This document shows, piece after piece, positions 1 to 61,527 of a stretch of 61,527 bases of DNA. The stretch covers positions 1 through 61,527 of IMG/VR virus record IMGVR_UViG_3300009506_000028; one strand, 5' to 3'. The position numbers and the translations under genes are program-made. Each line of letters begins with the position of its first letter. The first letter of the stretch is position 1. The notes beneath the pieces are model-generated. The model had not been told where the DNA came from. It saw only the letters and a program-made list of their open reading frames with translations, and ran no database searches. The stretch is from a virus.

Positions 1-144
1 GATCTGCTTTTCCATGTTGTCAGCCATCATCCGCAACTTTCCGGCCTTCTTCTTATCGGCAGCGGAGAGGGTTGGCTCTGCTGGTGCGGCGGGCTTTTCT
101 TTTGCCGGAGCTGGTTTCTCTGCTTTTGCGATAGGTGTCTCTGA
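1..144. repeat. Direct terminal repeat, left copy
   Basis: These 144 bases are identical to the last 144 bases of the window. The giant leftward gene is open through both copies, and joining the ends gives a frame divisible by three. The repeat is therefore best read as the overlap of a circular or circularly permuted assembly. A physical terminal repeat is less likely because it would fall inside a coding sequence. Confidence 0.95.
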
Positions 145-3100
145 AATGACATTGATCTGTGATTTTGAAAAAACCTTGTATTCAGGCTCCAGTGCCGTCT
201 CGCCATTTCCGGCATGAATAGCCCCATCATATCCAGCCGATCTAAACCACCCTACCCACTTGGCATTGTCGAAGACTCTGAAAGCGTCCACATAGAGATC
301 GTTGAGTGCTGCAGGGTTATTTTTTAGCAACTCTCCTACTGATTGATATTTATCAGCGTAATTTTCCTCCCAGTTATTGGTGTTCTTAATTGCATCAGAA
401 AGAGCAATCGCAATCTCCTCGGCCCTCTTGTTGCCAAGCGCCTCTGAGATTTGTTTGAAGTCGATAAATGGATCATCTGGCGTGTTGATAACAGGGTTTT
501 CAATAACCAAATTAGCCGTTATGATGCGCGGGTTTTCTACTACCTCATTGCGATTGTTTGGTGATTCTGCATAAGTCCTTGCTGCCTCTTCGTTTCCAAA
601 GCTGATCGCACCAAGGCGAGACTGTACCCCGCTTTCTTTGCCATATTGTCCGCGGTAAACAGTAATCGGTTGCCCTTTTTCATCCACTGCTTTATTGGTC
701 TTTTTCTCCTCAGCCTTCTCTGGCTTGAGGTTAATGTACTCCGCATAGTGGCGGGCAACGTTGGCGCGGGCTTCCCCAAGCTCGCTCCAGCTATGGCCGT
801 TGATCGGTCTTATGGAACTCCAGTCCTTGGAGATATCGTGGCGCTGTTCTGGTGTCAGCGCGTCCCAAATTTCCGGCAGTTTGTTGTAGACATCGATGGG
901 TACGATAACGGTGGACGGCATATAGCTCCGTGTCTCTCCGTCCTTGGTCATGAACTCATTACTCCCCCTTTTGAGTTTCATCATCGGCGTATCTTCACTG
1001 ATATCACTGCTATGACTTACCCCCACGACATCCGGCTTAAACGGATAATGAGCAACACGCCACGCCTTGGCGGTCTCGCTGTTCCTGGAATGGAGTCCAT
1101 AATTGCCATTACCAAGATCAAAGATAGCGGGGGTATGCTCGCCTACATACGGAGTGTTTTCTGGATGATCGACATACCAGGCTAGTGCTTTTTTCACCTC
1201 TTCTACCTTGGAAGCATGGTCAGCACCTTTTATCTTGCTGGCAATTTGATCCGCTGTCATGGTCTCCTTTTTGGAGTTTGTAAGTGTATTAATCACCGCC
1301 CCTGCAAATCTTGGTCTTCCATCCTTTCCCTTGTGTGGCGCGGCTTCCGCGGGTTTCTTCTCGGTTTCTTTTTTGGGCTCGGCCTTAACCGCTTCCTGCT
1401 TTGCCTGGAGCTGGGCTTTGCGGATCTCCTTCACTAGGGTCTTATGTTCTTTGCGGTAGTTAGGGCGGCTGAGAACCCAGGACAGATACCCGGGATCGGT
1501 CTTGGCGATATCGTAAACAGAGGTCCCTTTGTGCTTACCGTCTGGCATGATTGTGTGATCTAGCGGTGCCGGAGCGGCGGCAGGTTTCTCGACCGTGGCA
1601 GCCTGGCGCTGTTCCTGGTGCTGTTTGGCAACCCAGTCATAGGCGGGTAGGTTCTGATCCCCATTCTTGAGCCATTGCTTGAACTCGGTGGCGCTCATGT
1701 GGGCAATGGAGCGGATGCCGTCCCAGCCTGGCTCATAGTTGGCCAGGTAACCCTTGCGGGCTGCGTCGACCGAATCAAACCCCAGCATGACCTTATGCTC
1801 ATCAAACTTACCATCATGCTTATTCTGGTCAACCACATAGACATCCTGGCTGTCAGTATTGGGACCAATGAAGGTGTCCACCTGGTCACCGTCAGCGCCC
1901 TCGGTACGCTTGAAGTAGCCGTAATGGTTGGCCATCTTCTGAGACCATGGCTTGCCGGCCTCGTCGGTACCGCTACGCTCTGATCCCTGCGGGTTTTCAA
2001 TGGTGACATCCAGACCGGCGATCTTGAGGTGGCCCTTCTTGTAGTTACCGGCTTCTATCTGCGCCTGGCTCGGCGGCTTGATCTCATTGGTCGGACTGGT
2101 GGCCGCCTCATGCGCGGCCTTATCGACCTCGGAGGAGATCAGGGGTGTAGCGTTGTTGTCCTCGATGACATCACCGTTTTTATCCTGCCAGACACCAGGC
2201 TCCTCCACCCCGTTTTCAATGTACTGACGTACCTGGGTACCATCTGGTAACTCATGGGTAGCCTTGAAGGCGGCAGGCTCCTCCTGGATTGTGGCAGCGG
2301 GTACCGGTGCCGGTTCCTCCTGCTGTGCCGGCTCCAGTTTTGGTTGTGGTTGTGAGGGCGCTACTTCCTCCGGCCGTCCGGATGGTGGTGCTTGAAGTAC
2401 TCCACCTGTCGCAGTCGCTTCCTCGCCTCGGCTTGGCTCAGGTTGTCCTTGGAGAGGTTTTTCCCCTCCTTGCTTTTCACCTGGTACCCGGTCTTGGTTT
2501 TCTCGATCATAAGGTGTCACTCCTCCTTTCTGTTCAGACTGAGGGATAACCGCAAAGCGTCCAGCTACCTCCGGATGAGGGATGATCTCATGTGGGATCT
2601 GTTGGGAGGCCAGGTATTCAGACCGACGTTGTGCTGCCTTTTCGGTCAGGGGCGGAGTGCGGCGCTGTGTCTCGGTCGGGGCGGCGGCCTGCTGTCCCTC
2701 CTCGAGATCCTGGGCCATCCGTTGCATGGTGCCCTCTGGCGCTTTTTGCACCTGCTGGGCCTGCTGCATTGCCAGCTCCATGGCATTGGGTTCCTGGGCC
2801 ATCTGTACCGCCTGGTCGGCGTTGACGTGGCGCACAGCAAGGCGCTCGGCGGTCAGTGGTTCGTCATTGGCCTGCAGTCTGGCGGCCATGGCCTCAATGT
2901 CCTGCTTGTAGGCCTTCTCATCGATCTTGCCATCGTCCTGCATGTAATCGGACTTGTTCATGCCGATTTGTGCCAGGGCGCGGTAGTAATCACCCTCCTT
3001 GTCGATGATGGCGTTTTCGTTCTGTTGGTCATTCTCCAGGAGATCCACAAGCTCGCGTCTGGCTTTCTCCTGGTTTAGTTTGGCGGCCGACTTGGCCAGG

Positions 3101-4299
3101 TCATCATCGGCCGGGCTCTCCTGTGATAGCTGGTCTGCCTGCTCGGTGACACTATCAAGCGCGGAGTCAGGCACCAGGCTAAGCTGGTCCTCATTGGCGG
3201 CACCCTTAACCAGATCACCCTTGCGCTTGGCGTCGATCATCTTGTCGTAGGCATGCGAACCAATGTAACTAGCACCACCCATGACGGTAGTAAGGAGGAA
3301 GGTCTGCGGTGCGATCTCCTTGAATGAATCAATGTAATCAGACAGGGAGGTAAAGCTACGCTCAGGACCGGATTCTATCCCGGCCTCACGCTCAACGTTA
3401 TGCTGCCCTGTCTGTGTAACCGTCTCAGTGGCAAGCTCGGTACCATACAGGCCAGCCATCTTAGTCAGGAACCTGGAGGCGACATTCGCGCCCAACTTCT
3501 CCACCAGTTTGTTGCCTGCCTCCTTGCCCATGAGTTTCCGGACAAAACCACCGGCCAGTTTTCCGACCGGGGTTCTGACGATCTTGAGGTCGACCATGTT
3601 GCCGATCGCCTCGGGGATCGCTTCATAGAGACCGTGTTCAGTGGCCAGCTCGTCCAGGCCGCCCTTCATCGCCTTCTCCCAGTCATCCTTGGTGAAGGCC
3701 TTTCCATTGGCCTCGGCTTCCTCTTTCATGGAGTCATAGACAGTGTTGAGGAACTGAGTACGGTCCATCTTGTAGGCGGCGGCACCAGATGCAGCGCCAC
3801 CAGCCAGGTAGCCGGCTACTGTTGCACCCGGGAAGGTGGTACCCCCACCGGCAGCGGTCAAGCCGGTAGTTGTGGCCAGGCCAGTAGCGATACCAGGAAC
3901 CGCCGCATTTAGGGAATAAGCAAGGTTTTGGGGAAGTTCGCGGATATCATTGCGGGTGATGCCCCACAGGACCTCCTTTTCTCCGCCAGGTCTCTGGAGG
4001 CGTCTTTTCTGCAGGGCGGTAGCGTACTCGGTGAGTTTGTCATGCCAGTCGGTTTCCGCCTTTGGGTCGGAGCCCTCTGTCATGGCAGCAAAGGAGCCAG
4101 CTATCTGTACGGGGAGATCGGCAATAGCTCTGCCGATATCACCGAGAGTGGATCCTTCTTCCTGTGGGGTTTGGCCTTGTCCGATTTGTTGGAGGCCGGA
4201 TATTACCTGATCCCCATTATCGGCGTTGTCAGTATCCGTGTTGTCAGGAGCATCTGAAATACCGGCCGCTTTATTCAGCCGGTCGAATACATTGGCCAT
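1..4299 (-). CDS. Giant polyvalent protein, N-terminal 1,433 residues (continues at 61383)
   Basis: This is the 5' part of an 11,400-nt gene that leaves the window at base 1 and resumes at 61383, giving 3,799 residues in all. The ATG at 4299 follows an AGGGGG ribosome site. Residues about 130-360 are Gly/Ala-rich with hydrophobic stretches, as in ejected virion proteins. Residues about 400-740 are Gln/Pro/Glu-rich linker. Residues about 755-880 (GHLKIAGLDVTIENP, then a GYF..T.GADGDQVD core) resemble the inorganic-pyrophosphatase-like domain of polyvalent proteins. Residues about 913-960 (DGKHKGTSVYDIAKTDPGYL) resemble the ExoX-type C-terminal domain. Residues about 1210-1375 begin VYRGQYG and match an ADP-ribosyltransferase-like segment. 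It is the last gene of the virion operon and is probably packaged and injected, which is inference. Domain calls are by eye. Confidence 0.85.
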   Translation of the reverse strand, partial: MANVFDRLNKAAGISDAPDNTDTDNADNGDQVISGLQQIGQGQTPQEEGSTLGDIGRAIADLPVQIAGSFAAMTEGSDPKAETDWHDKLTEYATALQKRRLQRPGGEKEVLWGITRNDIRELPQNLAYSLNAAVPGIATGLATTTGLTAAGGGTTFPGATVAGYLAGGAASGAAAYKMDRTQFLNTVYDSMKEEAEANGKAFTKDDWEKAMKGGLDELATEHGLYEAIPEAIGNMVDLKIVRTPVGKLAGGFVRKLMGKEAGNKLVEKLGANVASRFLTKMAGLYGTELATETVTQTGQHNVEREAGIESGPERSFTSLSDYIDSFKEIAPQTFLLTTVMGGASYIGSHAYDKMIDAKRKGDLVKGAANEDQLSLVPDSALDSVTEQADQLSQESPADDDLAKSAAKLNQEKARRELVDLLENDQQNENAIIDKEGDYYRALAQIGMNKSDYMQDDGKIDEKAYKQDIEAMAARLQANDEPLTAERLAVRHVNADQAVQMAQEPNAMELAMQQAQQVQKAPEGTMQRMAQDLEEGQQAAAPTETQRRTPPLTEKAAQRRSEYLASQQIPHEIIPHPEVAGRFAVIPQSEQKGGVTPYDRENQDRVPGEKQGGEKPLQGQPEPSRGEEATATGGVLQAPPSGRPEEVAPSQPQPKLEPAQQEEPAPVPAATIQEEPAAFKATHELPDGTQVRQYIENGVEEPGVWQDKNGDVIEDNNATPLISSEVDKAAHEAATSPTNEIKPPSQAQIEAGNYKKGHLKIAGLDVTIENPQGSERSGTDEAGKPWSQKMANHYGYFKRTEGADGDQVDTFIGPNTDSQDVYVVDQNKHDGKFDEHKVMLGFDSVDAARKGYLANYEPGWDGIRSIAHMSATEFKQWLKNGDQNLPAYDWVAKQHQEQRQAATVEKPAAAPAPLDHTIMPDGKHKGTSVYDIAKTDPGYLSWVLSRPNYRKEHKTLVKEIRKAQLQAKQEAVKAEPKKETEKKPAEAAPHKGKDGRPRFAGAVINTLTNSKKETMTADQIASKIKGADHASKVEEVKKALAWYVDHPENTPYVGEHTPAIFDLGNGNYGLHSRNSETAKAWRVAHYPFKPDVVGVSHSSDISEDTPMMKLKRGSNEFMTKDGETRSYMPSTVIVPIDVYNKLPEIWDALTPEQRHDISKDWSSIRPINGHSWSELGEARANVARHYAEYINLKPEKAEEKKTNKAVDEKGQPITVYRGQYGKESGVQSRLGAISFGNEEAARTYAESPNNRNEVVENPRIITANLVIENPVINTPDDPFIDFKQISEALGNKRAEEIAIALSDAIKNTNNWEENYADKYQSVGELLKNNPAALNDLYVDAFRVFDNAKWVGWFRSAGYDGAIHAGNGETALEPEYKVFSKSQINVISETPIAKAEKPAPAKEKPAAPAEPTLSAADKKKAGKLRMMADNMEKQI

Positions 4300-4308
4300 G
4301 GTGTCCCC

Positions 4309-5466
4309 CTAGTAGCCGAAGTCTTTTAGCCCCCCTTCATAACCATTCTGCCGGAGCCAAGTATCGGCCTCTTTCCTGGTCTTGGGGCTGCTGTCTGAAC
4401 CTAAAAGGTTTTTAAGCTCGGCAGCGATACGCGCCCGTGTCCCGGATGCGCCCCCGCTTGGGGCTGGGGATGGGGTGCCCGCTGCTCCCGCTTCATTGTA
4501 AGGATACCACTGACCTCCCTGGAATGCTGCGGGGATTTTCTGCTCACCGACCTGGAACCCTTCCTTGTCATAGATGGGATTGGAGATCGTGCCGATCTTC
4601 GCCTCGCCAACCTTTGGAGTGGTGGCGGCCATGTCAGCAATATAACGGCGGGTATCAGAGTCCATGCGGGCCCGGGCATTGCCGGAAGCGGCAGCGACAC
4701 GGGTACCCTCAAGCTGACGCTGTGATGCTCTGTCGGCCACGACGTTGCGGCCCATGCCGACGTTGTTCTGACTGATTGCCTGATAGAGAGACTGGACCAG
4801 TCCAGGAGTCGTTCGCGGCATGTTGCCAAGCGCCTGGGCAATAACATCAGGAGACAGCCCGGTAGTCGTGGTGCGGCGCTTGCCTCCCTCGGTGACCGTG
4901 GTCTGTGACGGACTCAGCCCCTCGAGCATCTGCCGGAGATTTGACAGGTTGAAGTCATCACGCTGCTGCGCCTCAAACATCAGCTTTGAGATCAACGCCT
5001 CGGGTTTGAGCTGGTAAGGCGTCCCGGCAACCCGCCCGGTTCTGGTATCAATCCAGTTTCCCTCCTGGGTTTGCTGGATCGGGCTCTTGACTCCACCAGG
5101 GACAGCGGGGCCGCCCTCACGCTCAAGACCGCGGTAGACCTCCGTCAGGCGCGGAGCATCGGCAGCGGTAGGGCCTCCCGTGGCGCTGGCAGTGCGTCGG
5201 GTGGGTTGTCGTGCTGGAGTAGCTGGACTGGCCACAGAGGCCGGAGCGGCTGGAGCGGTGGGCGTCGCCGGTGCCGTGGTCGTCTGTGGTGGATGGTACT
5301 CAGGCGTCGGAGGCGGTCCATTGATCGCCTCGTTGATTGCCTTGCCAATCACATCGATCGCGCTCACCTTGCTCGGTGGCGGCGGCTTGATAGTCAGCCC
5401 GCCCGGGTAGTTTACGTTGTCCTCCTCCCGCGGCAGGGCGTCAGCAATGTCTCTAATCAGTCCCAT
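4309..5466 (-). CDS. Probable internal virion protein (385 aa)
   Basis: I do not recognise a specific family. The first 150 residues are Pro/Ala/Thr-rich and low complexity. The rest is mostly helical and polar, with a conserved-looking stretch of arginines and alanines around residues 230-270. It sits immediately before the giant polyvalent gene and after the 651-residue coiled-coil gene, with gaps of about ten bases, so it is almost certainly co-translated with them. Its position at the end of the virion operon suggests a core or ejection protein. There is no signal peptide or membrane segment. Confidence 0.7.
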   Translation of the reverse strand: MGLIRDIADALPREEDNVNYPGGLTIKPPPPSKVSAIDVIGKAINEAINGPPPTPEYHPPQTTTAPATPTAPAAPASVASPATPARQPTRRTASATGGPTAADAPRLTEVYRGLEREGGPAVPGGVKSPIQQTQEGNWIDTRTGRVAGTPYQLKPEALISKLMFEAQQRDDFNLSNLRQMLEGLSPSQTTVTEGGKRRTTTTGLSPDVIAQALGNMPRTTPGLVQSLYQAISQNNVGMGRNVVADRASQRQLEGTRVAAASGNARARMDSDTRRYIADMAATTPKVGEAKIGTISNPIYDKEGFQVGEQKIPAAFQGGQWYPYNEAGAAGTPSPAPSGGASGTRARIAAELKNLLGSDSSPKTRKEADTWLRQNGYEGGLKDFGY

Positions 5467-5477
5467 GGCGAACCTCC

Positions 5478-7433
5478 TTATAATTGATAAACATAGCTCA
5501 CACTCACCGAGTCGGAGCGGGACTGTGCCTGTGACAGTGACTCACTGGAGCTGTAGCTATTGCTGTTTGACTGGCTATATGACTCACTGGTGCTGTGGCT
5601 CAGTGACTCGCTATAGTTGCGGTTGACCTGTGACAGCCTGGCCGCTTGAATCTGTGCCTCAAGGGTGCCAGATGCCCGGATATTCTCCGCCACAATAGTG
5701 GCCACAGCGATCAGTTTATCGATATTTGCCCGCGCTTGACCAAGGGATAGCTGACCCTCATTGATCGCCAGGTTTGACAGGGCGCTGTACTCAGCCACAT
5801 CCGCACGGGATCGCGCCTCGAGTCCGCCAATCTTCGCGCCGTAGGTCTGTACCCTGGAATTGAGGAGCCCTATCAAGGCCTCCAGTCGTGAGGCTTCACC
5901 GGCCACCTGGTTGCGATACGCTTCCACCTGGGAAGAAAACTCCTCGATAGGTAGGCGTCGATTTACCGTGATCTCGCTATCCAGGACCGCCTTCTTGGCG
6001 TCGACCATGCTGGAGTAACCGGCAACCCGAGAGGCATAGGCGTCTGACTTGGCCCGGAATATGTCGATCTTCCTGGCCTCAGCATCCACCTGGAGCCCAT
6101 AGGCACGGTACTCCTCGGACTTGGCCCTGGTCTGCGCCTCATAGGCGGACACCAGGGAAGCATGAGCGGCTACGATCGCCTGATTGGTATCTGCGGTGAC
6201 CTTCGCGGCGTTGACCTGCTCGCGGTAAACCGCCACGGTTTGCTCGACGGCAGCGATTCGCGCCTTGTAAATTTCCACCTGTTGAGTGTTCAGCTCACCC
6301 AGGAGACGCAACCCCTCAAGACGGGCACGATACTCCTCCAGCTTGGACAGGGCGGCGCGTAGCTCCGTCTCAAAGACGGCGGCGGCAGCCTGATAGGCTC
6401 CTACACTGGCGTTGTATAGGCCGACCTTGGCGTTAAAGATATCGATCGCCAGGGTGGCCGTCAGGCGACGGGCTTCAAAGGCGCGTCCCATGCGGCGGTC
6501 ATAGTCCGCCAGGAGCGCCCCCTCCATGTTGAGCGCTGACTCGATAGAGTGGCGACGGTTGTCCTGTTCAAGCTCAGCCTGCTTGATCATGATATCGCGG
6601 GAGACAGTGGAGGAGTTTTCCTGGGCCTTTCGGATAGCCTCAGACTCAGCCACCAGGATGGCCCCAGGAGGCAGGCGAAAGCCACGGGATCCGATGCCCT
6701 GGTGGATGCCGGTTATCTCGCGCTGTGACAGTGCATCCTCACGCGCCCGCCCGCGATCCCATATCGCCTGCTCCACATCAGGATCAAGTCCGGTACTGGT
6801 GCCATTGACCCAGGCCTGTAGCTTCTCCTGGAGGGTGGAAAGGACAGAGGATACATACCCTGACTCACCCCACTCCATCGTCGGATCTGGCGCTGAGGGG
6901 GCGGTTGGAGCGGTAGCTGAGAAGGTCGGCAGGCCGATATCACCAAGGACCGGGATCTCCAGGGACAGCAAGGTAGGCACATCCGGAATGACGACATCCG
7001 GCACATCCGGTACCGACACATAGGTCAGCTCTGGCGCGGCCGGCAAAGTGGCGTCAAGCGGTGATGGCAGCGCAATGTCCAGGTTAATCACCGGGTCAGT
7101 CTCGGTGAACTCGGGGACATCCGGCACAGTGAACAGGGACACCTCACCTCCGTAGACAATGCTGTCAGGCGGCTGTGGGAAAGAGGCGACAAGATCGGAA
7201 GGTTCCACCGGATCATCAGGCAGGTCGATATCACGGATCACTTTGTCGATCGGGCCCAGGGTGACACTGATATCAGGGATCTGCGCAAGCTGATCCGCCA
7301 GGTCAGTGGCGGCGCTGACAAAGTTTGTGGTTCCCCCTACATATTCACCGCATGAATCAAAGCCAGTCACTACTGGTTCGATAGGGACCAGGGTGATAGG
7401 GGTGGGGTCTGGATCTTCCCATATTAGTGACAT
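5478..7433 (-). CDS. Coiled-coil virion protein with Ser-rich C-terminal tail (651 aa)
   Basis: Residues 1-190 are rich in Pro, Asp and Val with repeated VPDVP-type patterns. Residues about 200-600 are long Ala/Glu/Arg/Gln helices, typical of a coiled-coil rod. The last 45 residues are dominated by Ser with Tyr, Asn and Gln. This shape fits an elongated virion core or tail needle protein, but no family is recognised. It lies between a tail-type gene and the two last virion genes. The Ser-rich tail is unusual and may be a multimerisation or modification region. Confidence 0.75.
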   Translation of the reverse strand: MSLIWEDPDPTPITLVPIEPVVTGFDSCGEYVGGTTNFVSAATDLADQLAQIPDISVTLGPIDKVIRDIDLPDDPVEPSDLVASFPQPPDSIVYGGEVSLFTVPDVPEFTETDPVINLDIALPSPLDATLPAAPELTYVSVPDVPDVVIPDVPTLLSLEIPVLGDIGLPTFSATAPTAPSAPDPTMEWGESGYVSSVLSTLQEKLQAWVNGTSTGLDPDVEQAIWDRGRAREDALSQREITGIHQGIGSRGFRLPPGAILVAESEAIRKAQENSSTVSRDIMIKQAELEQDNRRHSIESALNMEGALLADYDRRMGRAFEARRLTATLAIDIFNAKVGLYNASVGAYQAAAAVFETELRAALSKLEEYRARLEGLRLLGELNTQQVEIYKARIAAVEQTVAVYREQVNAAKVTADTNQAIVAAHASLVSAYEAQTRAKSEEYRAYGLQVDAEARKIDIFRAKSDAYASRVAGYSSMVDAKKAVLDSEITVNRRLPIEEFSSQVEAYRNQVAGEASRLEALIGLLNSRVQTYGAKIGGLEARSRADVAEYSALSNLAINEGQLSLGQARANIDKLIAVATIVAENIRASGTLEAQIQAARLSQVNRNYSESLSHSTSESYSQSNSNSYSSSESLSQAQSRSDSVSVSYVYQL

Positions 7434-7445
7434 GATGCGCCTCCT

Positions 7446-8594
7446 TTATACCGCTACCCAATTGGTGGGAACTGTTAGCTTTCCATCGGCACCAAAGCGT
7501 AGGATCGCGTGTGTGTTGGATAACAAGTCCTTCATGCCGACCGTCTCCGAGTACTCTGATTTAGCTATCGCTTGATAAGCATAGCTACCGTTTGGCATTT
7601 CCAGGTCTACCACCGCAAGCGGAGCTGGGCCTGGTGGGTAATAAAAATCCCCGTTATTGTCTCCACGCTCAAAACCAAGTGACTTATGAAAATATCCCAT
7701 AAGGGTGTCGCAGTCGCTAACCTCCCCCGTCTCGGTGTTGGTGACCTTGTTCTCTGCAATCACAAGCTGAAAAGAGACCGGATTTGTCAGATCGCTATAG
7801 GCCCACTCCACAAACAGATCCGGGTCCCATCGATAGACAAAAAGCCCTAGTTTGTCCCATGTCATCACAGCGATCTTGCGTTGGAACTTCCCATTTATCG
7901 TGGCGGTACCAGTGAAGTAGTAGAGCCTGGCTGTCGTTCCTGGTACTGGGGCTGAGTTATGGCTTCCATCTGTATTGTAGTAACCCTCCAGGCATACCGC
8001 ATACGGCGGGTTGTAGACATTAGCTTTCATCCGGTAGGTTGACGGCAAAGTGGCGGGGGCAAAGATTGCCTCTCCCTGACCTGCCGATAGCTGCGCAAAA
8101 TCCACCACAATATCGTGAAACGGGTTATAGATGGAGATAGTAAAACCAAAATACAGCGGGGTCGCTGTCGACCAGGATATCCCGCCATAGAAGTAGTAGC
8201 CACCAAGACCAAGATCACCGGTTTCATCCACCATGTCAGTCAGTGCAATGGACACGTCATCTGTGAAGTAGTTGCCGGTAAAGTCTGGCAGATCGCAAGG
8301 ATTGCCAAGCGTCAACTCGATCGCCTCCCTGGCCGCCTCAATAAGCGGCGCAATGGGGAGTAGTGCTGGCGGAACCACTTGCGGTACAGCATGGATCTCG
8401 ATGGTATTGTGACCAAAGGATCGGGATACCCTGACGGTGACACCAGGGACTACCTGCCGCTCACGCTCTGCGCTATTGAGGTTGCCCATATAGGATTGCA
8501 GGCGGCCAAGCTCTACCCTGGCCATGCCGATATATTGCTGTGCAATAGTCTGGTCGCCTGTCAGGATGATCCTGGCTTCTAGGTAGTCCCTCAT
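7446..8594 (-). CDS. Structural protein, tail or fibre associated (382 aa)
   Basis: The protein has no recognised family. It contains many aromatic and Gly residues in beta-type patterns after an Ala/Glu helical N terminus (about residues 1-45). The start codon overlaps the end of the preceding repeat-rich gene by four bases, so the two are translationally coupled. The region between residues 100 and 380 looks like a secreted-type beta fold with few Cys. Its position among fibre-like genes makes a tail-associated or receptor-interaction role likely, but this is inference. Confidence 0.7.
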   Translation of the reverse strand: MRDYLEARIILTGDQTIAQQYIGMARVELGRLQSYMGNLNSAERERQVVPGVTVRVSRSFGHNTIEIHAVPQVVPPALLPIAPLIEAAREAIELTLGNPCDLPDFTGNYFTDDVSIALTDMVDETGDLGLGGYYFYGGISWSTATPLYFGFTISIYNPFHDIVVDFAQLSAGQGEAIFAPATLPSTYRMKANVYNPPYAVCLEGYYNTDGSHNSAPVPGTTARLYYFTGTATINGKFQRKIAVMTWDKLGLFVYRWDPDLFVEWAYSDLTNPVSFQLVIAENKVTNTETGEVSDCDTLMGYFHKSLGFERGDNNGDFYYPPGPAPLAVVDLEMPNGSYAYQAIAKSEYSETVGMKDLLSNTHAILRFGADGKLTVPTNWVAV

Positions 8595-9883
8595 GCCCGT
8601 CGCCTTATGGGTTTGGTGTTGAGGGTAAAGGTCTCGATCTCGAAGTTCGCCCCGGCATCATTGCGGATCTCATACTGCCAGTACCGTCCCTGGAGTCCGC
8701 GCCCGAGTTTCTGTTTGTAGGAGTGGATGGCTGTCTCTCCGGTAGAGACAAGCCGATACTCTCCTGGTGGTTTGCCGTCCGTTGTCACGGTAAGGATGAG
8801 GTCGCCGGTCGCGGTGTAGCCAATATAAGCACAGACCGCCTCCTTGATGTTCTCGCCAAACTGCCCCTCACCGGTTACCAGGTCATCCCTGCCTGATTTG
8901 ATGACAGAGGCGATCGCGGCAGTATTGTCCAGGTCGCCACCGATAGCAAAGATCCCGGAGTCATTCACTCCAAGGATCACCCCACCAAACTCGGCAAATG
9001 ACTCAAAACCGTAATTACTGTAACTGCTCAGCCCAAAGACCTCGGTATTCAGGGCAAAGCCGGAGGTCTTCGCTACGGTGCTGCGTGGCTGTGTCGCCTC
9101 GAGCTGCAGCATAGGCAAAGTAACCGCGGCCTCACCAATAACATCAATGTGCCCGGCAGCATCTAGGGACAACACAGGAAGGATGACGGCAGCCTGGCCA
9201 ATAATCCCGGTGGAGCCCTCGGCGGACAGCGCAAGCGCGGCAAGCCTTGCCGTCATGGTGCCATGGATACCGCTCTCTCCAGCGGCCTCCAGGGTCAAAA
9301 CCGGCAAGGCTTTGGCAAGGGTGCCTATCTGCTCACTAAAGCCTGAGGATGATAGCGTGAGCGCGGGCAGCACTCGATTAAAGGTGGCGTACTCTCCAGC
9401 CTCTCCGATGGCGCTTAATGTCAGCGCGGGGAGATCCGCGATCATATTGTTGCCGTTATTGGCGACAAGTGTCAGCGCGGGAAGGGCTTTCTCGAGTGCG
9501 CCAAGGCTGCCATTCAGGCCGCTGGCGGAAAGGGTCAGCGCCGGCAGGAATGGATCAGCCTCGCCATTGATCCCCACCTCACCGGAGGCGGTCAGCGTCA
9601 GCGCCGGGAGCGTCAGGACACTGCTGTCACCATAGGCGGATATGGTCAGTGATGGGAGATAGGCGTAGCCATCCAGGCCAAGATTGCCGTCAAAGAAGAC
9701 GATACCCGAGGCGCTCTGTGTCGCGTTCGCGGATTGGGTCGTCGGTGCACCACGGACAGCTACCGCGCTGACAGTCTGTGTTGCGGTTGCTGACTGAGTA
9801 GTCGGCGCTCCACGCACAGCGGTAGCGCTGGCATTTTGCGTAGCCGTAGCATTGAGGACGATAGTCGCTAGTACGTCAGCCAT
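8591..9883 (-). CDS. Repeat-rich fibre-like protein (430 aa)
   Basis: Two repeat types are visible. Residues about 1-60 carry ATQ repeats around the unit AVRGAPTTQSA, seen twice. Residues about 75-285 carry roughly ten copies of a 20-25 residue unit with the core LPALTLSASG followed by a Gly-rich turn, which suggests a beta-solenoid or stacked strands. The last 140 residues are non-repetitive and could form a globular tip. The TTQSATATQ motif recurs in the 1,510-residue protein encoded at 22775-27307, so the two may be partners or share a modification. This is probably a tail fibre or head decoration, with no family identified. Confidence 0.75.
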   Translation of the reverse strand: MADVLATIVLNATATQNASATAVRGAPTTQSATATQTVSAVAVRGAPTTQSANATQSASGIVFFDGNLGLDGYAYLPSLTISAYGDSSVLTLPALTLTASGEVGINGEADPFLPALTLSASGLNGSLGALEKALPALTLVANNGNNMIADLPALTLSAIGEAGEYATFNRVLPALTLSSSGFSEQIGTLAKALPVLTLEAAGESGIHGTMTARLAALALSAEGSTGIIGQAAVILPVLSLDAAGHIDVIGEAAVTLPMLQLEATQPRSTVAKTSGFALNTEVFGLSSYSNYGFESFAEFGGVILGVNDSGIFAIGGDLDNTAAIASVIKSGRDDLVTGEGQFGENIKEAVCAYIGYTATGDLILTVTTDGKPPGEYRLVSTGETAIHSYKQKLGRGLQGRYWQYEIRNDAGANFEIETFTLNTKPIRRRA

Positions 9884-9904
9884 GTCATACCCCCGTTATA
9901 GTAA

Positions 9905-9923
9905 AAGGGGCCCGATGGGCCCC
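9905..9923 (-). terminator. Rho-independent terminator after the 264-aa gene
   Basis: A perfect 7-bp stem (GGGGCCC/GGGCCCC) with a three-base loop is followed on the minus strand by TTTTACTA. It lies between two virion genes and probably reduces read-through into the repeat-rich fibre gene. Confidence 0.7.
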
Positions 9924-9934
9924 GGTAGGGGTTT

Positions 9935-10729
9935 TTAGGATGCCGGTTCGGTCGGCGTAAAGGTGGAGATCGTGGTCGTCGCAGTGGCTACCAGGCTGGT
10001 GCTGCTGAGGTTCATGTCAGCACCGGAGGTACCGATTGACCCATCGATGCGGTAATCCTCGGCGGCGCTGTCTGCGCTACCATCATCCACCAGGGCGCTG
10101 TAGAAGCGGAACCAGCCAGCGGTCCCTGTGTTGGCATTGACACCGGACCAGGTTTGACCGGAGTCCTTGGTAATAGAGCCATTGGCGGCAACACTGAGAT
10201 CCAGACCATTGACGCTATCCACACCGCCTGACAGGTTGGAGTCGACGGTGGTGATAGTAGTAGCGCTTGAGACCACGGTCCAAGCGTTCACGTTGGCACC
10301 GGCCCCCATGGGGGCCTTGATGGTCACCGTGTCACCGGATGAGGTCGCAGTGAATCCCGCTACATTCTGACCCTTGTTGATCGCGGCTGCCACATCAGCG
10401 GCGGTCTGTGTCAGGCTGGTATTAAACGCCACGGCAGACTCAAGGAGCTCAATCTTCCCGGAGGTTGCGCCAGGCATGCCGATCAAAATGCTGTCGACGG
10501 ATCCGGAGGCACCTGCTGAAAGCTGCACGGAGCCCACCGCCTGGACCTCGTTGGTATGGGCCCCGCTGCCGACGGTGATGGTTGCCAGTAAGGTACCCGT
10601 AGCGGCTGCGTCAGCATTTGCCGGCTGAGTCCCTGAATAGATTTTAATAACCCCTCCGCGCATGGTGCGCTTGAGGGAACCTGTCGCCATTAAGGCGTTG
10701 CGTAGCGCGGTAGATAAACGTAGTGACAT
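9935..10729 (-). CDS. Ala/Thr/Ser-rich structural protein (264 aa)
   Basis: The first 35 residues are basic and helical. The rest is dominated by Thr, Ser, Ala and Gly in alternating beta-strand patterns with almost no Cys. Residues about 85-160 (FNTSLTQTAADVAAAINKG, then a short beta stretch) resemble the strand-helix-strand units common in tail-tube and fibre-associated phage proteins. No exact family can be named. It sits just downstream of the tail nozzle-like gene and is followed by a terminator, so it is probably a tail or decoration protein. Confidence 0.7.
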   Translation of the reverse strand: MSLRLSTALRNALMATGSLKRTMRGGVIKIYSGTQPANADAAATGTLLATITVGSGAHTNEVQAVGSVQLSAGASGSVDSILIGMPGATSGKIELLESAVAFNTSLTQTAADVAAAINKGQNVAGFTATSSGDTVTIKAPMGAGANVNAWTVVSSATTITTVDSNLSGGVDSVNGLDLSVAANGSITKDSGQTWSGVNANTGTAGWFRFYSALVDDGSADSAAEDYRIDGSIGTSGADMNLSSTSLVATATTTISTFTPTEPAS

Positions 10730-10739
10730 GTTCCTTCTC

Positions 10740-11936
10740 CTAGTCGTTGATTATCGAGACATACCGACTTGTCTGCCTGTCGTAATAGGCTGCCCCGGAA
10801 TCTAACGCGCCGCTGAACTGGTAGCGTGATCCTGTTACATTGATAAGTGTACCACCTGGCAGACCGATGACGATCCCCCCCTCAGTCGTCCATATTGGGA
10901 CATCATTGGGAAGGCCTGCGGTGTTATCGAACCCAAGCAAGTCAGGCGGGACATAAGCCAGTGTGCCGCTTATCCCTGCCGTGTTGTCACGCTCGAAGTA
11001 TCCAAGATCGGCCATATCGTCACCAGGTAACCACACGGTACGATCATCGGTTGAAACATAGACCCCATCCTCTGTTGGAGCAATAACGCGGGCACTACTG
11101 CCAAGATCAATATAGTCGCGCCTGTCGAACAGCTCCGGGCCGAAGGGTTGGGAGAAAAAGAGATATTGATCCGAGGCTACCAACATGCGGCTGCGGTAGC
11201 TGCTTACCAGGTGGCCGGCTGGTGCGGCTGTCAGGATCTCGTCACGGATAGGAATGGACAGGTTCACCCCGTCCCCGTCCATGGTGTAGGTGGTTGTAGA
11301 ATTTGAAAGGACAGCCACCAGGTAAAGCGTCTCACCGTCTCCGGGTGACATATATAGCTTTTTGGCGATCACGGTAGGGTCGCTGGATACAGCCAGGTCA
11401 GTGAAGGCGATCCCGCCCTTTTCGGACAAGGTGATCGCCTCGCGGGAAATAGCACCACCGGAGACCTGGCCATCATCACGGACAAAGACCACGTTAAATA
11501 GGTATGTCCCTGCCCGAAGTGCACCGCCTACAGCGGAGGCCTTGCCGGCAACTACTGGTGGAACAAGCCCCCAGGATCGCGGCCCGTTCTGTCCAAGCGC
11601 CAGGGCGTCCACACCGTTCGACATGTAGATCACGCCATTGTCATTGGCATAGTAGGACATGGGATCGTCAGATAGGCCAGACTCAAGTGCTTGCGTAGAA
11701 TAGTCGCTAAGTAGACGGTAAAGGACGCCATCTTTCACAAAAAGGCATCGTTCTTTCTTCGCAAATAGAGAATGCGCCCCGCTCATGGCGGCGACACTAG
11801 CATACCCGTCACGGCGTTTTAGGCGTTTTGTCTTAGTGATATCGATGTTATCACCAATCACAAGATCGCCCCGCCCCATTTCCTCCTCACTCTGGCGGTT
11901 GGTAAGTCCCCTGAATTGTCGGTAAAGGGTATCCAT
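10740..11936 (-). CDS. Tail nozzle / stabilisation protein, beta-propeller-like (398 aa)
   Basis: The protein starts with a short YRQFRGLTNRQSEEE segment and then shows successive beta units containing patterns such as LYRLLSDYST, YMSNGVDALA and VYVSTDDRTVWL. These resemble blades of the propeller-like nozzle proteins of short-tailed phages. The gene starts on the last base of the preceding adaptor-like gene, the usual adaptor-nozzle order in podoviruses. It probably extends the tail below the adaptor ring. The identification rests on order and pattern, not on a search. Confidence 0.7.
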   Translation of the reverse strand: MDTLYRQFRGLTNRQSEEEMGRGDLVIGDNIDITKTKRLKRRDGYASVAAMSGAHSLFAKKERCLFVKDGVLYRLLSDYSTQALESGLSDDPMSYYANDNGVIYMSNGVDALALGQNGPRSWGLVPPVVAGKASAVGGALRAGTYLFNVVFVRDDGQVSGGAISREAITLSEKGGIAFTDLAVSSDPTVIAKKLYMSPGDGETLYLVAVLSNSTTTYTMDGDGVNLSIPIRDEILTAAPAGHLVSSYRSRMLVASDQYLFFSQPFGPELFDRRDYIDLGSSARVIAPTEDGVYVSTDDRTVWLPGDDMADLGYFERDNTAGISGTLAYVPPDLLGFDNTAGLPNDVPIWTTEGGIVIGLPGGTLINVTGSRYQFSGALDSGAAYYDRQTSRYVSIIND

Positions 11937-12595
11937 CAGAATCGTCCATCGTCAGGATCGTAGCTCTTGCGGTGCTGCCACTCCTCATCAATAGCAGATG
12001 AGGCGGGCCCAAACTCCTCCTCAAAGAGTGAGTAGGCTGCGGCAGCCTTGGAGGTGTCCTTTATCTCATCGTCATCGATGGAGTAGGCACGGTATCGCAT
12101 CCAGTGGACCAGCTTCTCGTGGTACCTGGATTTGATCTCGGGGGTGTCCGTTACGTCATTCATGGGTGTCAGCGGTGTTCTGACTACCGTAAGGGACAGA
12201 GTGTCCACGACAAGCGGAGTCCGCCATAGACGTAGCGTGTCCGTTTCGAAGTCAGTCATGTAAGCCTCAATGGTGCCGGTAGCTGACTCCCAGTCCATCC
12301 CGGTGTCATCGAGGTCCAGGTGACTTATCTGCTGTAGGGGTCTGTTGCGGCTGGCCAGCTTGGCGCGGCGGACAAAGATGACTGACTCATGGAGAGGATA
12401 GGATGGCGTATTAGCCAGGACGTTGATCGTACAGACGGCCGCTGTAGTAGAATCGATAAGGAGGCGGGCACGACGGGCCGCCTCCTTTTCTGCTTCATTC
12501 AGATATAGGAAAAGCGCCTCATCGCTCCATTTATAGGGAGCTTCAAGGTCGTTATTCTGTATCCGGAACAGCCTGATTATGTCTCCAGCGTTCAT
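11936..12595 (-). CDS. Head-tail adaptor protein (219 aa)
   Basis: The N terminus (DIIRLFRIQNNDLEAPYKWS, then a helical stretch with LNEAEKEAARRARLL) and the middle segment with LPLQQ-like and RTPL patterns match the general style of podoviral adaptors that dock under the portal. The C terminus has the helical segment HEKLVHWMRYRAY seen in such proteins. It overlaps the upstream methyltransferase-heptosyltransferase gene by 44 bases and is directly followed by the nozzle-like gene. The role is likely but not proven. Confidence 0.75.
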   Translation of the reverse strand: MNAGDIIRLFRIQNNDLEAPYKWSDEALFLYLNEAEKEAARRARLLIDSTTAAVCTINVLANTPSYPLHESVIFVRRAKLASRNRPLQQISHLDLDDTGMDWESATGTIEAYMTDFETDTLRLWRTPLVVDTLSLTVVRTPLTPMNDVTDTPEIKSRYHEKLVHWMRYRAYSIDDDEIKDTSKAAAAYSLFEEEFGPASSAIDEEWQHRKSYDPDDGRF

Positions 12596-14147
12596 ATTGC
12601 ACCTTTATTGCCTCAAAGACCCCATCAGGATCAATGGCAGCGGCACAAATGGCCGCCCCTGTTTTCTCATGAATGGGGCATGACCCACGGCCATGATGTA
12701 GTAAGTGGCACGGGTGGCACGGCGCTATCTGACGATCAGGGGTGATAGTAGTCGTGTTCTTCCAGTCTCTTGTAAGGTTAATCTCGGATGAGTGAGACAG
12801 CAAGCAGATGGTGTGATTCTCCTCAAAGCTCACGGCGTTAAGGGTGCCGGTCTCAGGGCCAATGACCAGATCCGCATGCTTGGCCAGGGTGAGTACCTGG
12901 CGCATGGTCAGCTCACCAGACTGACAGGATACCCTCGGCTCATTTTCCCAGCCTTGCTCCAGGAGGCGACAAAAGTCATCCCCAGTCAGGATGATGTAGG
13001 CCTCTGGTAATTCAAGCATGATCCTGGCCATCACATTATCCTGGTATGGGTAGGCCTTGTGATTGCTGGATCCTGACTGTGCCCACAGGATAATGAACTT
13101 GTCCTTGATGGCTCCTATCATTTCCCCCGCCCAAAGGTTCTCCTCTGGCGTCTGGAAGAAATGCGGATCAGGATTGAATGGCACCTGTGCAAGCTCATGG
13201 GTCCACTCGAGATAATTCCGGTTAAAGTACTTGTGGCGTACCTCATGGGGCCAGCGATAAGCGGCACGATAGACAGGCGGCAGTAGTGTCCCCTCAATGG
13301 ACTCAGACAGGTTGATCCACTTGTCGTACTGCTTTGCCCAGGTCTGCCAAAACGCATCAAGCTCGGCCTCGGGGATCACCCCCTCATCCTGGATAAACCA
13401 CTCGTCAATCCGCGGATCTTCACGGAGGACGGAGTAGCCCTTTGGTGTCGTGAGGAAAGTTACCTCATAGCCCTGCTTTTTCAGCTCTGTCAGGATTGAG
13501 GAAGCCTGTATCTGATCGCCATAGCCACCATAACGGACCACACAGGCCCGCTTTTTTGTGACAGGCTCCAGGTCGACACGGACCTGCTTGCCGTCTTTAC
13601 GCTTACGCCATACCTGATAAAAACTGTACTCATTACCAAACTCACCAGGCCCAAGATCCGTATCGCGGACCTCGTTAATGAGTAGATCCCAGCCGCTCTT
13701 TTTCCCCAGCATCACCATACGGCGGATAATATCCTCCGGCCGATAGTCATGCTTATGGTCAGGGTTTGCACCCGGCTTCCCTATGTTGGGATAGAGGTCG
13801 GCATGCGGCAGATACAGAATAAGGTACCCGCCAGGTTTCAGGACTCGCCACCACTCTGCCAGGGCAGCGTGATAGTTCTGGATATGCTCCAGGAGGTGGG
13901 AGCTGAATACATAGTCCATGGTGCCATCACCAAACATGTCCAGTTTCTCGCATGTAGGGGTGCTGACATAGGGGGCTTGTGCTTGCTGGTGTCCCCAGTG
14001 GTGTCCATTGTCGACACCGATAGCGGTGGGGATTATCTTGAATGGGCCACAGCCAAGGTCAAGGCCTCTGCCTCGTAACCATCGCAGTGCCAGGTGTTTG
14101 ATCTTTGCCGATTCGTTGCCTTGTGGATCGCCTGCTCTCCAGACCAT
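12552..14147 (-). CDS. SAM methyltransferase fused to GT9 heptosyltransferase (531 aa)
   Basis: Residues about 20-165 are a class I methyltransferase: the SAM loop GLDLGCGPFK begins at about residue 28, and a later FSSHLLEHI helix and LKPGGYLILYLPH strand match the type-11 family. Residues about 195-525 are a GT9 (ADP-heptose:LPS heptosyltransferase type) fold. It opens with RACVVRYGGYGDQIQASS and has the donor-site signature DLVIGPETGTLNA at about 425. Near the C terminus is a four-Cys cluster, C-x2-C-x9-C-x10-C, comparable to the Cys motifs of WaaF-like and autotransporter heptosyltransferases. The gene lies inside the virion cluster, between capsid-side genes and the adaptor, so the acceptor may be a virion protein. 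That is inference. Confidence 0.9.
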   Translation of the reverse strand: MVWRAGDPQGNESAKIKHLALRWLRGRGLDLGCGPFKIIPTAIGVDNGHHWGHQQAQAPYVSTPTCEKLDMFGDGTMDYVFSSHLLEHIQNYHAALAEWWRVLKPGGYLILYLPHADLYPNIGKPGANPDHKHDYRPEDIIRRMVMLGKKSGWDLLINEVRDTDLGPGEFGNEYSFYQVWRKRKDGKQVRVDLEPVTKKRACVVRYGGYGDQIQASSILTELKKQGYEVTFLTTPKGYSVLREDPRIDEWFIQDEGVIPEAELDAFWQTWAKQYDKWINLSESIEGTLLPPVYRAAYRWPHEVRHKYFNRNYLEWTHELAQVPFNPDPHFFQTPEENLWAGEMIGAIKDKFIILWAQSGSSNHKAYPYQDNVMARIMLELPEAYIILTGDDFCRLLEQGWENEPRVSCQSGELTMRQVLTLAKHADLVIGPETGTLNAVSFEENHTICLLSHSSEINLTRDWKNTTTITPDRQIAPCHPCHLLHHGRGSCPIHEKTGAAICAAAIDPDGVFEAIKVQYERWRHNQAVPDTE

Positions 14148-14175
14148 TGTAAAACCTCTCTAACGCTTTCCCGGG

Positions 14176-14208
14176 TTAAAAACAAACCGGCACCCCGGAG
14201 GATGCCGG
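14176..14208 (-). terminator. Rho-independent terminator after the 135-aa acidic gene
   Basis: Minus-strand hairpin with arms CCGGCA/TGCCGG (extended by neighbouring pairs) followed by TTTGTTTTTAACC. It separates the capsid genes from the methyltransferase-heptosyltransferase gene. Confidence 0.75.
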
Positions 14209-14215
14209 CATAAGG

Positions 14216-14623
14216 CTACCCCGCCAGATTGGCCGCTACCTGGTCGTCATCGTCGTCCTTTGACTTCTCTGCTGGGGCTGCTTTTGGTTTCGCGGCCTTT
14301 TTCTTGGCTGTTGCCGCGGCTTCCTGCTTGGGTTCGCTTCCTGCTGCCTCGGGCTCGCTGCCACCGGCATCGGACTTCGTGTCCGTAGGAGCGTCCTTCT
14401 CCGGTTCCTTGCTTCCCGCTTCATCCTTGACGGGATCCTTGTTTGACTCAGGGTCTTTGTTCGGATCGGGATCCGGTTCAGGATCGGTTTTGGGATCGGG
14501 GAAGTCTTGGATCGACATTTCCTCAGCATCAAACAGGACGCCACCCTGCTCGTATACTGCCCCATCATTGCCGCCCCATACCTCACCAAAGGGCTCTTTG
14601 CGATTAAGACGTTTCTTCATCAC
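14216..14623 (-). CDS. Acidic low-complexity protein (135 aa)
   Basis: After about 40 ordinary residues (KRLNRKEPFGEVWGG and a VLFDAEEM segment) the protein becomes a long Pro/Asp/Glu/Lys tail, with DPEPDPDPNKDPE-type repeats and then Ala/Lys-rich sequence. Such proteins lie beside capsid genes in many phages, but no function can be named. The gene starts with two ATG codons in tandem, at 14623 and 14620, overlapping the end of the upstream 70-residue gene. A strong terminator follows its stop. Confidence 0.65.
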   Translation of the reverse strand: MMKKRLNRKEPFGEVWGGNDGAVYEQGGVLFDAEEMSIQDFPDPKTDPEPDPDPNKDPESNKDPVKDEAGSKEPEKDAPTDTKSDAGGSEPEAAGSEPKQEAAATAKKKAAKPKAAPAEKSKDDDDDQVAANLAG

Positions 14624-14832
14624 ATACCTCGCTTGTTTTTACCGAGTCCACCCTCACGGAAGCCATCCGATTGAGTATCGCCGGTAATACCACCCATGCT
14701 GTTGGTCGCCTCCTGACCAATATCAGCGCCGTAAGTATCAGAGACACCAGTCATCACACCGCGGTCCGGCATGGGCTTGGTGTCCCCCTCTACCACTCCG
14801 TCACCTTTAGGACGGTAATTACTCTCACTCAT
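14620..14832 (-). CDS. Small Gly/Asp-rich protein (70 aa)
   Basis: A short polar protein, rich in Gly, Asp and Ser, with no recognised family. A clear GGAGG ribosome site lies just upstream of the ATG. It is located between the 124-residue capsid-side gene and the acidic gene and overlaps the latter by four bases. The composition suggests a disordered virion or assembly accessory protein. Confidence 0.6.
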   Translation of the reverse strand: MSESNYRPKGDGVVEGDTKPMPDRGVMTGVSDTYGADIGQEATNSMGGITGDTQSDGFREGGLGKNKRGM

Positions 14833-14863
14833 GATACACCTCCACGGTGCCTGATTAAGGTAA

Positions 14864-14882
14864 GGGGGTGAAGATCACCCCC
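14864..14882. other. Intergenic hairpin between virion genes
   Basis: An 8-bp perfect inverted repeat (GGGGGTGA/TCACCCCC, three-base loop) lies in the 72-bp gap after the 124-residue gene. The minus-strand tail is only weakly T-rich (TTACCTTAAT), so it may be a leaky terminator or an RNA-stability element. Confidence 0.5.
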
Positions 14883-14904
14883 TGTGCCTTGAGCTGGTTA
14901 AGGT

Positions 14905-15279
14905 TTAGGTCTGAACAGCGTCGTGCTGTACCTCGTACTCATAGATGATGCGGGCCTTACCGGTCGCATCAGCCAGTGATTTAACGCTAACCTGACCCAG
15001 GGCTGCTACCTCCTGGTTAAGTAAAGCGCTTGAGGCATTACCGCCCGCTGCAGTGGTACCCAGGGTGATGCTACCCACAGAGGTAGTACCCACATAGACA
15101 TCGAAACCGTGCGCGGTAGAAGTACCGGCAGTGGTGACGACGGCATGGGCCGCCTTGAGTTTCATCTTCTGGAATGACCAAAACTTACTATACTCCGTGG
15201 TCGCAGCGCCTCCAGCTTCCTGATCGGAAAGCTCTTCACGGCGGACCTCGTGATTGGGATGATCAATTCTGCTTTTCAT
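14905..15279 (-). CDS. Small capsid-associated protein, possible decoration protein (124 aa)
   Basis: The first 40 residues are charged and the rest is rich in Ala, Thr, Gly and Val in a beta-strand pattern (about residues 40-115). It is encoded directly after the major capsid gene, with an AGGAGG ribosome site. A short beta-rich protein at this place is often a capsid decoration or stabilisation protein. No specific family is recognised, so this is positional inference. Confidence 0.6.
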   Translation of the reverse strand: MKSRIDHPNHEVRREELSDQEAGGAATTEYSKFWSFQKMKLKAAHAVVTTAGTSTAHGFDVYVGTTSVGSITLGTTAAGGNASSALLNQEVAALGQVSVKSLADATGKARIIYEYEVQHDAVQT

Positions 15280-15308
15280 CGCCTTATCCTCCTAGTTTAA
15301 GTGATGCG

Positions 15309-15329
15309 AAAGGGGAGGTTGCCCTCCCC
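15309..15329 (-). terminator. Hairpin terminator after the major capsid gene
   Basis: Minus-strand stem GGGGAGG/CCTCCCC with a four-base loop followed by TTTCGC. The short T stretch suggests partial termination, which would leave more capsid mRNA than downstream mRNA. Confidence 0.6.
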
Positions 15330-15346
15330 AATCAGTCCGCTTGGGA

Positions 15347-16288
15347 TTAACCCAGGCTATCCCATTTCAGGATACGGGCCTGTGTTGCGTCAGTGTGGAC
15401 CAGACCAAAACCGCCCAGGTAGTACCAGGCGATACCCTTGGCTCGACCGTAGTCTCCAGGAATACGGCCACGGATCTCCTCCGGTACCGCTACCCCCTCC
15501 GCTACAGTGTCGTCACCGAAGAAGTAAGCCCAGTTACTCTTGGCATTCGCAAAGGTTTCCTTTGCGATATTGGTCTGCTCGACAAAACGGACACCCTCAT
15601 AGCGGCCAATCTCACCGGCCAGGATCATCTGGAAACCAGGCTGAACATACTGGTGGATAGACTCGAGGTCGTTCTTGAGCTGACGGAAGGTTGAAGGATG
15701 GGCGAGACCCACGTAGTCATCGCCGGAGTAACCCGGAATGTTACGCTCCTTCATGGTGTCAACGATCGCCTTAACGTGGTCTTTACCCAGGGCTACGTTA
15801 TTGGTGCCGCCCACAGTACCGGTGGTACTCAGGGTGATGGCATCAGTCGCGGTGCCTGCGGTTGGGTAAATACGCAGCGGGGTTGCATTGAATTGGGCGT
15901 TAGCCTGCAAGTCAAAGAACTTTTTGGCGTCGTTTTTGAGGACCTTGTTAATGATCTCCTTCACAGGATGCTCAGAGAGATCATCCAGTTTGCCGGCATA
16001 CGGCACACTGTTACCGCCCTCGGTGATGGTCATGGTGCCCTGGACGATCTTAAAGTTCGTCTCAGGCATGGTGTCGGTTTCCGTCAGGGTTGTACCCTGG
16101 GTAACCACGTCCTGATACACGTTCCAGTGGAAGGTATCACCCTTATTTTTACCTTGAGCGGCAGCGTCCTTGATATCTGCAAACTGACGGAACTTACAAA
16201 GCGGCTGTACCGCTGTGCGGAGTTCCTTAGACAGATTCTTGGCGCTCATGTAACCGCCCAGGGTATTAACTACCCATAGCTGTGACAT
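15347..16288 (-). CDS. Major capsid protein, N4 gp56-like (313 aa)
   Basis: The sequence has the layout of HK97-fold coat proteins of the N4-gp56 type. There is an N-terminal segment with LSKELRTAVQPLCKFRQFAD. A beta-rich domain has FHWNVYQDV and a TITEGGNSVPYAGKL strand. A long helix has VKEIINKVLKNDAKKFFDLQ. A C-terminal domain has FVEQTNIAKE and an aromatic AWYYLGGFGLVHTD ending. It is preceded by an acidic scaffold-like gene and portal, the expected order, and followed by a leaky terminator. It is shorter than N4 gp56 itself, so the subfamily is tentative, but the capsid role is well supported. Confidence 0.85.
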   Translation of the reverse strand: MSQLWVVNTLGGYMSAKNLSKELRTAVQPLCKFRQFADIKDAAAQGKNKGDTFHWNVYQDVVTQGTTLTETDTMPETNFKIVQGTMTITEGGNSVPYAGKLDDLSEHPVKEIINKVLKNDAKKFFDLQANAQFNATPLRIYPTAGTATDAITLSTTGTVGGTNNVALGKDHVKAIVDTMKERNIPGYSGDDYVGLAHPSTFRQLKNDLESIHQYVQPGFQMILAGEIGRYEGVRFVEQTNIAKETFANAKSNWAYFFGDDTVAEGVAVPEEIRGRIPGDYGRAKGIAWYYLGGFGLVHTDATQARILKWDSLG

Positions 16289-16356
16289 TGTTATTCTCCC
16301 TAAAAAACGCCTGAACTCCTTATGTCGTAAGGGTTCGAGACATTTAAACCAAAATG

Positions 16357-17580
16357 CTACCGTCGGTGTCCGGGAGGGGTTTTGGCGAGTTCGCGGTCTC
16401 TCATCATTTGCTGAATGACATCGCTCTCGGTCTCTTCCGGTTCCTCTGGTTCGCCCTCTGCTTTTGTACCTGCACTGGCAAGGTTATCCATATTGCGCTT
16501 GAGGTCCTTCTTCTCCTCGCGGGTCGTCTCTGCTGTTGGTGTAGGGGTTTCCTTCGTTGTGGTGCCGCTTTGTCGGCGTACCCAGGCTCTTGTCCGGTTA
16601 CCGGCTAATCTCAGGGCTTTATCGAGAGGCATATCAGGATCATCCTCTTGAATCTGCACCAGAAAATCATCCGCTACACGGGAGAGGTGTGGGTCGCTCG
16701 TGACATCGCTGAACCGCGCAGAAAACTCCTGCATCACGCTCTCGACCTTGAGCTGCTTGCTTACATCACTCCTTACCTGTGCTGTCAAAGCATCTAGGTC
16801 CACATCCTGGCGGGTAGCTTGTTCGCGCCCTCCTAGTAATGTCGCTAGTGCCTTCTTGCTTTCTTCCTCGTCGCCGGAATACATGGCGTCGATGAAGGAC
16901 TGGGCGGCGGCCTCGAGGTCCGAGGATGGCTGCCCTTGTTTGGTAGGGTCAAGGTCTACATCCTTGGCCCCACCAGAATCCAGTTGTTGTTCCCGCTCCT
17001 TGAGGCGCTGCTCGCGCTCATCAAGCTCACGGGCTCGATGTGCCGCCTGCTCCAGGCGTTTCGATGCGGCGCTGTCTTTCTGAAAGCCCCGCTTTACCTG
17101 GTCGATGGTTAAATATTGGATCTCTCCATCAATCTTGACCGGTATCCGGGTCTTGCTGGCCGCTTCATCGTCAAGTACATCATAGTCCAAATTTGAAAGA
17201 GGTGGTTCATCTTCCTCCTCTTCCTCCTTGGCTTTGGGGGCTGGGGTGGGCTCTTCCTCCTCCTCTTCCTCCTTGGCTTTCGGTTTTGCGGCGGGTGTCG
17301 GTGACGGCTCCTCCTCTTCTTCTTCCTGTTTTTGTGCCGGTTTTGGGGCAGGATCGGACGCCCGTTCCTCATCGATATCATCGACACCGGGCTCTTTCGG
17401 CTTTTCAATGCCGAAATCTACCCCCTCCTCCTCTTGCTGCTGGAGCATGTGGCGCGTCGCCACACTCTCAAGGGCACCAAGGCGGTCCTCAGCCACGGTT
17501 TTCAGTGGCACCTGGATCTCTTCTTCTTGCCCGCCCTCTCCTGGGGTAGGCGCGTCCGGATGGATAGCGTCTGTAGCCAT
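16357..17580 (-). CDS. Scaffolding protein (407 aa)
   Basis: Residues about 60-150 contain long runs of Glu mixed with Pro, Ala and Lys. These are followed by a basic-acidic coiled coil with RARELDEREQRLKEREQQL and further helices toward the C terminus. A strongly charged, helical protein encoded between the portal and the major capsid protein is the usual scaffold. The Glu runs come from repeated GAG/GAA codons and make two near-identical KAKEEEEEEE blocks. No protease motif is seen. Confidence 0.8.
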   Translation of the reverse strand: MATDAIHPDAPTPGEGGQEEEIQVPLKTVAEDRLGALESVATRHMLQQQEEEGVDFGIEKPKEPGVDDIDEERASDPAPKPAQKQEEEEEEPSPTPAAKPKAKEEEEEEEPTPAPKAKEEEEEDEPPLSNLDYDVLDDEAASKTRIPVKIDGEIQYLTIDQVKRGFQKDSAASKRLEQAAHRARELDEREQRLKEREQQLDSGGAKDVDLDPTKQGQPSSDLEAAAQSFIDAMYSGDEEESKKALATLLGGREQATRQDVDLDALTAQVRSDVSKQLKVESVMQEFSARFSDVTSDPHLSRVADDFLVQIQEDDPDMPLDKALRLAGNRTRAWVRRQSGTTTKETPTPTAETTREEKKDLKRNMDNLASAGTKAEGEPEEPEETESDVIQQMMRDRELAKTPPGHRR

Positions 17581-17584
17581 GTCT

Positions 17585-17899
17585 CTAGTCCTCTGTATGG
17601 TCTGAATCGATTAGTTCTTGCTGGGTATTTCTTCCGTTTTCGATCACTTCTTCGATCCAAAGCTGGAAGCGTTCAACCAGGCCGACACCATGCTGTAATT
17701 CCATGATGGCAGCCTCGAAGGACTGAGAGTCATCGTAATCACTTCGTTTTATCGTTTTGAGTTTTTCTACTGCAGCGATCGCCTCATCAGTAGCACGATC
17801 AACAAGATACCGACCAAGGTCAGTATTAAGAAACTGCTCAGCGTCAAGCCCAAGGGCTACCTCGTGGCGGAGTTTGTTGCGCTCGTCATCAGTCAGCAT
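17585..17899 (-). CDS. Small helical virion-operon protein (104 aa)
   Basis: An all-helical, charged protein with no recognised family, containing TDEAIAAVEKLKTIKRSDYD in the middle. It sits between the portal and scaffold genes. Its ATG starts on the last base of the portal stop region, so it is translationally coupled. A similar small protein is found at this place in several podoviruses, but its role is unknown. Confidence 0.65.
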   Translation of the reverse strand: MLTDDERNKLRHEVALGLDAEQFLNTDLGRYLVDRATDEAIAAVEKLKTIKRSDYDDSQSFEAAIMELQHGVGLVERFQLWIEEVIENGRNTQQELIDSDHTED

Positions 17900-20082
17900 T
17901 AATCAAACTCCTGTGTCTCGATGCCTTGATATGGGCTTTGCCCGGTACTGGGGACAGGCGGCTCCATGGGACTGGTGTTCTCGCGGGCCTGGGCATACTC
18001 ATCATGGTCAGGATCGCCCGGGCCTTGCTCGTCATGGTCGGGATCATACATCCCGTTGTTCCTGCCATAGGACTCGATAAGACCAGGTGATGAGCCAAGG
18101 CTTGGCGGTGGGAGTCTCTGCCAGCCACTTGCCTCCAGGATGTTGTCCGCGATCGGCGTAAGCTCCGGTACCGCGGCAATGTTCTCGGCGGCCTGAATGG
18201 CAGCAAAGCGTGACTCCACTCCTTTTTGCATGGTGGCGGCGTTGATACTTTGCGCCTCGGCCAGTAGCTTCTCCACTTTGGCGTCGATGATCTCCTGTGG
18301 CTCCTTGGCCTGGAGTGCCTGCTGTAGCTGTTCGACCATCTTCATCAGCTCCATGACTCGCGGATCCTCATTACCGCGGAGACTGGAGAAGAACCGCGCC
18401 CCATCCTTATAACCCAGTTTACCAAATAGCTCCTTGACCACCTCATCCAGGTCGATATCACTGGTAAGGCGCTCTCCGAGTATCTTGGTCAGTGAGCTAA
18501 GGCCGTAGATGAATTTCTCCACCTGCTGGGCTGGGTTGCTGGTACCGATGCCGACATTGGTGGTGATAAAGAAGCGTTGATCAAGGAACCCGTCGGGAAG
18601 GGTTTGGATGACACCCTCCGGTAGTCCTAGCTGTTGGTTGATCTTGATGTACCTGGAGGCGGCGGCCAGATAGTCCTCATTAGTCTCATAGGTTTTGATG
18701 AGGGCAGCAATGTGTCGGAGTGTGGGCTCAACCCAGGTGTAAGTGAAGGTGGATAACTGCAGCTCCCCCACCTGTCCGGCAGAGTTCGCCAGGAGGTTCA
18801 TGCCTCCCACCGTCTCGTTCATCTTGCGATTGGCCTGGACACTGGACCCTGAGAAGGTCCCGGCCAGGTCATCGAAGTCCAGATTAAGCCGGTCCTGCTC
18901 CTGGTATGAGGAGCTGGTGACATCGTTGGTCTCCACCACCTTCACATCCTTCTCAGGGTCGACCATGAGGGTGGAGGATCCGGGAGAGTTTCGACGTAGC
19001 GATCGCAAGTCCACCTGTCTGTTGCGCTTGACGAAATAACGCTTGTTCAGCACAAAGCGGACATTATCCAGGCGAAGGTTGGCGATATCATTGGCCTCAG
19101 ACTGCACGTCACGGGTCAGCTCTGGGATCGTGGTCGGGTAGAGTCGGTGGGGTTCGATGATGACAAAGCCGTAGGTAAACGGCCTCATACCATGATGGTA
19201 TACCTCCTTGAGCGGTACCGGGTCGGTCAGTCTGTCCTCCATCCCAAGGGTATAGAAAACCATGTCCTTCCCCTTTGGTCCGCGCATGATGAATTCATGA
19301 ACCCACACGATCTCAAAGTCAGACACATCGCCGGCTGTGTCCGTTGAGTCGGTGCGGTTCTTCTCGCGGGCCATCCGCAAGCTGTCATAGGTGTTTTTGG
19401 TGGCTGCCTTTATCTGTCCATCAGTTAGCGGCTTCCACTTGGGTTGTCCTGTCTTGGGGTTTACCTCAGCCATCCGCTCCTTCACATCCATGACATACAT
19501 GGGAATCATGCGGATAACGTAGGGGGAGGTATTAATCGGGTCGTACCACTTTGCACTCTTGGCAAAGCGGATGTTCTCAGGCGGCTGCAGGTCTACCGCT
19601 GGGCGGTCTATACCCAGCTCCTCATCATACTCCCAGTGGTTGTATGAACAGATGACCCCGACGGTCTGCGCCTCTTCATAGGCACCATTGAGGATAAGGA
19701 ACCACGGGATCCCCTCCTCCGGTACATCATTGGACAGGCGGCGTCTCATCAGGTATTTGAGCCCTTCCGCCCCCAGCTTGTTAAAGATATCGTCCTCATC
19801 GGTGGGGCGGACATTCACCGCGTCCTCGGTAGAGAAGAAGGCGGCAGCACACAGCGCGGTATTCTTGCGGATGGCGGATCGTGTCTTTGGTCGGAAGTAC
19901 TTGGAGCGTGTCCGGTAGGCCTCAGAATTGTACTTACTACCAGGCGGGTGCTTGCCCTGGTATTGAAGGATTGACCTCTCCATCTGTCTGCGGATGTTGG
20001 AATCAAAGTAGTCGGAACTGGAAGTAAAGGCAGACCGCGCCCGCTCCATCCATTGATCCTTGTTGTGATCTTCCTCGGCCAT
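17899..20082 (-). CDS. Portal protein (727 aa)
   Basis: The length and pattern fit podoviral portals. There is an N-terminal WMERARSAFTSSSDYFD helix. A central segment carries RPFTYGFVIIEPHRLYPTTI and DVQSEANDIANLRLDNVRF. A FSGSSVQANRKMNETVGGMN stretch is followed by the long helical stem. The C terminus (about residues 590-727) is helical and then acidic and Pro/Gln-rich. It forms the ring through which DNA is packaged, working with the terminase encoded just upstream. It lies between small head-operon genes and the scaffold. Confidence 0.88.
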   Translation of the reverse strand: MAEEDHNKDQWMERARSAFTSSSDYFDSNIRRQMERSILQYQGKHPPGSKYNSEAYRTRSKYFRPKTRSAIRKNTALCAAAFFSTEDAVNVRPTDEDDIFNKLGAEGLKYLMRRRLSNDVPEEGIPWFLILNGAYEEAQTVGVICSYNHWEYDEELGIDRPAVDLQPPENIRFAKSAKWYDPINTSPYVIRMIPMYVMDVKERMAEVNPKTGQPKWKPLTDGQIKAATKNTYDSLRMAREKNRTDSTDTAGDVSDFEIVWVHEFIMRGPKGKDMVFYTLGMEDRLTDPVPLKEVYHHGMRPFTYGFVIIEPHRLYPTTIPELTRDVQSEANDIANLRLDNVRFVLNKRYFVKRNRQVDLRSLRRNSPGSSTLMVDPEKDVKVVETNDVTSSSYQEQDRLNLDFDDLAGTFSGSSVQANRKMNETVGGMNLLANSAGQVGELQLSTFTYTWVEPTLRHIAALIKTYETNEDYLAAASRYIKINQQLGLPEGVIQTLPDGFLDQRFFITTNVGIGTSNPAQQVEKFIYGLSSLTKILGERLTSDIDLDEVVKELFGKLGYKDGARFFSSLRGNEDPRVMELMKMVEQLQQALQAKEPQEIIDAKVEKLLAEAQSINAATMQKGVESRFAAIQAAENIAAVPELTPIADNILEASGWQRLPPPSLGSSPGLIESYGRNNGMYDPDHDEQGPGDPDHDEYAQARENTSPMEPPVPSTGQSPYQGIETQEFD

Positions 20083-20090
20083 GGCGCTAC

Positions 20091-20444
20091 CTATTTGTCA
20101 GCGTTGAATCGTCCAGCAAAGTCGGTGTGGAGCTGGTCATATTCATCTTCTTTAAAACGGCCACGCGCCAGATGGTAGCGTTCCAAAATCTCACCGCCCG
20201 CCTTCATCACCTCTTTCATGCGGACATCATGCTGCAAGTCCTTCAAGTGTAGGACAAAACCCTCTCGACCCGATAGTCTGAGGTTTCGTATAGTGGCGAT
20301 CCCGGTCCTCGCCTCAGCGGTTACAGCCCAAAGATGGCCAGGATAATGCTTATGTAATGCCTCCGCTATCCACTTTGACATATCATAGTCAGCGGGGGTG
20401 ATGTGTGAGGGAGCTTCCCCCATATTGAATAGGCCCTGTCCCAT
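20091..20444 (-). CDS. Hypothetical protein between terminase and portal (117 aa)
   Basis: A mixed alpha/beta protein (WIAEALHKHYPGHLWAVTAE and TGIATIRNLRLSG are visible) without a recognised family. The order and size recall small structural proteins encoded just before the portal in podoviruses. The gene begins two bases after the stop of the neighbour and ends eight bases before the portal start, so all are one transcript. No membrane segment or signal peptide is present. Confidence 0.65.
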   Translation of the reverse strand: MGQGLFNMGEAPSHITPADYDMSKWIAEALHKHYPGHLWAVTAEARTGIATIRNLRLSGREGFVLHLKDLQHDVRMKEVMKAGGEILERYHLARGRFKEDEYDQLHTDFAGRFNADK

Positions 20445-20445
20445 G

Positions 20446-20649
20446 TCACTCCTCCCAGTCCGGCTCGGTTTCGGACTGCACCAGGTTGTTTTTGTCTCTA
20501 TCAGAAAGCCACATGTACTCCTTGAGAGAGTACATCCCCTTGATAGCCTCCGGTAGCTCGTCGTAGCGCTTATTCCCTGTTGAAGGGATTAATGGTACAT
20601 CAGAATAGCTACCGTCATCAGCATCAGACTCCGGTGTCTTCTGGTCCAT
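20446..20649 (-). CDS. Small acidic hypothetical protein (67 aa)
   Basis: A short, Asp/Glu/Ser-rich protein with YDELPEAIKGMYSLKEYMWL in the middle. No family is recognised. It overlaps the C-terminal end of the preceding 57-residue gene in another frame. It is part of the terL-to-portal string. Confidence 0.6.
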   Translation of the reverse strand: MDQKTPESDADDGSYSDVPLIPSTGNKRYDELPEAIKGMYSLKEYMWLSDRDKNNLVQSETEPDWEE

Positions 20650-20797
20650 AAGGTCCTAGCCCCGCCTTAAAGCGGCGCTGTCCACCGCCAAATTCATACC
20701 CGTCCGCGTACTCGTCCTGGGGTTCAGGATCTACGCGGTCCACCTCTTCGCCCCAAAGCGTCTCGGAGCTAGTCACTGTCTCGTCTGGATTAGCCAT
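20624..20797 (-). CDS. Very small acidic protein downstream of terL (57 aa)
   Basis: The ATG overlaps the terL stop codon (TAATG), the classic sign of coupling. The 57-residue product begins MANPDETVTSSETLW, is acidic, then turns Gly/Arg-rich (FGGGQRRFKAGLG). No family is recognised. Its last eight codons overlap the next gene. The tight overlap at both ends supports it as real. Confidence 0.6.
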   Translation of the reverse strand: MANPDETVTSSETLWGEEVDRVDPEPQDEYADGYEFGGGQRRFKAGLGPYGPEDTGV

Positions 20798-22473
20798 TAG
20801 ATACCGTCCTCATATACCTCAGGTTCAAGATCAAATTCACTGACAATAATAGGCGCTTTATAGTCCATGTCATGGATGCGGCTGGCAGCGTCAAGGAAAT
20901 CATCATGCACAGCAAAGGGATAAACCAGGTACTCCTCGAGAAATCCCTTATTCAGACTATAGATGTTACCCTCATGATCGCGCCTCCTCACAGGTCTCAT
21001 GATGCGATAAGGCTGACCTATGTCCCGCATCTTCTTCTGTTTTGCTGTCTCCCCGCCATCCTTGATCAGCCTGGGGAGGTAGAACTTGCCGTGTGAAAAG
21101 TCAGGGTAGAGACGCTGGATGCGGTCGTACTTGCTGCCGGGTCCCTCGTTTGGCCAGGCCAGCTCCTTGATCTCGAAACTGTCCTGATCCTCCTCCATCT
21201 TCTCCTCAAAATGCTCTATGTCACTGCGCATGCCGTAGCGCTCGTAACCCACCTCCACGGTCTGAACTCCGGGCTGGTTCATCCAGTGACGGCGGAGATT
21301 CTTGATCGCGGTCCACCTCTCGCGGAGGTTCATCTTGTGGTGGTACCCATCAAGTAGATACTTGTTCAGGCCAGCATCGACACCGATCACAGCGATCGCG
21401 GTCCGGTCGCTGCCCTTCTTCTTGGAGGAGGCTGGATCACAGAGGATGTAGATATTGAGCGTTGCCGGCCTGATATCGATGAACTTGAGGTGTCCCTTGT
21501 TGAATAGCGCCTCGGCTCCTGCTGCCGGGTTCTGTAGCATCTGACAGGCGATCGTCGCCGGTCCCTGTTTGAGTTTCTTCTCAAGCCAGGCCTCCTCTGT
21601 CAGGAAGACAGGCGTCCCCTCCGGTCTGCCGTCATCGGTAGCCGGGTAGATCCGCGGGATGAGGGCCTTACGCTCCAGGATGACGTGGTAGGTGTCACCG
21701 AAGTGGTAGCGGGTGCCAATATGCCAGGACCGGCCGCTGCTGCCATCCTCTTGGCGGGCCCCAAGGTTGTCGGACAGCTCCCAAGCCTCGGTAACCTTGG
21801 CAATCTGCTCGGGAGTGTTGACGCTCTCCTTGGTCACCACGTCGTCATAGACGCGGAGCATGAAGTGGGCACCGGTTGGCATGCCATCGACCAGGCCATG
21901 CGCCTCGATGGTTGCCTCCTTGGGGTTGCTCTTACGGCAGACAGTAAGCCCTTTCTCCTCACTCCAGCGCGGTGATTGCTTGCGCGGGTGGGCAAAGAAG
22001 ATATCAGGGTAGGTGTGGATCAGGTCATCATTCCCCTCCAGCTCGCGCTTGATCTGCGCCATGAACTTGCGGCTGACCTGCTTGGTATGGGAGAAGATGC
22101 CGATGGTGATCTCAGGGTTCTTGATGATCTCCTGGATGATGCCGGCAAAGGTGATGATGGTCGACTTGTAATGTTCGCGGGCCCACAGGTCAAGGTAGCC
22201 GTCTGGATTCTCCTCAACCTCTCGGCACCTGGCATATAACCACGGATGCAGGGCATCGACACGGTGAAGGATGCGAACCAGGAGGTAATAGCGATCCGCT
22301 TTGGCCAGGGCGCGGATGCCATGCCACCCAAACTCATCCTCTACCATCTTCCAGAAATGGGTAACCGCCCAAAATGGGGCCGTCTTTATCCGCTCCAGGA
22401 TATGAGGGGGTATCTCAATATCCTGGATCTCTCCGGGTTCGAGTATCTTCTCTTTTATCTGCGCGTCTGACAT
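20797..22473 (-). CDS. terL: Terminase large subunit (558 aa)
   Basis: This is the ATPase-nuclease motor that packages DNA through the portal. The ATPase shows the variant Walker A REHYKST at residues 99-105 and a Walker B-type strand FMLRVYDD at 204-211. The C-terminal nuclease has Asp residues in LCDPASS (about 346) and GSDRTA (356), plus HDDFLDAASRIHD near 515-530. The length is typical. It overlaps the 107-residue gene upstream and the 57-residue gene downstream. Unusually, terS lies about 8 kb upstream, separated by lysis and fibre-type genes. Confidence 0.93.
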   Translation of the reverse strand: MSDAQIKEKILEPGEIQDIEIPPHILERIKTAPFWAVTHFWKMVEDEFGWHGIRALAKADRYYLLVRILHRVDALHPWLYARCREVEENPDGYLDLWAREHYKSTIITFAGIIQEIIKNPEITIGIFSHTKQVSRKFMAQIKRELEGNDDLIHTYPDIFFAHPRKQSPRWSEEKGLTVCRKSNPKEATIEAHGLVDGMPTGAHFMLRVYDDVVTKESVNTPEQIAKVTEAWELSDNLGARQEDGSSGRSWHIGTRYHFGDTYHVILERKALIPRIYPATDDGRPEGTPVFLTEEAWLEKKLKQGPATIACQMLQNPAAGAEALFNKGHLKFIDIRPATLNIYILCDPASSKKKGSDRTAIAVIGVDAGLNKYLLDGYHHKMNLRERWTAIKNLRRHWMNQPGVQTVEVGYERYGMRSDIEHFEEKMEEDQDSFEIKELAWPNEGPGSKYDRIQRLYPDFSHGKFYLPRLIKDGGETAKQKKMRDIGQPYRIMRPVRRRDHEGNIYSLNKGFLEEYLVYPFAVHDDFLDAASRIHDMDYKAPIIVSEFDLEPEVYEDGI

Positions 22474-22778
22474 TTCAGGTCAAGCTCCCACTTCCCCTTG
22501 AGTCCGCTACCGGCATCCGCCTCGATGATGGCGGTATAGCTAGACCCGGAGGTGAGGACAAGAACATCCTCTAGGGTTGCCCGGTACCGGCCGTTTGAGC
22601 CAGTCACATAGGTCATGGTTGTCGGCCATGCCTGTCCGGATACCTCGACACCACTGGAGTCCTTGAGCGTCACTGTAACTGTGGCGGCGTTCTCATAGTC
22701 GCCAGTGGCCACCCCTTGCAACCCCACCAGTTCAAGGATGTGGTCGTTTCCTTCATAGATTAACTGTACTGAACTCAT
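22455..22778 (-). CDS. Small beta-rich structural protein (107 aa)
   Basis: A short Ig-like, beta-rich protein (VTVTLKDSSGVEVSG and YTAIIEADAGSGLKGKW are visible). This style occurs in phage proteins that sit beside fibre genes. It starts in the last codons of the 1,510-residue repeat protein and overlaps the start of terL. It may be a fibre-associated or decoration domain, with no specific family assigned. Confidence 0.65.
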   Translation of the reverse strand: MSSVQLIYEGNDHILELVGLQGVATGDYENAATVTVTLKDSSGVEVSGQAWPTTMTYVTGSNGRYRATLEDVLVLTSGSSYTAIIEADAGSGLKGKWELDLKCQTRR

Positions 22779-25700
22779 GGCAATAGTCCCTTGGTTGTCG
22801 TGACTGCAGGGTCCACAGTCGCCTCACTTATCGCTACGGATGGGCCTATGTAGTTAGTGCCCGCTAACGCTGTAGTTACCGACGGATATGAATATTGTAG
22901 CGCCGGTTTGAGTTTATAGCTCGCCTGTATGGATGGTTCCACATGGAACCTTTCCGCGATCAACAAGGCATCCAGCTTATGCAGCGTCGGGATCGCCACC
23001 ATTTCAGCGGTAGCGCGGAGCGTCACCGTGACATGGGTATCAATGTAAGCGTACTGGGTGGCGATACCTGTCTGAGTGGTGGATCCGTATAGCAACTGGG
23101 TAAGAATAGCGCCCTGTGTTGCTACCCCTTGCTGGATGGTCTGGCCGCCTCTTATGGCCGACGGGACAGCCTGGAGGGTTGCGGTTGCTGCTGCTGTCAG
23201 AGATCCACTCTGTCCCCTGGTGCCGTTGGCTTGCTGTGTGGCGTCACCCTGCTGAGTGGTTGCCCCCGCATAGTCGACGGTCGGGATAGCGTTTAGTGTG
23301 GCTGTGGCCAGGAGGATCGCATTGCCCTCTGCGGTCCCTTGAATTTGTCCGGTCGCTACGACGGTGGCGGTGCCGGTTTGTATCGTGTTGCCTGTGTGAT
23401 CAGCCTGGGCATTGGCTACCTGTGTCGCTACAGCTTGCGCGATAAGGGTGGCGCTGGCCTGTTTCGTGGCGATAGCGGTCTGTGTACCGGTGGCGGACAT
23501 GACAGCCACAGCGGCGATCTGGCTCCGTCCCGTGGCCACCAGGGTAGCAACTGCAGACAGGGAGATAGAGGCGCTGGCAATTTTGACCGGTGCGGCCACC
23601 TGTGTGGCGGTGGCGGTCATGATGCACTGACCCGTCACGATACGGCCGCCTGTGGCTACCTGGGTGGCGACACCTGTCTGTGAGGTAGCGCCTACATGGT
23701 CAGCTTGTGCGGTGGCCTGGAGGGTAGCCGTGCCGGTCTGGATGGTGGTGCCAAGGACAGTACCGAGAGTGGACCCAGTAGCCACCAAGGTGGCGATACC
23801 CTGCTGAGTCGTCGCCCCTACCGCGTCAATGTTGGCGGTGACTGTCTGTGTCGCCAGGCCGGTCTGAGTCGTGGTTCCTTGATGATCTGCTACCGCTGCG
23901 CTCACCTGGGTGGCGATACCCTGCTGAATGACCGCACCGGCATAGGTGACCACAGCATTCCCGACCTGGGTGGCGAGGCCCTGGTAGATGACGGCACCGG
24001 AGTAGTCGACATTGGCGCTGACTATCTGTGTTGCGGTGCCGGTTTGAACCGTTGTCCCGGTTATCAGTCCGCCTACCTGGCCGCTGGCTACCAGGGTGGC
24101 GATCGCTGACTGGGTGATAGATCCGCTGTAGTCCGCTGTGGCGTTGGCGTTCAGGGTGGCTATGGCCTGCTGTACGGCAGCGGCGGAGTAATTCGCTATA
24201 GCAGAGGCCACCTGTGTGGCGATCCCCTGCTGTGTGGTAGAGGCCGCATGCTCTACCTGACCATTTGCCACCATGGTGGCTATGGCGCTCTGAGTGATGA
24301 CACCGGTCTTTTCCAGGACGGCCGTAGCAACCTGTGTGGCTACCCCCTGCTGGGTGGTGCTGCCAGGCAAGTCCAGGACACCGGTAGCTGTCAGTGTGGC
24401 TATGGCTGACTGGGTAGTGATGCCTACCGCGTCGACGTTGCCCACTACGGTCTGAGTGGCGATCCCCTGCTGGGTGGTGTTGCCCAAGGTAGGAGTGATC
24501 CCAGTGCTGCCAGTAGCTACCATGGTAGCGGTGGCGGTCTGTACGGTCCTGGCGCTGCGCTTGATGCCGACGGTAAAGGAGGCCCATCCCTCAGCGGCGG
24601 ACAGGGTGAAATCAGCGGTACCTGTAGCTCCTGCTCCAGGCTCATGCCATCCACCACCAGCACTGACACCACCAGCTCCCCAGTCTGCCGTCCTGGAGAA
24701 CAGGCCGCGGACACCGGCAGGGAAACCGGCATCGAACTGGGCATCTATGTGGTCACAGGCAAACAGGCGCAATACCAGGGTGTCAGCCCCGGCCATGGTG
24801 GCGGTCGGACAGGTGACAGCGGTACCGCTTCCCGTGCTGGTAGCGTAGGCGTCGACGGGTGAGACGTTATCGTAGAGTTCCCCATCAAGCGCGATCATCT
24901 GCGCATACATGGTTTCAGCGGAGCCAATGCTTGCGCTGTAAGAGACTGGGGTAGCGGCATCCGCGGCGGTGGCCTTCTTCCAGAACAGATTACCGGTACA
25001 GGATCCGTCAGAGATATCACCTGTGACAGAGGTGAAGCCGGTCACCGTGATGGTCTCGCTGCCGCCATCAGTGGCACAGAACAGGAGGAGAAGATCGCCC
25101 TCTTTAGGTGTCAGGGCGAACTGGAGGGTATGGCTTGTGGATGATCCGGCTACATTGGAGGGGAAGCCATTGGTGACTATCTGGCGGACATAGCCTAGCG
25201 GCTGGTTCCAATTCTGGTGAAAATCAAACGGGTTGCTGGAGATAACAGTCGCGGCGGTGTCAATCACCGTAGTGGTGAAACCCTCAAATCGATTGAGGGT
25301 GGTGTCGGCATTCTGGTTGCCGACGACATTACCCTGGTCCCAGGCAAAGTTAGTTTGATTCGATACGGTAGTAACAGACAGATAAGAGTCAAGGGTAGAG
25401 GAGATCCCGGTATAGGCCTGCCATCTGCCGGCGGTCACATTACCAACAATGGACCGGTTATTCGTGTAGTCCCAGGTCAGCCCGTGGTAAACATCCGTCC
25501 CAAGGGATGCGGAGGTGTTAATGGTAGAGGTGAACCCGGTGTACTTGGTGATGTAATAGTTAGGGCTAGAGAAATTAAGCATCACCGACCCGTCACCAGT
25601 CCATGCGGCTGGGCTTATTCCGGCAATACTGTCCTTGATAGTGGCGGTGAAACCAAGATATCTATCCAGCTTGTTGGCATACCGTGACTCACCAAGACAG

Positions 25701-27307
25701 ATATCACCCTCAAGCCATACTACAGAGCTCATCCCCACATCATTCGTGTTCAGTGTGGAGCTAACTACCAGGGTAGTGCTGAAACCGTCATACCAGTAAG
25801 CCACTGCCTGGTAGGCACTTCCGACTATGCTATATGTCCCGACTATCAGGTCAGTGGTGTCGTTCCCGGTGGTGGGATACCAGCCGGCATACTGGGTAGC
25901 GACACCGGTCTGTGTGGTGGATCCAAGGACATAGGGCTCACTGGTATCTGCAGAGATATAGCCGCCCTCAGTGGACGCCACCAAGTAACTGGACACAATG
26001 GTAGTGGTGAAACCGCTGTACCTGGTGATGTAGTGGGTGGAGGTGTTGGAACCGATGAGATCCTGGTAATAGGAGGTGATATCCCCGTCATTGACCAGAC
26101 TTAGAGAGGTCGTAATGGTGGAGGTGAACCCCGCCATTTCATAGGTTTCGTCGTAGAATGTCTCCTGATACCGGAGGTTGTTGTCGCGCCAGTCAAGGCC
26201 GGCATTTGTCCAAATTGGCCCAAAGAATGAGGAGTTAATAGTGGAGCTAAAACCAGACTGCCGAATCACGGTGTCAGAGGTGGACACCTTCTTGCAGTGG
26301 ATGACATTACCAGACTCGTCCAGGACCATCTGATAGGACAAGATCCTGGTGTCCTCCAGACTTCCTACAGGGTAATAATCAAGGACCCATGTAAAATCAA
26401 AACCCTGATATTTGCTGTGCGTAACCCCGTCGTTGACGTAGAAAATGCCGTTCTTAAAGTCGGTACCATAAACATTGGCCGGAGAGTAAGCGCTATCCAG
26501 AATGGTGGAAGTGAAGCCCTGGGTATACTCAGCACCTTGCTGTCCGTCATTGAAGGCGTAGACCATGCCGTCTATTCCTTCATGCACAGATCCCGCGGGG
26601 TTAGCCTCCATCCTGGCGTAGCCACGCATTTCAATGACAGCCGATCCAGCGGAGGCGATCGCATCATCCGCTATGGCGCTTCCGGAATAGAGGTTGGTCT
26701 GTATTGAGGTCAGGATCGTGGAGCTAAACCCGGAGAACTTAATCACCTCACCAACAATTGTCGCGCTATAGGTGGCATCATCGGACAGCATGTTGCCGTC
26801 AGCATCAATTGCCAGGCCTAGAGATATCCCGGCCGGAGCGGCGAAAGAGTTACTGATCGTGGTGGTAAACCCGGAGGTATGGACGTACTTGCTCAGGGTA
26901 TTGTTATAGACATAGGCCCCTGTGTCACCAGACCACTCCCATTCATAGCCGTACCAGGCCTCTGAGTTATGGGTAAGACTGGTTACCAAGGTGCCGGTGT
27001 AGCCTGACCACTTGTATACCTTCAAGTCATCAGAGAACAGCGCATCACCGTCCGTCACATGCCAAGAGGCATCCCTGACGGGCGTCATGGTGGCATGTGA
27101 GGCGGTGGACTTTATGGTCTCGGTGAAGCCGTGGAACCGGGTAAAGATGTTTGTATTCGAGTTCTCGCCGTAAAAGTCACCGTCAGGTGTCCAGGTCGCG
27201 GGCAATAGGTTGGTAGCCACATGCGATCCGGTGATCGTCGTGGTAAACCCGGAGAACTGGAACCACCGCGGTACATTAAGGGAATACTCGACGTACAGAT
27301 TTGACAT
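22775..27307 (-). CDS. Giant repeat protein: propeller-like repeats plus Thr/Gln-rich repeats (1,510 aa)
   Basis: Residues about 1-760 hold roughly fifteen units of 40-60 residues, each with a core like GFTSTI or GFTTTI after an aromatic residue. This is suggestive of beta-propeller blades. Residues about 760-960 look like a jelly-roll domain with HTLQFALTPKEGDLLLLF. Residues about 960-1430 contain about 22 copies of a roughly 22-residue unit with core TTQQGIATQVATA. One isolated copy of that unit sits inside the propeller half. The gene is flanked by a glycosyltransferase and terL. It is probably a host-recognition or surface fibre, and the Thr-rich repeats could be glycosylation targets. 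Function is inference. Confidence 0.8.
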   Translation of the reverse strand: MSNLYVEYSLNVPRWFQFSGFTTTITGSHVATNLLPATWTPDGDFYGENSNTNIFTRFHGFTETIKSTASHATMTPVRDASWHVTDGDALFSDDLKVYKWSGYTGTLVTSLTHNSEAWYGYEWEWSGDTGAYVYNNTLSKYVHTSGFTTTISNSFAAPAGISLGLAIDADGNMLSDDATYSATIVGEVIKFSGFSSTILTSIQTNLYSGSAIADDAIASAGSAVIEMRGYARMEANPAGSVHEGIDGMVYAFNDGQQGAEYTQGFTSTILDSAYSPANVYGTDFKNGIFYVNDGVTHSKYQGFDFTWVLDYYPVGSLEDTRILSYQMVLDESGNVIHCKKVSTSDTVIRQSGFSSTINSSFFGPIWTNAGLDWRDNNLRYQETFYDETYEMAGFTSTITTSLSLVNDGDITSYYQDLIGSNTSTHYITRYSGFTTTIVSSYLVASTEGGYISADTSEPYVLGSTTQTGVATQYAGWYPTTGNDTTDLIVGTYSIVGSAYQAVAYWYDGFSTTLVVSSTLNTNDVGMSSVVWLEGDICLGESRYANKLDRYLGFTATIKDSIAGISPAAWTGDGSVMLNFSSPNYYITKYTGFTSTINTSASLGTDVYHGLTWDYTNNRSIVGNVTAGRWQAYTGISSTLDSYLSVTTVSNQTNFAWDQGNVVGNQNADTTLNRFEGFTTTVIDTAATVISSNPFDFHQNWNQPLGYVRQIVTNGFPSNVAGSSTSHTLQFALTPKEGDLLLLFCATDGGSETITVTGFTSVTGDISDGSCTGNLFWKKATAADAATPVSYSASIGSAETMYAQMIALDGELYDNVSPVDAYATSTGSGTAVTCPTATMAGADTLVLRLFACDHIDAQFDAGFPAGVRGLFSRTADWGAGGVSAGGGWHEPGAGATGTADFTLSAAEGWASFTVGIKRSARTVQTATATMVATGSTGITPTLGNTTQQGIATQTVVGNVDAVGITTQSAIATLTATGVLDLPGSTTQQGVATQVATAVLEKTGVITQSAIATMVANGQVEHAASTTQQGIATQVASAIANYSAAAVQQAIATLNANATADYSGSITQSAIATLVASGQVGGLITGTTVQTGTATQIVSANVDYSGAVIYQGLATQVGNAVVTYAGAVIQQGIATQVSAAVADHQGTTTQTGLATQTVTANIDAVGATTQQGIATLVATGSTLGTVLGTTIQTGTATLQATAQADHVGATSQTGVATQVATGGRIVTGQCIMTATATQVAAPVKIASASISLSAVATLVATGRSQIAAVAVMSATGTQTAIATKQASATLIAQAVATQVANAQADHTGNTIQTGTATVVATGQIQGTAEGNAILLATATLNAIPTVDYAGATTQQGDATQQANGTRGQSGSLTAAATATLQAVPSAIRGGQTIQQGVATQGAILTQLLYGSTTQTGIATQYAYIDTHVTVTLRATAEMVAIPTLHKLDALLIAERFHVEPSIQASYKLKPALQYSYPSVTTALAGTNYIGPSVAISEATVDPAVTTTKGLLP
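22950..24545 (-). repeat. Degenerate tandem repeats coding the TTQxGxATQ array
   Basis: About 22 imperfect units of around 66-75 bp, each coding a core such as TTQQGIATQ. The DNA copies are diverged, so selection seems to act on the protein pattern. Related units occur at the start of the gene at 8591-9883. Confidence 0.8.
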
Positions 27308-27903
27308 TATTCAATCCCGTGAATATGTGCCTGGATAATGTCACAGTCAGCATAGAGCTGGTATCCAAGCTCTCGCAGTCTGTCACAGAAAAAGAAATCC
27401 TCACCCTTGGCCATCAGTCCCATGTCGTCGTACTTCTCCAGGAAGTAAGGCGGCCGTAGCTTCATTAGTACATCACGGCGGATCAGCATACCGGCCCCAC
27501 CTACAGCGTCACACTTCTGGAGCCCGGATCCTGGTCTGAATGGGTGGTGTTGCTTGTAACCGTCCTCCTCCTCTACATAGTCAAGCACCAGGACACCATG
27601 CTCTCCGTTCTTCCACTGTTCGGATGGGGCAGAGACAAAGGGGAGGTTGTGGGCAAGCAGGCGGTCGACGGTCCCCTGCACCGGCACATTGTCTGAGTCC
27701 AGGAAAAAGATGTGAGTACAGTCTGTTTTCAGGAACTCGATGATCTGCAGGTTGCGGTTATGGACCACCGGCATGGGCTGGATGATGGGCAGGAAGACAG
27801 CCCTCCCCGCCATCATTGACAGCTCATGCAGCAACCACACCACCGTCTCGGCCCGCATATTCCCCCTGGTTGGGGTGGAGATACAGACCTTAGCCTTGTC
27901 CAT
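27307..27903 (-). CDS. GT-A fold glycosyltransferase (198 aa)
   Basis: The opening KVCISTPTRG and the strand IFFLDSDN at about residues 66-72, a DxD-type metal site, mark a family-2-like GT-A transferase that uses a nucleotide sugar. Later GGAGMLIRRDVL and EDFFFCDRLRELG are also typical of this fold. The end has only a short C-terminal part, so it is a minimal catalytic domain. The gene abuts the 1,510-residue repeat protein by one base, which hints that this protein is the acceptor. The sugar and acceptor are not known. Confidence 0.85.
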   Translation of the reverse strand: MDKAKVCISTPTRGNMRAETVVWLLHELSMMAGRAVFLPIIQPMPVVHNRNLQIIEFLKTDCTHIFFLDSDNVPVQGTVDRLLAHNLPFVSAPSEQWKNGEHGVLVLDYVEEEDGYKQHHPFRPGSGLQKCDAVGGAGMLIRRDVLMKLRPPYFLEKYDDMGLMAKGEDFFFCDRLRELGYQLYADCDIIQAHIHGIE

Positions 27904-28402
27904 TCTTGCGCCCTTTTCCCAGGGTGCCGGCCTTGGCTGCCTCAGTGCGCTCCAGGATGGTCCTGGCCTTCATGCGCGGCTTATTGACCCCGCGGACCTC
28001 GCTGTTATGGTCGATAGCGGCCTCCTCCTCGGCGGTGGTAGGCATGCCCAGCTTTTTCTTGTCCATGATGAAGCGGACACGCTCAGGGTCGGTGATGACG
28101 TACTCAGGAGCACCCTTTCGGACATTCCACTCATCCATTTCCGCGTCAGCCTCATCCACGTCCACGATCTCCATGTCGGGGTCAGCGGCGTAGGCGTTAG
28201 CCAGCTCATCAGGTAGCGCGATATAGCACCATTCCACCTCACCACCATCAGCCAGGTGGCCGGAGTAGGCACCGTGTCCACCAAGTCGACCAGGACCAAT
28301 GCCGTAGGTCTCAATCTCCTGTGCATTGTAGCGGGCAGGGTAGACCATGCCTTTCCCGGGAGGACCGCGGCGGATTGTTACTCTTACCATCTGCATAGCC
28401 AT
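27890..28402 (-). CDS. Hypothetical virion-operon protein (170 aa)
   Basis: A charged protein with a beta-type N terminus and a helical C terminus (ARTILERTEAAKAGTLGKG). No family is recognised. A GGAG site lies upstream. Its last residues overlap the start of the glycosyltransferase gene. It follows a good terminator at 28421-28456, so it may rely on read-through. It could be a small tail accessory protein. Confidence 0.6.
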   Translation of the reverse strand: MAMQMVRVTIRRGPPGKGMVYPARYNAQEIETYGIGPGRLGGHGAYSGHLADGGEVEWCYIALPDELANAYAADPDMEIVDVDEADAEMDEWNVRKGAPEYVITDPERVRFIMDKKKLGMPTTAEEEAAIDHNSEVRGVNKPRMKARTILERTEAAKAGTLGKGRKNGQG

Positions 28403-28420
28403 GTAGCTTTCTCCTCATAC

Positions 28421-28456
28421 AAAAAAGGCGGCAGAGTCATGAACTCCCCCGCCTTT
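28421..28456 (-). terminator. Rho-independent terminator after the 130-aa tail-type gene
   Basis: Minus-strand arms AAAGGCGG/CCGCCTTT enclose an inner GAGT/GACTC-type hairpin and are followed by a run of T. It separates the lysis side of the operon from the glycosyltransferase and repeat-protein genes. Confidence 0.85.
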
Positions 28457-28475
28457 GGTTGGTGGTCTCTGCCGA

Positions 28476-28868
28476 TTAATCCAGGACGATGCTGTACTCA
28501 CCGGCATTGAACTTGAAGGTATCACCGGACCCGATGACTTTACTCGCTGACAGGGTCCCATGGAACAGCACGGTACCACCCGTGGCAGCGTTACACAGTG
28601 CGGCATGGGTGACGGTGCCCCAGGCAGCGGTCGCTTGTGGAAAGCTGATCGCGCCGCTGTTGGTGCTGGTACCCGCTGCAGCGGTCCCAAAGGTTGCGGT
28701 AGTACGTGCATAAGCGCCACCGGACACCTCCGAGGTCTGTGTGTTTGACTCCAGGCCGGCGTCTGCCGTCCAAAGACCCACGTAGATGTTAGTCGGTTGC
28801 GCGTAGCTTCCCACCTTCAATACGTGGTCCAGTAGCTCATTCTCTAACAGGTTACTAAATGCAGCCAT
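28476..28868 (-). CDS. Phage tail-fibre-type domain protein (130 aa)
   Basis: The pattern YVGLWTADAGLE, then EVSGGAYARTTATFG, then ISFPQATAAWGTVTHAALC and GGTVLFHGTLS is a common small phage domain, usually annotated as tail-fibre or virion associated. It is the whole protein here. It lies between the spanin genes and a terminator. The exact role is unknown; a receptor or fibre accessory role is the usual guess. Confidence 0.75.
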   Translation of the reverse strand: MAAFSNLLENELLDHVLKVGSYAQPTNIYVGLWTADAGLESNTQTSEVSGGAYARTTATFGTAAAGTSTNSGAISFPQATAAWGTVTHAALCNAATGGTVLFHGTLSASKVIGSGDTFKFNAGEYSIVLD

Positions 28869-28874
28869 GACTAT

Positions 28875-29138
28875 TTACTCCTTGGTTTCCGGGTTGTTGA
28901 GGATCTGCCGAATCCCTGCCTTGTCACCGTTGCACTTGGTAAGGGCCTCGTCGTAGTGAATAATAATAACCCCACATTCCCCCCATGTCGCATTATCCGG
29001 GATCGGTGGAGACTCCGTCTTGTCCGTTAAGTAACCCGGCACAATCGGTGGGGGTTTGTCCGGCTTGACTCCGTGAAGGCAAGCACTTAATGATAATGCC
29101 ACGATAATCATCAGGCATACGTTTCGAAGTACATTCAT
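28875..29138 (-). CDS. Rz1: Outer-membrane spanin lipoprotein (Rz1-like, 87 aa)
   Basis: A signal peptide with lipobox LSAC (Cys at residue 20) is followed by a short Pro-rich periplasmic segment (KPDKPPPIVPG), as in o-spanins. The gene starts inside the Rz-like reading frame in another frame and extends past its end. It would pair with the inner-membrane spanin to fuse inner and outer membranes at lysis. Arrangement and lipobox are strong evidence, and it implies a host with an outer membrane. Confidence 0.85.
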   Translation of the reverse strand: MNVLRNVCLMIIVALSLSACLHGVKPDKPPPIVPGYLTDKTESPPIPDNATWGECGVIIIHYDEALTKCNGDKAGIRQILNNPETKE

Positions 29139-29466
29139 CGTTCTTTCCCGCCTCCCTTAGTTTCTTCTCCAGGTTGTTGGCGTACTTGGTCACTCTGGAG
29201 TTATTCCGCTGCACCTGAGTAAGCACAGCCCCGACTCGCTTCTGTTCCTTGATAAGGGCATTGTAGGACTGGGTGAGATCCGAGATCTTGTCGTCCTTCT
29301 CCTTAATGTCCTTCTTGGCTCGACTCAATTGGGCATCAATGCGCCCGTTCTCCTTGAGTGAATGCTTGAGGGTGTACCCAAGTCCTACCGACGTGGTAAG
29401 CAGGACACCGCCAATAATGAGGATCACCTTCATCGCTATGGGATTCGCTAACAGTTTGCCGATCAT
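28993..29466 (-). CDS. Rz: Inner-membrane spanin (Rz-like, 157 aa)
   Basis: One N-terminal membrane segment (about residues 12-33, VILIIGGVLLTTSVGLGY) is followed by a long charged coiled coil with QLSRAKKDIKEKDDKISDL, the i-spanin layout. The outer-membrane partner is encoded within and beyond its 3' part. It follows the endolysin, holin candidate and tiny membrane peptide, the expected lysis order. Confidence 0.85.
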   Translation of the reverse strand: MIGKLLANPIAMKVILIIGGVLLTTSVGLGYTLKHSLKENGRIDAQLSRAKKDIKEKDDKISDLTQSYNALIKEQKRVGAVLTQVQRNNSRVTKYANNLEKKLREAGKNDECTSKRMPDDYRGIIIKCLPSRSQAGQTPTDCAGLLNGQDGVSTDPG

Positions 29467-29479
29467 TGCCTTCTCTCCT

Positions 29480-29551
29480 CTATAGGGAACCGACTACCAA
29501 GATCACCAGCATCGCCACCAGGAGGATCATGCTCTGAGTAAAACTACTCAT
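29480..29551 (-). CDS. 23-residue membrane peptide in the lysis cassette
   Basis: The ATG overlaps the stop region of the preceding holin-like gene (GATGAGTAG), suggesting coupled translation. The product is almost a single hydrophobic helix (SMILLVAMLVILVVGSL) with a short polar N terminus. It may be a small holin, pinholin or holin regulator. It is too short to assign by family and could be spurious, but placement and composition favour a real gene. Confidence 0.5.
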   Translation of the reverse strand: MSSFTQSMILLVAMLVILVVGSL

Positions 29552-29852
29552 CAGACATGAATCGTGGTGGTGGCGTGTCGACCTGGTTAGAGCCAGGTTT
29601 ACCTGGTGTTGTCTCCTCATAATCTGTTCCTTTGATGCGGTCCTCCCTATCCCGTGACCACTTATACAGGCCGATAGCCGTGGCCAGGAGCCCGACGACA
29701 ATGCCGTAGGCGGTAACGGTACCGGATGGGATGTTTGGAGGGTGATGGAAAACGATAAAAGTGACGTAGGTGATCATGATGACAGCCCAAAGCAGGACAA
29801 GCCGACGGATCAACTTGTGTTGTTCCACCAGGGTGCCAAGGGTCTTGAACAT
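29544..29852 (-). CDS. Holin candidate, two membrane segments (102 aa)
   Basis: Two hydrophobic segments (LVLLWAVIMITYVTFIV at about residues 20-37 and YGIVVGLLATAIGL at about 49-63) are joined by a short loop and followed by a charged tail. This fits class II-type holins. It starts right after the endolysin stop. An alternative start at 29870 would overlap the endolysin end. The gene may make the inner-membrane pore that releases the endolysin. Confidence 0.7.
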   Translation of the reverse strand: MFKTLGTLVEQHKLIRRLVLLWAVIMITYVTFIVFHHPPNIPSGTVTAYGIVVGLLATAIGLYKWSRDREDRIKGTDYEETTPGKPGSNQVDTPPPRFMSDE

Positions 29853-29853
29853 G

Positions 29854-30252
29854 TCAGTATGTCCACACATTGGGACGCTGTGGCCAGCCGTCGCGGGGTC
29901 GCAAGCTATCGATGTGGATAAATCCCTGCCCGTGACGGACCTTAACCCCTATACCGGTGAAGCCAAGGCTCATGGCCACCTGGAGAAGGCGGTAGGCGCT
30001 TTGTCCGTTGACCCTGCAGTCTGTCGCCTTGCCCTTAGTATGGGGTCCATTTCCAGGGTTGGCGCTGGTCCCTATCTGGCGATCGTGGTTCTCGCACCGA
30101 AAGCCCGAGGAAATGTAAATCGGCTCCCCCAGTAGTTCGCGCAATTGGACCATTCTCTCCATGTGTTCGTTGTCCATTAACATCTGGCCACAGCCGCATG
30201 GACAAGTCAGCTCCTCCATAGAGAAATGAGGCCAGGGTGATGGTGTACTCAT
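29854..30252 (-). CDS. Endolysin, peptidase M15-type (132 aa)
   Basis: The zinc-binding pattern is visible: His71 and Asp78 in GPHTKGKATD, and His113 with Asp115 in FIHIDS. This matches the M15A carboxypeptidase/L,D-peptidase family, which cleaves peptidoglycan cross-links. CPCGCG at residues 17-22 is a common N-terminal feature of such lysins. The small size without a signal peptide fits a holin-released endolysin. A GGAGG site precedes the ATG. Confidence 0.9.
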   Translation of the reverse strand: MSTPSPWPHFSMEELTCPCGCGQMLMDNEHMERMVQLRELLGEPIYISSGFRCENHDRQIGTSANPGNGPHTKGKATDCRVNGQSAYRLLQVAMSLGFTGIGVKVRHGQGFIHIDSLRPRDGWPQRPNVWTY

Positions 30253-30264
30253 AGCTCCCTCCTA

Positions 30265-30564
30265 CTACTTTTTTTTTACGGTGGTGTGCTTATTGCACAT
30301 CGCGGCAGAACTCTGGATGTAAAGAATCTGGTCCTCAAGGCGGTCCAGCTTATCCTCCAGTGACCTTACTCGCTCATCCTCAAAGCTCTTGTATTCCTTC
30401 ATCTGGCGCTCAGTCCATGCCTCTTTCTCAAAGGACTTATCCATCTTGTGGTCGATGAGTCCATTAAGGTGATACAGGGCACCGGCCCCGAGGGTCAACA
30501 TTAGCGCCACCACAGTAGCCGCTGACTTAACGTCTAGCGTCTGGCGATCGTCAGAGTCAGGCAT
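30265..30564 (-). CDS. Membrane-anchored coiled-coil protein (99 aa)
   Basis: One N-terminal hydrophobic segment (AATVVALMLTLGAGALYHL, about residues 15-33) is followed by a charged coiled coil (FEDERVRSLEDKLDRLEDQI). It lies directly before the endolysin and after terS. It could be a lysis-related membrane protein, such as an antiholin-like protein, or a holin of another type. No family is recognised. Confidence 0.65.
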   Translation of the reverse strand: MPDSDDRQTLDVKSAATVVALMLTLGAGALYHLNGLIDHKMDKSFEKEAWTERQMKEYKSFEDERVRSLEDKLDRLEDQILYIQSSAAMCNKHTTVKKK

Positions 30565-30610
30565 GATTCTCTCCTTGAGTTCAATGCCTGCGCCACCAGG
30601 TAGCAGACCG

Positions 30611-31264
30611 TTAATGTAAAAGCTCTTTGTTCTCGAGTGCTTTCATGCGGCGGTCTATCTCATCCCAGCTACCTAGCTTATGCTCATGCTCGTGCTTAAC
30701 CGGGTTGTCTTGATCGCCACCAACAATCAATTTATCACCGTACAGTTTAGGCAGGACCTTGGAGAGTAGCCACTTCCGGACATCAGCCCTAAGTCTTGAG
30801 CGCTGGATAGCTTCGCCATTAACCTGCCACCCTATTATTCCCCCTTCCTTGTCCATTTTCTCCATCCAGTCATTGGTGCCGTCATCAGCCACTTCCAGGA
30901 TCTCATCAGCCCATCCAAAGGCCTTGATCCTTAGCGCTGTTTCGTACTGGTCCGAAAAAAACTTGAGCTCAGGGTGCGCGTCCTCCCGTTTCCCCTCCAG
31001 TACCCACCTGAAAACCGTACTCTTGGCGGGCATGTCAGGGTCAGAACAAATAGACCTGACACTCTCACCACTGGCCAAGCGGCCCAGTAAATCAGCGGTC
31101 AGCTCGGGTCCATATTCTCCGGGTCGTCCGTTCTTGAGGCGGCCCTTTGCACACTGTCTTGAGGTTGCTGTGTGGGTAACTCGGGCTGTGATCGTCTTTC
31201 CCTTCTGCGCTGACCGCTTCTTTTTGGAACCGGCAGCGCCCTTTTTGCTGGGTGGCTGCTCCAT
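30611..31264 (-). CDS. terS: Terminase small subunit (217 aa)
   Basis: After a basic N terminus, residues about 45-110 carry a helix-turn-helix type segment (LTADLLGRLASGESVRSICS and KSTVFRWVLEGKRED). The C-terminal part has LRADVRKWLLSKVLPKLYGD, the signature of the podoviral-style small terminase. It recognises the packaging site and recruits TerL. The first gene after the 31.3-kb control region, it is far from terL. The repeat-rich upstream DNA could be its target. Confidence 0.85.
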   Translation of the reverse strand: MEQPPSKKGAAGSKKKRSAQKGKTITARVTHTATSRQCAKGRLKNGRPGEYGPELTADLLGRLASGESVRSICSDPDMPAKSTVFRWVLEGKREDAHPELKFFSDQYETALRIKAFGWADEILEVADDGTNDWMEKMDKEGGIIGWQVNGEAIQRSRLRADVRKWLLSKVLPKLYGDKLIVGGDQDNPVKHEHEHKLGSWDEIDRRMKALENKELLH

Positions 31265-31296
31265 GGTTTTCTACTCGGTAAATGGCTCATAGGGCG

Positions 31297-31347
31297 AGTA
31301 TAGCATTGACAGAAAACACAAAAGGGGTGCTTTAAGGTTTTCTGTCA
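31297..31347 (-). promoter_or_regulatory. Late leftward promoter with an 11-bp inverted-repeat operator
   Basis: On the minus strand a TATACT -10 box (plus 31297-31302) with an extended TGC just upstream lacks a good -35. At the place of the -35 lies a perfect inverted repeat TGACAGAAAAC/GTTTTCTGTCA (31307-31317 and 31337-31347). This suggests an activated promoter for the terS-lysis-virion operon. The gene downstream starts at 31264. Confidence 0.6.
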
Positions 31348-31357
31348 TGCCAGACAA

Positions 31358-31402
31358 TAGGACACATGTCAGTGACAGGACATAGGACAAGGGGATAGGA
31401 CA
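31358..31402. repeat. Four YAGGACA repeats upstream of terS
   Basis: The 7-bp word TAGGACA occurs at 31358, 31383 and 31396, and CAGGACA at 31376, in a 213-bp gap without genes. Repeats next to the small terminase gene may be binding sites for TerS or for a late regulator. The gap also contains the operator and the terminator. Confidence 0.55.
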
Positions 31403-31406
31403 GACA

Positions 31407-31430
31407 TAAAAAACCCCTCCGGAGAGGGGT
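31407..31430 (-). terminator. Rho-independent terminator after the O-methyltransferase gene
   Basis: Minus-strand hairpin with arms ACCCCTC/GAGGGGT and a four-base loop followed by TTTTTTA. It ends the accessory leftward transcript before the late promoter. Confidence 0.88.
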
Positions 31431-31477
31431 CTGCCCGCGGCTAGTGGGCTGGTGGCAAGCCAAGGTGATGGGGTGGT

Positions 31478-32047
31478 CTAGGTATAAATAACAGCACCCT
31501 TACCAAAGTCTGTCAAGAATATTTGATCCTCATCGTATAACTCGTTGATTGCCTTGGTGGCACCATCCAGGAGCCCATAGTCATCAAAAACCATCACCCC
31601 ACCCTTTACCATCATGGGCCCAAGCGCCTGGACAGTCTCCGTGATAGAGCGGTACTGATCACAGTCGACATGGACAAAGGCGATAGGCGGCATTTCTATC
31701 ATGCTGTCAGGAAAGACTCCTTTGGTGATGATGGCGTCAGGGATAGCCTGAGTCACAATCTCCAGGGATGTGTCATTGAAATCACCGACGGGATGACCGT
31801 CACCCTTCTCTGGCTCTGAGTAGGGGATCCCCTCAAAAGTGTCATACAAGTACAGGGGGCGGTTCTGTTCCCGTGCCACTTCATTGAGCTGGTAGGCAGT
31901 CCCTCCCCTGAATACCCCCACCTCGACAAAGCACCCATCAGGGGTATAAGAGGCGATATTACAGAGGCTCATGATTGCGCCAGGGTGCACCACTGATATG
32001 GGGCCAGGCTTTAACTGGTAAAATCCTTTCTTGAAGGGCTTGCTCAT
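31478..32047 (-). CDS. TylF-like O-methyltransferase (189 aa)
   Basis: The SAM-binding motif EVGVFRGGTA is at residues 42-51, the acidic motif YDTFEGIP at about 68-75, and HVDCDQY plus FDDYG at about 126-132 and 154-158. These match the macrocin-O-methyltransferase type, which methylates sugar hydroxyls in a metal-dependent way. It is the last gene of the accessory leftward module. A sugar-methylating enzyme fits the other glycan genes of this phage, though the substrate is unknown. Confidence 0.85.
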   Translation of the reverse strand: MSKPFKKGFYQLKPGPISVVHPGAIMSLCNIASYTPDGCFVEVGVFRGGTAYQLNEVAREQNRPLYLYDTFEGIPYSEPEKGDGHPVGDFNDTSLEIVTQAIPDAIITKGVFPDSMIEMPPIAFVHVDCDQYRSITETVQALGPMMVKGGVMVFDDYGLLDGATKAINELYDEDQIFLTDFGKGAVIYT

Positions 32048-32111
32048 TGGGTTATCTACTCCATCTGACTGTTGTTGTTGGCGGCTGAGTTGCTGACCTT
32101 ACCCTTTACAC

Positions 32112-32339
32112 TTATCCTGTCTGTGGGCGATCATCCAGCTTATACAAGGCATCGAGGACGCAATGCTTGCACACATCGCCTTTATTTGCTGTCCCATCGA
32201 TCGCTGTCAATATCTCAACCCTCAGCTCCACGTTGTTCCTTTTAATGGTTGCGCCAAGCCGTTCACCTGGGACGTTACTGACTATCGAATTGTCTCTGGT
32301 GATCTCATTGCCGCAAAGGTCACAAAATACTTTAATCAT
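32112..32339 (-). CDS. Zinc-ribbon-like small protein (75 aa)
   Basis: Two Cys pairs are visible: CDLCG near the N terminus and CKHC near residue 60. They could bind one zinc ion. The core is a short beta sheet. No family is recognised. It belongs to a run of small accessory genes and is followed by the methyltransferase gene. It may be DNA- or protein-binding. Confidence 0.65.
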   Translation of the reverse strand: MIKVFCDLCGNEITRDNSIVSNVPGERLGATIKRNNVELRVEILTAIDGTANKGDVCKHCVLDALYKLDDRPQTG

Positions 32340-32354
32340 TTGTGCTTTCTCCCA

Positions 32355-32693
32355 CTAAAATCTCCTGGAATGAAAAGGGCACCGCTTACCGAAATGGACC
32401 CGAGGGCGCATGTAGATACCAGTGCACCGCTGATACTCTCTCACATCCGGGAAGTAGGGCCAGATCCAGAACTCTCTCCCGGCGTTCCAGCTCCTCATCC
32501 CGTCCACCTGGGTCTCTGCTTGCTGATAGGTAAAGCCACCAATCACCAGGTCACCACCATACAGGAGGGCGTCCTTGAGTACTACCTCCCAAGACATACA
32601 CAGGGCTCCAATGGCGCGGAGGACCTGACACCAAAACCAGGCTGATAAGGCTGTGAATGATATCGTGATAATGATGAGTACAAAGGTGTGCAT
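32355..32693 (-). CDS. Small membrane protein (112 aa)
   Basis: The N terminus has one hydrophobic segment (FVLIIITISFTALSAWFW, about residues 4-21). The rest is soluble-looking and rich in aromatic residues, with several Cys. GGGGGG precedes the ATG. It follows the 53-residue gene by three bases. No family is recognised; an inner-membrane location is likely. Confidence 0.6.
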   Translation of the reverse strand: MHTFVLIIITISFTALSAWFWCQVLRAIGALCMSWEVVLKDALLYGGDLVIGGFTYQQAETQVDGMRSWNAGREFWIWPYFPDVREYQRCTGIYMRPRVHFGKRCPFHSRRF

Positions 32694-32696
32694 GCG

Positions 32697-32858
32697 TCAC
32701 CCCCCACTCTTTTGGCGACGGTTATAGCATCCGCTACATATCCAGTAGCCCTTGAAATAATGCCACCCACCAAGGACCTCCAAGATCACACTCTCTAGGA
32801 TTCCGGTCTCAATAGACAGATCTTTGATTGCGGATGCAAGCCTATGTATGTCGCTCAT
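32697..32858 (-). CDS. Small hypothetical protein (53 aa)
   Basis: The ATG overlaps the end of the preceding gene by four bases, and the stop lies three bases before the next start. The product has a helical N terminus (MSDIHRLASAIKDLSIETG) and a C terminus with YWICSGCYNRRQ, which has one CxxC. No family is recognised. Packing between neighbours supports it. Confidence 0.6.
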   Translation of the reverse strand: MSDIHRLASAIKDLSIETGILESVILEVLGGWHYFKGYWICSGCYNRRQKSGG

Positions 32859-33094
32859 ATCTGCATATCCTCCGGGTACTTGGTCGCCAGGGGGCGGTAG
32901 TCATCGCCTGCCTTCTTGCCACAGGCAGAACATTCCATGTCCGGGATGACGTTCTGGTGAAAATGTGCGTCATCATAGCCATAGCCTTCCTCTTCATAGC
33001 CGCAATGCTCACACTCATAGATCGCATGGAAGTCACGGCGGCTCTGGCTAAGGATTTTCTTTATTTTCACGGATCCGCTCCTCTCCGCGATCAA
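32855..33094 (-). CDS. Zinc-ribbon protein (79 aa)
   Basis: Two CxxC motifs (YECEHCGYEEEG and MECSACGKK) about 30 residues apart suggest a zinc ribbon. The N terminus is basic. It overlaps the end of the previous gene and the start of the 53-residue gene. Possible nucleic acid binding, function unknown. Confidence 0.65.
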   Translation of the reverse strand: MIAERSGSVKIKKILSQSRRDFHAIYECEHCGYEEEGYGYDDAHFHQNVIPDMECSACGKKAGDDYRPLATKYPEDMQI

Positions 33095-33371
33095 CCCTTT
33101 CTATCTCTGCCAGGAGAAGGGCCGCGGCCTTTATTAAATTGCGTCGACGTGAGGAAGGTTTCCACCAGCTACTTGACCACGGCCAAGCGCCATGTAGCCT
33201 CACTCCCATGGCGTAGCAGCCAGCCGCAAAAGCCAGCTCATACTCCTGGTATTGATCGTCATGGGCCGGGGTGAACCCCTCTTTTTCCACCTGGCGGACA
33301 CGCTCAGCCAGGACATCGGTGACAGCTTTCGACTGTCCCATCTTGGTAATACTGAAATCATCGGCCATCAT
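33048..33371 (-). CDS. MazG/NTP-pyrophosphatase-like small phage protein (107 aa)
   Basis: The motif pattern LAERVRQVEKEGFTPAHDD, then LAFAAGCYAMG, WWKP and LIKAAALLLAEIERVDR is typical of a small phage family found alone or at the end of DUF550-type proteins. Those are linked with hydrolysis of dATP/dGTP. By itself it lacks the complete catalytic helices I would expect of MazG, so the activity is uncertain. A DUF550-like protein is encoded about 3 kb upstream. Confidence 0.65.
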   Translation of the reverse strand: MMADDFSITKMGQSKAVTDVLAERVRQVEKEGFTPAHDDQYQEYELAFAAGCYAMGVRLHGAWPWSSSWWKPSSRRRNLIKAAALLLAEIERVDRGEERIRENKENP

Positions 33372-33410
33372 ACCACTCCTGTGATGCTATGTTCTTGACG
33401 TGGACGGAAG

Positions 33411-33617
33411 TTATACCTTTGTGAATTTATGGTTTGGCTTGATATTTCTGTGTAGGAATGAACCTACAGATTTTGCCTCTTTCATAGAGTCGAAGGTTTC
33501 GGCTGAGACCCCATGGTAGTGATAGGTACCACCATTCTTGAAGCGGACAATAAGGGTGTCGCCAGTGTGGCCGATGGACTCAATTTGTCCCGATTTTACA
33601 TCGTGCATAGTGGTCAT
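33411..33617 (-). CDS. KTSC-domain protein (68 aa)
   Basis: The sequence with TLIVRFKNGGTYHYHGVSAE followed by VGSFLHRNIKPNHK is the short KTSC fold seen in many phages and some RNA- or tRNA-related proteins. Start chosen at the ATG preceded by GAGGAGCAAGAA; an upstream start exists but would overlap the previous gene. Function unknown. Confidence 0.8.
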   Translation of the reverse strand: MTTMHDVKSGQIESIGHTGDTLIVRFKNGGTYHYHGVSAETFDSMKEAKSVGSFLHRNIKPNHKFTKV

Positions 33618-33627
33618 TTCTTGCTCC

Positions 33628-33915
33628 TCAGCTATCTGCATCCATGGCGGCTTGAATACGGTCAAGGTCCTTAACGATACTCAAGATCCCTCTCGTGTAG
33701 TCATCACCACCAGCAACCTCTTCTACCTCGAGGCGTCTGGTTGCAACATCCAGTCTCTGCACCGCCTGTTCCAGGCCAATTGTGGCGGCCTCTCTTAGCC
33801 TCTCCACCTCGTCCTCAAGGCATGATATGGCGGCAAGTAGCGCCCTACCGTCGGCGGTTTCCTTTAGTTTGCTGGTCGCTCCAGGATAGGAGTCACATAG
33901 TTTTTTGACGGGCAT
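33628..33915 (-). CDS. Small helical coiled-coil protein (95 aa)
   Basis: Mostly helical, with EDEVERLREAATIGLEQAV in the middle, suggesting a short coiled coil. No family is recognised. It is the first gene after the non-coding tract at 33916-34373 and could be expressed from the strong promoter at 34374-34401. Confidence 0.6.
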   Translation of the reverse strand: MPVKKLCDSYPGATSKLKETADGRALLAAISCLEDEVERLREAATIGLEQAVQRLDVATRRLEVEEVAGGDDYTRGILSIVKDLDRIQAAMDADS

Positions 33916-34373
33916 TCCACACCTCGAAAATGGAGCGGGAGGAGGTAGAGTTTTTCACTGCGGCTTAACCACATCAGCGCTAATGGGTCAGCTCCGGATC
34001 CGGCTACTTTTCTCTACCGCGTCCCACATTGATTGGTTAGGAGGTTTTGCTATACGTCTCTTCCGGTTTTCCAGCCTCCCAAAGCTCCCCGGCGTATACA
34101 GTGCCAGGCTACCCGGACACGCCACTGTCAACTTGTCCGGGTCAATGCCCTCTCACGGGTGTCTATGGAGCGGTCCACGGTAGAGGGCCTGTCGCTCGCT
34201 ACTACCGCTTTCCGCATAAACCTTATAAACGCTGACAGGTCGGTAAGCTCCTGCTATGAACATGGGCCACCTTCAAAGGGTGGTTTTCATACTCACGATA
34301 AACACAGGCAGCTCTCCCCGTTAATATCGTAATGCGTGTTTTGTTACCTGATCACGCTACAGCGATAACTTCT
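33916..34373 (-). ncRNA. Candidate structured non-coding RNA tract
   Basis: No convincing gene lies in this 458-bp tract on either strand; the small rightward frames lack ribosome sites and family likeness. Several stable stems are visible: arms ACCCGGACA/TGTCCGGGT at 34111-34119 and 34134-34142 (9 of 9), GCCCTCT/AGAGGGC at 34147 and 34182, and CCACC/GGTGG at 34267 and 34279. GGTAGAG also occurs at 33943 and 34179, with its complement at 34012. A near-consensus promoter reads into it from the right. It does not look like tRNA, tmRNA, RNase P or SRP RNA by eye. Confidence 0.5.
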
Positions 34374-34401
34374 ATTATAACCGCTTATTTCACAATATCA
34401 A
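34374..34401 (-). promoter_or_regulatory. Near-consensus sigma-70 promoter, leftward
   Basis: The minus strand has TTGATA (plus 34396-34401), a 16-base spacer and TATAAT (plus 34374-34379) in an AT-rich stretch. It would start transcription at about 34367 and read into the non-coding tract. This is the best host-type promoter I found in the window. Confidence 0.8.
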
Positions 34402-34419
34402 TATACTAATACAATATAT

Positions 34420-34695
34420 CTAAAGCGGCATAAAACCAATGCCTGCATAAACACGGAAACTCATCGTCAAATCGTCCTGTATAAGCTCCGGACGTGTCGG
34501 CACAATACTGCTAATAGGAACCCCTGCGGCCATTGCTGCCAGGATAACCTCGTCCAGCGCCTCAAAGGCATCAGCCATTATGGATCTGAACAGAGCTGTC
34601 TTGTCGATCATGGAGTGACAAAGGTGGTTTTGACCTGGCCTAATCTCGCTCAGAGAGGCCAGGTTAAGGATAGTGCTATCGACTACGCTACTCAT
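34420..34695 (-). CDS. Small hypothetical protein (91 aa)
   Basis: A helical and beta-mixed protein with AFEALDEVILAAMAAGVPIS in the middle. No family is recognised. The ATG at 34695 overlaps the end of the previous gene by eight bases; a longer start at 34746 is possible but would overlap more. The gene ends just before the promoter of the non-coding tract. Confidence 0.55.
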   Translation of the reverse strand: MSSVVDSTILNLASLSEIRPGQNHLCHSMIDKTALFRSIMADAFEALDEVILAAMAAGVPISSIVPTRPELIQDDLTMSFRVYAGIGFMPL

Positions 34696-35107
34696 GGCAG
34701 TGACAGTGCTTTCCAGTGGAGTCGAATGGATCCAGGAAGTTCGCACACCACCACCTTGCTTGGGTCCCTCTCCAGGTATCCTTGCCGCAATGCTTTGAGC
34801 ATCGCCAGGAGAAGGTCACCGGCTCCAGGTTTGGGTAGGTAAGCTCTATGTTTCGCCCCAGGATCGTTACCGTAGTCTTTGATAGAAACGGTAGGTCAGG
34901 CACCTCAAAGAAGAACAGCGATCCCAGGATCAAGTTCAGGAGGATGTCCAGCGGGTACCCTATCGCCACAATGGGGTAGGCGAAAATCTTGGCTGGCCAG
35001 CGCAACTTGGCGCGGTTGCGAATCAGGTTCATAGTGGCCAGGAAGAACAGCCACACAAGGCCCATACACCACAGGGTTGCCCCTAAAAATATCAGTATCT
35101 TAATCAT
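34688..35107 (-). CDS. Membrane protein with Cys-rich C terminus (139 aa)
   Basis: Two or three hydrophobic segments (about residues 3-24 and 45-70) are followed by a soluble tail with several Cys and His (SKHCGKDTWRGT and CHCHE). It probably sits in the inner membrane. No family is recognised. Its start overlaps the end of the upstream zinc-ribbon gene. Confidence 0.65.
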   Translation of the reverse strand: MIKILIFLGATLWCMGLVWLFFLATMNLIRNRAKLRWPAKIFAYPIVAIGYPLDILLNLILGSLFFFEVPDLPFLSKTTVTILGRNIELTYPNLEPVTFSWRCSKHCGKDTWRGTQARWWCANFLDPFDSTGKHCHCHE

Positions 35108-35582
35108 CCTCTTTCTCCTCGTCAGTCAACTCAAACCGCTCCCAGCACTCAGTACATACCTTGTGTGATGGTTTCCCGGTATGCGTGTCGTAGCGGATCT
35201 CCAGGTTGTGCGGGGCTCGCATCATGTGACCCGTGGCATGAGTGGCGAAAGTGGTACCGCACTCGTCGCATCCCTCACAGGGACGCGGAGGCATACCGCT
35301 CTCCCACTTCTCAGACTTGCCACACTTACAGCGCCAGTAATTCATAATAGGGTCCTCCTCTGCTCCATAGTCGCCATTCATTAACTTTTGCTTGAAATAG
35401 GCCATTACCCAAACGGCCTCTTTGGTTGTCATTCCAAGTGTAGCCGCTACATCGAGGCGTCCGGCCTTGTCGTACCCGAGGATCAGGACATCCTGGTATC
35501 TGCCAATTGCCTGCTCCAGGACGGCATCAGGATCTATGGCTGAGTCCTTGCGGTAGAATTTGACGACGTTGTTCTCACTCAT
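35100..35582 (-). CDS. Zinc-ribbon-containing protein (160 aa)
   Basis: The first 80 residues are helical (LDVAATLGMTTKEAVWVMAY). Residues about 80-115 have WRCKCG and CEGCDECG, and the end has CTECWERF, so two zinc sites are likely. It may be a regulator or nucleic-acid binding protein. AAGGT precedes the ATG. The stop overlaps the membrane protein gene. Confidence 0.65.
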   Translation of the reverse strand: MSENNVVKFYRKDSAIDPDAVLEQAIGRYQDVLILGYDKAGRLDVAATLGMTTKEAVWVMAYFKQKLMNGDYGAEEDPIMNYWRCKCGKSEKWESGMPPRPCEGCDECGTTFATHATGHMMRAPHNLEIRYDTHTGKPSHKVCTECWERFELTDEEKEDD

Positions 35583-35590
35583 GACTTACC

Positions 35591-35824
35591 TTAATCGTGA
35601 TCATTATCTTTGCCATATAACCCACCTTTGATAAGTGCCTGGCGCTTTTTTGGGCACCAGGATGGGAAGCCGTTGGTCTGGATATCGTTTCTGTCCGTAA
35701 GGTTTCTGTTGGTCTCGGAGCAAAACGCCACCACAGCCCGCCCGGCTATCGTCTCCAGCTTCCTGTTCTCACAGGCCCAGCATGAAGTCAGATAAAAGAT
35801 ATTGTTTAAGAGTGGACAGCCCAT
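35591..35824 (-). CDS. Cys-containing small protein (77 aa)
   Basis: Five Cys residues, including CWAC and SWCPKK, suggest a small metal-binding protein. No family is recognised. The start overlaps the end of the 64-residue membrane gene. Function unknown. Confidence 0.55.
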   Translation of the reverse strand: MGCPLLNNIFYLTSCWACENRKLETIAGRAVVAFCSETNRNLTDRNDIQTNGFPSWCPKKRQALIKGGLYGKDNDHD

Positions 35825-36000
35825 CTATACACCACCATCCCAACAATAAGGCCACCGGTTGAGGTGCATATCACCCCCATCGCCAGCAAGGCGACGGCGT
35901 TGAACTCGTCCACCTTATTGACCATTCCCCTGAAACCACCGAAAAACAGGACAAGGCCAAGCACAAGGAGGAGGACACCTAAAAAGAGTATATCTGTCAT
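35806..36000 (-). CDS. Small two-helix membrane protein (64 aa)
   Basis: Two hydrophobic segments (LFLGVLLLVLGLVLFFGG at about residues 5-22 and ALLAMGVICTSTGGLIVGMVV at about 38-58) with a short charged loop. An inner-membrane location is likely. It might alter host entry or exclusion, but nothing specific is visible. Confidence 0.6.
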   Translation of the reverse strand: MTDILFLGVLLLVLGLVLFFGGFRGMVNKVDEFNAVALLAMGVICTSTGGLIVGMVVYRWAVHS

Positions 36001-36113
36001 GACTCACTTCCCCTCTGATCATCGGACACCTAAAGTTTCAAGAAACTTGTAAAATAATCGGCTACATATCACCTTTCTTGTAAAGCTCGTAACATGATGG
36101 CTTAGGCATAAGA

Positions 36114-36587
36114 TCACACCTTTATTCGCGCCACCAGGATGTACCCCTCCCACAGCTTGTGATCGCCGCTATCAATATCGTGCTGAAAGAGGGGGGACTG
36201 GGCCATGTCGTAGGATTCAAAGCCTTCCGGCTGCTTGGGAATGTGGTACCAGGCTATCCCCCAGGACCGCATCATTGCCGGATCCTGGGCTATTGGCAGG
36301 GGCTTGGTCCGTATCTCAAAGACATCACCCTCATCCAATGACTTCATCGCGTCATGGATCGCCATGTTCATAATTTTCTGACGCTCCTCTCTCCCAAGTC
36401 CATAGTTACACCGGAAAGCCATTCCACGGTCAGCAATACGTCCCTCTCCCTTGTGGTTCCACTCCTCAACAATGAAGGTAGAAGATGACTCTGGATACTT
36501 GGGATCATTGCTTATATGACGGTGGAGACCATCATGCCCGGCATCCCTGGTGCACTGGAGCCCGTTGTGTTTACTATCGCAAATCAT
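36114..36587 (-). CDS. Hypothetical protein (157 aa)
   Basis: The N terminus has CDSKHNGLQCTRDAGHDGLH, a Cys-His pattern common at the start of phage proteins, followed by a mixed alpha/beta body. The rest is acidic with no recognised family. The ATG overlaps the stop of the DUF4406 gene (ATGA). Confidence 0.6.
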   Translation of the reverse strand: MICDSKHNGLQCTRDAGHDGLHRHISNDPKYPESSSTFIVEEWNHKGEGRIADRGMAFRCNYGLGREERQKIMNMAIHDAMKSLDEGDVFEIRTKPLPIAQDPAMMRSWGIAWYHIPKQPEGFESYDMAQSPLFQHDIDSGDHKLWEGYILVARIKV

Positions 36588-37198
36588 TCTGTTTCACTCC
36601 TCACATGCTCTATCGCCTTGCCCAGCTCAGCGGTACGCCAGTCTGGCCAGGAGCGAAACTCGTTCTTTTCCTGCTTAGCCACCAATGCCCCGATAATCTG
36701 TTCCGGGGTGGCACCGCTTCGCCACGCGCCATCAAAGGCAAGAATGATCACATCCACCCACTCAGACAGGGCCCCATTGCTTTCCTCTACCTCCACCAGC
36801 TCCTTGCGGATATGATCGACCACACCCTCAACCCGAGGACCAGGACCGAAAGTCTTGAGACTAAAGTCACTCTGTCGATAGAGGTGGGCAATCATGTCGA
36901 ACTCAACGGGAAGGTGGATCACCTCAAGTCCAAGGCGGTGGGCAATATGCAGCTCCAGGTTTTCCCCTTTGCTTTTCTCCCAGCCAGGCATCAAGGCAAT
37001 AGCATCACAGCCACACAGTTCTTTTACATCATTACGGAGGCAGTCCTCCCAGGTCTTGCCGTCATGGTCGGCGTTAATCTCGGCTGGGTTAATAACCTCA
37101 TACCCCGCCTCTCTAAGCGCCTTAGCCCATTTATGGAAGGCTGGAAAGTTATGATCCGGAAGGCCTGCCATCGGGCCGCTGAGATAGACTTTTTTCAT
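36584..37198 (-). CDS. DUF4406-DUF550 fusion, putative nucleotide-metabolism enzyme (204 aa)
   Basis: Residues about 1-95 (KKVYLSGPMAGLPDHNFPAF and DCLRNDVKELCGCDAIALMPGWEKSKG) are the DUF4406 fold, related to nucleoside 2-deoxyribosyltransferases. Residues about 98-200 (FGPGPRVEGVVDHIRKELVE and WVDVIILAFDGAWRSG) resemble DUF550, linked to dATP/dGTP hydrolysis. The EELxE-like helix is the MazG-type metal site. The enzyme may adjust the host dNTP pool. No adenylosuccinate synthase homologue, as in Z-DNA phages, is visible. Confidence 0.8.
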   Translation of the reverse strand: MKKVYLSGPMAGLPDHNFPAFHKWAKALREAGYEVINPAEINADHDGKTWEDCLRNDVKELCGCDAIALMPGWEKSKGENLELHIAHRLGLEVIHLPVEFDMIAHLYRQSDFSLKTFGPGPRVEGVVDHIRKELVEVEESNGALSEWVDVIILAFDGAWRSGATPEQIIGALVAKQEKNEFRSWPDWRTAELGKAIEHVRSETE

Positions 37199-37395
37199 CA
37201 GAATGTTCCTTTGAGTTTGTTGTAATCGCCCATAGTGATGGGCACCGCATTAAGCAAAACCCAATCCTCAGGCTGCTCCCTGGACATTTCCACCCATTTC
37301 CACAGCGGCCCCTCGTGGACATCGTTAGAGATTATCGCGACGTTTCTCTCCATCGGGCGACGCCATTGGTAGACGATTAGCCAGTATTCGCTCAT
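37198..37395 (-). CDS. Small hypothetical protein (65 aa)
   Basis: An aromatic-rich protein (YWLIVYQWRRP and GPLWKWVEMSREQPE) with no recognised family. Its ATG overlaps the stop of the upstream gene by four bases and its stop sits on the start of the DUF4406 gene. Tight packing suggests it is translated. Confidence 0.6.
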   Translation of the reverse strand: MSEYWLIVYQWRRPMERNVAIISNDVHEGPLWKWVEMSREQPEDWVLLNAVPITMGDYNKLKGTF

Positions 37396-37613
37396 GGGTG
37401 GATGACCTCCTCACTACAGATACCGTCCGGCTTGATGCGATAGAAAGAGAAAAACTTATCCATCGCCCAATCCCTTACCGGGTGCTGTTTATCTGTCAGC
37501 GTGTACCCTGGTGGGCAAAACATGCCGGCACCTTTTTCCTGGTACCGGCTCCAGAACTCACTAAGCCCCGCTAGTATCAATAACAGGACCGAAAGGATTA
37601 TGGCTTTTTTCAT
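37392..37613 (-). CDS. Small membrane or secreted protein (73 aa)
   Basis: The start at 37613 is chosen because GGAGG stands eight bases upstream. The product begins MKKAIILSVLLLILAGLS, a signal anchor or signal peptide. The rest has two Cys, suggesting a periplasmic or membrane-tethered fold. The family is unknown. Confidence 0.6.
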   Translation of the reverse strand: MKKAIILSVLLLILAGLSEFWSRYQEKGAGMFCPPGYTLTDKQHPVRDWAMDKFFSFYRIKPDGICSEEVIHP

Positions 37614-38085
37614 GGGGGCGTCCTCCAAAGGGTTCCATCATGTGACTAGGCCACTTCTGTTCATAGGTCTTAATGGCAAGCCGTACCTTGGCGGCTGTCT
37701 GTGGGTGCATTACCAGGCTACCGTCATCCATAACAAGGGCGTCATCACGCGGCACTCTCATGATCACAGTCCTGGTTTTCTTAAAGGGTCGCCAAGGCCT
37801 GGTGAAAAGGCGCTCACGCCAAGATCGCTCAATCTCATGAGGCGGCCCGTCTTGCGTCATGGCAACACTCTCGATAATTTTCCCGGCATTAATCTCTGGC
37901 ACCACATGGAGGCTGCGGATCTTCTCTCCCAGGTGACGGATATCCTCCATTGTGAGGACTGGATCCCTGTAGGTAGATGTGGTGTAAATATTGGATACCA
38001 TGGTTTCCATGTCGTGACCAAAACGCTCCTTCATTTTCGCCTCAATAAACCTTCTTACCTTGCTGTTATTGGTTTCGTTGTTCAT
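37561..38085 (-). CDS. Hypothetical protein (174 aa)
   Basis: A basic, helical N terminus (VRRFIEAKMKERFGHDMETM) is followed by a mixed fold. No family is recognised. Its stop overlaps the start of the 93-residue gene and its 3' end overlaps the next gene. Part of the leftward accessory operon from the 38.69-kb promoter. Confidence 0.6.
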   Translation of the reverse strand: MNNETNNSKVRRFIEAKMKERFGHDMETMVSNIYTTSTYRDPVLTMEDIRHLGEKIRSLHVVPEINAGKIIESVAMTQDGPPHEIERSWRERLFTRPWRPFKKTRTVIMRVPRDDALVMDDGSLVMHPQTAAKVRLAIKTYEQKWPSHMMEPFGGRPHEKSHNPFGPVIDTSGA

Positions 38086-38363
38086 GACACACCTCCAGGT
38101 GGGTGTTGTGAGGGGATCGGCTTGGCATGCGCCGCTGCAGTATTGGCGTAATCTACTGCCTCCTCTAGCGTCATGCCGTGCCCTATTACATAGAGTGGTG
38201 GCCCGTTCTCATCCTCCTTGAGTTCTTCCGGCATTTTATGCCACGCTGCTCTTTCATCAGGAGCGCGGATAAACGTAACGATGCCAGTGACACCATCTTT
38301 CCCGCATGCCTGCACTGAGAAGTCTGCGCTCAAAAACCTCCATCCCTTCTCAATGTTCACCAA
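38082..38363 (-). CDS. Small hypothetical protein (93 aa)
   Basis: A small alpha/beta protein (WRFLSADFSVQACGKDGVTG and PLYVIGHGMTLEEAVDYAN) without a recognised family. It overlaps the neighbours on both sides by a few bases. Function unknown. Confidence 0.6.
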   Translation of the reverse strand: MVNIEKGWRFLSADFSVQACGKDGVTGIVTFIRAPDERAAWHKMPEELKEDENGPPLYVIGHGMTLEEAVDYANTAAAHAKPIPSQHPPGGVS

Positions 38364-38643
38364 TCACCTCCACATCATCATAATCTTTGACGAAAATGGG
38401 GCCGTTACCAAAGCCGCCCACCTCATCCTCCCAGGCGCGGCGGCCATAACCGTTGGCGCGGCACTCCCAGCGAAACCCATCCCACAGCACATCAAAGACC
38501 ATGTTCGGATTCTTGGCGACAAACTGGTACTCCTCATCCTCATATTCTGAATTGGGAGGGGCGCAAGCTGGCCAGTCATAGAAACGGAAATCATGGCCAA
38601 TCATTGCGCCAACCTTAATCCTGCCTTGCATTACCTCAGCCAT
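38350..38643 (-). CDS. First gene of the leftward accessory operon (97 aa)
   Basis: The ATG at 38643 is preceded by GGAGG at a good distance; a longer frame upstream would run into the promoter. The protein is acidic with several aromatic residues and no recognised family. It is the first product from the leftward promoter at 38687-38714, so it is probably made early. Confidence 0.65.
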   Translation of the reverse strand: MAEVMQGRIKVGAMIGHDFRFYDWPACAPPNSEYEDEEYQFVAKNPNMVFDVLWDGFRWECRANGYGRRAWEDEVGGFGNGPIFVKDYDDVEVIGEH

Positions 38644-38686
38644 AACAGCCTCCACACCGCTAACATTTACTGATAATTTACCTGTC

Positions 38687-38714
38687 AATATACCATAACA
38701 TTTCACCACGTCAA
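38687..38714 (-). promoter_or_regulatory. Leftward promoter of the divergent control region
   Basis: Minus strand TTGACG (plus 38709-38714), 16-base spacer, TATATT (plus 38687-38692) with a TATGG extension. The same TATGGTATATT block is found near 47764-47774 before another leftward operon, so both may share a regulator. Confidence 0.75.
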
Positions 38715-38725
38715 GGTAGAATTGA

Positions 38726-38740
38726 CACTTGACACAAGTG
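38726..38740. promoter_or_regulatory. Palindromic operator candidate between divergent promoters
   Basis: The 15-bp palindrome CACTTGACACAAGTG overlaps the rightward -35 hexamer. A half-site CAAGTG recurs at 38764-38769. A repressor bound here could shut off the rightward operon and influence the leftward one. The KorA/TrfB-like protein encoded at 40560 is a natural candidate. Confidence 0.55.
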
Positions 38741-38757
38741 GCATTGACCTCTAAAGT
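38729..38757 (+). promoter_or_regulatory. Rightward promoter of the divergent control region
   Basis: TTGACA at 38729-38734, 17-base spacer, TAAAGT at 38752-38757. It would drive the small rightward operon that starts at 38790. Confidence 0.65.
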
Positions 38758-38789
38758 CATAAGCAAGTGCTAACCGGATACTTTTTGTC

Positions 38790-39038
38790 ATGTTCATACC
38801 GAAAGTGATAGGAGAGGTAAACATTAACCAGCGCCTTACTATCCGTCATAACGGCATGACGATGATGGTGGAACCTGGTCAGTACCCGGCCTACCGTCAA
38901 CCAGGATACGCTGGGGTCTATGTCCAGCTCTCTGGCCTGGCCCGCTCTGCGGACTGGGAGGGACGGACCATGTTCAACTACTTCGTACCAGACAGCGGAC
39001 ACATCGACCTGCCTATTGAGATCAATGTAGCCGCATAG
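38790..39038 (+). CDS. Small hypothetical protein, first rightward gene (82 aa)
   Basis: The protein has YVQLSGLARSADWEGRTMF in its second half and no recognised family. Its ATG at 38790 has no clear ribosome site. A GGAGAGG further in (38812-38818) is followed five bases later by ATT, so the true start could be a rare ATT or the leader-near ATG. A hairpin follows the stop. Confidence 0.55.
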   Translation: MFIPKVIGEVNINQRLTIRHNGMTMMVEPGQYPAYRQPGYAGVYVQLSGLARSADWEGRTMFNYFVPDSGHIDLPIEINVAA

Positions 39039-39044
39039 CAGTAA

Positions 39045-39065
39045 AGGCCCGTGTGGGACGGGCCT
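39045..39065. other. Hairpin before the first leader box
   Basis: Perfect arms AGGCCCGT/ACGGGCCT with a five-base loop stand just after the 82-residue gene and six bases before the AAAGAGGAAAG leader. There is no T tract, so it is probably an RNA processing, stability or attenuation element and not a terminator. Confidence 0.5.
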
Positions 39066-39070
39066 ACATC

Positions 39071-39088
39071 AAAGAGGAAAGCGTCATG
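39071..39088 (+). promoter_or_regulatory. Conserved translation-leader box, copy 1
   Basis: AAAGAGGAAAGCGTCATG ends in the start codon of the 81-residue gene. It is nearly identical to the boxes at 39982 and 47810, differing only by C/T at one position. The GAGGAAAG part can pair with the 16S tail. Conservation extends beyond a normal ribosome site. Confidence 0.75.
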
Positions 39089-39331
39089 TCACAGACTAAT
39101 ACCGTCCAAAATTCCGCCCCCGAGGCTGGAAAAATCTATAAGGTCACTCACTCCCGTAAGGGCATCTTTACCATGCGCGTTGATAGTGTTGGTGAGGTGT
39201 GGGCGCAAGGCGTCATCGTTGAAGGCAAAGCCAATGCTCTGCTCGCCTATAACGAAAAGTTTGAAGGTGAGCCCATCACCGTGCGTATCGCCTTCTGTAA
39301 ATTTACGGAGGTGTCAGATGGCCAAGATTAG
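39086..39331 (+). CDS. Small hypothetical protein (81 aa)
   Basis: A small beta-rich protein (YKVTHSRKGIFTMRVDS and ITVRIAFCKFTEV are visible) without a recognised family. Start set at the ATG that ends the conserved leader box. Its end overlaps the start of the next gene by 14 bases. Confidence 0.65.
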   Translation: MSQTNTVQNSAPEAGKIYKVTHSRKGIFTMRVDSVGEVWAQGVIVEGKANALLAYNEKFEGEPITVRIAFCKFTEVSDGQD

Positions 39332-39944
39332 CGGACTGCGGCCTGGCTTCGTTCCCGGATCTGTCACCGAGATCGAGAAGCCTAATAAACGGAAGCCGCC
39401 CAGCACGTCGGCCTATACCTGTGATTGTTGTGGGTATTCCTTTGAGGGGTCACTCAGCAAACTGAGAAAGGCTTTTGTCATCGACAATGATGAGGGCAAG
39501 CTCTGTATGGGTTGTTATAAATTCTTTCTAACTGGCTATACCGACATGAGCCCGGAAAGCGCCAAGGAGCGTCTGGAGAAAATACGTCAGACTGGGTATG
39601 CCATCATCCTAAAGTCCGGCAACTTTTCCGGTACCAAGTCAGGGATCAGCTTTTCCGTGGAGTTTGGGGACATCTTCCAGGTGTCCAGGATTGGCTTGGA
39701 CAATGAGCCTGACGGCACCCTGGATGGGGCTTTCAAGATGTTCACCTTTGACATCATCGTCGGCCCCGAGGTCCTTACCCTCTACCCCCACGAAGCTACT
39801 GCTATTGGCTGGACGGAGATCATGATGCTCCGCTCGGAGCATGTCGTGGAGGAGGCTTACCTGTGTTCTGAGGATGAGCATGGTTATTTTGCTCCGTCTC
39901 CAGACTTCAAAAAGGACCTTATCGGTCTGTTCGGTAATCGTTAA
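39318..39944 (+). CDS. Hypothetical protein with zinc-finger-like N terminus (208 aa)
   Basis: Residues about 30-75 contain CDCCG and CMGCY, a likely zinc site, followed by a helical and beta-rich body (FDIIVGPEVLTLYPHEATA). GGAGG precedes the ATG. No family is recognised. It may be a nucleic-acid-binding regulator of the rightward operon. Confidence 0.65.
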   Translation: MAKISGLRPGFVPGSVTEIEKPNKRKPPSTSAYTCDCCGYSFEGSLSKLRKAFVIDNDEGKLCMGCYKFFLTGYTDMSPESAKERLEKIRQTGYAIILKSGNFSGTKSGISFSVEFGDIFQVSRIGLDNEPDGTLDGAFKMFTFDIIVGPEVLTLYPHEATAIGWTEIMMLRSEHVVEEAYLCSEDEHGYFAPSPDFKKDLIGLFGNR

Positions 39945-39981
39945 ACGGCGAAGATCGGGACGCCTATCTCCCGGCAATATC

Positions 39982-39999
39982 AAAGAGGAAAGTGTCATG
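39982..39999 (+). promoter_or_regulatory. Conserved translation-leader box, copy 2
   Basis: AAAGAGGAAAGTGTCATG ends in the start codon of the winged-helix-like gene at 39997. Same element as at 39071 and 47810. Confidence 0.75.
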
Positions 40000-40560
40000 T
40001 CATCAGAAAAGAGAAGTTACACCATTACGGAAATTGAGACCCACCTGGATGGAATCGGCCACTCTGTCGCTAATATTGCACTTAAAATGGGCATTCAAGG
40101 AAACCCTGACTACATCAGCCAAGAAGCCGACAAGATCGGAAGCGTCCTGTCATCCGCCTACTTCCGTGGAGTGGTGAACCGCACCACTGACCGCCCTTAT
40201 ATGTACTCAAAAGGGCCGCGTGATCACCTCACGCCAATAGAGTCCGATATCATGGAAAAGATGAACGGAACTTTTACGGTAGCGGACGTAATGGATAAGA
40301 CCAAAATATCCCGCTCAAATACCCGCAATGCTTTACTTGCCTTGACCCGTATGGGGTTTATGACAAGTCCAGGATCAAATGGTCATCACAAGCTCTACCG
40401 CAAGGTAGACTTAACCAAGAAAGCAAAAAGTACCCTTGACTGGGATGATGTTCTGTTCGCGGCTGAGGTCTTGGCCAATAACCTACCTGAACTGATCCGC
40501 AAGGCTCAGGCCTGGGATGAGCTGCAGGAACTCCAGGCGAAAGTAAAAGGCAGCGCGTGA
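39997..40560 (+). CDS. Winged-helix-type DNA-binding protein (187 aa)
   Basis: Residues about 75-135 show a helix-turn-helix pattern (LTPIESDIMEKMNGTFTVAD then KISRSNTRNALLALTRMGF) followed by a wing-like strand. The rest is helical. It could regulate one of the operons of this phage. The start follows the conserved leader box and the stop overlaps the next start. Confidence 0.75.
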   Translation: MSSEKRSYTITEIETHLDGIGHSVANIALKMGIQGNPDYISQEADKIGSVLSSAYFRGVVNRTTDRPYMYSKGPRDHLTPIESDIMEKMNGTFTVADVMDKTKISRSNTRNALLALTRMGFMTSPGSNGHHKLYRKVDLTKKAKSTLDWDDVLFAAEVLANNLPELIRKAQAWDELQELQAKVKGSA

Positions 40561-40787
40561 TGACACCGGAAGAGCTGCACATCGTAATGATCCAGGTCGG
40601 GATCCGGCCTGAATCAAAGACGGCGGCAGCTCTCCACATGGTCCTGGTGGAGGGGAAATCACAGGCTGAGGCATCCAGAAAACTGGAAATAAACCAGTCT
40701 GTGGTGTCTCGAGCCATAAAGAAGATCCCTAAATCTCTCCCTAATACCTGTCCATGCTGCGGGGCTCCGCTTACTGGAAGACTATGA
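40560..40787 (+). CDS. KorA/TrfB-like DNA-binding protein (75 aa)
   Basis: The segment with HMVLVEGKSQAEASRKLEIN and QSVVSRAIKKI resembles the helix-turn-helix of the plasmid repressor KorA/TrfB. The C terminus has CPCCGAP, a small metal site. The ATG overlaps the previous stop, and a GTG three bases earlier is also possible. It may act on the palindrome at 38726-38740 or on similar sites. Confidence 0.75.
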   Translation: MTPEELHIVMIQVGIRPESKTAAALHMVLVEGKSQAEASRKLEINQSVVSRAIKKIPKSLPNTCPCCGAPLTGRL

Positions 40788-40825
40788 TCACAGAGGATGA
40801 CCATAAAACGATAGGAGACAGTCCG

Positions 40826-41182
40826 ATGCCTGTGAATATCATGGAAAATGAGTACGGCATGATCAGTATTGTTTTTGACTTTAACCTATGTCGACCACCA
40901 AAGAACCAGGATCTTGGTGTCCCAGGACAGCAAGAATGTTTTCCGGCCATCTGTAACGGTCTTTACCTTCCAGCCACTCGCGGTGTTTATCGTGGTGGTT
41001 TAGAGATTGAAAAGCCCTACCCTGGAAGCGTTGAGGTAGGTGACATACAGACCTTTATCGATGAGAAGTGGGTGAAGGTCAAACATGACAAAAGCCTGGT
41101 GATGTTTGTTCGCGATCGGATGATTAATCACCTGGAAATCCACGTCAAAGAGAAAGGGGAGGAGCTGCGCTATGTTGATTAA
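40826..41182 (+). CDS. Hypothetical protein (118 aa)
   Basis: A mixed alpha/beta protein with SIVFDFNLCRPPKNQDLGVP early and VGDIQTFIDEKWVKVKH later. No family is recognised. The ATG at 40826 has AGGAGA upstream; an earlier ATG at 40784 overlaps the previous stop and is an alternative. Its end overlaps the next gene. Confidence 0.6.
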   Translation: MPVNIMENEYGMISIVFDFNLCRPPKNQDLGVPGQQECFPAICNGLYLPATRGVYRGGLEIEKPYPGSVEVGDIQTFIDEKWVKVKHDKSLVMFVRDRMINHLEIHVKEKGEELRYVD

Positions 41183-41468
41183 CCTACTTCGCTTACCCAA
41201 GACAGCCACCTACGATATGACCATTGAAGTCAATGGATATGAATATCAGGTGAGGGCTGAGGGGTGTTATGTAAGGCCGGCGAGAGGCAAGCGCGGCTTT
41301 CTTGGTGACCAACTGGAGCCAGATACGGAGGAGGCTGGTGATATTGTAAGGATTTACATAAAAGACAGCATCGGAAACTGGACTGAGTTTCCTTTCCTAA
41401 AGGAGGTATGGAAAGACATCAGCGATCAGTGGCTTGAGGAGTTCAAGGCAGAGTTTATTGATAAGTAA
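41172..41468 (+). CDS. Hypothetical protein, last gene of the rightward operon (98 aa)
   Basis: An acidic alpha/beta protein (MTIEVNGYEYQVRAEGCYV and IVRIYIKDSIGNWTEFPFL) without a recognised family. The tail is helical and acidic. A terminator stands about 120 bases downstream. The start overlaps the previous gene. Confidence 0.6.
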   Translation: MLINLLRLPKTATYDMTIEVNGYEYQVRAEGCYVRPARGKRGFLGDQLEPDTEEAGDIVRIYIKDSIGNWTEFPFLKEVWKDISDQWLEEFKAEFIDK

Positions 41469-41589
41469 AACCCCACCAGGGCAAACCATGGCGGGGCGGG
41501 AAAGCGCCTGGTCCTGGGTGTGGGAGAGGAACAGACTAAGGACATCGTAGTACTTCCTTGGATATGACTCAACCCCCAAGCCATAAAAA

Positions 41590-41612
41590 AAGCCGCCCAA
41601 TTTAGGCGGCTT
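41590..41612. terminator. Bidirectional terminator between convergent operons
   Basis: Perfect arms AAGCCGCC/GGCGGCTT with a seven-base loop. A run of A on the left makes it a strong terminator for leftward transcription, and the TTAATAAT tail on the right could end rightward transcripts. The 194-bp gap holds no gene. Confidence 0.88.
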
Positions 41613-41662
41613 AATAATGTAACAACGAAAGTGTCAGATGGATCTCATTGTCGGTATTAACC

Positions 41663-41944
41663 TTAGACCTTTGCTGCCCTGTCGTCAATCTTGATAGTGA
41701 CACCAAGGATGGAATGGGGCATGTTCATGTCCATTTCCTGGAGGCGCGGCGGTAGTCGCTTCACCTCCTCCTCTAACTGCTTGAATCTCACGGTAGTAAT
41801 ACAAACCCGCTTGGGCTTGATAGTAGTAAGGTTTTCATAGTTCTTAATGGTCCGGAGGATTGCTGCAAGTACCGGATACTCCTCTGTCTCATCGATCGCG
41901 CTCATAGCCATAATGACCTCCACCAGCTCTTGAATTTTTCCCAT
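41663..41944 (-). CDS. Small helical hypothetical protein (93 aa)
   Basis: A helical, charged protein (LVEVIMAMSAIDETEEYPV and KQLEEEVKRLPPRLQEMDM) with no recognised family. It is the last gene of the leftward replication/modification operon. A small gene in another frame overlaps its start. Confidence 0.6.
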   Translation of the reverse strand: MGKIQELVEVIMAMSAIDETEEYPVLAAILRTIKNYENLTTIKPKRVCITTVRFKQLEEEVKRLPPRLQEMDMNMPHSILGVTIKIDDRAAKV

Positions 41945-42006
41945 ACGCTCCGCTTTTTCGTGGCCCTGGCTGGCCTGACCGTCACTTTCCCGTGAATCTC
42001 GGCCAT
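41902..42006 (-). CDS. Possible tiny basic peptide (34 aa)
   Basis: A short frame (MAEIHGKVTVRPARATKKRS at its start) bridges the gap between two leftward genes and overlaps the next one in another frame. GGAGG lies 12 bases upstream, a little far. It is basic and Trp-rich at the end. It may be real, but the evidence is thin. Confidence 0.35.
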   Translation of the reverse strand: MAEIHGKVTVRPARATKKRSVWEKFKSWWRSLWL

Positions 42007-42007
42007 A

Positions 42008-42319
42008 TCAGTGTCTCGCCTCCCGTAGGAACTGCATCAAGGTGAGTGCCACATGTTTCCACTGCGGCCCGTTCTCCAGTTCCCACCGGTCGACGTTGTG
42101 ATGCAGCTCGTTGTGGCAAAGTCGGCACAGGGGGAAAGCCATATCATCACCGGCCTTGGTACCTGTACCACCGAAACCCTCCCCTATCATGTGGTGAGGG
42201 TCGTTTCTGGCTGGAGCGCCGCACCCTACACATGCAAGGGTACGTACATACTCCAGGTAAGCGTCGCTTTCTAGGCGCTTAATCTGTCCAGATTTAAGTA
42301 ATAACTCAAATTCGCTCAT
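42008..42319 (-). CDS. DUF968/HNH-like nuclease (103 aa)
   Basis: Two Cys pairs (CVGCGAP and CRLCHNELHH) and DPHHMIGEGFGGTGTKAGDD form a zinc-supported HNH-type core, as in the DUF968 family of phage recombination proteins. The protein could cut branched or single-stranded DNA during recombination. The start overlaps the previous gene end. The catalytic His residues are present, but activity is not proven. Confidence 0.85.
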   Translation of the reverse strand: MSEFELLLKSGQIKRLESDAYLEYVRTLACVGCGAPARNDPHHMIGEGFGGTGTKAGDDMAFPLCRLCHNELHHNVDRWELENGPQWKHVALTLMQFLREARH

Positions 42320-42908
42320 AGCCCTTATCTGGTGCGGCTGTCATAGGTTTGTGTTTTCTCTCGTGGCAACCATTGACGTGCTTGGTCAGAAGTGTAGCTA
42401 TCCTGCCAGATAGCCACTGTAGAAACCGCTCATCCCTGACGCCAAGATTATCGAAATCTCTCTTTGATAGAGAATAGGCCATTACCTCACCATTGGATTG
42501 TACCAGGCTAATCAATCTACTCAGCTCCCCCAGGTCTTCACGCTCCTCCAGGAAGACAACAAAATTCTCAAGCCGCTCAAGCCGTGATGTGTCTCTGTAA
42601 GGGACATTAAGATCCGTTGCAAGGGATTTTCTTTCTTGAACTTCAAGATACTCAAATTCCCTCACTCTTGGGCCCAAATCCATAAGTTGCGGTTTAAACC
42701 TCAGCATGCTGTAGACGCCAAGGATATCCGCAATCCTACCATCCCAATTGTCAACACTATGGCGCAGATCACGATATTCTCTCGCCCATCTGTTTCGCTC
42801 ATTCACCACCCTGTTCTGCTCGGCATCCATGAGATTGACCAGGTTCTCCATGGCGGCGATCTTCTCGCGGTGGGCCCGTTTCTGATTCCTGCCGTAGCGC
42901 TTACTCAT
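42306..42908 (-). CDS. Coiled-coil hypothetical protein (200 aa)
   Basis: The N terminus is very basic (SKRYGRNQKRAHREK), then a coiled coil (AMENLVNLMDAEQNRVVNER) and a helical body. Start at the ATG overlapping the previous stop (ATGA). No family is recognised; it may bind nucleic acid. Confidence 0.65.
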   Translation of the reverse strand: MSKRYGRNQKRAHREKIAAMENLVNLMDAEQNRVVNERNRWAREYRDLRHSVDNWDGRIADILGVYSMLRFKPQLMDLGPRVREFEYLEVQERKSLATDLNVPYRDTSRLERLENFVVFLEEREDLGELSRLISLVQSNGEVMAYSLSKRDFDNLGVRDERFLQWLSGRIATLLTKHVNGCHERKHKPMTAAPDKGYERI

Positions 42909-43303
42909 CCCTCTATTCCTGGGTGATATAAGTGCCACCCCTTCTCAAGAATCTTGTCGATAACCTCATCAAGATCTGCCTCGTTACCGATATTATCCAA
43001 GGCGTTAAGAGCAACCACACCCTGGAGGTGCCCGCACATGGCGATACGACGTAAGCCCTGGTACCGGCTGGCATCATCAGCATGCTCCTTGCCAGTAAAA
43101 CGGATAGAGTCAGCGGCCACCAGAACGATCGTACCGTCATCTTTCTCAACGACGGCAGCGGTGTAGCTTGCGGCCCCGTTTTCGCCAAACTCGTGGAAAT
43201 TAACCCCCCACTGGTGAAACAGCGCCTCGTAATCATCCATTGGGTGGAGGCCGGGTTTTCCTGGGACACGGACATGCTTCAAAACCATCACTCTTTTTTT
43301 CAT
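42905..43303 (-). CDS. Hypothetical protein (132 aa)
   Basis: The middle has YTAAVVEKDDGTIVLVAADS and later GLRRIAMCGHLQGVV. No family is recognised. It lies between the Dam-like methylase and the coiled-coil gene with overlaps on both sides. A link to the methylase is suggested only by position. Confidence 0.6.
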   Translation of the reverse strand: MKKRVMVLKHVRVPGKPGLHPMDDYEALFHQWGVNFHEFGENGAASYTAAVVEKDDGTIVLVAADSIRFTGKEHADDASRYQGLRRIAMCGHLQGVVALNALDNIGNEADLDEVIDKILEKGWHLYHPGIEG

Positions 43304-43896
43304 TGCGCTTTCCTCTTGGCTTCATTGACCTGACCACGCCACACCTTAATCAGCTCGTCAGGGATATGAATGATCTCCTCATGGGCCTGGTGAGTCTTCC
43401 AGGGTGTCCAGATAGGGATCACTGAACCTTTCGGGTTGCCAAACTGTGGTACCCCGTTGGCATCGAGAAACGGCAGCCGCCTGTCCGTGACATACACCGT
43501 CGTCGCCTGTTTTTTGATGTATTCCTGGTACCACTCAGTCGATCGATCATCAGGGAGAAGACCGACAATAATCGCCCCGTTACCTGACTCCTCTGCCGCT
43601 TTCTTGCACCACTCCAGCGGATTGGAATAGGGCGGGTTCTCCCACATAGCTGGCATTCTGTAAAGAAACTCAATCCATGACTCTATAACCTCAAGGTACT
43701 TTTGACCCCACTCCTTGGTGAGGGCGTCATCCTCCTCAGTCCAGTAGTATGGTGATACAGATGTGTGATCCTCGGCACAAACATCCCATATAAACTGAAC
43801 CCCCAGGGTGACCTCAAGGAGTTCAACAAGCTCCGGTGGGGTGGCCCGCTTATCTCGGTCCTCCTTCCTGGTTTTGCTCTCAGTGTACGCTTTCAT
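43300..43896 (-). CDS. dam: Phage DNA N6-adenine methyltransferase, Dam type (198 aa)
   Basis: The family pattern is present: RATPPELVELLEVTLG at the start, WDVCAEDHT, and the catalytic NPPY at residues 87-90 in MWENPPYSNP. Such enzymes methylate adenine in GATC or similar sites and protect phage DNA from restriction or help packaging. The ATG at 43896 follows AAGGGGG. A longer upstream start seems less likely. A second methyltransferase segment is in the giant polyvalent protein. Confidence 0.9.
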   Translation of the reverse strand: MKAYTESKTRKEDRDKRATPPELVELLEVTLGVQFIWDVCAEDHTSVSPYYWTEEDDALTKEWGQKYLEVIESWIEFLYRMPAMWENPPYSNPLEWCKKAAEESGNGAIIVGLLPDDRSTEWYQEYIKKQATTVYVTDRRLPFLDANGVPQFGNPKGSVIPIWTPWKTHQAHEEIIHIPDELIKVWRGQVNEAKRKAQ

Positions 43897-44263
43897 CCCC
43901 GCCCCCTTGATCTTCCTTGCTCTTGCGGACAATAGACTCAATGGGGCATTTCCCTTTTTGTGGACAGGTCTCACAGTCGTGATCACCGATGTTTATAAAC
44001 CCAACCTTATCGCCATATTGTTGCGCGATCTTTTCCATTTCTTCACGCGCCATCCGGTCTGTGATAGCAGGGAATTGTTTTGCTCCCTCAGCGGCGAAAG
44101 AGCGGAGGATATTGGCAAAGGATCGCGCCTGCTCCATATCCTGGGCATACACGGGCTCACCACTCTCACGACGATGGATAAAGCCGTTAGCTGCAGCTCC
44201 CATCCTGATAAGAGACTCAATCGCCTTATCGTCGACCTCAATTACAAGCTGTTTCTTACTCAT
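43880..44263 (-). CDS. Hypothetical protein with C-terminal CxxC motif (127 aa)
   Basis: A helical protein (QLVIEVDDKAIESLIRMG and ARSFANILRSFAAEGAKQF) with DCETCPQKGKCPIES near the end. GGAGAG precedes the ATG. No family is recognised. The C-terminal motif may bind zinc. It overlaps the start of the Dam gene. Confidence 0.65.
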   Translation of the reverse strand: MSKKQLVIEVDDKAIESLIRMGAAANGFIHRRESGEPVYAQDMEQARSFANILRSFAAEGAKQFPAITDRMAREEMEKIAQQYGDKVGFINIGDHDCETCPQKGKCPIESIVRKSKEDQGGGDESVH

Positions 44264-44420
44264 GACACTCTCCTGTTATGTTTTTGGATAGATCCACATC
44301 ATCCGCCTACCGGTTGGATATTCCGGTGACCCACAGGACACGAATGGATGCGGCCTCGGGGTGCGCTGTCATCATCACGCTCAAGCTCCCGCTCCTCGGA
44401 ATGATGCAGACCTAAAACTG

Positions 44421-45275
44421 TTAAAATGGTATGGATGGGTCGTAGCTAAATCCTGCCCCGTAGCTAAACCGGTTCATCATGTCGCAATGGTTCGCCTCGA
44501 TGCGATCGACCTGCTCTGGCGTCAGCTTGGTCATCCATCCGCCCGCCTCACCGTGACTGAAAAAGGTACCGTTTTGCGTCTCACGGAATCCCCTCTCTTG
44601 CTCCTGTCGCTGAACCCTGTCAAAGCTCACCGCCTCCAGTGAGGCAGCAATCTTTGCGTAGTCGTTCTCCAATCCGAAGGCTTCCACGATGGTGGTGAAA
44701 GTTGTGATCGGGGCGTTCTGCATATCTTCATAGCGGATTATTTCCACCGGGAAAACGTCGCTTTCTTTCAGCCTCAACCATGATCCGACATGGGTCGACC
44801 AGGAACCAAGCCAGTGATGAGGGGAATGATTATTCTGCTTTATGGCATAACCATCGGTGCCCATGATCTCAATCGCTCTATCAATGCTGACAGCCATGTG
44901 TTCAGCCAGCGAAACCGCCACATCACGCGGATCGCGGACGATGTAAATAGCGGAGTCAGTCAGTGATGCGGGGATCAGATGGGCATCATGTATCTTGGCG
45001 TTGGCGTTGTGGGTTTTCACCACTCGGTAGGGAGAGGGGTGTGACTGCATCAGGTGGATAAGCGCCGCATAGCGGAGCATTTCCATACTCATTGGGTCAA
45101 CCTCTCGCAGAGATAGCGGGGAGACGGTCTGGTAATACAAGGGGTGCGAGTCAAGCAAAGAGGCCTGAATGGGGGAGTTAATATCATCGATCCCGTAAAG
45201 GTAATGATTTAAAAATAACCGCACCCAGGTATTACCGCTCTTTGGATAAGACGCTAACCAGTTAATATTGCTCAT
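44421..45275 (-). CDS. Sulfotransferase (284 aa)
   Basis: The PAPS-binding loop YPKSGNTW is at residues 10-17, a KTH segment is at about 87-89, and YIVRDPRDVAVS is at 111-122. These are the two phosphate-binding motifs of the sulfotransferase family. The length is normal. The substrate cannot be read from the sequence; carbohydrates are common in this branch. GAGGAG stands before the ATG, which overlaps the previous stop. The phage has no visible PAPS synthesis genes, so donor supply would come from the host. Confidence 0.92.
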   Translation of the reverse strand: MSNINWLASYPKSGNTWVRLFLNHYLYGIDDINSPIQASLLDSHPLYYQTVSPLSLREVDPMSMEMLRYAALIHLMQSHPSPYRVVKTHNANAKIHDAHLIPASLTDSAIYIVRDPRDVAVSLAEHMAVSIDRAIEIMGTDGYAIKQNNHSPHHWLGSWSTHVGSWLRLKESDVFPVEIIRYEDMQNAPITTFTTIVEAFGLENDYAKIAASLEAVSFDRVQRQEQERGFRETQNGTFFSHGEAGGWMTKLTPEQVDRIEANHCDMMNRFSYGAGFSYDPSIPF

Positions 45276-45529
45276 GAATTGCTCCTCTTACTTGTGCCAT
45301 ATTCCACACCTACACGATAAGTCTCCCCATCAAAGACCACCTCATGGAGCTTGTGCCACTTCCCCTCACCGGTAAAACTCACCATCCCTTTCAACTCCAG
45401 GGATCGAAGCGCCAGCGCCACACGGCTGGAGTGCCTGGTGATCTCGCTGCGGCTGGTGATGGTCTCCACAGAGAGATTGTTTTTTGTCTGGCTCAGGATT
45501 GACAGGATTTCCTCCTCTAGCTTACTCAT
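45272..45529 (-). CDS. Winged-helix small regulator (85 aa)
   Basis: The sequence EEEILSILSQTKNNLSVETI, then TRHSSRVALALRSLELKGMV is a typical winged helix-turn-helix, followed by a wing strand. It may regulate the operon or act in replication. The ATG at 45529 overlaps the stop of the preceding gene; GTG and TTG codons just upstream are alternative starts. The stop overlaps the sulfotransferase start. Confidence 0.75.
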   Translation of the reverse strand: MSKLEEEILSILSQTKNNLSVETITSRSEITRHSSRVALALRSLELKGMVSFTGEGKWHKLHEVVFDGETYRVGVEYGTSKRSNS

Positions 45530-46094
45530 CACCAAGACCCTCCTTCTCGCGCCAGAACCGGTACTTTTCCATCACTGAACTAAACCGTTTCCTGGCTGAT
45601 TCGCTGTGATCAAGGTCGCGCCTGGAGGTGATTTTGCAGGCGTGATAGAGAAACATCTTTGCCCCATGCTCTGAGACCTGGTAAGCCTGGGTCCATTGGT
45701 TGCCGGAGTCATCACTCTCCACGTAGGTATAGAGGCTGGCAAAGCGCTGAAAATCGACGTTATTGCATAAAAGCCCGGCAGACCGCGCCAGCGCCCCTCC
45801 TTTAGGTTTTTCCTCCTTACCCGCTACGTCTGGCTTGCCTTCTTCCTCCTGGACACTGCTGGACGCGCCAGGCTCAGCCTCATCACCATTGCGGTGTGAC
45901 ACTTGAGCGTGAAAGACCTCAATCACCATGCCTTTGGTCTCGGCGTCCATGAAAAGCTGCCAGTCCTCTTGTGTTAGCTCAAAGCTCACACGGTAAACCG
46001 GTCCGTCTTTGGTTTTGGAGCTGGTTGGGTTGGGGTTGGCAAGGGTCAACTGAAACGGGAGATCCCGCTCTAGTGGATTGTAGTCATCACTCAC
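45522..46094 (-). CDS. Hypothetical protein (190 aa)
   Basis: The protein contains FELTQEDWQLFMDAETKGMV, an acidic linker, then a helical end with RFASLYTYVESDD and RRDLDHSESARKRF. A GTG at 46094 with GGAGG six bases upstream is a better start than the ATG at 46112. No family is firmly recognised; it may act in replication with its neighbours. Confidence 0.6.
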   Translation of the reverse strand: MSDDYNPLERDLPFQLTLANPNPTSSKTKDGPVYRVSFELTQEDWQLFMDAETKGMVIEVFHAQVSHRNGDEAEPGASSSVQEEEGKPDVAGKEEKPKGGALARSAGLLCNNVDFQRFASLYTYVESDDSGNQWTQAYQVSEHGAKMFLYHACKITSRRDLDHSESARKRFSSVMEKYRFWREKEGLGDE

Positions 46095-46470
46095 CTGGCA
46101 CCTCCACCCCATGAAAGCGGACAGGGTGATCCATGTCGGTGATCACGAAACTACACCCAAGACCGCCCGTGTTGATTCGCTGGCAATGCAGCCGCCACCC
46201 ACCGCTTGCTGTGGGCGAGATAGCACGGATCACCCCCTTCCAGCCAAGCCCCGCCCCCTTTGCCAGGTGTTCAGCGGGACGGCCCTTGTCAGAGGCCACC
46301 ACCCAGCCAACTGAAAAGGGACATGTCACCTCGGATCGTCGCGCATAGAGGCGATTAAGCTCCGCCTCTGTGTTGCGCTTTAAGGTCAGCAACTCGGAAA
46401 TGCGATTGTCGATCGCCTCCACCTCTTCAACCACCCGTGCACTACCCAGCTCATGCGACATTGCACTCAT
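46087..46470 (-). CDS. Coiled-coil hypothetical protein (127 aa)
   Basis: The first half is coiled coil (VVEEVEAIDNRISELLTLKR) and the second is a small beta domain with WRLHCQRINTGGLG. No family is recognised. It starts four bases into the end of the replication protein gene, so is coupled to it. Confidence 0.6.
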   Translation of the reverse strand: MSAMSHELGSARVVEEVEAIDNRISELLTLKRNTEAELNRLYARRSEVTCPFSVGWVVASDKGRPAEHLAKGAGLGWKGVIRAISPTASGGWRLHCQRINTGGLGCSFVITDMDHPVRFHGVEVPGE

Positions 46471-47435
46471 CGCTCGCTCTCCTCTTGGTTCATCCGCCTA
46501 TCTGCCTCTAGCTCCAGGGTTCGGCGGTATTGGTCGTAAGTTTGAGATCCTGGTTTCGGGTACCCGTACTTTTCCGCCCATGGCATCATGGCGTCTTTGT
46601 CTCTCGGTACCGTGAACCGCTCAGGTCTTGCTCCTGGTCGCGGTGGTGGGTTAGGGAGATCCCAAGCCTCCAGGAATGACTTATCGGGGCCGAAGAAAGT
46701 AGCCGCCATCTTGACCACCTCTGTCCCGATTTTACCGGTGTCACTGCAGTAAGCGGCATACCTCACCGTACCGTCGTACAGCTCCGCCTCGCTGTGACCC
46801 TCTTTGCGTCTAGCATTCCAGGCACGAAAGGCCCGCTTTTTCGGGTTATCCCCCCCACGCTTTGGGTAGATCCCCCACACTTCCTCAAACTCATCCGGGT
46901 AGTCCATTTTCACAGGGACGGATTTTCCCGGTGACTTTGGTTCTGGCTTTATGGTTTGAGGGGTCATGTCGAAGTGGATCACAGTCCCTCGGATCTCCTC
47001 AAGGTCGTCATCAGACATGTCAGGTTGCTTTTCCTCGATGACCTCAGGAGGACTTTGAGGCGAGTCATAGGACATTGCTTTTTCTGTCTCTGTCTCTGTC
47101 TCTGTCTCTGTCTCTGGATCATCAAGGTGATATCGCTCTGATATCACGCTGATATCATCGATAATAAGAAACCCCTCAAGCTCAATAATGGCGCGGGCTA
47201 CAGCGGTGGTGTCCATGCGTAAGCGGAAAGCAATGTCCTCAATGTCCGGCAAATTGCCCTCCATGTCCTCATCCTCGGATGCAATCAGCCAGATACCGAT
47301 TAAAACGCGAAAGGATCGGTCTGATATCAAGTTGATATCACGTTGATCCAGTATGGCTTTATGCAGCTTAATCCATGGGGGGCGTCGGTCTTTGAAATGC
47401 TGAAACGTCGCCCAGTTTCTCACCCTAATGCACAT
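46467..47435 (-). CDS. Replication initiator-like protein, lambda O-like organisation (322 aa)
   Basis: Residues about 1-110 form a winged-helix-rich DNA-binding part (RVLIGIWLIASEDEDMEGN, then IAFRLRMDTTAVARAIIELE). A Thr-Glu linker (residues about 108-118) is followed by a Pro-rich linker. The C-terminal domain has FEEVWGIYPKRGGDNPKKRAF and FFGPDKSFLEAW, which is common in phage replisome organisers. The gene itself contains two clusters of phased TGATATCA sites, as lambda O contains its origin. GGGAGGGG precedes the ATG. It probably recruits the host helicase. Confidence 0.8.
   Translation of the reverse strand: MCIRVRNWATFQHFKDRRPPWIKLHKAILDQRDINLISDRSFRVLIGIWLIASEDEDMEGNLPDIEDIAFRLRMDTTAVARAIIELEGFLIIDDISVISERYHLDDPETETETETETEKAMSYDSPQSPPEVIEEKQPDMSDDDLEEIRGTVIHFDMTPQTIKPEPKSPGKSVPVKMDYPDEFEEVWGIYPKRGGDNPKKRAFRAWNARRKEGHSEAELYDGTVRYAAYCSDTGKIGTEVVKMAATFFGPDKSFLEAWDLPNPPPRPGARPERFTVPRDKDAMMPWAEKYGYPKPGSQTYDQYRRTLELEADRRMNQEESER
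47083..47116. repeat. TCTCTG microsatellite inside the replication gene
   Basis: Five full TCTCTG units (47087-47116) preceded by a partial one. They code an alternating Thr-Glu linker. The length can change in steps of two residues without a frameshift. Confidence 0.9.
47128..47157. repeat. Iteron cluster 1 (TGATATCR, 11-bp phase)
   Basis: TGATATCG at 47128 and TGATATCA at 47139 and 47150 are spaced exactly 11 bp apart. The 8-bp words with A at the end are palindromic. They lie inside the replication gene and could be the initiator's binding sites, forming an origin with the neighbouring repeat. Confidence 0.8.
47322..47351. repeat. Iteron cluster 2 (TGATATCA, 11-bp phase)
   Basis: TGATATCA at 47322 and 47333 with a degenerate TGATCCAG at 47344, all in 11-bp steps. 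It is 194 bp from cluster 1 and inside the same gene. It is probably part of the same origin or an autoregulatory site. Confidence 0.78.
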
Positions 47436-47449
47436 CCCACACCCCTCCC

Positions 47450-47734
47450 CTACACACCGGCTTTGTCGGTGTCTTTAAGCGCCTGTTTTCCCTTATCAGT
47501 GATGATGTATTTAGTAGGCCGTGGCCCCGGCTTCCCCATGTTGCGCAACTTACGTGAGCTAAGAAGGCCCTCATCAATCAGGTTTTGTATCACAGCGTCA
47601 CGCTTGTCACCCGTCACTTTGTAGTAAACAAGCTGGTCGCCCAGGGCGGACCGTGTAATACCCCCCTTGCCATCCTGCTTTTCTACCAGATGGAGAATGG
47701 CATGCTCCTCAAATTTCAGAACTCGATTAGTCAT
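47450..47734 (-). CDS. Winged-helix DNA-binding protein (94 aa)
   Basis: The sequence FEEHAILHLVEKQDGKGGIT, then KRDAVIQNLIDEGLLSSRKL and KYIITDKGKQAL is a winged-helix fold of the MarR/PadR type. It is the first gene of the leftward replication operon; the ATG at 47734 follows AGGA. It could control the divergent promoters just upstream. Confidence 0.75.
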   Translation of the reverse strand: MTNRVLKFEEHAILHLVEKQDGKGGITRSALGDQLVYYKVTGDKRDAVIQNLIDEGLLSSRKLRNMGKPGPRPTKYIITDKGKQALKDTDKAGV

Positions 47735-47763
47735 AGGTTTTTTCCTGTTTAATGCCCTTGCGT

Positions 47764-47774
47764 AATATACCATA
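47764..47774 (-). promoter_or_regulatory. Leftward extended -10 block (TATGGTATATT)
   Basis: TATATT (plus 47764-47769) is preceded by TATGG, identical to the block at 38687-38697. A TTGACA further upstream (plus TGTCAA near 47793-47798) is too distant for a normal spacer, so the extended -10 may dominate. It serves the operon starting with the winged-helix gene. Confidence 0.55.
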
Positions 47775-47780
47775 GTCCTC

Positions 47781-47786
47781 TATAGT
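47781..47786 (+). promoter_or_regulatory. Possible rightward -10 box before the ERF gene
   Basis: TATAGT with TTGCGT 17 bases upstream is a moderate sigma-70 match, 39 bases before the ERF start. The gap at 47735-47824 thus appears to carry back-to-back promoters. Confidence 0.4.
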
Positions 47787-47809
47787 TGGGGTTGTCAAAT
47801 CAAAACACA

Positions 47810-47827
47810 AAAGAGGAAAGTGTCATG
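47810..47827 (+). promoter_or_regulatory. Conserved translation-leader box, copy 3
   Basis: AAAGAGGAAAGTGTCATG ends in the start codon of the ERF gene. It is identical to the box at 39982, in a different operon. Confidence 0.75.
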
Positions 47828-48682
47828 CCAGAATTTGGTAGTGAGAAAAATCTCGCTTTGTGGGATGCGGTGGAGAAAACAGACTCCGCTTATACCAAGG
47901 AGTATAGCGGCGCTGGTGGCTTCTCCGGTACCTCTATTAATGTCACCTACCTGGTGAAAAAGGCCACTAAATACCTTGGGGCGCTTGGTATTGGGTGGGG
48001 TTATGAGATTGAAGAGGAGCGCTACGATAGTGGTGCACCGCTTTCGGTTAAAGGTGAGCCAGCCAAGGACGCGGAAGGCATGACCGTCCGCGCCATGGTT
48101 CACACTATCAAACTCAAGTTTTGGTACCGCGATCCACAAACTGGAGACCGTGGTGAGCTTGTTCATTATGGCCACACTCCTTATGTCTACGCTAATAAGT
48201 ACGGCGTTCAGACCGATATGGAGGCACCGAAAAAATCCCTCACTGACGCCCTGAAAAAATGCCTGTCAATGCTCGGCTTTGCTGGTGATATCTTCATGGG
48301 TCTTTATGATGATATTCATTACCTAAATGAGATCAGGGATGAATTCGCTATCAAAAAGGCCGATGACAAGGTGGCGGAGAAGGCTAAGCAGGAATCGGAG
48401 TTCGAGGACTGGTATGCCAAGGTCGTTGAGCAAGTGGAGAACGCAGTCAATATGACCATGCTGGAGGCGGTATTCAAGGGGGCTGCCCGTAAGTTGGCCT
48501 ATCGTAAGGATGATATCAAGCTCATGGAACTGACCAAGCTAAAAGATGCAAGGCGTGAGCATTTTGAGAAACTTGCTAATGCCGTGAAACCACAAAAAGC
48601 GGCACCAAACAAGAAGGCCGCGCCAGCAAAAAACCAACCCGTAACAGAGGAGAAGTCAGAAAATGAGCCAGAAACCAAGTAA
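47825..48682 (+). CDS. erf: ERF-family single-strand annealing protein (285 aa)
   Basis: The N-terminal part (SAYTKEYSGAGGFSGTSINV and YLVKKATKYLGALGIGWGYE) and the central DMEAPKKSLTDALKKCLSML fit the ERF superfamily of phage recombinases. These anneal complementary strands in recombination-dependent replication and genome circularisation. Residues about 190-285 are helical with a Lys/Ala/Pro tail. The start follows the conserved leader. It is followed by Gp157 and SSB, usual partners. Confidence 0.88.
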   Translation: MPEFGSEKNLALWDAVEKTDSAYTKEYSGAGGFSGTSINVTYLVKKATKYLGALGIGWGYEIEEERYDSGAPLSVKGEPAKDAEGMTVRAMVHTIKLKFWYRDPQTGDRGELVHYGHTPYVYANKYGVQTDMEAPKKSLTDALKKCLSMLGFAGDIFMGLYDDIHYLNEIRDEFAIKKADDKVAEKAKQESEFEDWYAKVVEQVENAVNMTMLEAVFKGAARKLAYRKDDIKLMELTKLKDARREHFEKLANAVKPQKAAPNKKAAPAKNQPVTEEKSENEPETK

Positions 48683-49286
48683 CCAGGAACCGCACCTCTA
48701 TGAGTTGACAGGCGAACTCGTCGCCCTGCAGAAACTCGCGGAGTCAGAGGATGGCATCCCGGATGAGGCCTTTAACGACACATGGGAATCCTTGATGTTC
48801 CCGGTGGAACAAAAGGCGGAGGCGCTGCTCAAGGTAGTCAAGAATATGGACTCATCGGTGGAGATCCTGGATAAGGAAATAAAGCGCCTTACCGCCAGAA
48901 AGACGGCGATTAAAAACCGTCAGGATAGCCTCCGTGAGTACCTGCGGATGAATATGGTCCGCGGCAACATCAACAAGATCACCTGTCCATTGTTCGGTAT
49001 CACCCTGGCAAAGGCCACGGACCAGCTTGAGATCACCGATGAGAAGGAGCTCCCGGATGACTACATGAAGGTAGAGACGGTGATCACCCCGAAAAAGAAG
49101 GAGCTCCTGGACGCGCTCAAGCAACTCAAGGCCATCACGGCACAGATGAAAGAGGACGGTGGCGATCCTAACGAAATCGGCAAGCTGCTCAAGGATATCC
49201 CAGGCATCGAATACGATGATCAAGGGTTCCCTTACCTTCCAGGTGCCAAGATTATCGAAGGCAAGCGGTCACTGAGGATCAAATAG
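48663..49286 (+). CDS. Gp157-family protein (207 aa)
   Basis: The pattern LYELTGELVALQKLAESEDG, then a helical MFPVEQKAEALLKVVKNMDS, and a beta part with FGITLAKATDQLEI is the siphovirus Gp157 type, often called a host-nuclease inhibitor. This type is often encoded near recombinases. The long N-terminal coiled coil is typical. GGAG precedes the ATG. The exact function is not established. Confidence 0.85.
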   Translation: MSQKPSNQEPHLYELTGELVALQKLAESEDGIPDEAFNDTWESLMFPVEQKAEALLKVVKNMDSSVEILDKEIKRLTARKTAIKNRQDSLREYLRMNMVRGNINKITCPLFGITLAKATDQLEITDEKELPDDYMKVETVITPKKKELLDALKQLKAITAQMKEDGGDPNEIGKLLKDIPGIEYDDQGFPYLPGAKIIEGKRSLRIK

Positions 49287-49456
49287 TGGATGGTTTTCAG
49301 CAAAAAATCGTCTCCAGGGCATTAGATAACCCCGATGTTCTGACTGAGTGGGAGTATATCTTTATCAACTCCATTGCTGATCGTGACCGTCCCCTTACCG
49401 AAAGACAGGAGGCGGTCCTTAACCGCATCCTCAAAAAACTGGATGAGGCGCTATGA
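49286..49456 (+). CDS. Small helical protein with GTG start (56 aa)
   Basis: A GTG overlapping the stop of the Gp157 gene opens a 56-residue frame, with a helical body (SRALDNPDVLTEWEYIFINS). It ends inside the next small gene. GAGGATC upstream is a modest ribosome site. No family is recognised. The codon pattern and overlaps make it plausible. Confidence 0.6.
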   Translation: MDGFQQKIVSRALDNPDVLTEWEYIFINSIADRDRPLTERQEAVLNRILKKLDEAL

Positions 49457-49572
49457 GGAGCGTCGTCGTCTGGTACCAAGGCGGCCGGTACTATATTCCG
49501 GCCGCTACTACCATGCGGGCACTGCGGCTTATGCTTGGGTCCCGTTATCAACTGAAATGGAGAGGAGAGTAA
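49453..49572 (+). CDS. Small basic protein (39 aa)
   Basis: The ATG overlaps the stop of the preceding 56-residue gene (ATGA). The product is basic and aromatic (VVVWYQGGRYYIPAATT). It ends directly before the next gene start and may be a real small protein, but nothing more can be said. Confidence 0.5.
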   Translation: MRSVVVWYQGGRYYIPAATTMRALRLMLGSRYQLKWRGE

Positions 49573-49573
49573 T

Positions 49574-49993
49574 ATGGCGAATGTAAGGCCTTTTATGGAT
49601 ACCCTGCGCGATCTCCGTAATGGCCGCACCCACGACGAATTGAGCGATCAACTCAATGAGCTGGTGGAGGCGGTCATTGCTACCCGCAAGAAGGGAACCA
49701 TCACCCTGACTATCAATGTCCAGCCAGCCACCAAGGCACATGATGGCTCGGCGCTTTTGCTCAGTGATGAGATCAAGCTGGTAAAACCGAAGTTCGACCG
49801 CGGTGCCAGTATCTTCTACGCCACCCCTGAAAATAATCTGCAGCGGGAAGACCCGAAACAGCGCAAGCTGAACCTGGAGGGTTTTGATGGCGGTGTCGAC
49901 CGTGATACCGGTGAACTGGTAGCGGCTCCGGCAGAGAAGCGCCCGGCCGCGGAACTGGAGGCTGTTGAGCGTAAACCGGTCAACTATGACTAA
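49574..49993 (+). CDS. Hypothetical protein in the recombination operon (139 aa)
   Basis: Residues 1-65 are helical then beta (ELSDQLNELVEAVIATRKKG and TITLTINVQP). The end is acidic and Pro-rich. This resembles a small phage protein often found beside DUF2303 genes, with no proven function. GGAGAG precedes the ATG. Confidence 0.65.
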   Translation: MANVRPFMDTLRDLRNGRTHDELSDQLNELVEAVIATRKKGTITLTINVQPATKAHDGSALLLSDEIKLVKPKFDRGASIFYATPENNLQREDPKQRKLNLEGFDGGVDRDTGELVAAPAEKRPAAELEAVERKPVNYD

Positions 49994-50046
49994 TTGACCC
50001 GATTATCGGGGCAATGAAATCCATAGCAACCTAGAAGGATAGATAT

Positions 50047-50877
50047 ATGGACCTAACTAAAGAAGTAATCGATGCTCTTATTGGCATGGGGATGAAAAAT
50101 TCCGGTGTGATGAGCCTTGGTAAGGAGGGGGAAGATGGCGGTATTCCCTTTGTCTACCTACCAAAAGATGTGGAAACTCATTCACTGGAAAAATATCTCC
50201 CTCACCCTATCCGTAAGCGGGCAAAGATCCACGTTCGTGATGCTGACAGCTTTATCAGCTATGTCAACAAACACAATACCGGTGATGCGGTGGTCTTTCA
50301 TGACATCCATGATCGCAAGATCAAGGCATGCCTGGATTATCACTCAGAGACCGAAGCCAATCACGGCGATCATGGGGTTGTCTTTAATTGTCCGACTACC
50401 CTGGAGTTTGGGGCCTGGACAGCTCATAACGGCAAAAAGATGAAACAGCGGGACTTCGCTGCTTTCATGGAAGATAACTGTAAGGACGTGGTTGAACCCT
50501 CCAGTGCTGACATGCTGCAGATCGCCCAGTCCTTTGATGCCAAGCGAAACGTCACCTTTTCCTCCGATGTTCGTCTGGATAACGGGGATGTAAAACTGGA
50601 GTATGTCCAGGAGACTGCTGCCTCTGCCGCCAAGGGTTCAATTGAGATCCCGGAGAAGTTCTCCATTGGTATCCAGGTGTTTGAAAACGGCAAGGGTTAC
50701 AAGGTTGAGTGTCGTCTCAAGTACCGTATCGAGGACGGTGTTCTCATCCTGTGGTATGAAATCATTAACCTTGATGCGCTTCTGCAGGAGGCTTTCCAGG
50801 CTGAACTGGACAAGGTGAAAGCGGGCATTGGTGAGGATGTAATGTTCATCAATGGTGATATTAACAGCATGGGATAA
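50047..50877 (+). CDS. DUF2303 protein (YfdQ-like, 276 aa)
   Basis: The layout FVYLPKDVETHSLEKYLPHP, then FISYVNKHNTGDAVVFHDI, then WTAHNGKKMKQRDFAAFMED is the DUF2303 family, known from phages and prophages and usually next to SSB or recombination genes. The function is unknown. It probably acts in DNA replication or recombination here. It is followed by a terminator hairpin. Confidence 0.88.
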   Translation: MDLTKEVIDALIGMGMKNSGVMSLGKEGEDGGIPFVYLPKDVETHSLEKYLPHPIRKRAKIHVRDADSFISYVNKHNTGDAVVFHDIHDRKIKACLDYHSETEANHGDHGVVFNCPTTLEFGAWTAHNGKKMKQRDFAAFMEDNCKDVVEPSSADMLQIAQSFDAKRNVTFSSDVRLDNGDVKLEYVQETAASAAKGSIEIPEKFSIGIQVFENGKGYKVECRLKYRIEDGVLILWYEIINLDALLQEAFQAELDKVKAGIGEDVMFINGDINSMG

Positions 50878-50907
50878 ATTGCCCATAGTGAAGTAAAAAG
50901 AACAGGT

Positions 50908-50935
50908 GGGCGGAGCCATCCGCCCTCCTTTTGTT
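50908..50935 (+). terminator. Terminator or attenuator upstream of ssb
   Basis: A perfect GGGCGGA/TCCGCCC stem with a four-base loop followed by TCCTTTTGTTT. It lies inside the operon, 30 bases before the ssb start, so it may reduce or regulate SSB and the heptose genes downstream. Confidence 0.75.
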
Positions 50936-50964
50936 TCCATCGTTGAAATCTGAGGTAAATACCG

Positions 50965-51549
50965 ATGGCTAGAGGCATTAATAAAGTAATCCTTGTCGGC
51001 AACCTGGGGCAGGACCCCGAGGTCCGTTACACCGCTAACGGGTCCGCTGTTGCCAATATCTCCGTCGCAACATCTGAACAATGGACCGATCGCCAGTCAG
51101 GGCAAAAACAGGAAAAAACCGAGTGGCATAGGGTGATCATGTTTGGCCGCCTCGGAGAGATAGCCGGCGAGTACCTACGCAAGGGATCTCAGGTTTACCT
51201 GGAGGGAAAGCTACAGACCCGCAAATGGACCGACCAGCAAGGCGTAGAGCGCTATACCACCGAGATTGTTGCCAATGAAATGCAGATGCTAGGCGGCCGT
51301 GACAATAGTAATGGTGCCGGGTATCCGGATAATCGAAACCACTATGATGGCGGACAAGGTGGAGCTCGTCCGCAACAAGGCGGTGGCCAGAATACTGGCG
51401 GAAGAGGTGGAGCTTCACAGCAAGGTGGTGGACGACAAGCTCCACAGCAAGGTGGTGGTCGTCCGACCCCACAACAAGGCGGAAGGGCTGCACCACCACC
51501 ATCAGGTGGCAGCAACTTCGATGACTTTGATGATGACATTCCGTTTTAG
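50965..51549 (+). CDS. ssb: Single-stranded DNA-binding protein (194 aa)
   Basis: Residues about 1-105 are the OB fold ([20 protein letters not shown], then [20 protein letters not shown]). The linker, residues about 110-180, is very Gln/Gly-rich with repeated GGGRxxPQQ-type units. The C-terminal tip DFDDDIPF matches the SSB acidic tail that recruits replication proteins. GAGGT precedes the ATG. Confidence 0.95.
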
Positions 51550-51558
51550 GATTTACCC

Positions 51559-51846
51559 ATGGAACCGACCGAAGTACAGAAAAGACTCAAGGATATCGCT
51601 GCCAAGCGCGGTGATAATTACTCTAACCTGGTTTACCTCATCGCAAGGGGCCGCCTGGCTGCCACCATCTTGCGGGGTAAAGGTGAGCCTCAGCCCAATT
51701 TCATCATGGATACCGTCGACATGTGTATCCGCTCCTATGCCAAGGCAGTGGGTCTTGGTGATGCTGTAAATGCGGAGGAGGCCATCAAGGAGGCCGATGA
51801 CCTGATCTCCCTCCTCAAAGAGGAACAGGCCAATGGGGAAACGTAA
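51559..51846 (+). CDS. Small helical protein upstream of gmhA (95 aa)
   Basis: A helical protein (NLVYLIARGRLAATILRGKG and NAEEAIKEADDLISLLKEE) with no recognised family. It overlaps the start of the isomerase gene by 14 bases, so it is translationally coupled to it. Position suggests a role with the heptose enzymes or the recombination proteins. Confidence 0.65.
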   Translation: MEPTEVQKRLKDIAAKRGDNYSNLVYLIARGRLAATILRGKGEPQPNFIMDTVDMCIRSYAKAVGLGDAVNAEEAIKEADDLISLLKEEQANGET

Positions 51847-52477
51847 ATACAGGAAAGACCTGGAGACGATCAGCTTTATCCGTTTAGCCATCCTGCAGCG
51901 GGCAAGAATGCTGCGGGATCTCTCCGAGTCTCTGGTGGATGATATCGCGCTGTTTGCCAATATCCTGGTGGACACCATCACCCATGATGGGAATGTATAT
52001 ATTGCAGGGAATGGCGGCAGCGCTGGTGATGCCCAGCACTTTGCCGCTGAACTGGTTGGCCGTTTTGGCAAAGACAGGCCAGGCCTTCCAGCGATAGCGC
52101 TCACCACAGACACCTCGATCTTGACCGCTCTAGCCAATGACTACGGCTATGAGTCGGTGTTCTCCAGGCAGATCCAAGCGATAGGCAGGCCAGGTGATCT
52201 CCTTATTGCCATGACCACCAGCGGAAAAAGCCAGAACATCATAGCGGCGATCAGAGAGGCTAATGCCATTGGTATGGGGGTTGTCTTAATGACAAACAAT
52301 AAAATATCAGCCTCTACCGTGGTAACCAGGGAGGGAGGTGCCGGGAACATTATCATCAAAGTGCCGGTACCAGAAACGGGTTCTGACTACGTTCAGGAGG
52401 CCCACATGGCAATCCTGCACATCCTTTGCGGCCTGATAGATACCGCGCCCATCGAGATCACTATGGATGACACCTGA
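51833..52477 (+). CDS. gmhA: Sedoheptulose-7-phosphate isomerase, GmhA-like (214 aa)
   Basis: The SIS-domain motif AGNGGSAGDAQHFAAEL is at residues 58-74. ALTTDTSILTALANDYGYE is at about 89-107, SGKSQN at about 120-125 and QEAHM at 178-182. All agree with GmhA, which makes D-glycero-D-manno-heptose-7-phosphate. Ser63, Glu73 and His181 are candidate active-site residues. The host enzyme may be absent or insufficient. It is two genes upstream of the adenylyltransferase. Kinase and GmhB phosphatase are not seen. Confidence 0.9.
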   Translation: MGKRKYRKDLETISFIRLAILQRARMLRDLSESLVDDIALFANILVDTITHDGNVYIAGNGGSAGDAQHFAAELVGRFGKDRPGLPAIALTTDTSILTALANDYGYESVFSRQIQAIGRPGDLLIAMTTSGKSQNIIAAIREANAIGMGVVLMTNNKISASTVVTREGGAGNIIIKVPVPETGSDYVQEAHMAILHILCGLIDTAPIEITMDDT

Positions 52478-52820
52478 ACAGCGCATCACCAGGATGCAGG
52501 AGGAGGGCAGGGAGCGCCAGCGGGCCAGGCTGGAGAAAAGCAAGGAGGCCGCCAAAGATATAGCGGCGGCATTCCCTATTTTACAGGACCCGTTTCTGCA
52601 GCTCCTCAAGGAGGAGTATGGGGCTCGTGTTGTAGTGGTTGAGAACTTGGTAACCGGGCAGCGCATTGACCAAACAGAGAAATATGAGGCGCTGGATCAG
52701 GCATGGAAAGAACAAAACCTTCACATAGTTCAGGAGAGACGACGTGATACTGACACCGATAGAGACGATCATGATAGCCACCGCCATCAAGGCGCAAGGC
52801 GGCGTAGTCGTCGTAACTAA
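52467..52820 (+). CDS. Coiled-coil hypothetical protein between heptose genes (117 aa)
   Basis: A charged, helical protein (ITRMQEEGRERQRARLEKSK) with an Asp/His/Arg-rich end. Its start overlaps the gmhA stop and its 3' end overlaps the adenylyltransferase gene in another frame. No family is recognised; it is not a kinase or phosphatase by eye. Confidence 0.6.
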   Translation: MTPEQRITRMQEEGRERQRARLEKSKEAAKDIAAAFPILQDPFLQLLKEEYGARVVVVENLVTGQRIDQTEKYEALDQAWKEQNLHIVQERRRDTDTDRDDHDSHRHQGARRRSRRN

Positions 52821-53217
52821 CGGCTGCTTTGACCTCATCCATACCGGACACGCTGACTTTCTTACCAAGGCCAAGCGGCTCGGTGACTGCTTGATTGTCC
52901 TGGTAAATAGTGATGAGTCTATTACCCGATTAAAGGGTGAAGATCGGCCGGTGATACCACTGGATCAGCGTATGAAGATGCTGGACATGCTCAAGCCGGT
53001 AGACTTTGTTACCCATTTCAGTGCCGACACACCGCGGGATCTCATCTGCTCCATTGATCCTGACGTGCTGGCCAAGGGTAATGATTATTTATCTGCTGAA
53101 ATTGCCGGCTCTGAATGCGTCATGAACAGAGGCGGTAAAGTAGAGATAGTGGAAAGTGACCGTTCCACATCGACCACCATGATAATTAATAAATTATTTA
53201 ACAGGAGAGATCTATGA
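52744..53217 (+). CDS. HldE C-terminal-type heptose-1-phosphate adenylyltransferase (157 aa)
   Basis: The nucleotidyltransferase signature TNGCFDLIHTGHADFL (residues about 25-40) has the HxGH motif at 33-36. RLKGEDRPVIPLDQRM and LAKGNDYLSAEIAGSE and the final RSTSTTMII (about 140-148) closely follow the HldE/RfaE C-terminal domain, which forms ADP-heptose. The N-terminal kinase of HldE is missing, as in stand-alone HldC. The GTG start has AGGAGAG upstream. It would supply the donor for the GT9 heptosyltransferase at 12552-14147. Confidence 0.9.
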   Translation: MILTPIETIMIATAIKAQGGVVVVTNGCFDLIHTGHADFLTKAKRLGDCLIVLVNSDESITRLKGEDRPVIPLDQRMKMLDMLKPVDFVTHFSADTPRDLICSIDPDVLAKGNDYLSAEIAGSECVMNRGGKVEIVESDRSTSTTMIINKLFNRRDL

Positions 53218-53549
53218 ATAAGTTCCCACTGCTACCTCTGTACCAATGTCACAAGAAAGTGAGGGCGGCGAAGATCCTGGAAATCATTGGGCCACACCAT
53301 AACGGTGGAGAAGTAGCTCAGTACGGGCTCAAGGTTGATTGTTCCTGCGGGCCACTCATTGTGGATCAATACTGGATTGACCGCTTCAAACCGGTGGTTG
53401 GTGGCTATTTCGTTGCCTATGAGGATGGTTACGTCTCATTTTCTCCGGCTGAGGCCTTTGAGGGCGGCTACACCAAGCTGTGTGAAGGAGAGGATTGTCC
53501 ACCGTCTGACCATCTTCCGGGCATTGAGGGAGGCGGCATCCATGAGTGA
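53214..53549 (+). CDS. Hypothetical protein (111 aa)
   Basis: A mixed beta protein with LKVDCSCGPLIVDQYWIDRF and YFVAYEDGYVSFSPAEAFEG. No family is recognised. Its ATG overlaps the previous stop (ATGA). It is the sort of small protein found in many phage early regions. Confidence 0.6.
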   Translation: MNKFPLLPLYQCHKKVRAAKILEIIGPHHNGGEVAQYGLKVDCSCGPLIVDQYWIDRFKPVVGGYFVAYEDGYVSFSPAEAFEGGYTKLCEGEDCPPSDHLPGIEGGGIHE

Positions 53550-53793
53550 TACACCAGAAAATACCGCAACCCTCTCCAGTCCCCTGGCGGCTCTCACTGA
53601 CACAGAGGTCAAAATGGTGTTAAAGCACCGGGTTGATATCTTTGTGAAGTATTACAACAAACCAGCTCAGGCCGCGGAGGTGGCGAAAAAGATGGGAAGG
53701 GATCAGTTTATTGCTGCGTCCGATGGTTTGTATGAAGTGATCCATGAACTCAAATCCAGGGGACTAGAAAAGTTCACCACTGATACACAATGA
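53542..53793 (+). CDS. Small helical protein (83 aa)
   Basis: Start at the ATG overlapping the end of the preceding gene. The helical body (LKHRVDIFVKYYNKPAQAAE and AKKMGRDQFIAASDGLYEVI) recalls a small helix-turn-helix, but the match is weak. The stop codon touches the third iteron cluster. Confidence 0.6.
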   Translation: MSDTPENTATLSSPLAALTDTEVKMVLKHRVDIFVKYYNKPAQAAEVAKKMGRDQFIAASDGLYEVIHELKSRGLEKFTTDTQ

Positions 53794-53820
53794 TATCATT
53801 GTGATATCAACTTGATATCA
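53791..53820. repeat. Iteron cluster 3 (TGATATCA, 11-bp phase)
   Basis: TGATATCA at 53791, 53802 and 53813 in exact 11-bp steps, with a degenerate TGATACAC at 53781. It fills the gap before the Tat-signal gene. The sequence and phase match the clusters at 47128 and 47322, so one protein probably binds all three. Confidence 0.85.
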
Positions 53821-53851
53821 AGCTGAAACATAGACACACAGGAGAGTTATC

Positions 53852-54235
53852 ATGTTGAATCGTCGCAGTTTTTTACAGAAAGCGGCCGGTGCATCCCTTG
53901 GAGCTACTGGTCTTATCATGCTACCAAGCACCAGCGCCAAGGCTCTCCTGGAGGAGGGTCAGACCATCATCACCCCGGATGATGTGCGTAATGAGGGTAA
54001 GGTGATCACCTCTCAGGAGTACCTGGATGAGGTGGTGGAGGAGGCCAAGTTCGGAGATAACCTGGCGCAAATCGTTCTCAATGCCAGGGGCCCGATCACC
54101 ATCTACCGGGAAAGTGGTCGATTGGAAAACAATGCGGAGCTGTTCGTGGTCTACGGTGACACCACTGCCGGTGACAGGTTCAGCCAGCACGACAAGTATA
54201 AGTTGGCCTGGGCAAGCAGACAAAACCGATTCTAA
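53852..54235 (+). CDS. Protein with a Tat-type signal peptide (127 aa)
   Basis: The N terminus NRRSFLQKAAGASLGATG is a classic twin-arginine signal with RRSFLQK at residues 4-10, a hydrophobic stretch and an AKA cleavage site near 29-31. The mature part is about 95 residues, acidic then beta-rich, with no recognised family. Export of a folded phage protein is unusual. AGGAGAG precedes the ATG, and iteron cluster 3 lies immediately upstream. A strong terminator follows. Confidence 0.8.
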   Translation: MLNRRSFLQKAAGASLGATGLIMLPSTSAKALLEEGQTIITPDDVRNEGKVITSQEYLDEVVEEAKFGDNLAQIVLNARGPITIYRESGRLENNAELFVVYGDTTAGDRFSQHDKYKLAWASRQNRF

Positions 54236-54240
54236 AAAAT

Positions 54241-54283
54241 CGCCACAGCCCTTATATTGCGCGGGTTGTGGCGTTTTCTTTCC
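54241..54283. terminator. Bidirectional terminator between convergent operons
   Basis: Arms CGCCACAGCCC/GGGTTGTGGCG with an 11-base loop. TTTTCTTTCC on the right terminates rightward transcripts, and AAAAAAT on the left gives a T tract for the leftward virion operon. It lies between the Tat gene and the end of the polyvalent gene. Confidence 0.9.
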
Positions 54284-57200
54284 TACCTGTAAACCTCTCT
54301 ATACCAACTAATCGCCTTTGATAACATTTCCCTTTCCTTGGGTGTTAGGGTATGGAGGAACCTGATCCTGTCTTTCTTGGCGATTGTCCCGAGTGGATGG
54401 GCGTTTTCAATTGACCGACCGAGATCCTTCCAGGTTACTCCCATCTGCGCCAGCTCGCGGCGGTACCGCTTGGCGGCTGCCTGATCCCCGTAGCGTAGTG
54501 CTATTTTGTAATTGCGTAACGCAACACTGCGCGGAGTCTGGAAAGTGCTGGATCCCTCGATACCCTTCACCTTTCTGTTCCAGTCGTGAACCAAACCCTT
54601 GATCCTGTTGTAGGCGATCTCTCCAGGGTCTCGGCGGTAGATGATGGCCCCAGTCCAGGATCGTGCATACCCTCGAGTAGGCGCTCCAGTCAGCCAGTCA
54701 TACTCATTTTCCAGGCTGAACAGCCGCACCGCTTCACGCTTGCGGTCGCTCATCGGTCTCGGATTGAAAACATCAGGCCAAAAGGATTGACCAGATAGAA
54801 GCTCCACCGGCGTCCTTATCACCGGAGTAACCCCGCCAACCACCTTATTAATCGGGGCTTTCAGGATGGCGGTCATAACATCACCCCAGGAAGCGCGGCC
54901 CTTGTCGATCTCGGTCATGGCGGCTACTGCATTCTCAAATCCAAACCATGCCAGGTAATCAGACAGGGCACCCTGGAACTTGATGGATCTGACCTTGCCG
55001 TCTGAGTCCTTCCCAAGGTTAATGTGTAGGCGCATCCGCTCGGTGACATCGAGATCGTCCTCATCATCACCAAAGAACAGATTGTTAAAGAGCTGCACCG
55101 CGCCATAGAGAAATGCCATCCGCACCAGTAGGCTGGTGGTGAGGACTGCCCCCACTCTACCGGTAGACCCTATGCCCTGACCCCAGGCGTTCCTGAACAG
55201 GCGGGTATACCGTGAGGTGTTGATCTCGAGCCAGGAATAGAATGGGATCAGCTTGTTACGGATCTGCATACCGTAGGCGGAGACGTTGCCGTAGTCGCCT
55301 ATCGCCTCACGGGCCAGGATGCCGGCAGCATCACGGTAGTCGGATTTAAGTAGCGTCTCTACCATTTCCGGATTGGATGCCCCCCAGCCCACCTCCGCCA
55401 GGTTCTCACCTCCAGCCAGGCGATCAGCATAATCAAGATAGGCTGCGTACCTCATCCAGTTTTCACGAAAGCGGGTAAAGTCCTGCAGGCCATTCCATAC
55501 CTTGTAAGCAATTGACCCAGCCCAATCCTTGAGACCTTTAACCTCCTTGGTTTGTGTCAGTCGGCCATATTTATCCAGGGCATTGATATCAGGGATCTCC
55601 TGGATGGACAGGCCGGAATCAAATACCCCGCGCTCTACCGCTTCCAGGTACCGAGGACTTGGATCGGCTCCGTGCATAACAGACCATAGTTCCTTAATGG
55701 CCTCAGGGAGACGGCTCAACATGTGGGGGTTGGCGGCGATCGCGGCATCCATATCACCGGACAGGTTATTGAGGTTGTACTTGATGACGCGACGGGGGTT
55801 AATCAGAACCCACCGTTTCCAGTGCCTCAGCGGTACCGCCAGAACTTTGTCAAAGACTCCCTCCTCAGTCAGCTCGCGCATGTTGTCCATGGTATCCGCC
55901 AGTGCCTCAGGGAGAACCAGCTCGCGCTTCTTTCCTCCCATCATGAGACCGGTGCGTATCCCTTGCAGCATTTCAGCGGCAGTGAGGGTGATATCCTGCG
56001 GCAGAATCTCGTCCTGGCTGGCCACATCCACCACCATGTCCAGGAAGTGATCAAGCGCCTGCTCGCTGACGGTCTGCCCTCGATACCAGACGTTGCCTTT
56101 CTCTGGCTGCCAGATCCGGTACCCTGACGGGATGATGGTGCGCCAGTCGTTGCGGCCCATGCCGGCGTCCTTGGCTTGCTTCTTAATCTCCGGCAACTTG
56201 TCATAGTTGGCGCGGATGCGCTCAATGGTATCGATCATCTTCATGTCGACCATGGCCCGCTGCATGAACTCGAACTCGGCCTCTATGTAGTTGGCGTTGA
56301 TATCCTCCAGGGAACCGGCGCGGTGCTTGGCATACCCTGGTTTAGGTTTCTTCACCTTCGAGGATCCGGCAGCGATCTGCTGCATGCGGGCATAGGTGAG
56401 GACCTGGTGACGGAAATAGGCCGGGTTTTTCAGTGTCTCAGCGCTGAGGACTCCTCGATTAACCAGGCCAGCGGTGATCTTGTCGATCTCATCCTTCCTG
56501 GTTTTCAGGCGTTGCCTTACCAGGTCATTATTGGCTACCGCCTCATCGGTGCGCCGCTTGGCTTGTGTCAGGCTCTCATGGTCAAGGGCAAAGGGGAGAT
56601 CGTGGCCGATGCTATCCTCGTAAGCCAGGTCATCAAGGAGAACCTTGAGACTGAACAGCTCGTAATCTGCCGGGTTCATGCCGCGGGTGATCTTGTCCAG
56701 GATGCGCTCAGCGGCATCCTTCGAGGCCTGTGGCGCGGCTTCCATCTGGCGTAAAGCCTCGAGCGCCTGGGCATACTCAGGAATTACAGGGAGGTTCTGA
56801 TAGTGGCGGGTGAATCCCTCTTTTATCTCGGTACCCCAGTCGCGGATCTTTTCCCTGAGGGTGCGCTGGTCCGCCAGTCCCTTGCGGGCATCCTCGATAC
56901 GGGTGCGAGTTTCCTCTGGCATGCTGTTAATGATATCGGCGGCCGCGTTGTATGGAGATCCCTTCTCCTCAGCGATCTCCCCTATCATCTGCTCACCAAA
57001 TATCAGACCATGTGTAGGTATAAGTTCTGGCTTCTGTTGTCGTATCGACTCCCCATCGGTAGTGATGGCATCAGTAAAGATGTTTAAGTGGATAGCGGAC
57101 TCTATTCTGTGTCTCAGGTAATTGTTTGGTACTTGGGTAATAAATAACTGCTGCCCTCCGGTTTGAACAGCGAAGTTCCTGGCTATTTCCTGAATTGATT

Positions 57201-60200
57201 TAATGTTATCGAAACTATCAGCATGCACCTCCATGATCCCACGAACCTTATTCATCGGATCAATTGCTATAAGTCCTAGATAATCCCTACCAACCTGTAC
57301 CTCTTTTGAAACTTGAGCAAGTTGGTTTTGATTCTTGATGATCATCCCGAGTACCTTGTGAGGCTTTACTGGCGTGTCCATGCTATAGGTGTGAGGCATG
57401 GCCTCCTCTCTGATATCAGTCATGAGACGGCCGCCAGGATCGGCATAAATCATGCCGAAGCTATTAGAGTTAATTACTATGTGGGCAATGAACCCAGGGA
57501 CAGAGGAGGCAAATTTGCGGGTAGCATTAACATCACCAATGGATGGGGACGGGTTACCGCTTGGGTGATTGTGAAGAAGGAAATACCCATCACCGCCAAG
57601 ATTGTTTATCTGACGTTCCAGCTCTGCAAAATTCTCCTCATTATCAAGCCCGTCCTTCCCGACAAAACTAGCTGTAGATGATGGTAAGCGAGAGGTAACC
57701 CCGGTTTGACCAACTACCTGGTCACCTTTCATGATGAAAACACGTAATGTCTCATAGTGTGGGTTGCGGTAAATCTGAGACAGTAGCGCCAGATCCATGC
57801 CGTTTTTTACAGTCTGACCAATAAGTTTGGCTTTGCTCTCCTCCTTGAACTCTTTGGGTATTGCGCTACCAAGAAGTGATGGCTTATGTTCAGCGCGGCG
57901 CTTCTCAAGGTCTGCCATCAGCTCATCAGCCATGAGCTGGTCATCCATGGTGGCCCCTGGTCGCTTCTCATAATCCACCACGCCATAAGGATCTGACGGG
58001 CTTTGCACGGAAGTTATCGCGCTCGGTGCTGCCCTGCGGTTCCCCTCGGAGACAAAGCGGCGTGAGCGTCCAATCAGGGCGGCGATATCGGTCTCTGTGT
58101 ACTCCAGATCCGTGAAGTGGCGGAGGGCTTCCTTGATGGCACTGACCACCTTTTGCCATAGGGTAGGCTGCTTTCCGGTCTGTGCCTGGTAAGCGATATA
58201 CTCCTCGGCGGCGACACGTCGGCCGAAATCAGTCTTGAGATCCAGCTCAGGATAGGCGCGTTTCACCAGGTCACGGATCTCGTTGACGTTGGAGAGGAAG
58301 ACCTGACGCATCAGCGGATCCAGCTTGTCCCCCATAATGGAGCGGAGACCGTAATGACCGACTACTTCATGGAGAAATGTCTCGGTCGCATCACCCTCGG
58401 CGGCCATGTTATCGGCCACCAGATAAATCTCCTTGCTGGTGTTGTCGAACCAGCCACGTACCATTGAGAAATCGCTGTTTGTCTCTTCCAGCTCATCCAC
58501 CGCGGCCTTGGGCAGGTCGTAGGAAGTGGGTACCACATGCGCCTTTGGCGCACCTGGCATCTGTTTGATGAGTGGCTGGATCTCATCATCGACGGAGCTA
58601 ACCTTTGCCTTGGTTCCTTCTGGAAGCGGGGCCTTGTGGAATAGGACCTCTCTGGTTTTCGATAACTGATCGCGTAGCTTGATGACAGCCTTGGTCCTGG
58701 CCTCCTCGTCGAACCGCTCCCCATACTTGGCCCACTTTATCCCGTGCTTATCCAGGATCGCCAGGGTCTCCTTGCTGGTCTTGTTCGGCACGACGGCACC
58801 GGCGAACTCATCCAGGGTGACGGCGCGGTGTGGTTTTGCCTCAAAGTATGGGACAGGGGCCTCCATCACGGCATCACCGGCCTCGATCCCCATGTCAATG
58901 ATCTTGCTAGGCACACCGCTGAATCCATTGGCTGACAGGGCGCGTCTCATTGCCTTCTCAGACCCGTACTTGAGACGTGTCCTTGCCCAGGTAGCCAGTG
59001 CCTTCATGGAACTATCAAAGCCAGCCCACCGGTCAATATCACCGTCCCAGTCCTTTTCGGTGTAGTACTCGACCACAGCCTCACGAAAGTCGGTTGTTTT
59101 CTTCTCGGCGTCTTTTCTGGAGGCCTCTATCTCGGCCTCGCTCCCTAGTTGCCACTGGGCGCTGTTGCGCATTTCAGTAAGATCGCCCATCTTTTTGGCA
59201 GCTACGGCCCGCGCTTTTCCGGGACCAAAGACCATCGTATCCTCTTGGGCATGGGTACCGTTTCGCGTCATGTACTCCACGATGTTCTCCAGGTTGTAGG
59301 CCAGCTTTCTCCCGCCAATAGTTAGCCGTGGCTCACCCATCATGCTGAGAACCTTGTTGGTAACCCATGCCTGGAACTGCGCCTCTTTGCCTTTCAGCTT
59401 TTTGTCCAGCCGCTCCTCGGTGGCATATTTATCAATGACTCTCGTGCCATATTTTGCCTGGTCGTTCCATAGTTCATGGAAGGTATTGAGGTATATCTTG
59501 CCCTCTTTGTCGGTGTAGCTGTTTCCTGGCTCCATCATGGAGTCAGTCTGGATCAGCTCCTCGACTGACGGCTCCCCTTTCTTCGCCTTGTCCAGCTTGC
59601 TGTAAATGTCATAGAGGTAATCATGGATCGCCTCTCTCGCCACGGCCCCGGCATCCTTATAAAGCTGGATGCGTCGCGGATCCTCTATCCCCAATTTCTC
59701 CGCCTCAAGGTCGGCGTTCTTGAAGAACTCCCTTACTTTTGGGTCAAATGAGATCGGGTTACGCGGCCGTGCATCGCGTGTGACAGGGCGGCTACCTTTT
59801 CCGGTAGTCTCCTCCAGGAACCACTCCTTGACCCCGTTGCTCCGTACCATGGCGCTAATCGCCCGCTCCGGGTCAATCTTCGTGGCGGTGTAGAGATAGT
59901 CCCAGGCCTCACTCATGGCGGAGGAGTGGTTTGTTCCTTCCATTTTCTCAGCATAGGGACGCATGGCATCCAGGAGCGCCTGAACATCTGCCACTTTGGC
60001 CTTTTTGTATTCAGGAACCGGGAAGGTTGAAGAGTAGGAATCCGAGTCATGGATCTCGACCTTGTTAGGGTCGCCCAGGTCTTTGGTGCCAATGAGGGTG
60101 ATCTCACCATATCCACCCAGCCCCATATCCCCGCGCACGACGGCAATAGATGGAACAGCAAACCCGCCCATCTTGTCGGCATAGGCTAAGTTGTCAGGGG

Positions 60201-61527
60201 TCAGATTGTGGAGGGTGGAAAGCGACTCCTTGATGTCCTTGTGGAATCGGCCTACCGCCTCCTCCGGTTTCTGAATAGTGACGATCCTGGACTTTACCCC
60301 AGTGCGCTTAATCAGCTTGGCATCGTTAAAGGTACCGGCCTCAAGGTCCTCAACGTGAGCCCCGACCTCATCCAGCCACTCACGGAAATCGCTCTGTTTT
60401 TTGGTGTCACGGAAGAAAGTACTCTCTGACATGACGGAGACCATGGTTCCGCCAGGTTTCAGGAGATTGTTATAGGCATGGGTGACGTGATCAATGTCCT
60501 GCCCTTTCTCAAAGGGTGGGTTCATGATGATGCGGTCATATTTCTTGCCGCTGTACTCCAGCATGTTCCAGGCGATCGGCTTGTAGCCTTTTGCTTCCAG
60601 GAGTTCGCGCAAGGTAGGGTTTACCTCGATGACATCAGGCGTTATTCCGGTAGTGTCCCGGATAACATCAGCCAGGTGGCCGGCACCTGCCTCCGGTTCC
60701 AGAATGGACATGCCAGGCTCTACATCTGCCAGATCCACCATGCGCTCACTGGCGGCTTGTGGTGTCGGGAAGAAGCCAGCGATCTTGTTACCAAGGAGAC
60801 CGACCTCCAGCTCCCTGATATGCTTGGCGCGTTTCTGCTCCTCGGTCAGGCCACCACTTTCGGCATACTGATTAAGGAGTGCCTGGGCTCGCTCAAACTG
60901 TCCCTCTGTGGTGATGCCGGCTTTCTCTACCCGCTTGAACTCCTTGATGAAGGTCCGCACGGTGGAGTACTTCATGACATCACGGCCGTCCTTGTCTGCA
61001 GCTTTCAGGAGCCTGTCTACTGCCAGGGCTTCATCGGCTGACAGGGTTCTAGGCTTCTCCATGATTCGCATGCGGGAGACGGTCTTAACATCATCAGCAA
61101 TGCCCTTGATGCCTTTGACCCCCTCCAGGAGCTCCTTCTTTTCATATATCCGCATGACTGGCTGCGGGAAACTGGAGCGCCCCATCATGGTCTCGATATC
61201 GGCACGGGTGGTGATCCCACTAAGCTCCTCCGGCAGGACACCGGCCTCAATGGCGTCCGCCATGCTGCGCATAATGGCCTGTACTTTCTGCAAGCGCTCG
61301 CCATCAGCCCGCATGCCGTTGGCGATACGTGACCGCCTGGCGGTGATATTCTGGTTGGAAATAGCCGGGTTTAGCTTCTCATCGATCTGCTTTTCCATGT
61401 TGTCAGCCATCATCCGCAACTTTCCGGCCTTCTTCTTATCGGCAGCGGAGAGGGTTGGCTCTGCTGGTGCGGCGGGCTTTTCTTTTGCCGGAGCTGGTTT
61501 CTCTGCTTTTGCGATAGGTGTCTCTGA
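54283..61527 (-). CDS. Giant polyvalent protein, C-terminal part (residues about 1386-3799)
   Basis: This continues the gene that starts at 4299; joined through the 144-bp repeat it has 3,799 residues and stops at 54283. A methyltransferase segment has ILEPEAGAGHLAD at about 1661 and the catalytic NPPF at about 1720. A zincin-type metalloprotease has HEVVGH at about 2436. A RadC/JAMM segment has HNHPSGNPSPSIGD at about 2702. The last 400 residues (with LIPFYSWLEINTSRYTRLFR and a membrane-like segment near 3507-3530) resemble the LPD38 domain of large polyvalent proteins. Such proteins are thought to be injected with the DNA to modify host defences. The whole assignment is by motif, not by search. 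Confidence 0.88.
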   Translation of the reverse strand, partial: SETPIAKAEKPAPAKEKPAAPAEPTLSAADKKKAGKLRMMADNMEKQIDEKLNPAISNQNITARRSRIANGMRADGERLQKVQAIMRSMADAIEAGVLPEELSGITTRADIETMMGRSSFPQPVMRIYEKKELLEGVKGIKGIADDVKTVSRMRIMEKPRTLSADEALAVDRLLKAADKDGRDVMKYSTVRTFIKEFKRVEKAGITTEGQFERAQALLNQYAESGGLTEEQKRAKHIRELEVGLLGNKIAGFFPTPQAASERMVDLADVEPGMSILEPEAGAGHLADVIRDTTGITPDVIEVNPTLRELLEAKGYKPIAWNMLEYSGKKYDRIIMNPPFEKGQDIDHVTHAYNNLLKPGGTMVSVMSESTFFRDTKKQSDFREWLDEVGAHVEDLEAGTFNDAKLIKRTGVKSRIVTIQKPEEAVGRFHKDIKESLSTLHNLTPDNLAYADKMGGFAVPSIAVVRGDMGLGGYGEITLIGTKDLGDPNKVEIHDSDSYSSTFPVPEYKKAKVADVQALLDAMRPYAEKMEGTNHSSAMSEAWDYLYTATKIDPERAISAMVRSNGVKEWFLEETTGKGSRPVTRDARPRNPISFDPKVREFFKNADLEAEKLGIEDPRRIQLYKDAGAVAREAIHDYLYDIYSKLDKAKKGEPSVEELIQTDSMMEPGNSYTDKEGKIYLNTFHELWNDQAKYGTRVIDKYATEERLDKKLKGKEAQFQAWVTNKVLSMMGEPRLTIGGRKLAYNLENIVEYMTRNGTHAQEDTMVFGPGKARAVAAKKMGDLTEMRNSAQWQLGSEAEIEASRKDAEKKTTDFREAVVEYYTEKDWDGDIDRWAGFDSSMKALATWARTRLKYGSEKAMRRALSANGFSGVPSKIIDMGIEAGDAVMEAPVPYFEAKPHRAVTLDEFAGAVVPNKTSKETLAILDKHGIKWAKYGERFDEEARTKAVIKLRDQLSKTREVLFHKAPLPEGTKAKVSSVDDEIQPLIKQMPGAPKAHVVPTSYDLPKAAVDELEETNSDFSMVRGWFDNTSKEIYLVADNMAAEGDATETFLHEVVGHYGLRSIMGDKLDPLMRQVFLSNVNEIRDLVKRAYPELDLKTDFGRRVAAEEYIAYQAQTGKQPTLWQKVVSAIKEALRHFTDLEYTETDIAALIGRSRRFVSEGNRRAAPSAITSVQSPSDPYGVVDYEKRPGATMDDQLMADELMADLEKRRAEHKPSLLGSAIPKEFKEESKAKLIGQTVKNGMDLALLSQIYRNPHYETLRVFIMKGDQVVGQTGVTSRLPSSTASFVGKDGLDNEENFAELERQINNLGGDGYFLLHNHPSGNPSPSIGDVNATRKFASSVPGFIAHIVINSNSFGMIYADPGGRLMTDIREEAMPHTYSMDTPVKPHKVLGMIIKNQNQLAQVSKEVQVGRDYLGLIAIDPMNKVRGIMEVHADSFDNIKSIQEIARNFAVQTGGQQLFITQVPNNYLRHRIESAIHLNIFTDAITTDGESIRQQKPELIPTHGLIFGEQMIGEIAEEKGSPYNAAADIINSMPEETRTRIEDARKGLADQRTLREKIRDWGTEIKEGFTRHYQNLPVIPEYAQALEALRQMEAAPQASKDAAERILDKITRGMNPADYELFSLKVLLDDLAYEDSIGHDLPFALDHESLTQAKRRTDEAVANNDLVRQRLKTRKDEIDKITAGLVNRGVLSAETLKNPAYFRHQVLTYARMQQIAAGSSKVKKPKPGYAKHRAGSLEDINANYIEAEFEFMQRAMVDMKMIDTIERIRANYDKLPEIKKQAKDAGMGRNDWRTIIPSGYRIWQPEKGNVWYRGQTVSEQALDHFLDMVVDVASQDEILPQDITLTAAEMLQGIRTGLMMGGKKRELVLPEALADTMDNMRELTEEGVFDKVLAVPLRHWKRWVLINPRRVIKYNLNNLSGDMDAAIAANPHMLSRLPEAIKELWSVMHGADPSPRYLEAVERGVFDSGLSIQEIPDINALDKYGRLTQTKEVKGLKDWAGSIAYKVWNGLQDFTRFRENWMRYAAYLDYADRLAGGENLAEVGWGASNPEMVETLLKSDYRDAAGILAREAIGDYGNVSAYGMQIRNKLIPFYSWLEINTSRYTRLFRNAWGQGIGSTGRVGAVLTTSLLVRMAFLYGAVQLFNNLFFGDDEDDLDVTERMRLHINLGKDSDGKVRSIKFQGALSDYLAWFGFENAVAAMTEIDKGRASWGDVMTAILKAPINKVVGGVTPVIRTPVELLSGQSFWPDVFNPRPMSDRKREAVRLFSLENEYDWLTGAPTRGYARSWTGAIIYRRDPGEIAYNRIKGLVHDWNRKVKGIEGSSTFQTPRSVALRNYKIALRYGDQAAAKRYRRELAQMGVTWKDLGRSIENAHPLGTIAKKDRIRFLHTLTPKEREMLSKAISWYREVYR
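61384..61527. repeat. Direct terminal repeat, right copy
   Basis: Identical to bases 1-144. It encodes 48 codons in phase with the giant leftward gene, so the two window ends overlap in a circular map. Confidence 0.95.

Follow-up and report, generated by a model that had tools for sequence, protein, structure and literature searches.

The window, by which we mean the whole 61,527-nucleotide stretch of viral DNA analysed here, carries the same 144-bp direct repeat at both ends (terminal repeats, in an IMG/VR virus record), and the genome therefore appears complete. Adjoining its SSB/DUF2303 recombination genes are two heptose enzyme genes with a small gene between them:

51833..52477, plus strand: GmhA-type sedoheptulose-7-phosphate isomerase, 214 aa (profiles, PDB match, zinc and catalytic residues intact)
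52467..52820, plus strand: small gene between GmhA and HldE-C, overlapping both, 117 aa (no relatives detectable in the fetched loci)
52744..53217, plus strand: HldE-C-type adenylyltransferase (TIGR02199, HxGH motif); an internal ATG at 52771 is an alternative start

Consistent with the first-pass annotation, which had placed a GmhA-like isomerase at 51833-52477, the product of this gene scores above the Pfam cut-off for SIS_2 (96.9 bits) and finds its best PDB match in B. pseudomallei GmhA (E 1e-48). GmhA is clearly its best-scoring family, with 189 bits (E 7e-56) for the NCBIfam phosphoheptose isomerase model NF010546, whose equivalog cut-off is 276, and 163 bits for TIGR00441, which is again below the equivalog cut-off. 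The zinc and catalytic residues of N. gonorrhoeae GmhA are H61, E65, Q175 and H183, and the same four zinc-binding residues are described in the B. pseudomallei enzyme (PMC5387315); in an alignment with host GmhAs they correspond to H69, E73, Q188 and H196 of the window protein. Profiles and zinc/catalytic residues together confirm, at the level of sequence, that the protein belongs to the GmhA family. Since the gene adjoins SSB in a recombination/replication operon, the SIS protein might instead be a DiaA-like replication factor, or the two enzymes might merely divert pentose-phosphate intermediates without yielding a sugar product. However, the DiaA model reaches only 123 bits against those 189 and 163 and the zinc ligands are intact, and on these grounds we reject DiaA for this protein; with an HldE-C gene beside it as well, we regard this alternative as a whole as very improbable.

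The HldE-C-like adenylyltransferase claimed at 52744-53217 was likewise found there. Its TIGR02199 match (175 bits, E 6e-52) falls 6 bits short of the curated cut-off of 181.5, its nucleotidyl-transfer HxGH motif reads NGCFDLIHTGH, and the protein is 47% identical to its counterpart in one relative (G001); the copy in another relative (G046), which is close to that of the window, scores 200 bits and so passes the cut-off. These matches confirm the product as a predicted HldE-C/HldC adenylyltransferase. The single small gene expected between the two enzymes is present too, and profile searches of the window genome found neither a PfkB-type kinase nor a GmhB-type phosphatase, both of which had been reported missing. 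Because the genome appears complete, we take these absences to be real, and the host must therefore perform the two middle steps of ADP-heptose synthesis. Downstream of HldE-C, the gene at 53852-54235 (plus strand) encodes a small protein that bears a twin-arginine export signal; in G046, too, HldE-C is shortly followed by a gene whose small product has a Tat-like signal (L206:11743-12075). The genome end is occupied by a gene for a 2378-aa polyvalent protein (54283-61419, minus strand), which begins with a part resembling a methyltransferase and also contains a RadC/JAB-like stretch.

The remaining features that concern us are encoded on the minus strand:

12552..13562, minus strand: GT9 glycosyltransferase domain, C-terminal, residues 196-531 of a fusion protein (fold, PF01075 in relatives, hhalign)
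13563..14147, minus strand: SAM-dependent methyltransferase domain, N-terminal, residues 1-195 of the same protein (Methyltransf_11 E 3e-11, AlphaFold model)
15347..16288, minus strand: major capsid protein (from position, conservation and synteny; in relatives the fusion comes after the capsid gene)
22775..27307, minus strand: 1510-aa virion-cluster protein with Thr-rich repeats (repeat period, search in relatives)
27307..27903, minus strand: GT2-like (GT-A) glycosyltransferase candidate (PF13641 E 0.0015, a weak match below cut-off)
31478..32047, minus strand: TylF-like sugar O-methyltransferase (homologues in relatives)
44421..45275, minus strand: sulfotransferase, a possible glycan tailoring enzyme (PF00685 E 5e-24)

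A GT9 heptosyltransferase fused to a methyltransferase had been proposed at 12552-14147. When the window sequence is searched alone, Pfam returns the methyltransferase only, the best heptosyltransferase model reaches E 0.048, and a PDB sequence search does not see GT9 (with a profile, it does so weakly); PF01075 is found in 19 of the 85 family members searched singly. An AlphaFold model built from an alignment of 85 relatives (pLDDT 92.4, pTM 0.90) settled the GT9 nature of the protein, because the fold search showed GT9 where the sequence search had failed. Foldseek matched the C-terminal part to 3tov (GT9, E 4e-14) and WaaF (1psw, 8.5e-13), followed at lower ranks by WaaC (6dfe, 8e-9) and then TibC (4rap, 3e-7). 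In an hhalign comparison of the family with WaaF/WaaC, D211 corresponds to the catalytic Asp and K364 to the phosphate-binding Lys. Both are invariant in all 89 family sequences, as are R205, G207, G210, E285, E432-T433-G434 and the cysteines at 477, 480, 490 and 501. The modelled fold and the catalytic residues agree, confirming the C-terminal domain as a predicted GT9-fold transferase.

The donor pocket, in contrast, departs from that of the lipopolysaccharide enzymes. Where WaaC and WaaF have D-T/S-G-x-x-H, a motif absent from the 89 fusion sequences, these carry a nearly invariant E-T-G-x-L-N, with Glu for Asp in 89/89 and Asn in place of His. Heptose therefore cannot be assumed as the donor, and another sugar is possible. 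Thus, both domains of the proposed fusion stood up to profile and structure searches, but the WaaC/WaaF-type donor motif did not. The altered pocket, together with single-sequence profiles that barely score the fusion as a heptosyltransferase, favours an alternative in which the GT9 donor is not heptose, GmhA and HldE-C serve some other purpose, and their co-occurrence with the fusion comes from shared hosts and habitats; the distribution of the pathway genes, described below, also bears on this.

The fusion resembles WaaF/WaaC in its GT-B fold, in a catalytic Asp found early in the domain within a G-x-G-D or G-D motif, in a Lys within a K-x-x-P motif and in a four-cysteine C-terminal segment; such segments or similar cysteine sets occur in many other GT9 proteins. 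It differs from them in its N-terminal methyltransferase, its ETGxLN motif and its place in a phage virion gene cluster, and structure alignment gives about 11-16% identity. A comparison had also been suggested with the autotransporter heptosyltransferases TibC and AAH (the BAHT family), which form dodecamers and heptosylate autotransporter adhesins. With these the fusion shares a GT-B fold and four conserved cysteines near the C-terminus and, if our best explanation is right, it would likewise act on a protein. TibC, however, combines an N-terminal beta-barrel with a four-cysteine iron finger (PMC4358343), whereas the N-terminus of the fusion is a Rossmann methyltransferase, and the cysteine spacing is 339-342-358-370 in TibC versus 477-480-490-501 in the fusion. 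We reject BAHT membership because the N-terminal domain differs, and the lower Foldseek rank of TibC, behind 3tov, WaaF and WaaC, also speaks against close kinship.

A relative of the fusion is encoded on 316 viral contigs in one scan that started from an alignment; such pattern-based counts miss distant relatives, and many of the records compared are fragments. The best 80 of the 316 are 46-54% identical. An alignment was required, as the single window protein retrieved one relative from the viral contigs. The capsid gene lies upstream on the same strand in 101 of the 105 fusion loci with more than 6 kb of upstream sequence (median gap 1.1 kb), and the fusion is present in 73 of the 75 capsid loci that extend over 8 kb beyond the capsid on its downstream side, some of these loci having been fetched via the capsid. 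The fusion, situated just after the capsid gene, belongs to the near-core genes of a large lineage of uncultivated tailed phages. Copies also occur in bacterial contigs (Aromatoleum, Zoogloea, Polaromonas, Paraburkholderia, Pseudothauera, Geobacteraceae, Magnetococcales and others), several of them in the gene order terminase-portal-capsid-fusion, and some fusion-bearing relatives are prophages within such contigs; strains with a prophage of this lineage include Aromatoleum anaerobium LuFRes1 and Paraburkholderia rhynchosiae WSM 3937.

These prophages could also be read as a sign that the fusion and the heptose enzymes alter the lipopolysaccharide of the host, in its inner core or its outer sugars, while the phage infects the cell or persists in it as a lysogen, blocking superinfection or hiding the receptor. 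Most GT9 enzymes whose function is known act as LPS heptosyltransferases, WaaF is the closest named solved fold, and the hosts are Gram-negative bacteria with ADP-heptose. However, a gene just after the capsid gene on the same strand is expected to be expressed late, whereas a conversion gene more often lies apart with its own promoter, and the near-universal presence of the fusion in the lineage is that of a virion gene. LPS conversion genes are usually accompanied by membrane proteins, and we noticed no membrane protein genes beside the fusion. On balance we consider LPS modification unlikely.

Sugar-tailoring genes often accompany the fusion in its relatives. The ORFs scanned in the capsid-fusion gap (109 in all) included TylF O-methyltransferases (12), GT2 (six) and GT4 (three), along with sulfotransferase, FkbM and MptE-like genes. 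In about 20 related loci, TylF homologues 45-61% identical to the window copy stand immediately beside the fusion gene. In relative L071 the sulfotransferase found between capsid and fusion is part of a single protein (L071:7048-8739, plus strand) that joins it to a glycosyltransferase group 1 domain. In another locus a protein adjoining the fusion gene (L189:7341-8834, plus strand) couples an MptE-like (PF01973) domain to a methyltransferase; PF01973 is also present in Maf-type flagellin glycosyltransferases. The heptose enzymes could instead serve glycosylation of phage DNA, given that glycan-modified phage DNA is known (YerA41, PMC9023294). In the window, however, we noticed no genes for hypermodified-base synthesis and only a Dam-type DNA adenine methyltransferase (43300-43986, minus strand), and the glycosyltransferase gene sits in the virion module. 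We hold DNA glycosylation to be extremely improbable.

As to an acceptor within the virion, the first-pass annotation had pointed to Thr-rich repeats of about 22 residues in the virion cluster. Such repeats are indeed present in the protein encoded at 22775-27307 (19% Thr), but their period is mostly 20 residues, with a few of 22. No homologue of this protein was found in 34 relatives, so it cannot be the general target, and we reject it as a general acceptor. A protein with about nine LPALTL-type repeats, mostly 21 residues apart, is encoded elsewhere in the virion cluster (8591-9883, minus strand); it is better conserved than the Thr-rich protein, with homologues in 16 of 34 relatives. In many relatives a small protein is encoded directly after the capsid, and this product (14905-15279 in the window) is a possible candidate acceptor. 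A single ARAGORN call of a tRNA-Ser, antisense within a virion-cluster gene, is probably false.

We then examined how the ADP-heptose genes are distributed among phages that carry the fusion. Among 45 relatives not picked for these genes, 20 of which are at least 50 kb long, two have a pathway gene: G022 encodes GmhA and an HldE-N kinase, and G001 encodes HldE-C. Further fusion-bearing carriers, found starting from HldE-C and GmhA alignments, are G046 with HldE-C, G087, whose GmhA and kinase genes adjoin those for the terminase, G091, in which GmhA separates terminase from portal, and G075 and G076, in which kinase, GmhA, HldE-C and GmhB form an overlapping four-gene operon (beta-type kinase and phosphatase models score best). 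The seven relatives and the window make eight carriers, which are spread over several branches of the fusion-protein tree and imply at least five changes. The window, G001, G046 and one further row form a starred clade; G087, G075 and G076 group together at support 91, without a star, and G022 and G091 stand apart. The GmhA gene tree is poorly resolved, so that the number of GmhA acquisitions cannot be read from it; one of its rows, L261, was assigned to the fusion phages, but no fusion gene is present in the L261 record. No GT9 protein besides the fusion was detected in the eight carriers, with a profile that in some of these phages fails to recognise even the fusion. Scans of viral contigs with a single protein found nothing for HldE-C and, for GmhA, only GmhAs at 40-44%, mostly on short contigs, with the fusion absent.

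Set against the rate in isolated phages, a pathway gene in 2/45 relatives has a rough chance probability of P ~0.002. For the fusion in 2/10 further GmhA contigs and in 3/45 further HldE-C contigs, an assumed and generous base rate of 0.1% gives rough values of P ~4e-5 and ~1e-5, respectively; because the queries were drawn from the lineage, these chance figures tilt somewhat toward a link. Phage records overall contain GmhA in 11 and HldE-C in 59 of 50,697. The sampled host genomes encode GmhA in 16/16 cases and HldE-C in 15/16, which explains how members without pathway genes could still obtain the donor. The claim that the phage heptose enzymes are tied to a phage transferase has therefore gained comparative support at the level of gene content, in that pathway genes recur on separate branches and the fusion is the only GT9 detected. 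For the alternative of a non-heptose donor, the absence of pathway genes from most relatives adds to the evidence of the pocket, but the recurrence on separate branches, the two complete operons with the fusion as the only GT9 detected, and the rarity of both enzymes in phages all run counter to it, and we judge it unlikely. In G022, the neighbours of GmhA and the kinase are a radical-SAM-like gene together with a pyruvate-dehydrogenase-E1/transketolase-like pair (L169:6218-8853, minus strand), which hint at a different sugar pathway. Its terminase large subunit gene (L169:1567-3984, minus strand) is unusually long (805 aa) and looks intein-interrupted.

Our best explanation, which we hold tentatively and with a little less than even confidence, is glycosylation of the phage's own particles, in which the capsid-linked fusion would use an ADP-heptose-type donor to modify a conserved virion protein. 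The fusion would be made late, together with the virion genes, and would transfer the sugar to this protein, while its methyltransferase domain and the accessory TylF, sulfotransferase and glycosyltransferase genes would cap or extend that sugar. ADP-heptose would normally come from the host, and some members, including the window, would add pathway enzymes of their own for a larger donor supply. In the window, GmhA would take in sedoheptulose-7-phosphate, the host HldE kinase and GmhB would provide the middle steps, and the phage HldE-C would give ADP-D,D-heptose as the last step. Expression of these enzymes earlier in infection, with the SSB and recombination genes, would build up the donor ahead of late gene expression. 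The families of the enzymes, the intactness of their active sites, the fold, the synteny, the repeated co-occurrence and the presence of the pathway in hosts were all computed; from them we infer what the donor and acceptor would be, when the system would act and what benefit it would bring. A virion target would fit the fixed place of the fusion after the capsid gene. Several features count against particle glycosylation: pathway genes occur in only the 2/45 unselected relatives, the donor pocket has its own motif, and in the window the pathway genes lie about 38 kb from the fusion gene on the opposite strand. Furthermore, hosts that already make ADP-heptose weaken the case for an extra phage supply. 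The broader proposition, a lineage-wide system of phage protein heptosylation in which the near-core fusion adds a (methylated) heptose to a virion protein and is fed in some members by a recruited pathway, whether whole or in part, seems to us plausible, if well short of probable.

Single heptose genes in phages are already known, as is virion glycosylation in mycobacteriophages. HldE-C-like or GmhA-like genes are phage-carried, as here, in the cyanophages P-SSM2, S-SM2 and S-T4 (sugar-nucleotide genes) and in phage Cr30 (GmhA), and an HldE gene is described in a cave-pool virus (PMC11671562). In mycobacteriophages, proteins of the capsid and tail are modified by glycosyltransferases that the phages encode (Freeman et al. 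2023, Cell Host Microbe 31:1216, as relayed in PMC11256854 and PMC12619734). The system considered here resembles theirs in its phage-encoded transferase and in its proposed virion target, which is suggested here by genomic position, but differs in its hosts and in its single near-core GT9-methyltransferase fusion with accessory donor synthesis. We know of no GT9 or heptose in mycobacteriophage virion glycosylation. A capsid-linked methyltransferase-GT9 fusion was not found in the isolated phages searched, and the searchable, non-subscription literature gave no earlier account of a phage enzyme that heptosylates proteins, or of the fusion. What appears to be new is thus a near-core GT9-methyltransferase that is linked to the capsid gene and repeatedly occurs together with ADP-heptose synthesis.

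If our reading is true, heptosylation with built-in donor synthesis would join the known forms of phage virion glycosylation, and a virus would supply a rare bacterial sugar nucleotide for its own particle. In animals, ADP-heptose is in addition an important signal to innate immunity. A protein family that profile searches mostly annotate as a mere methyltransferase would gain a function, and since the hosts of the lineage include Aromatoleum, Zoogloea, Polaromonas and Paraburkholderia, it could be studied through their prophages.
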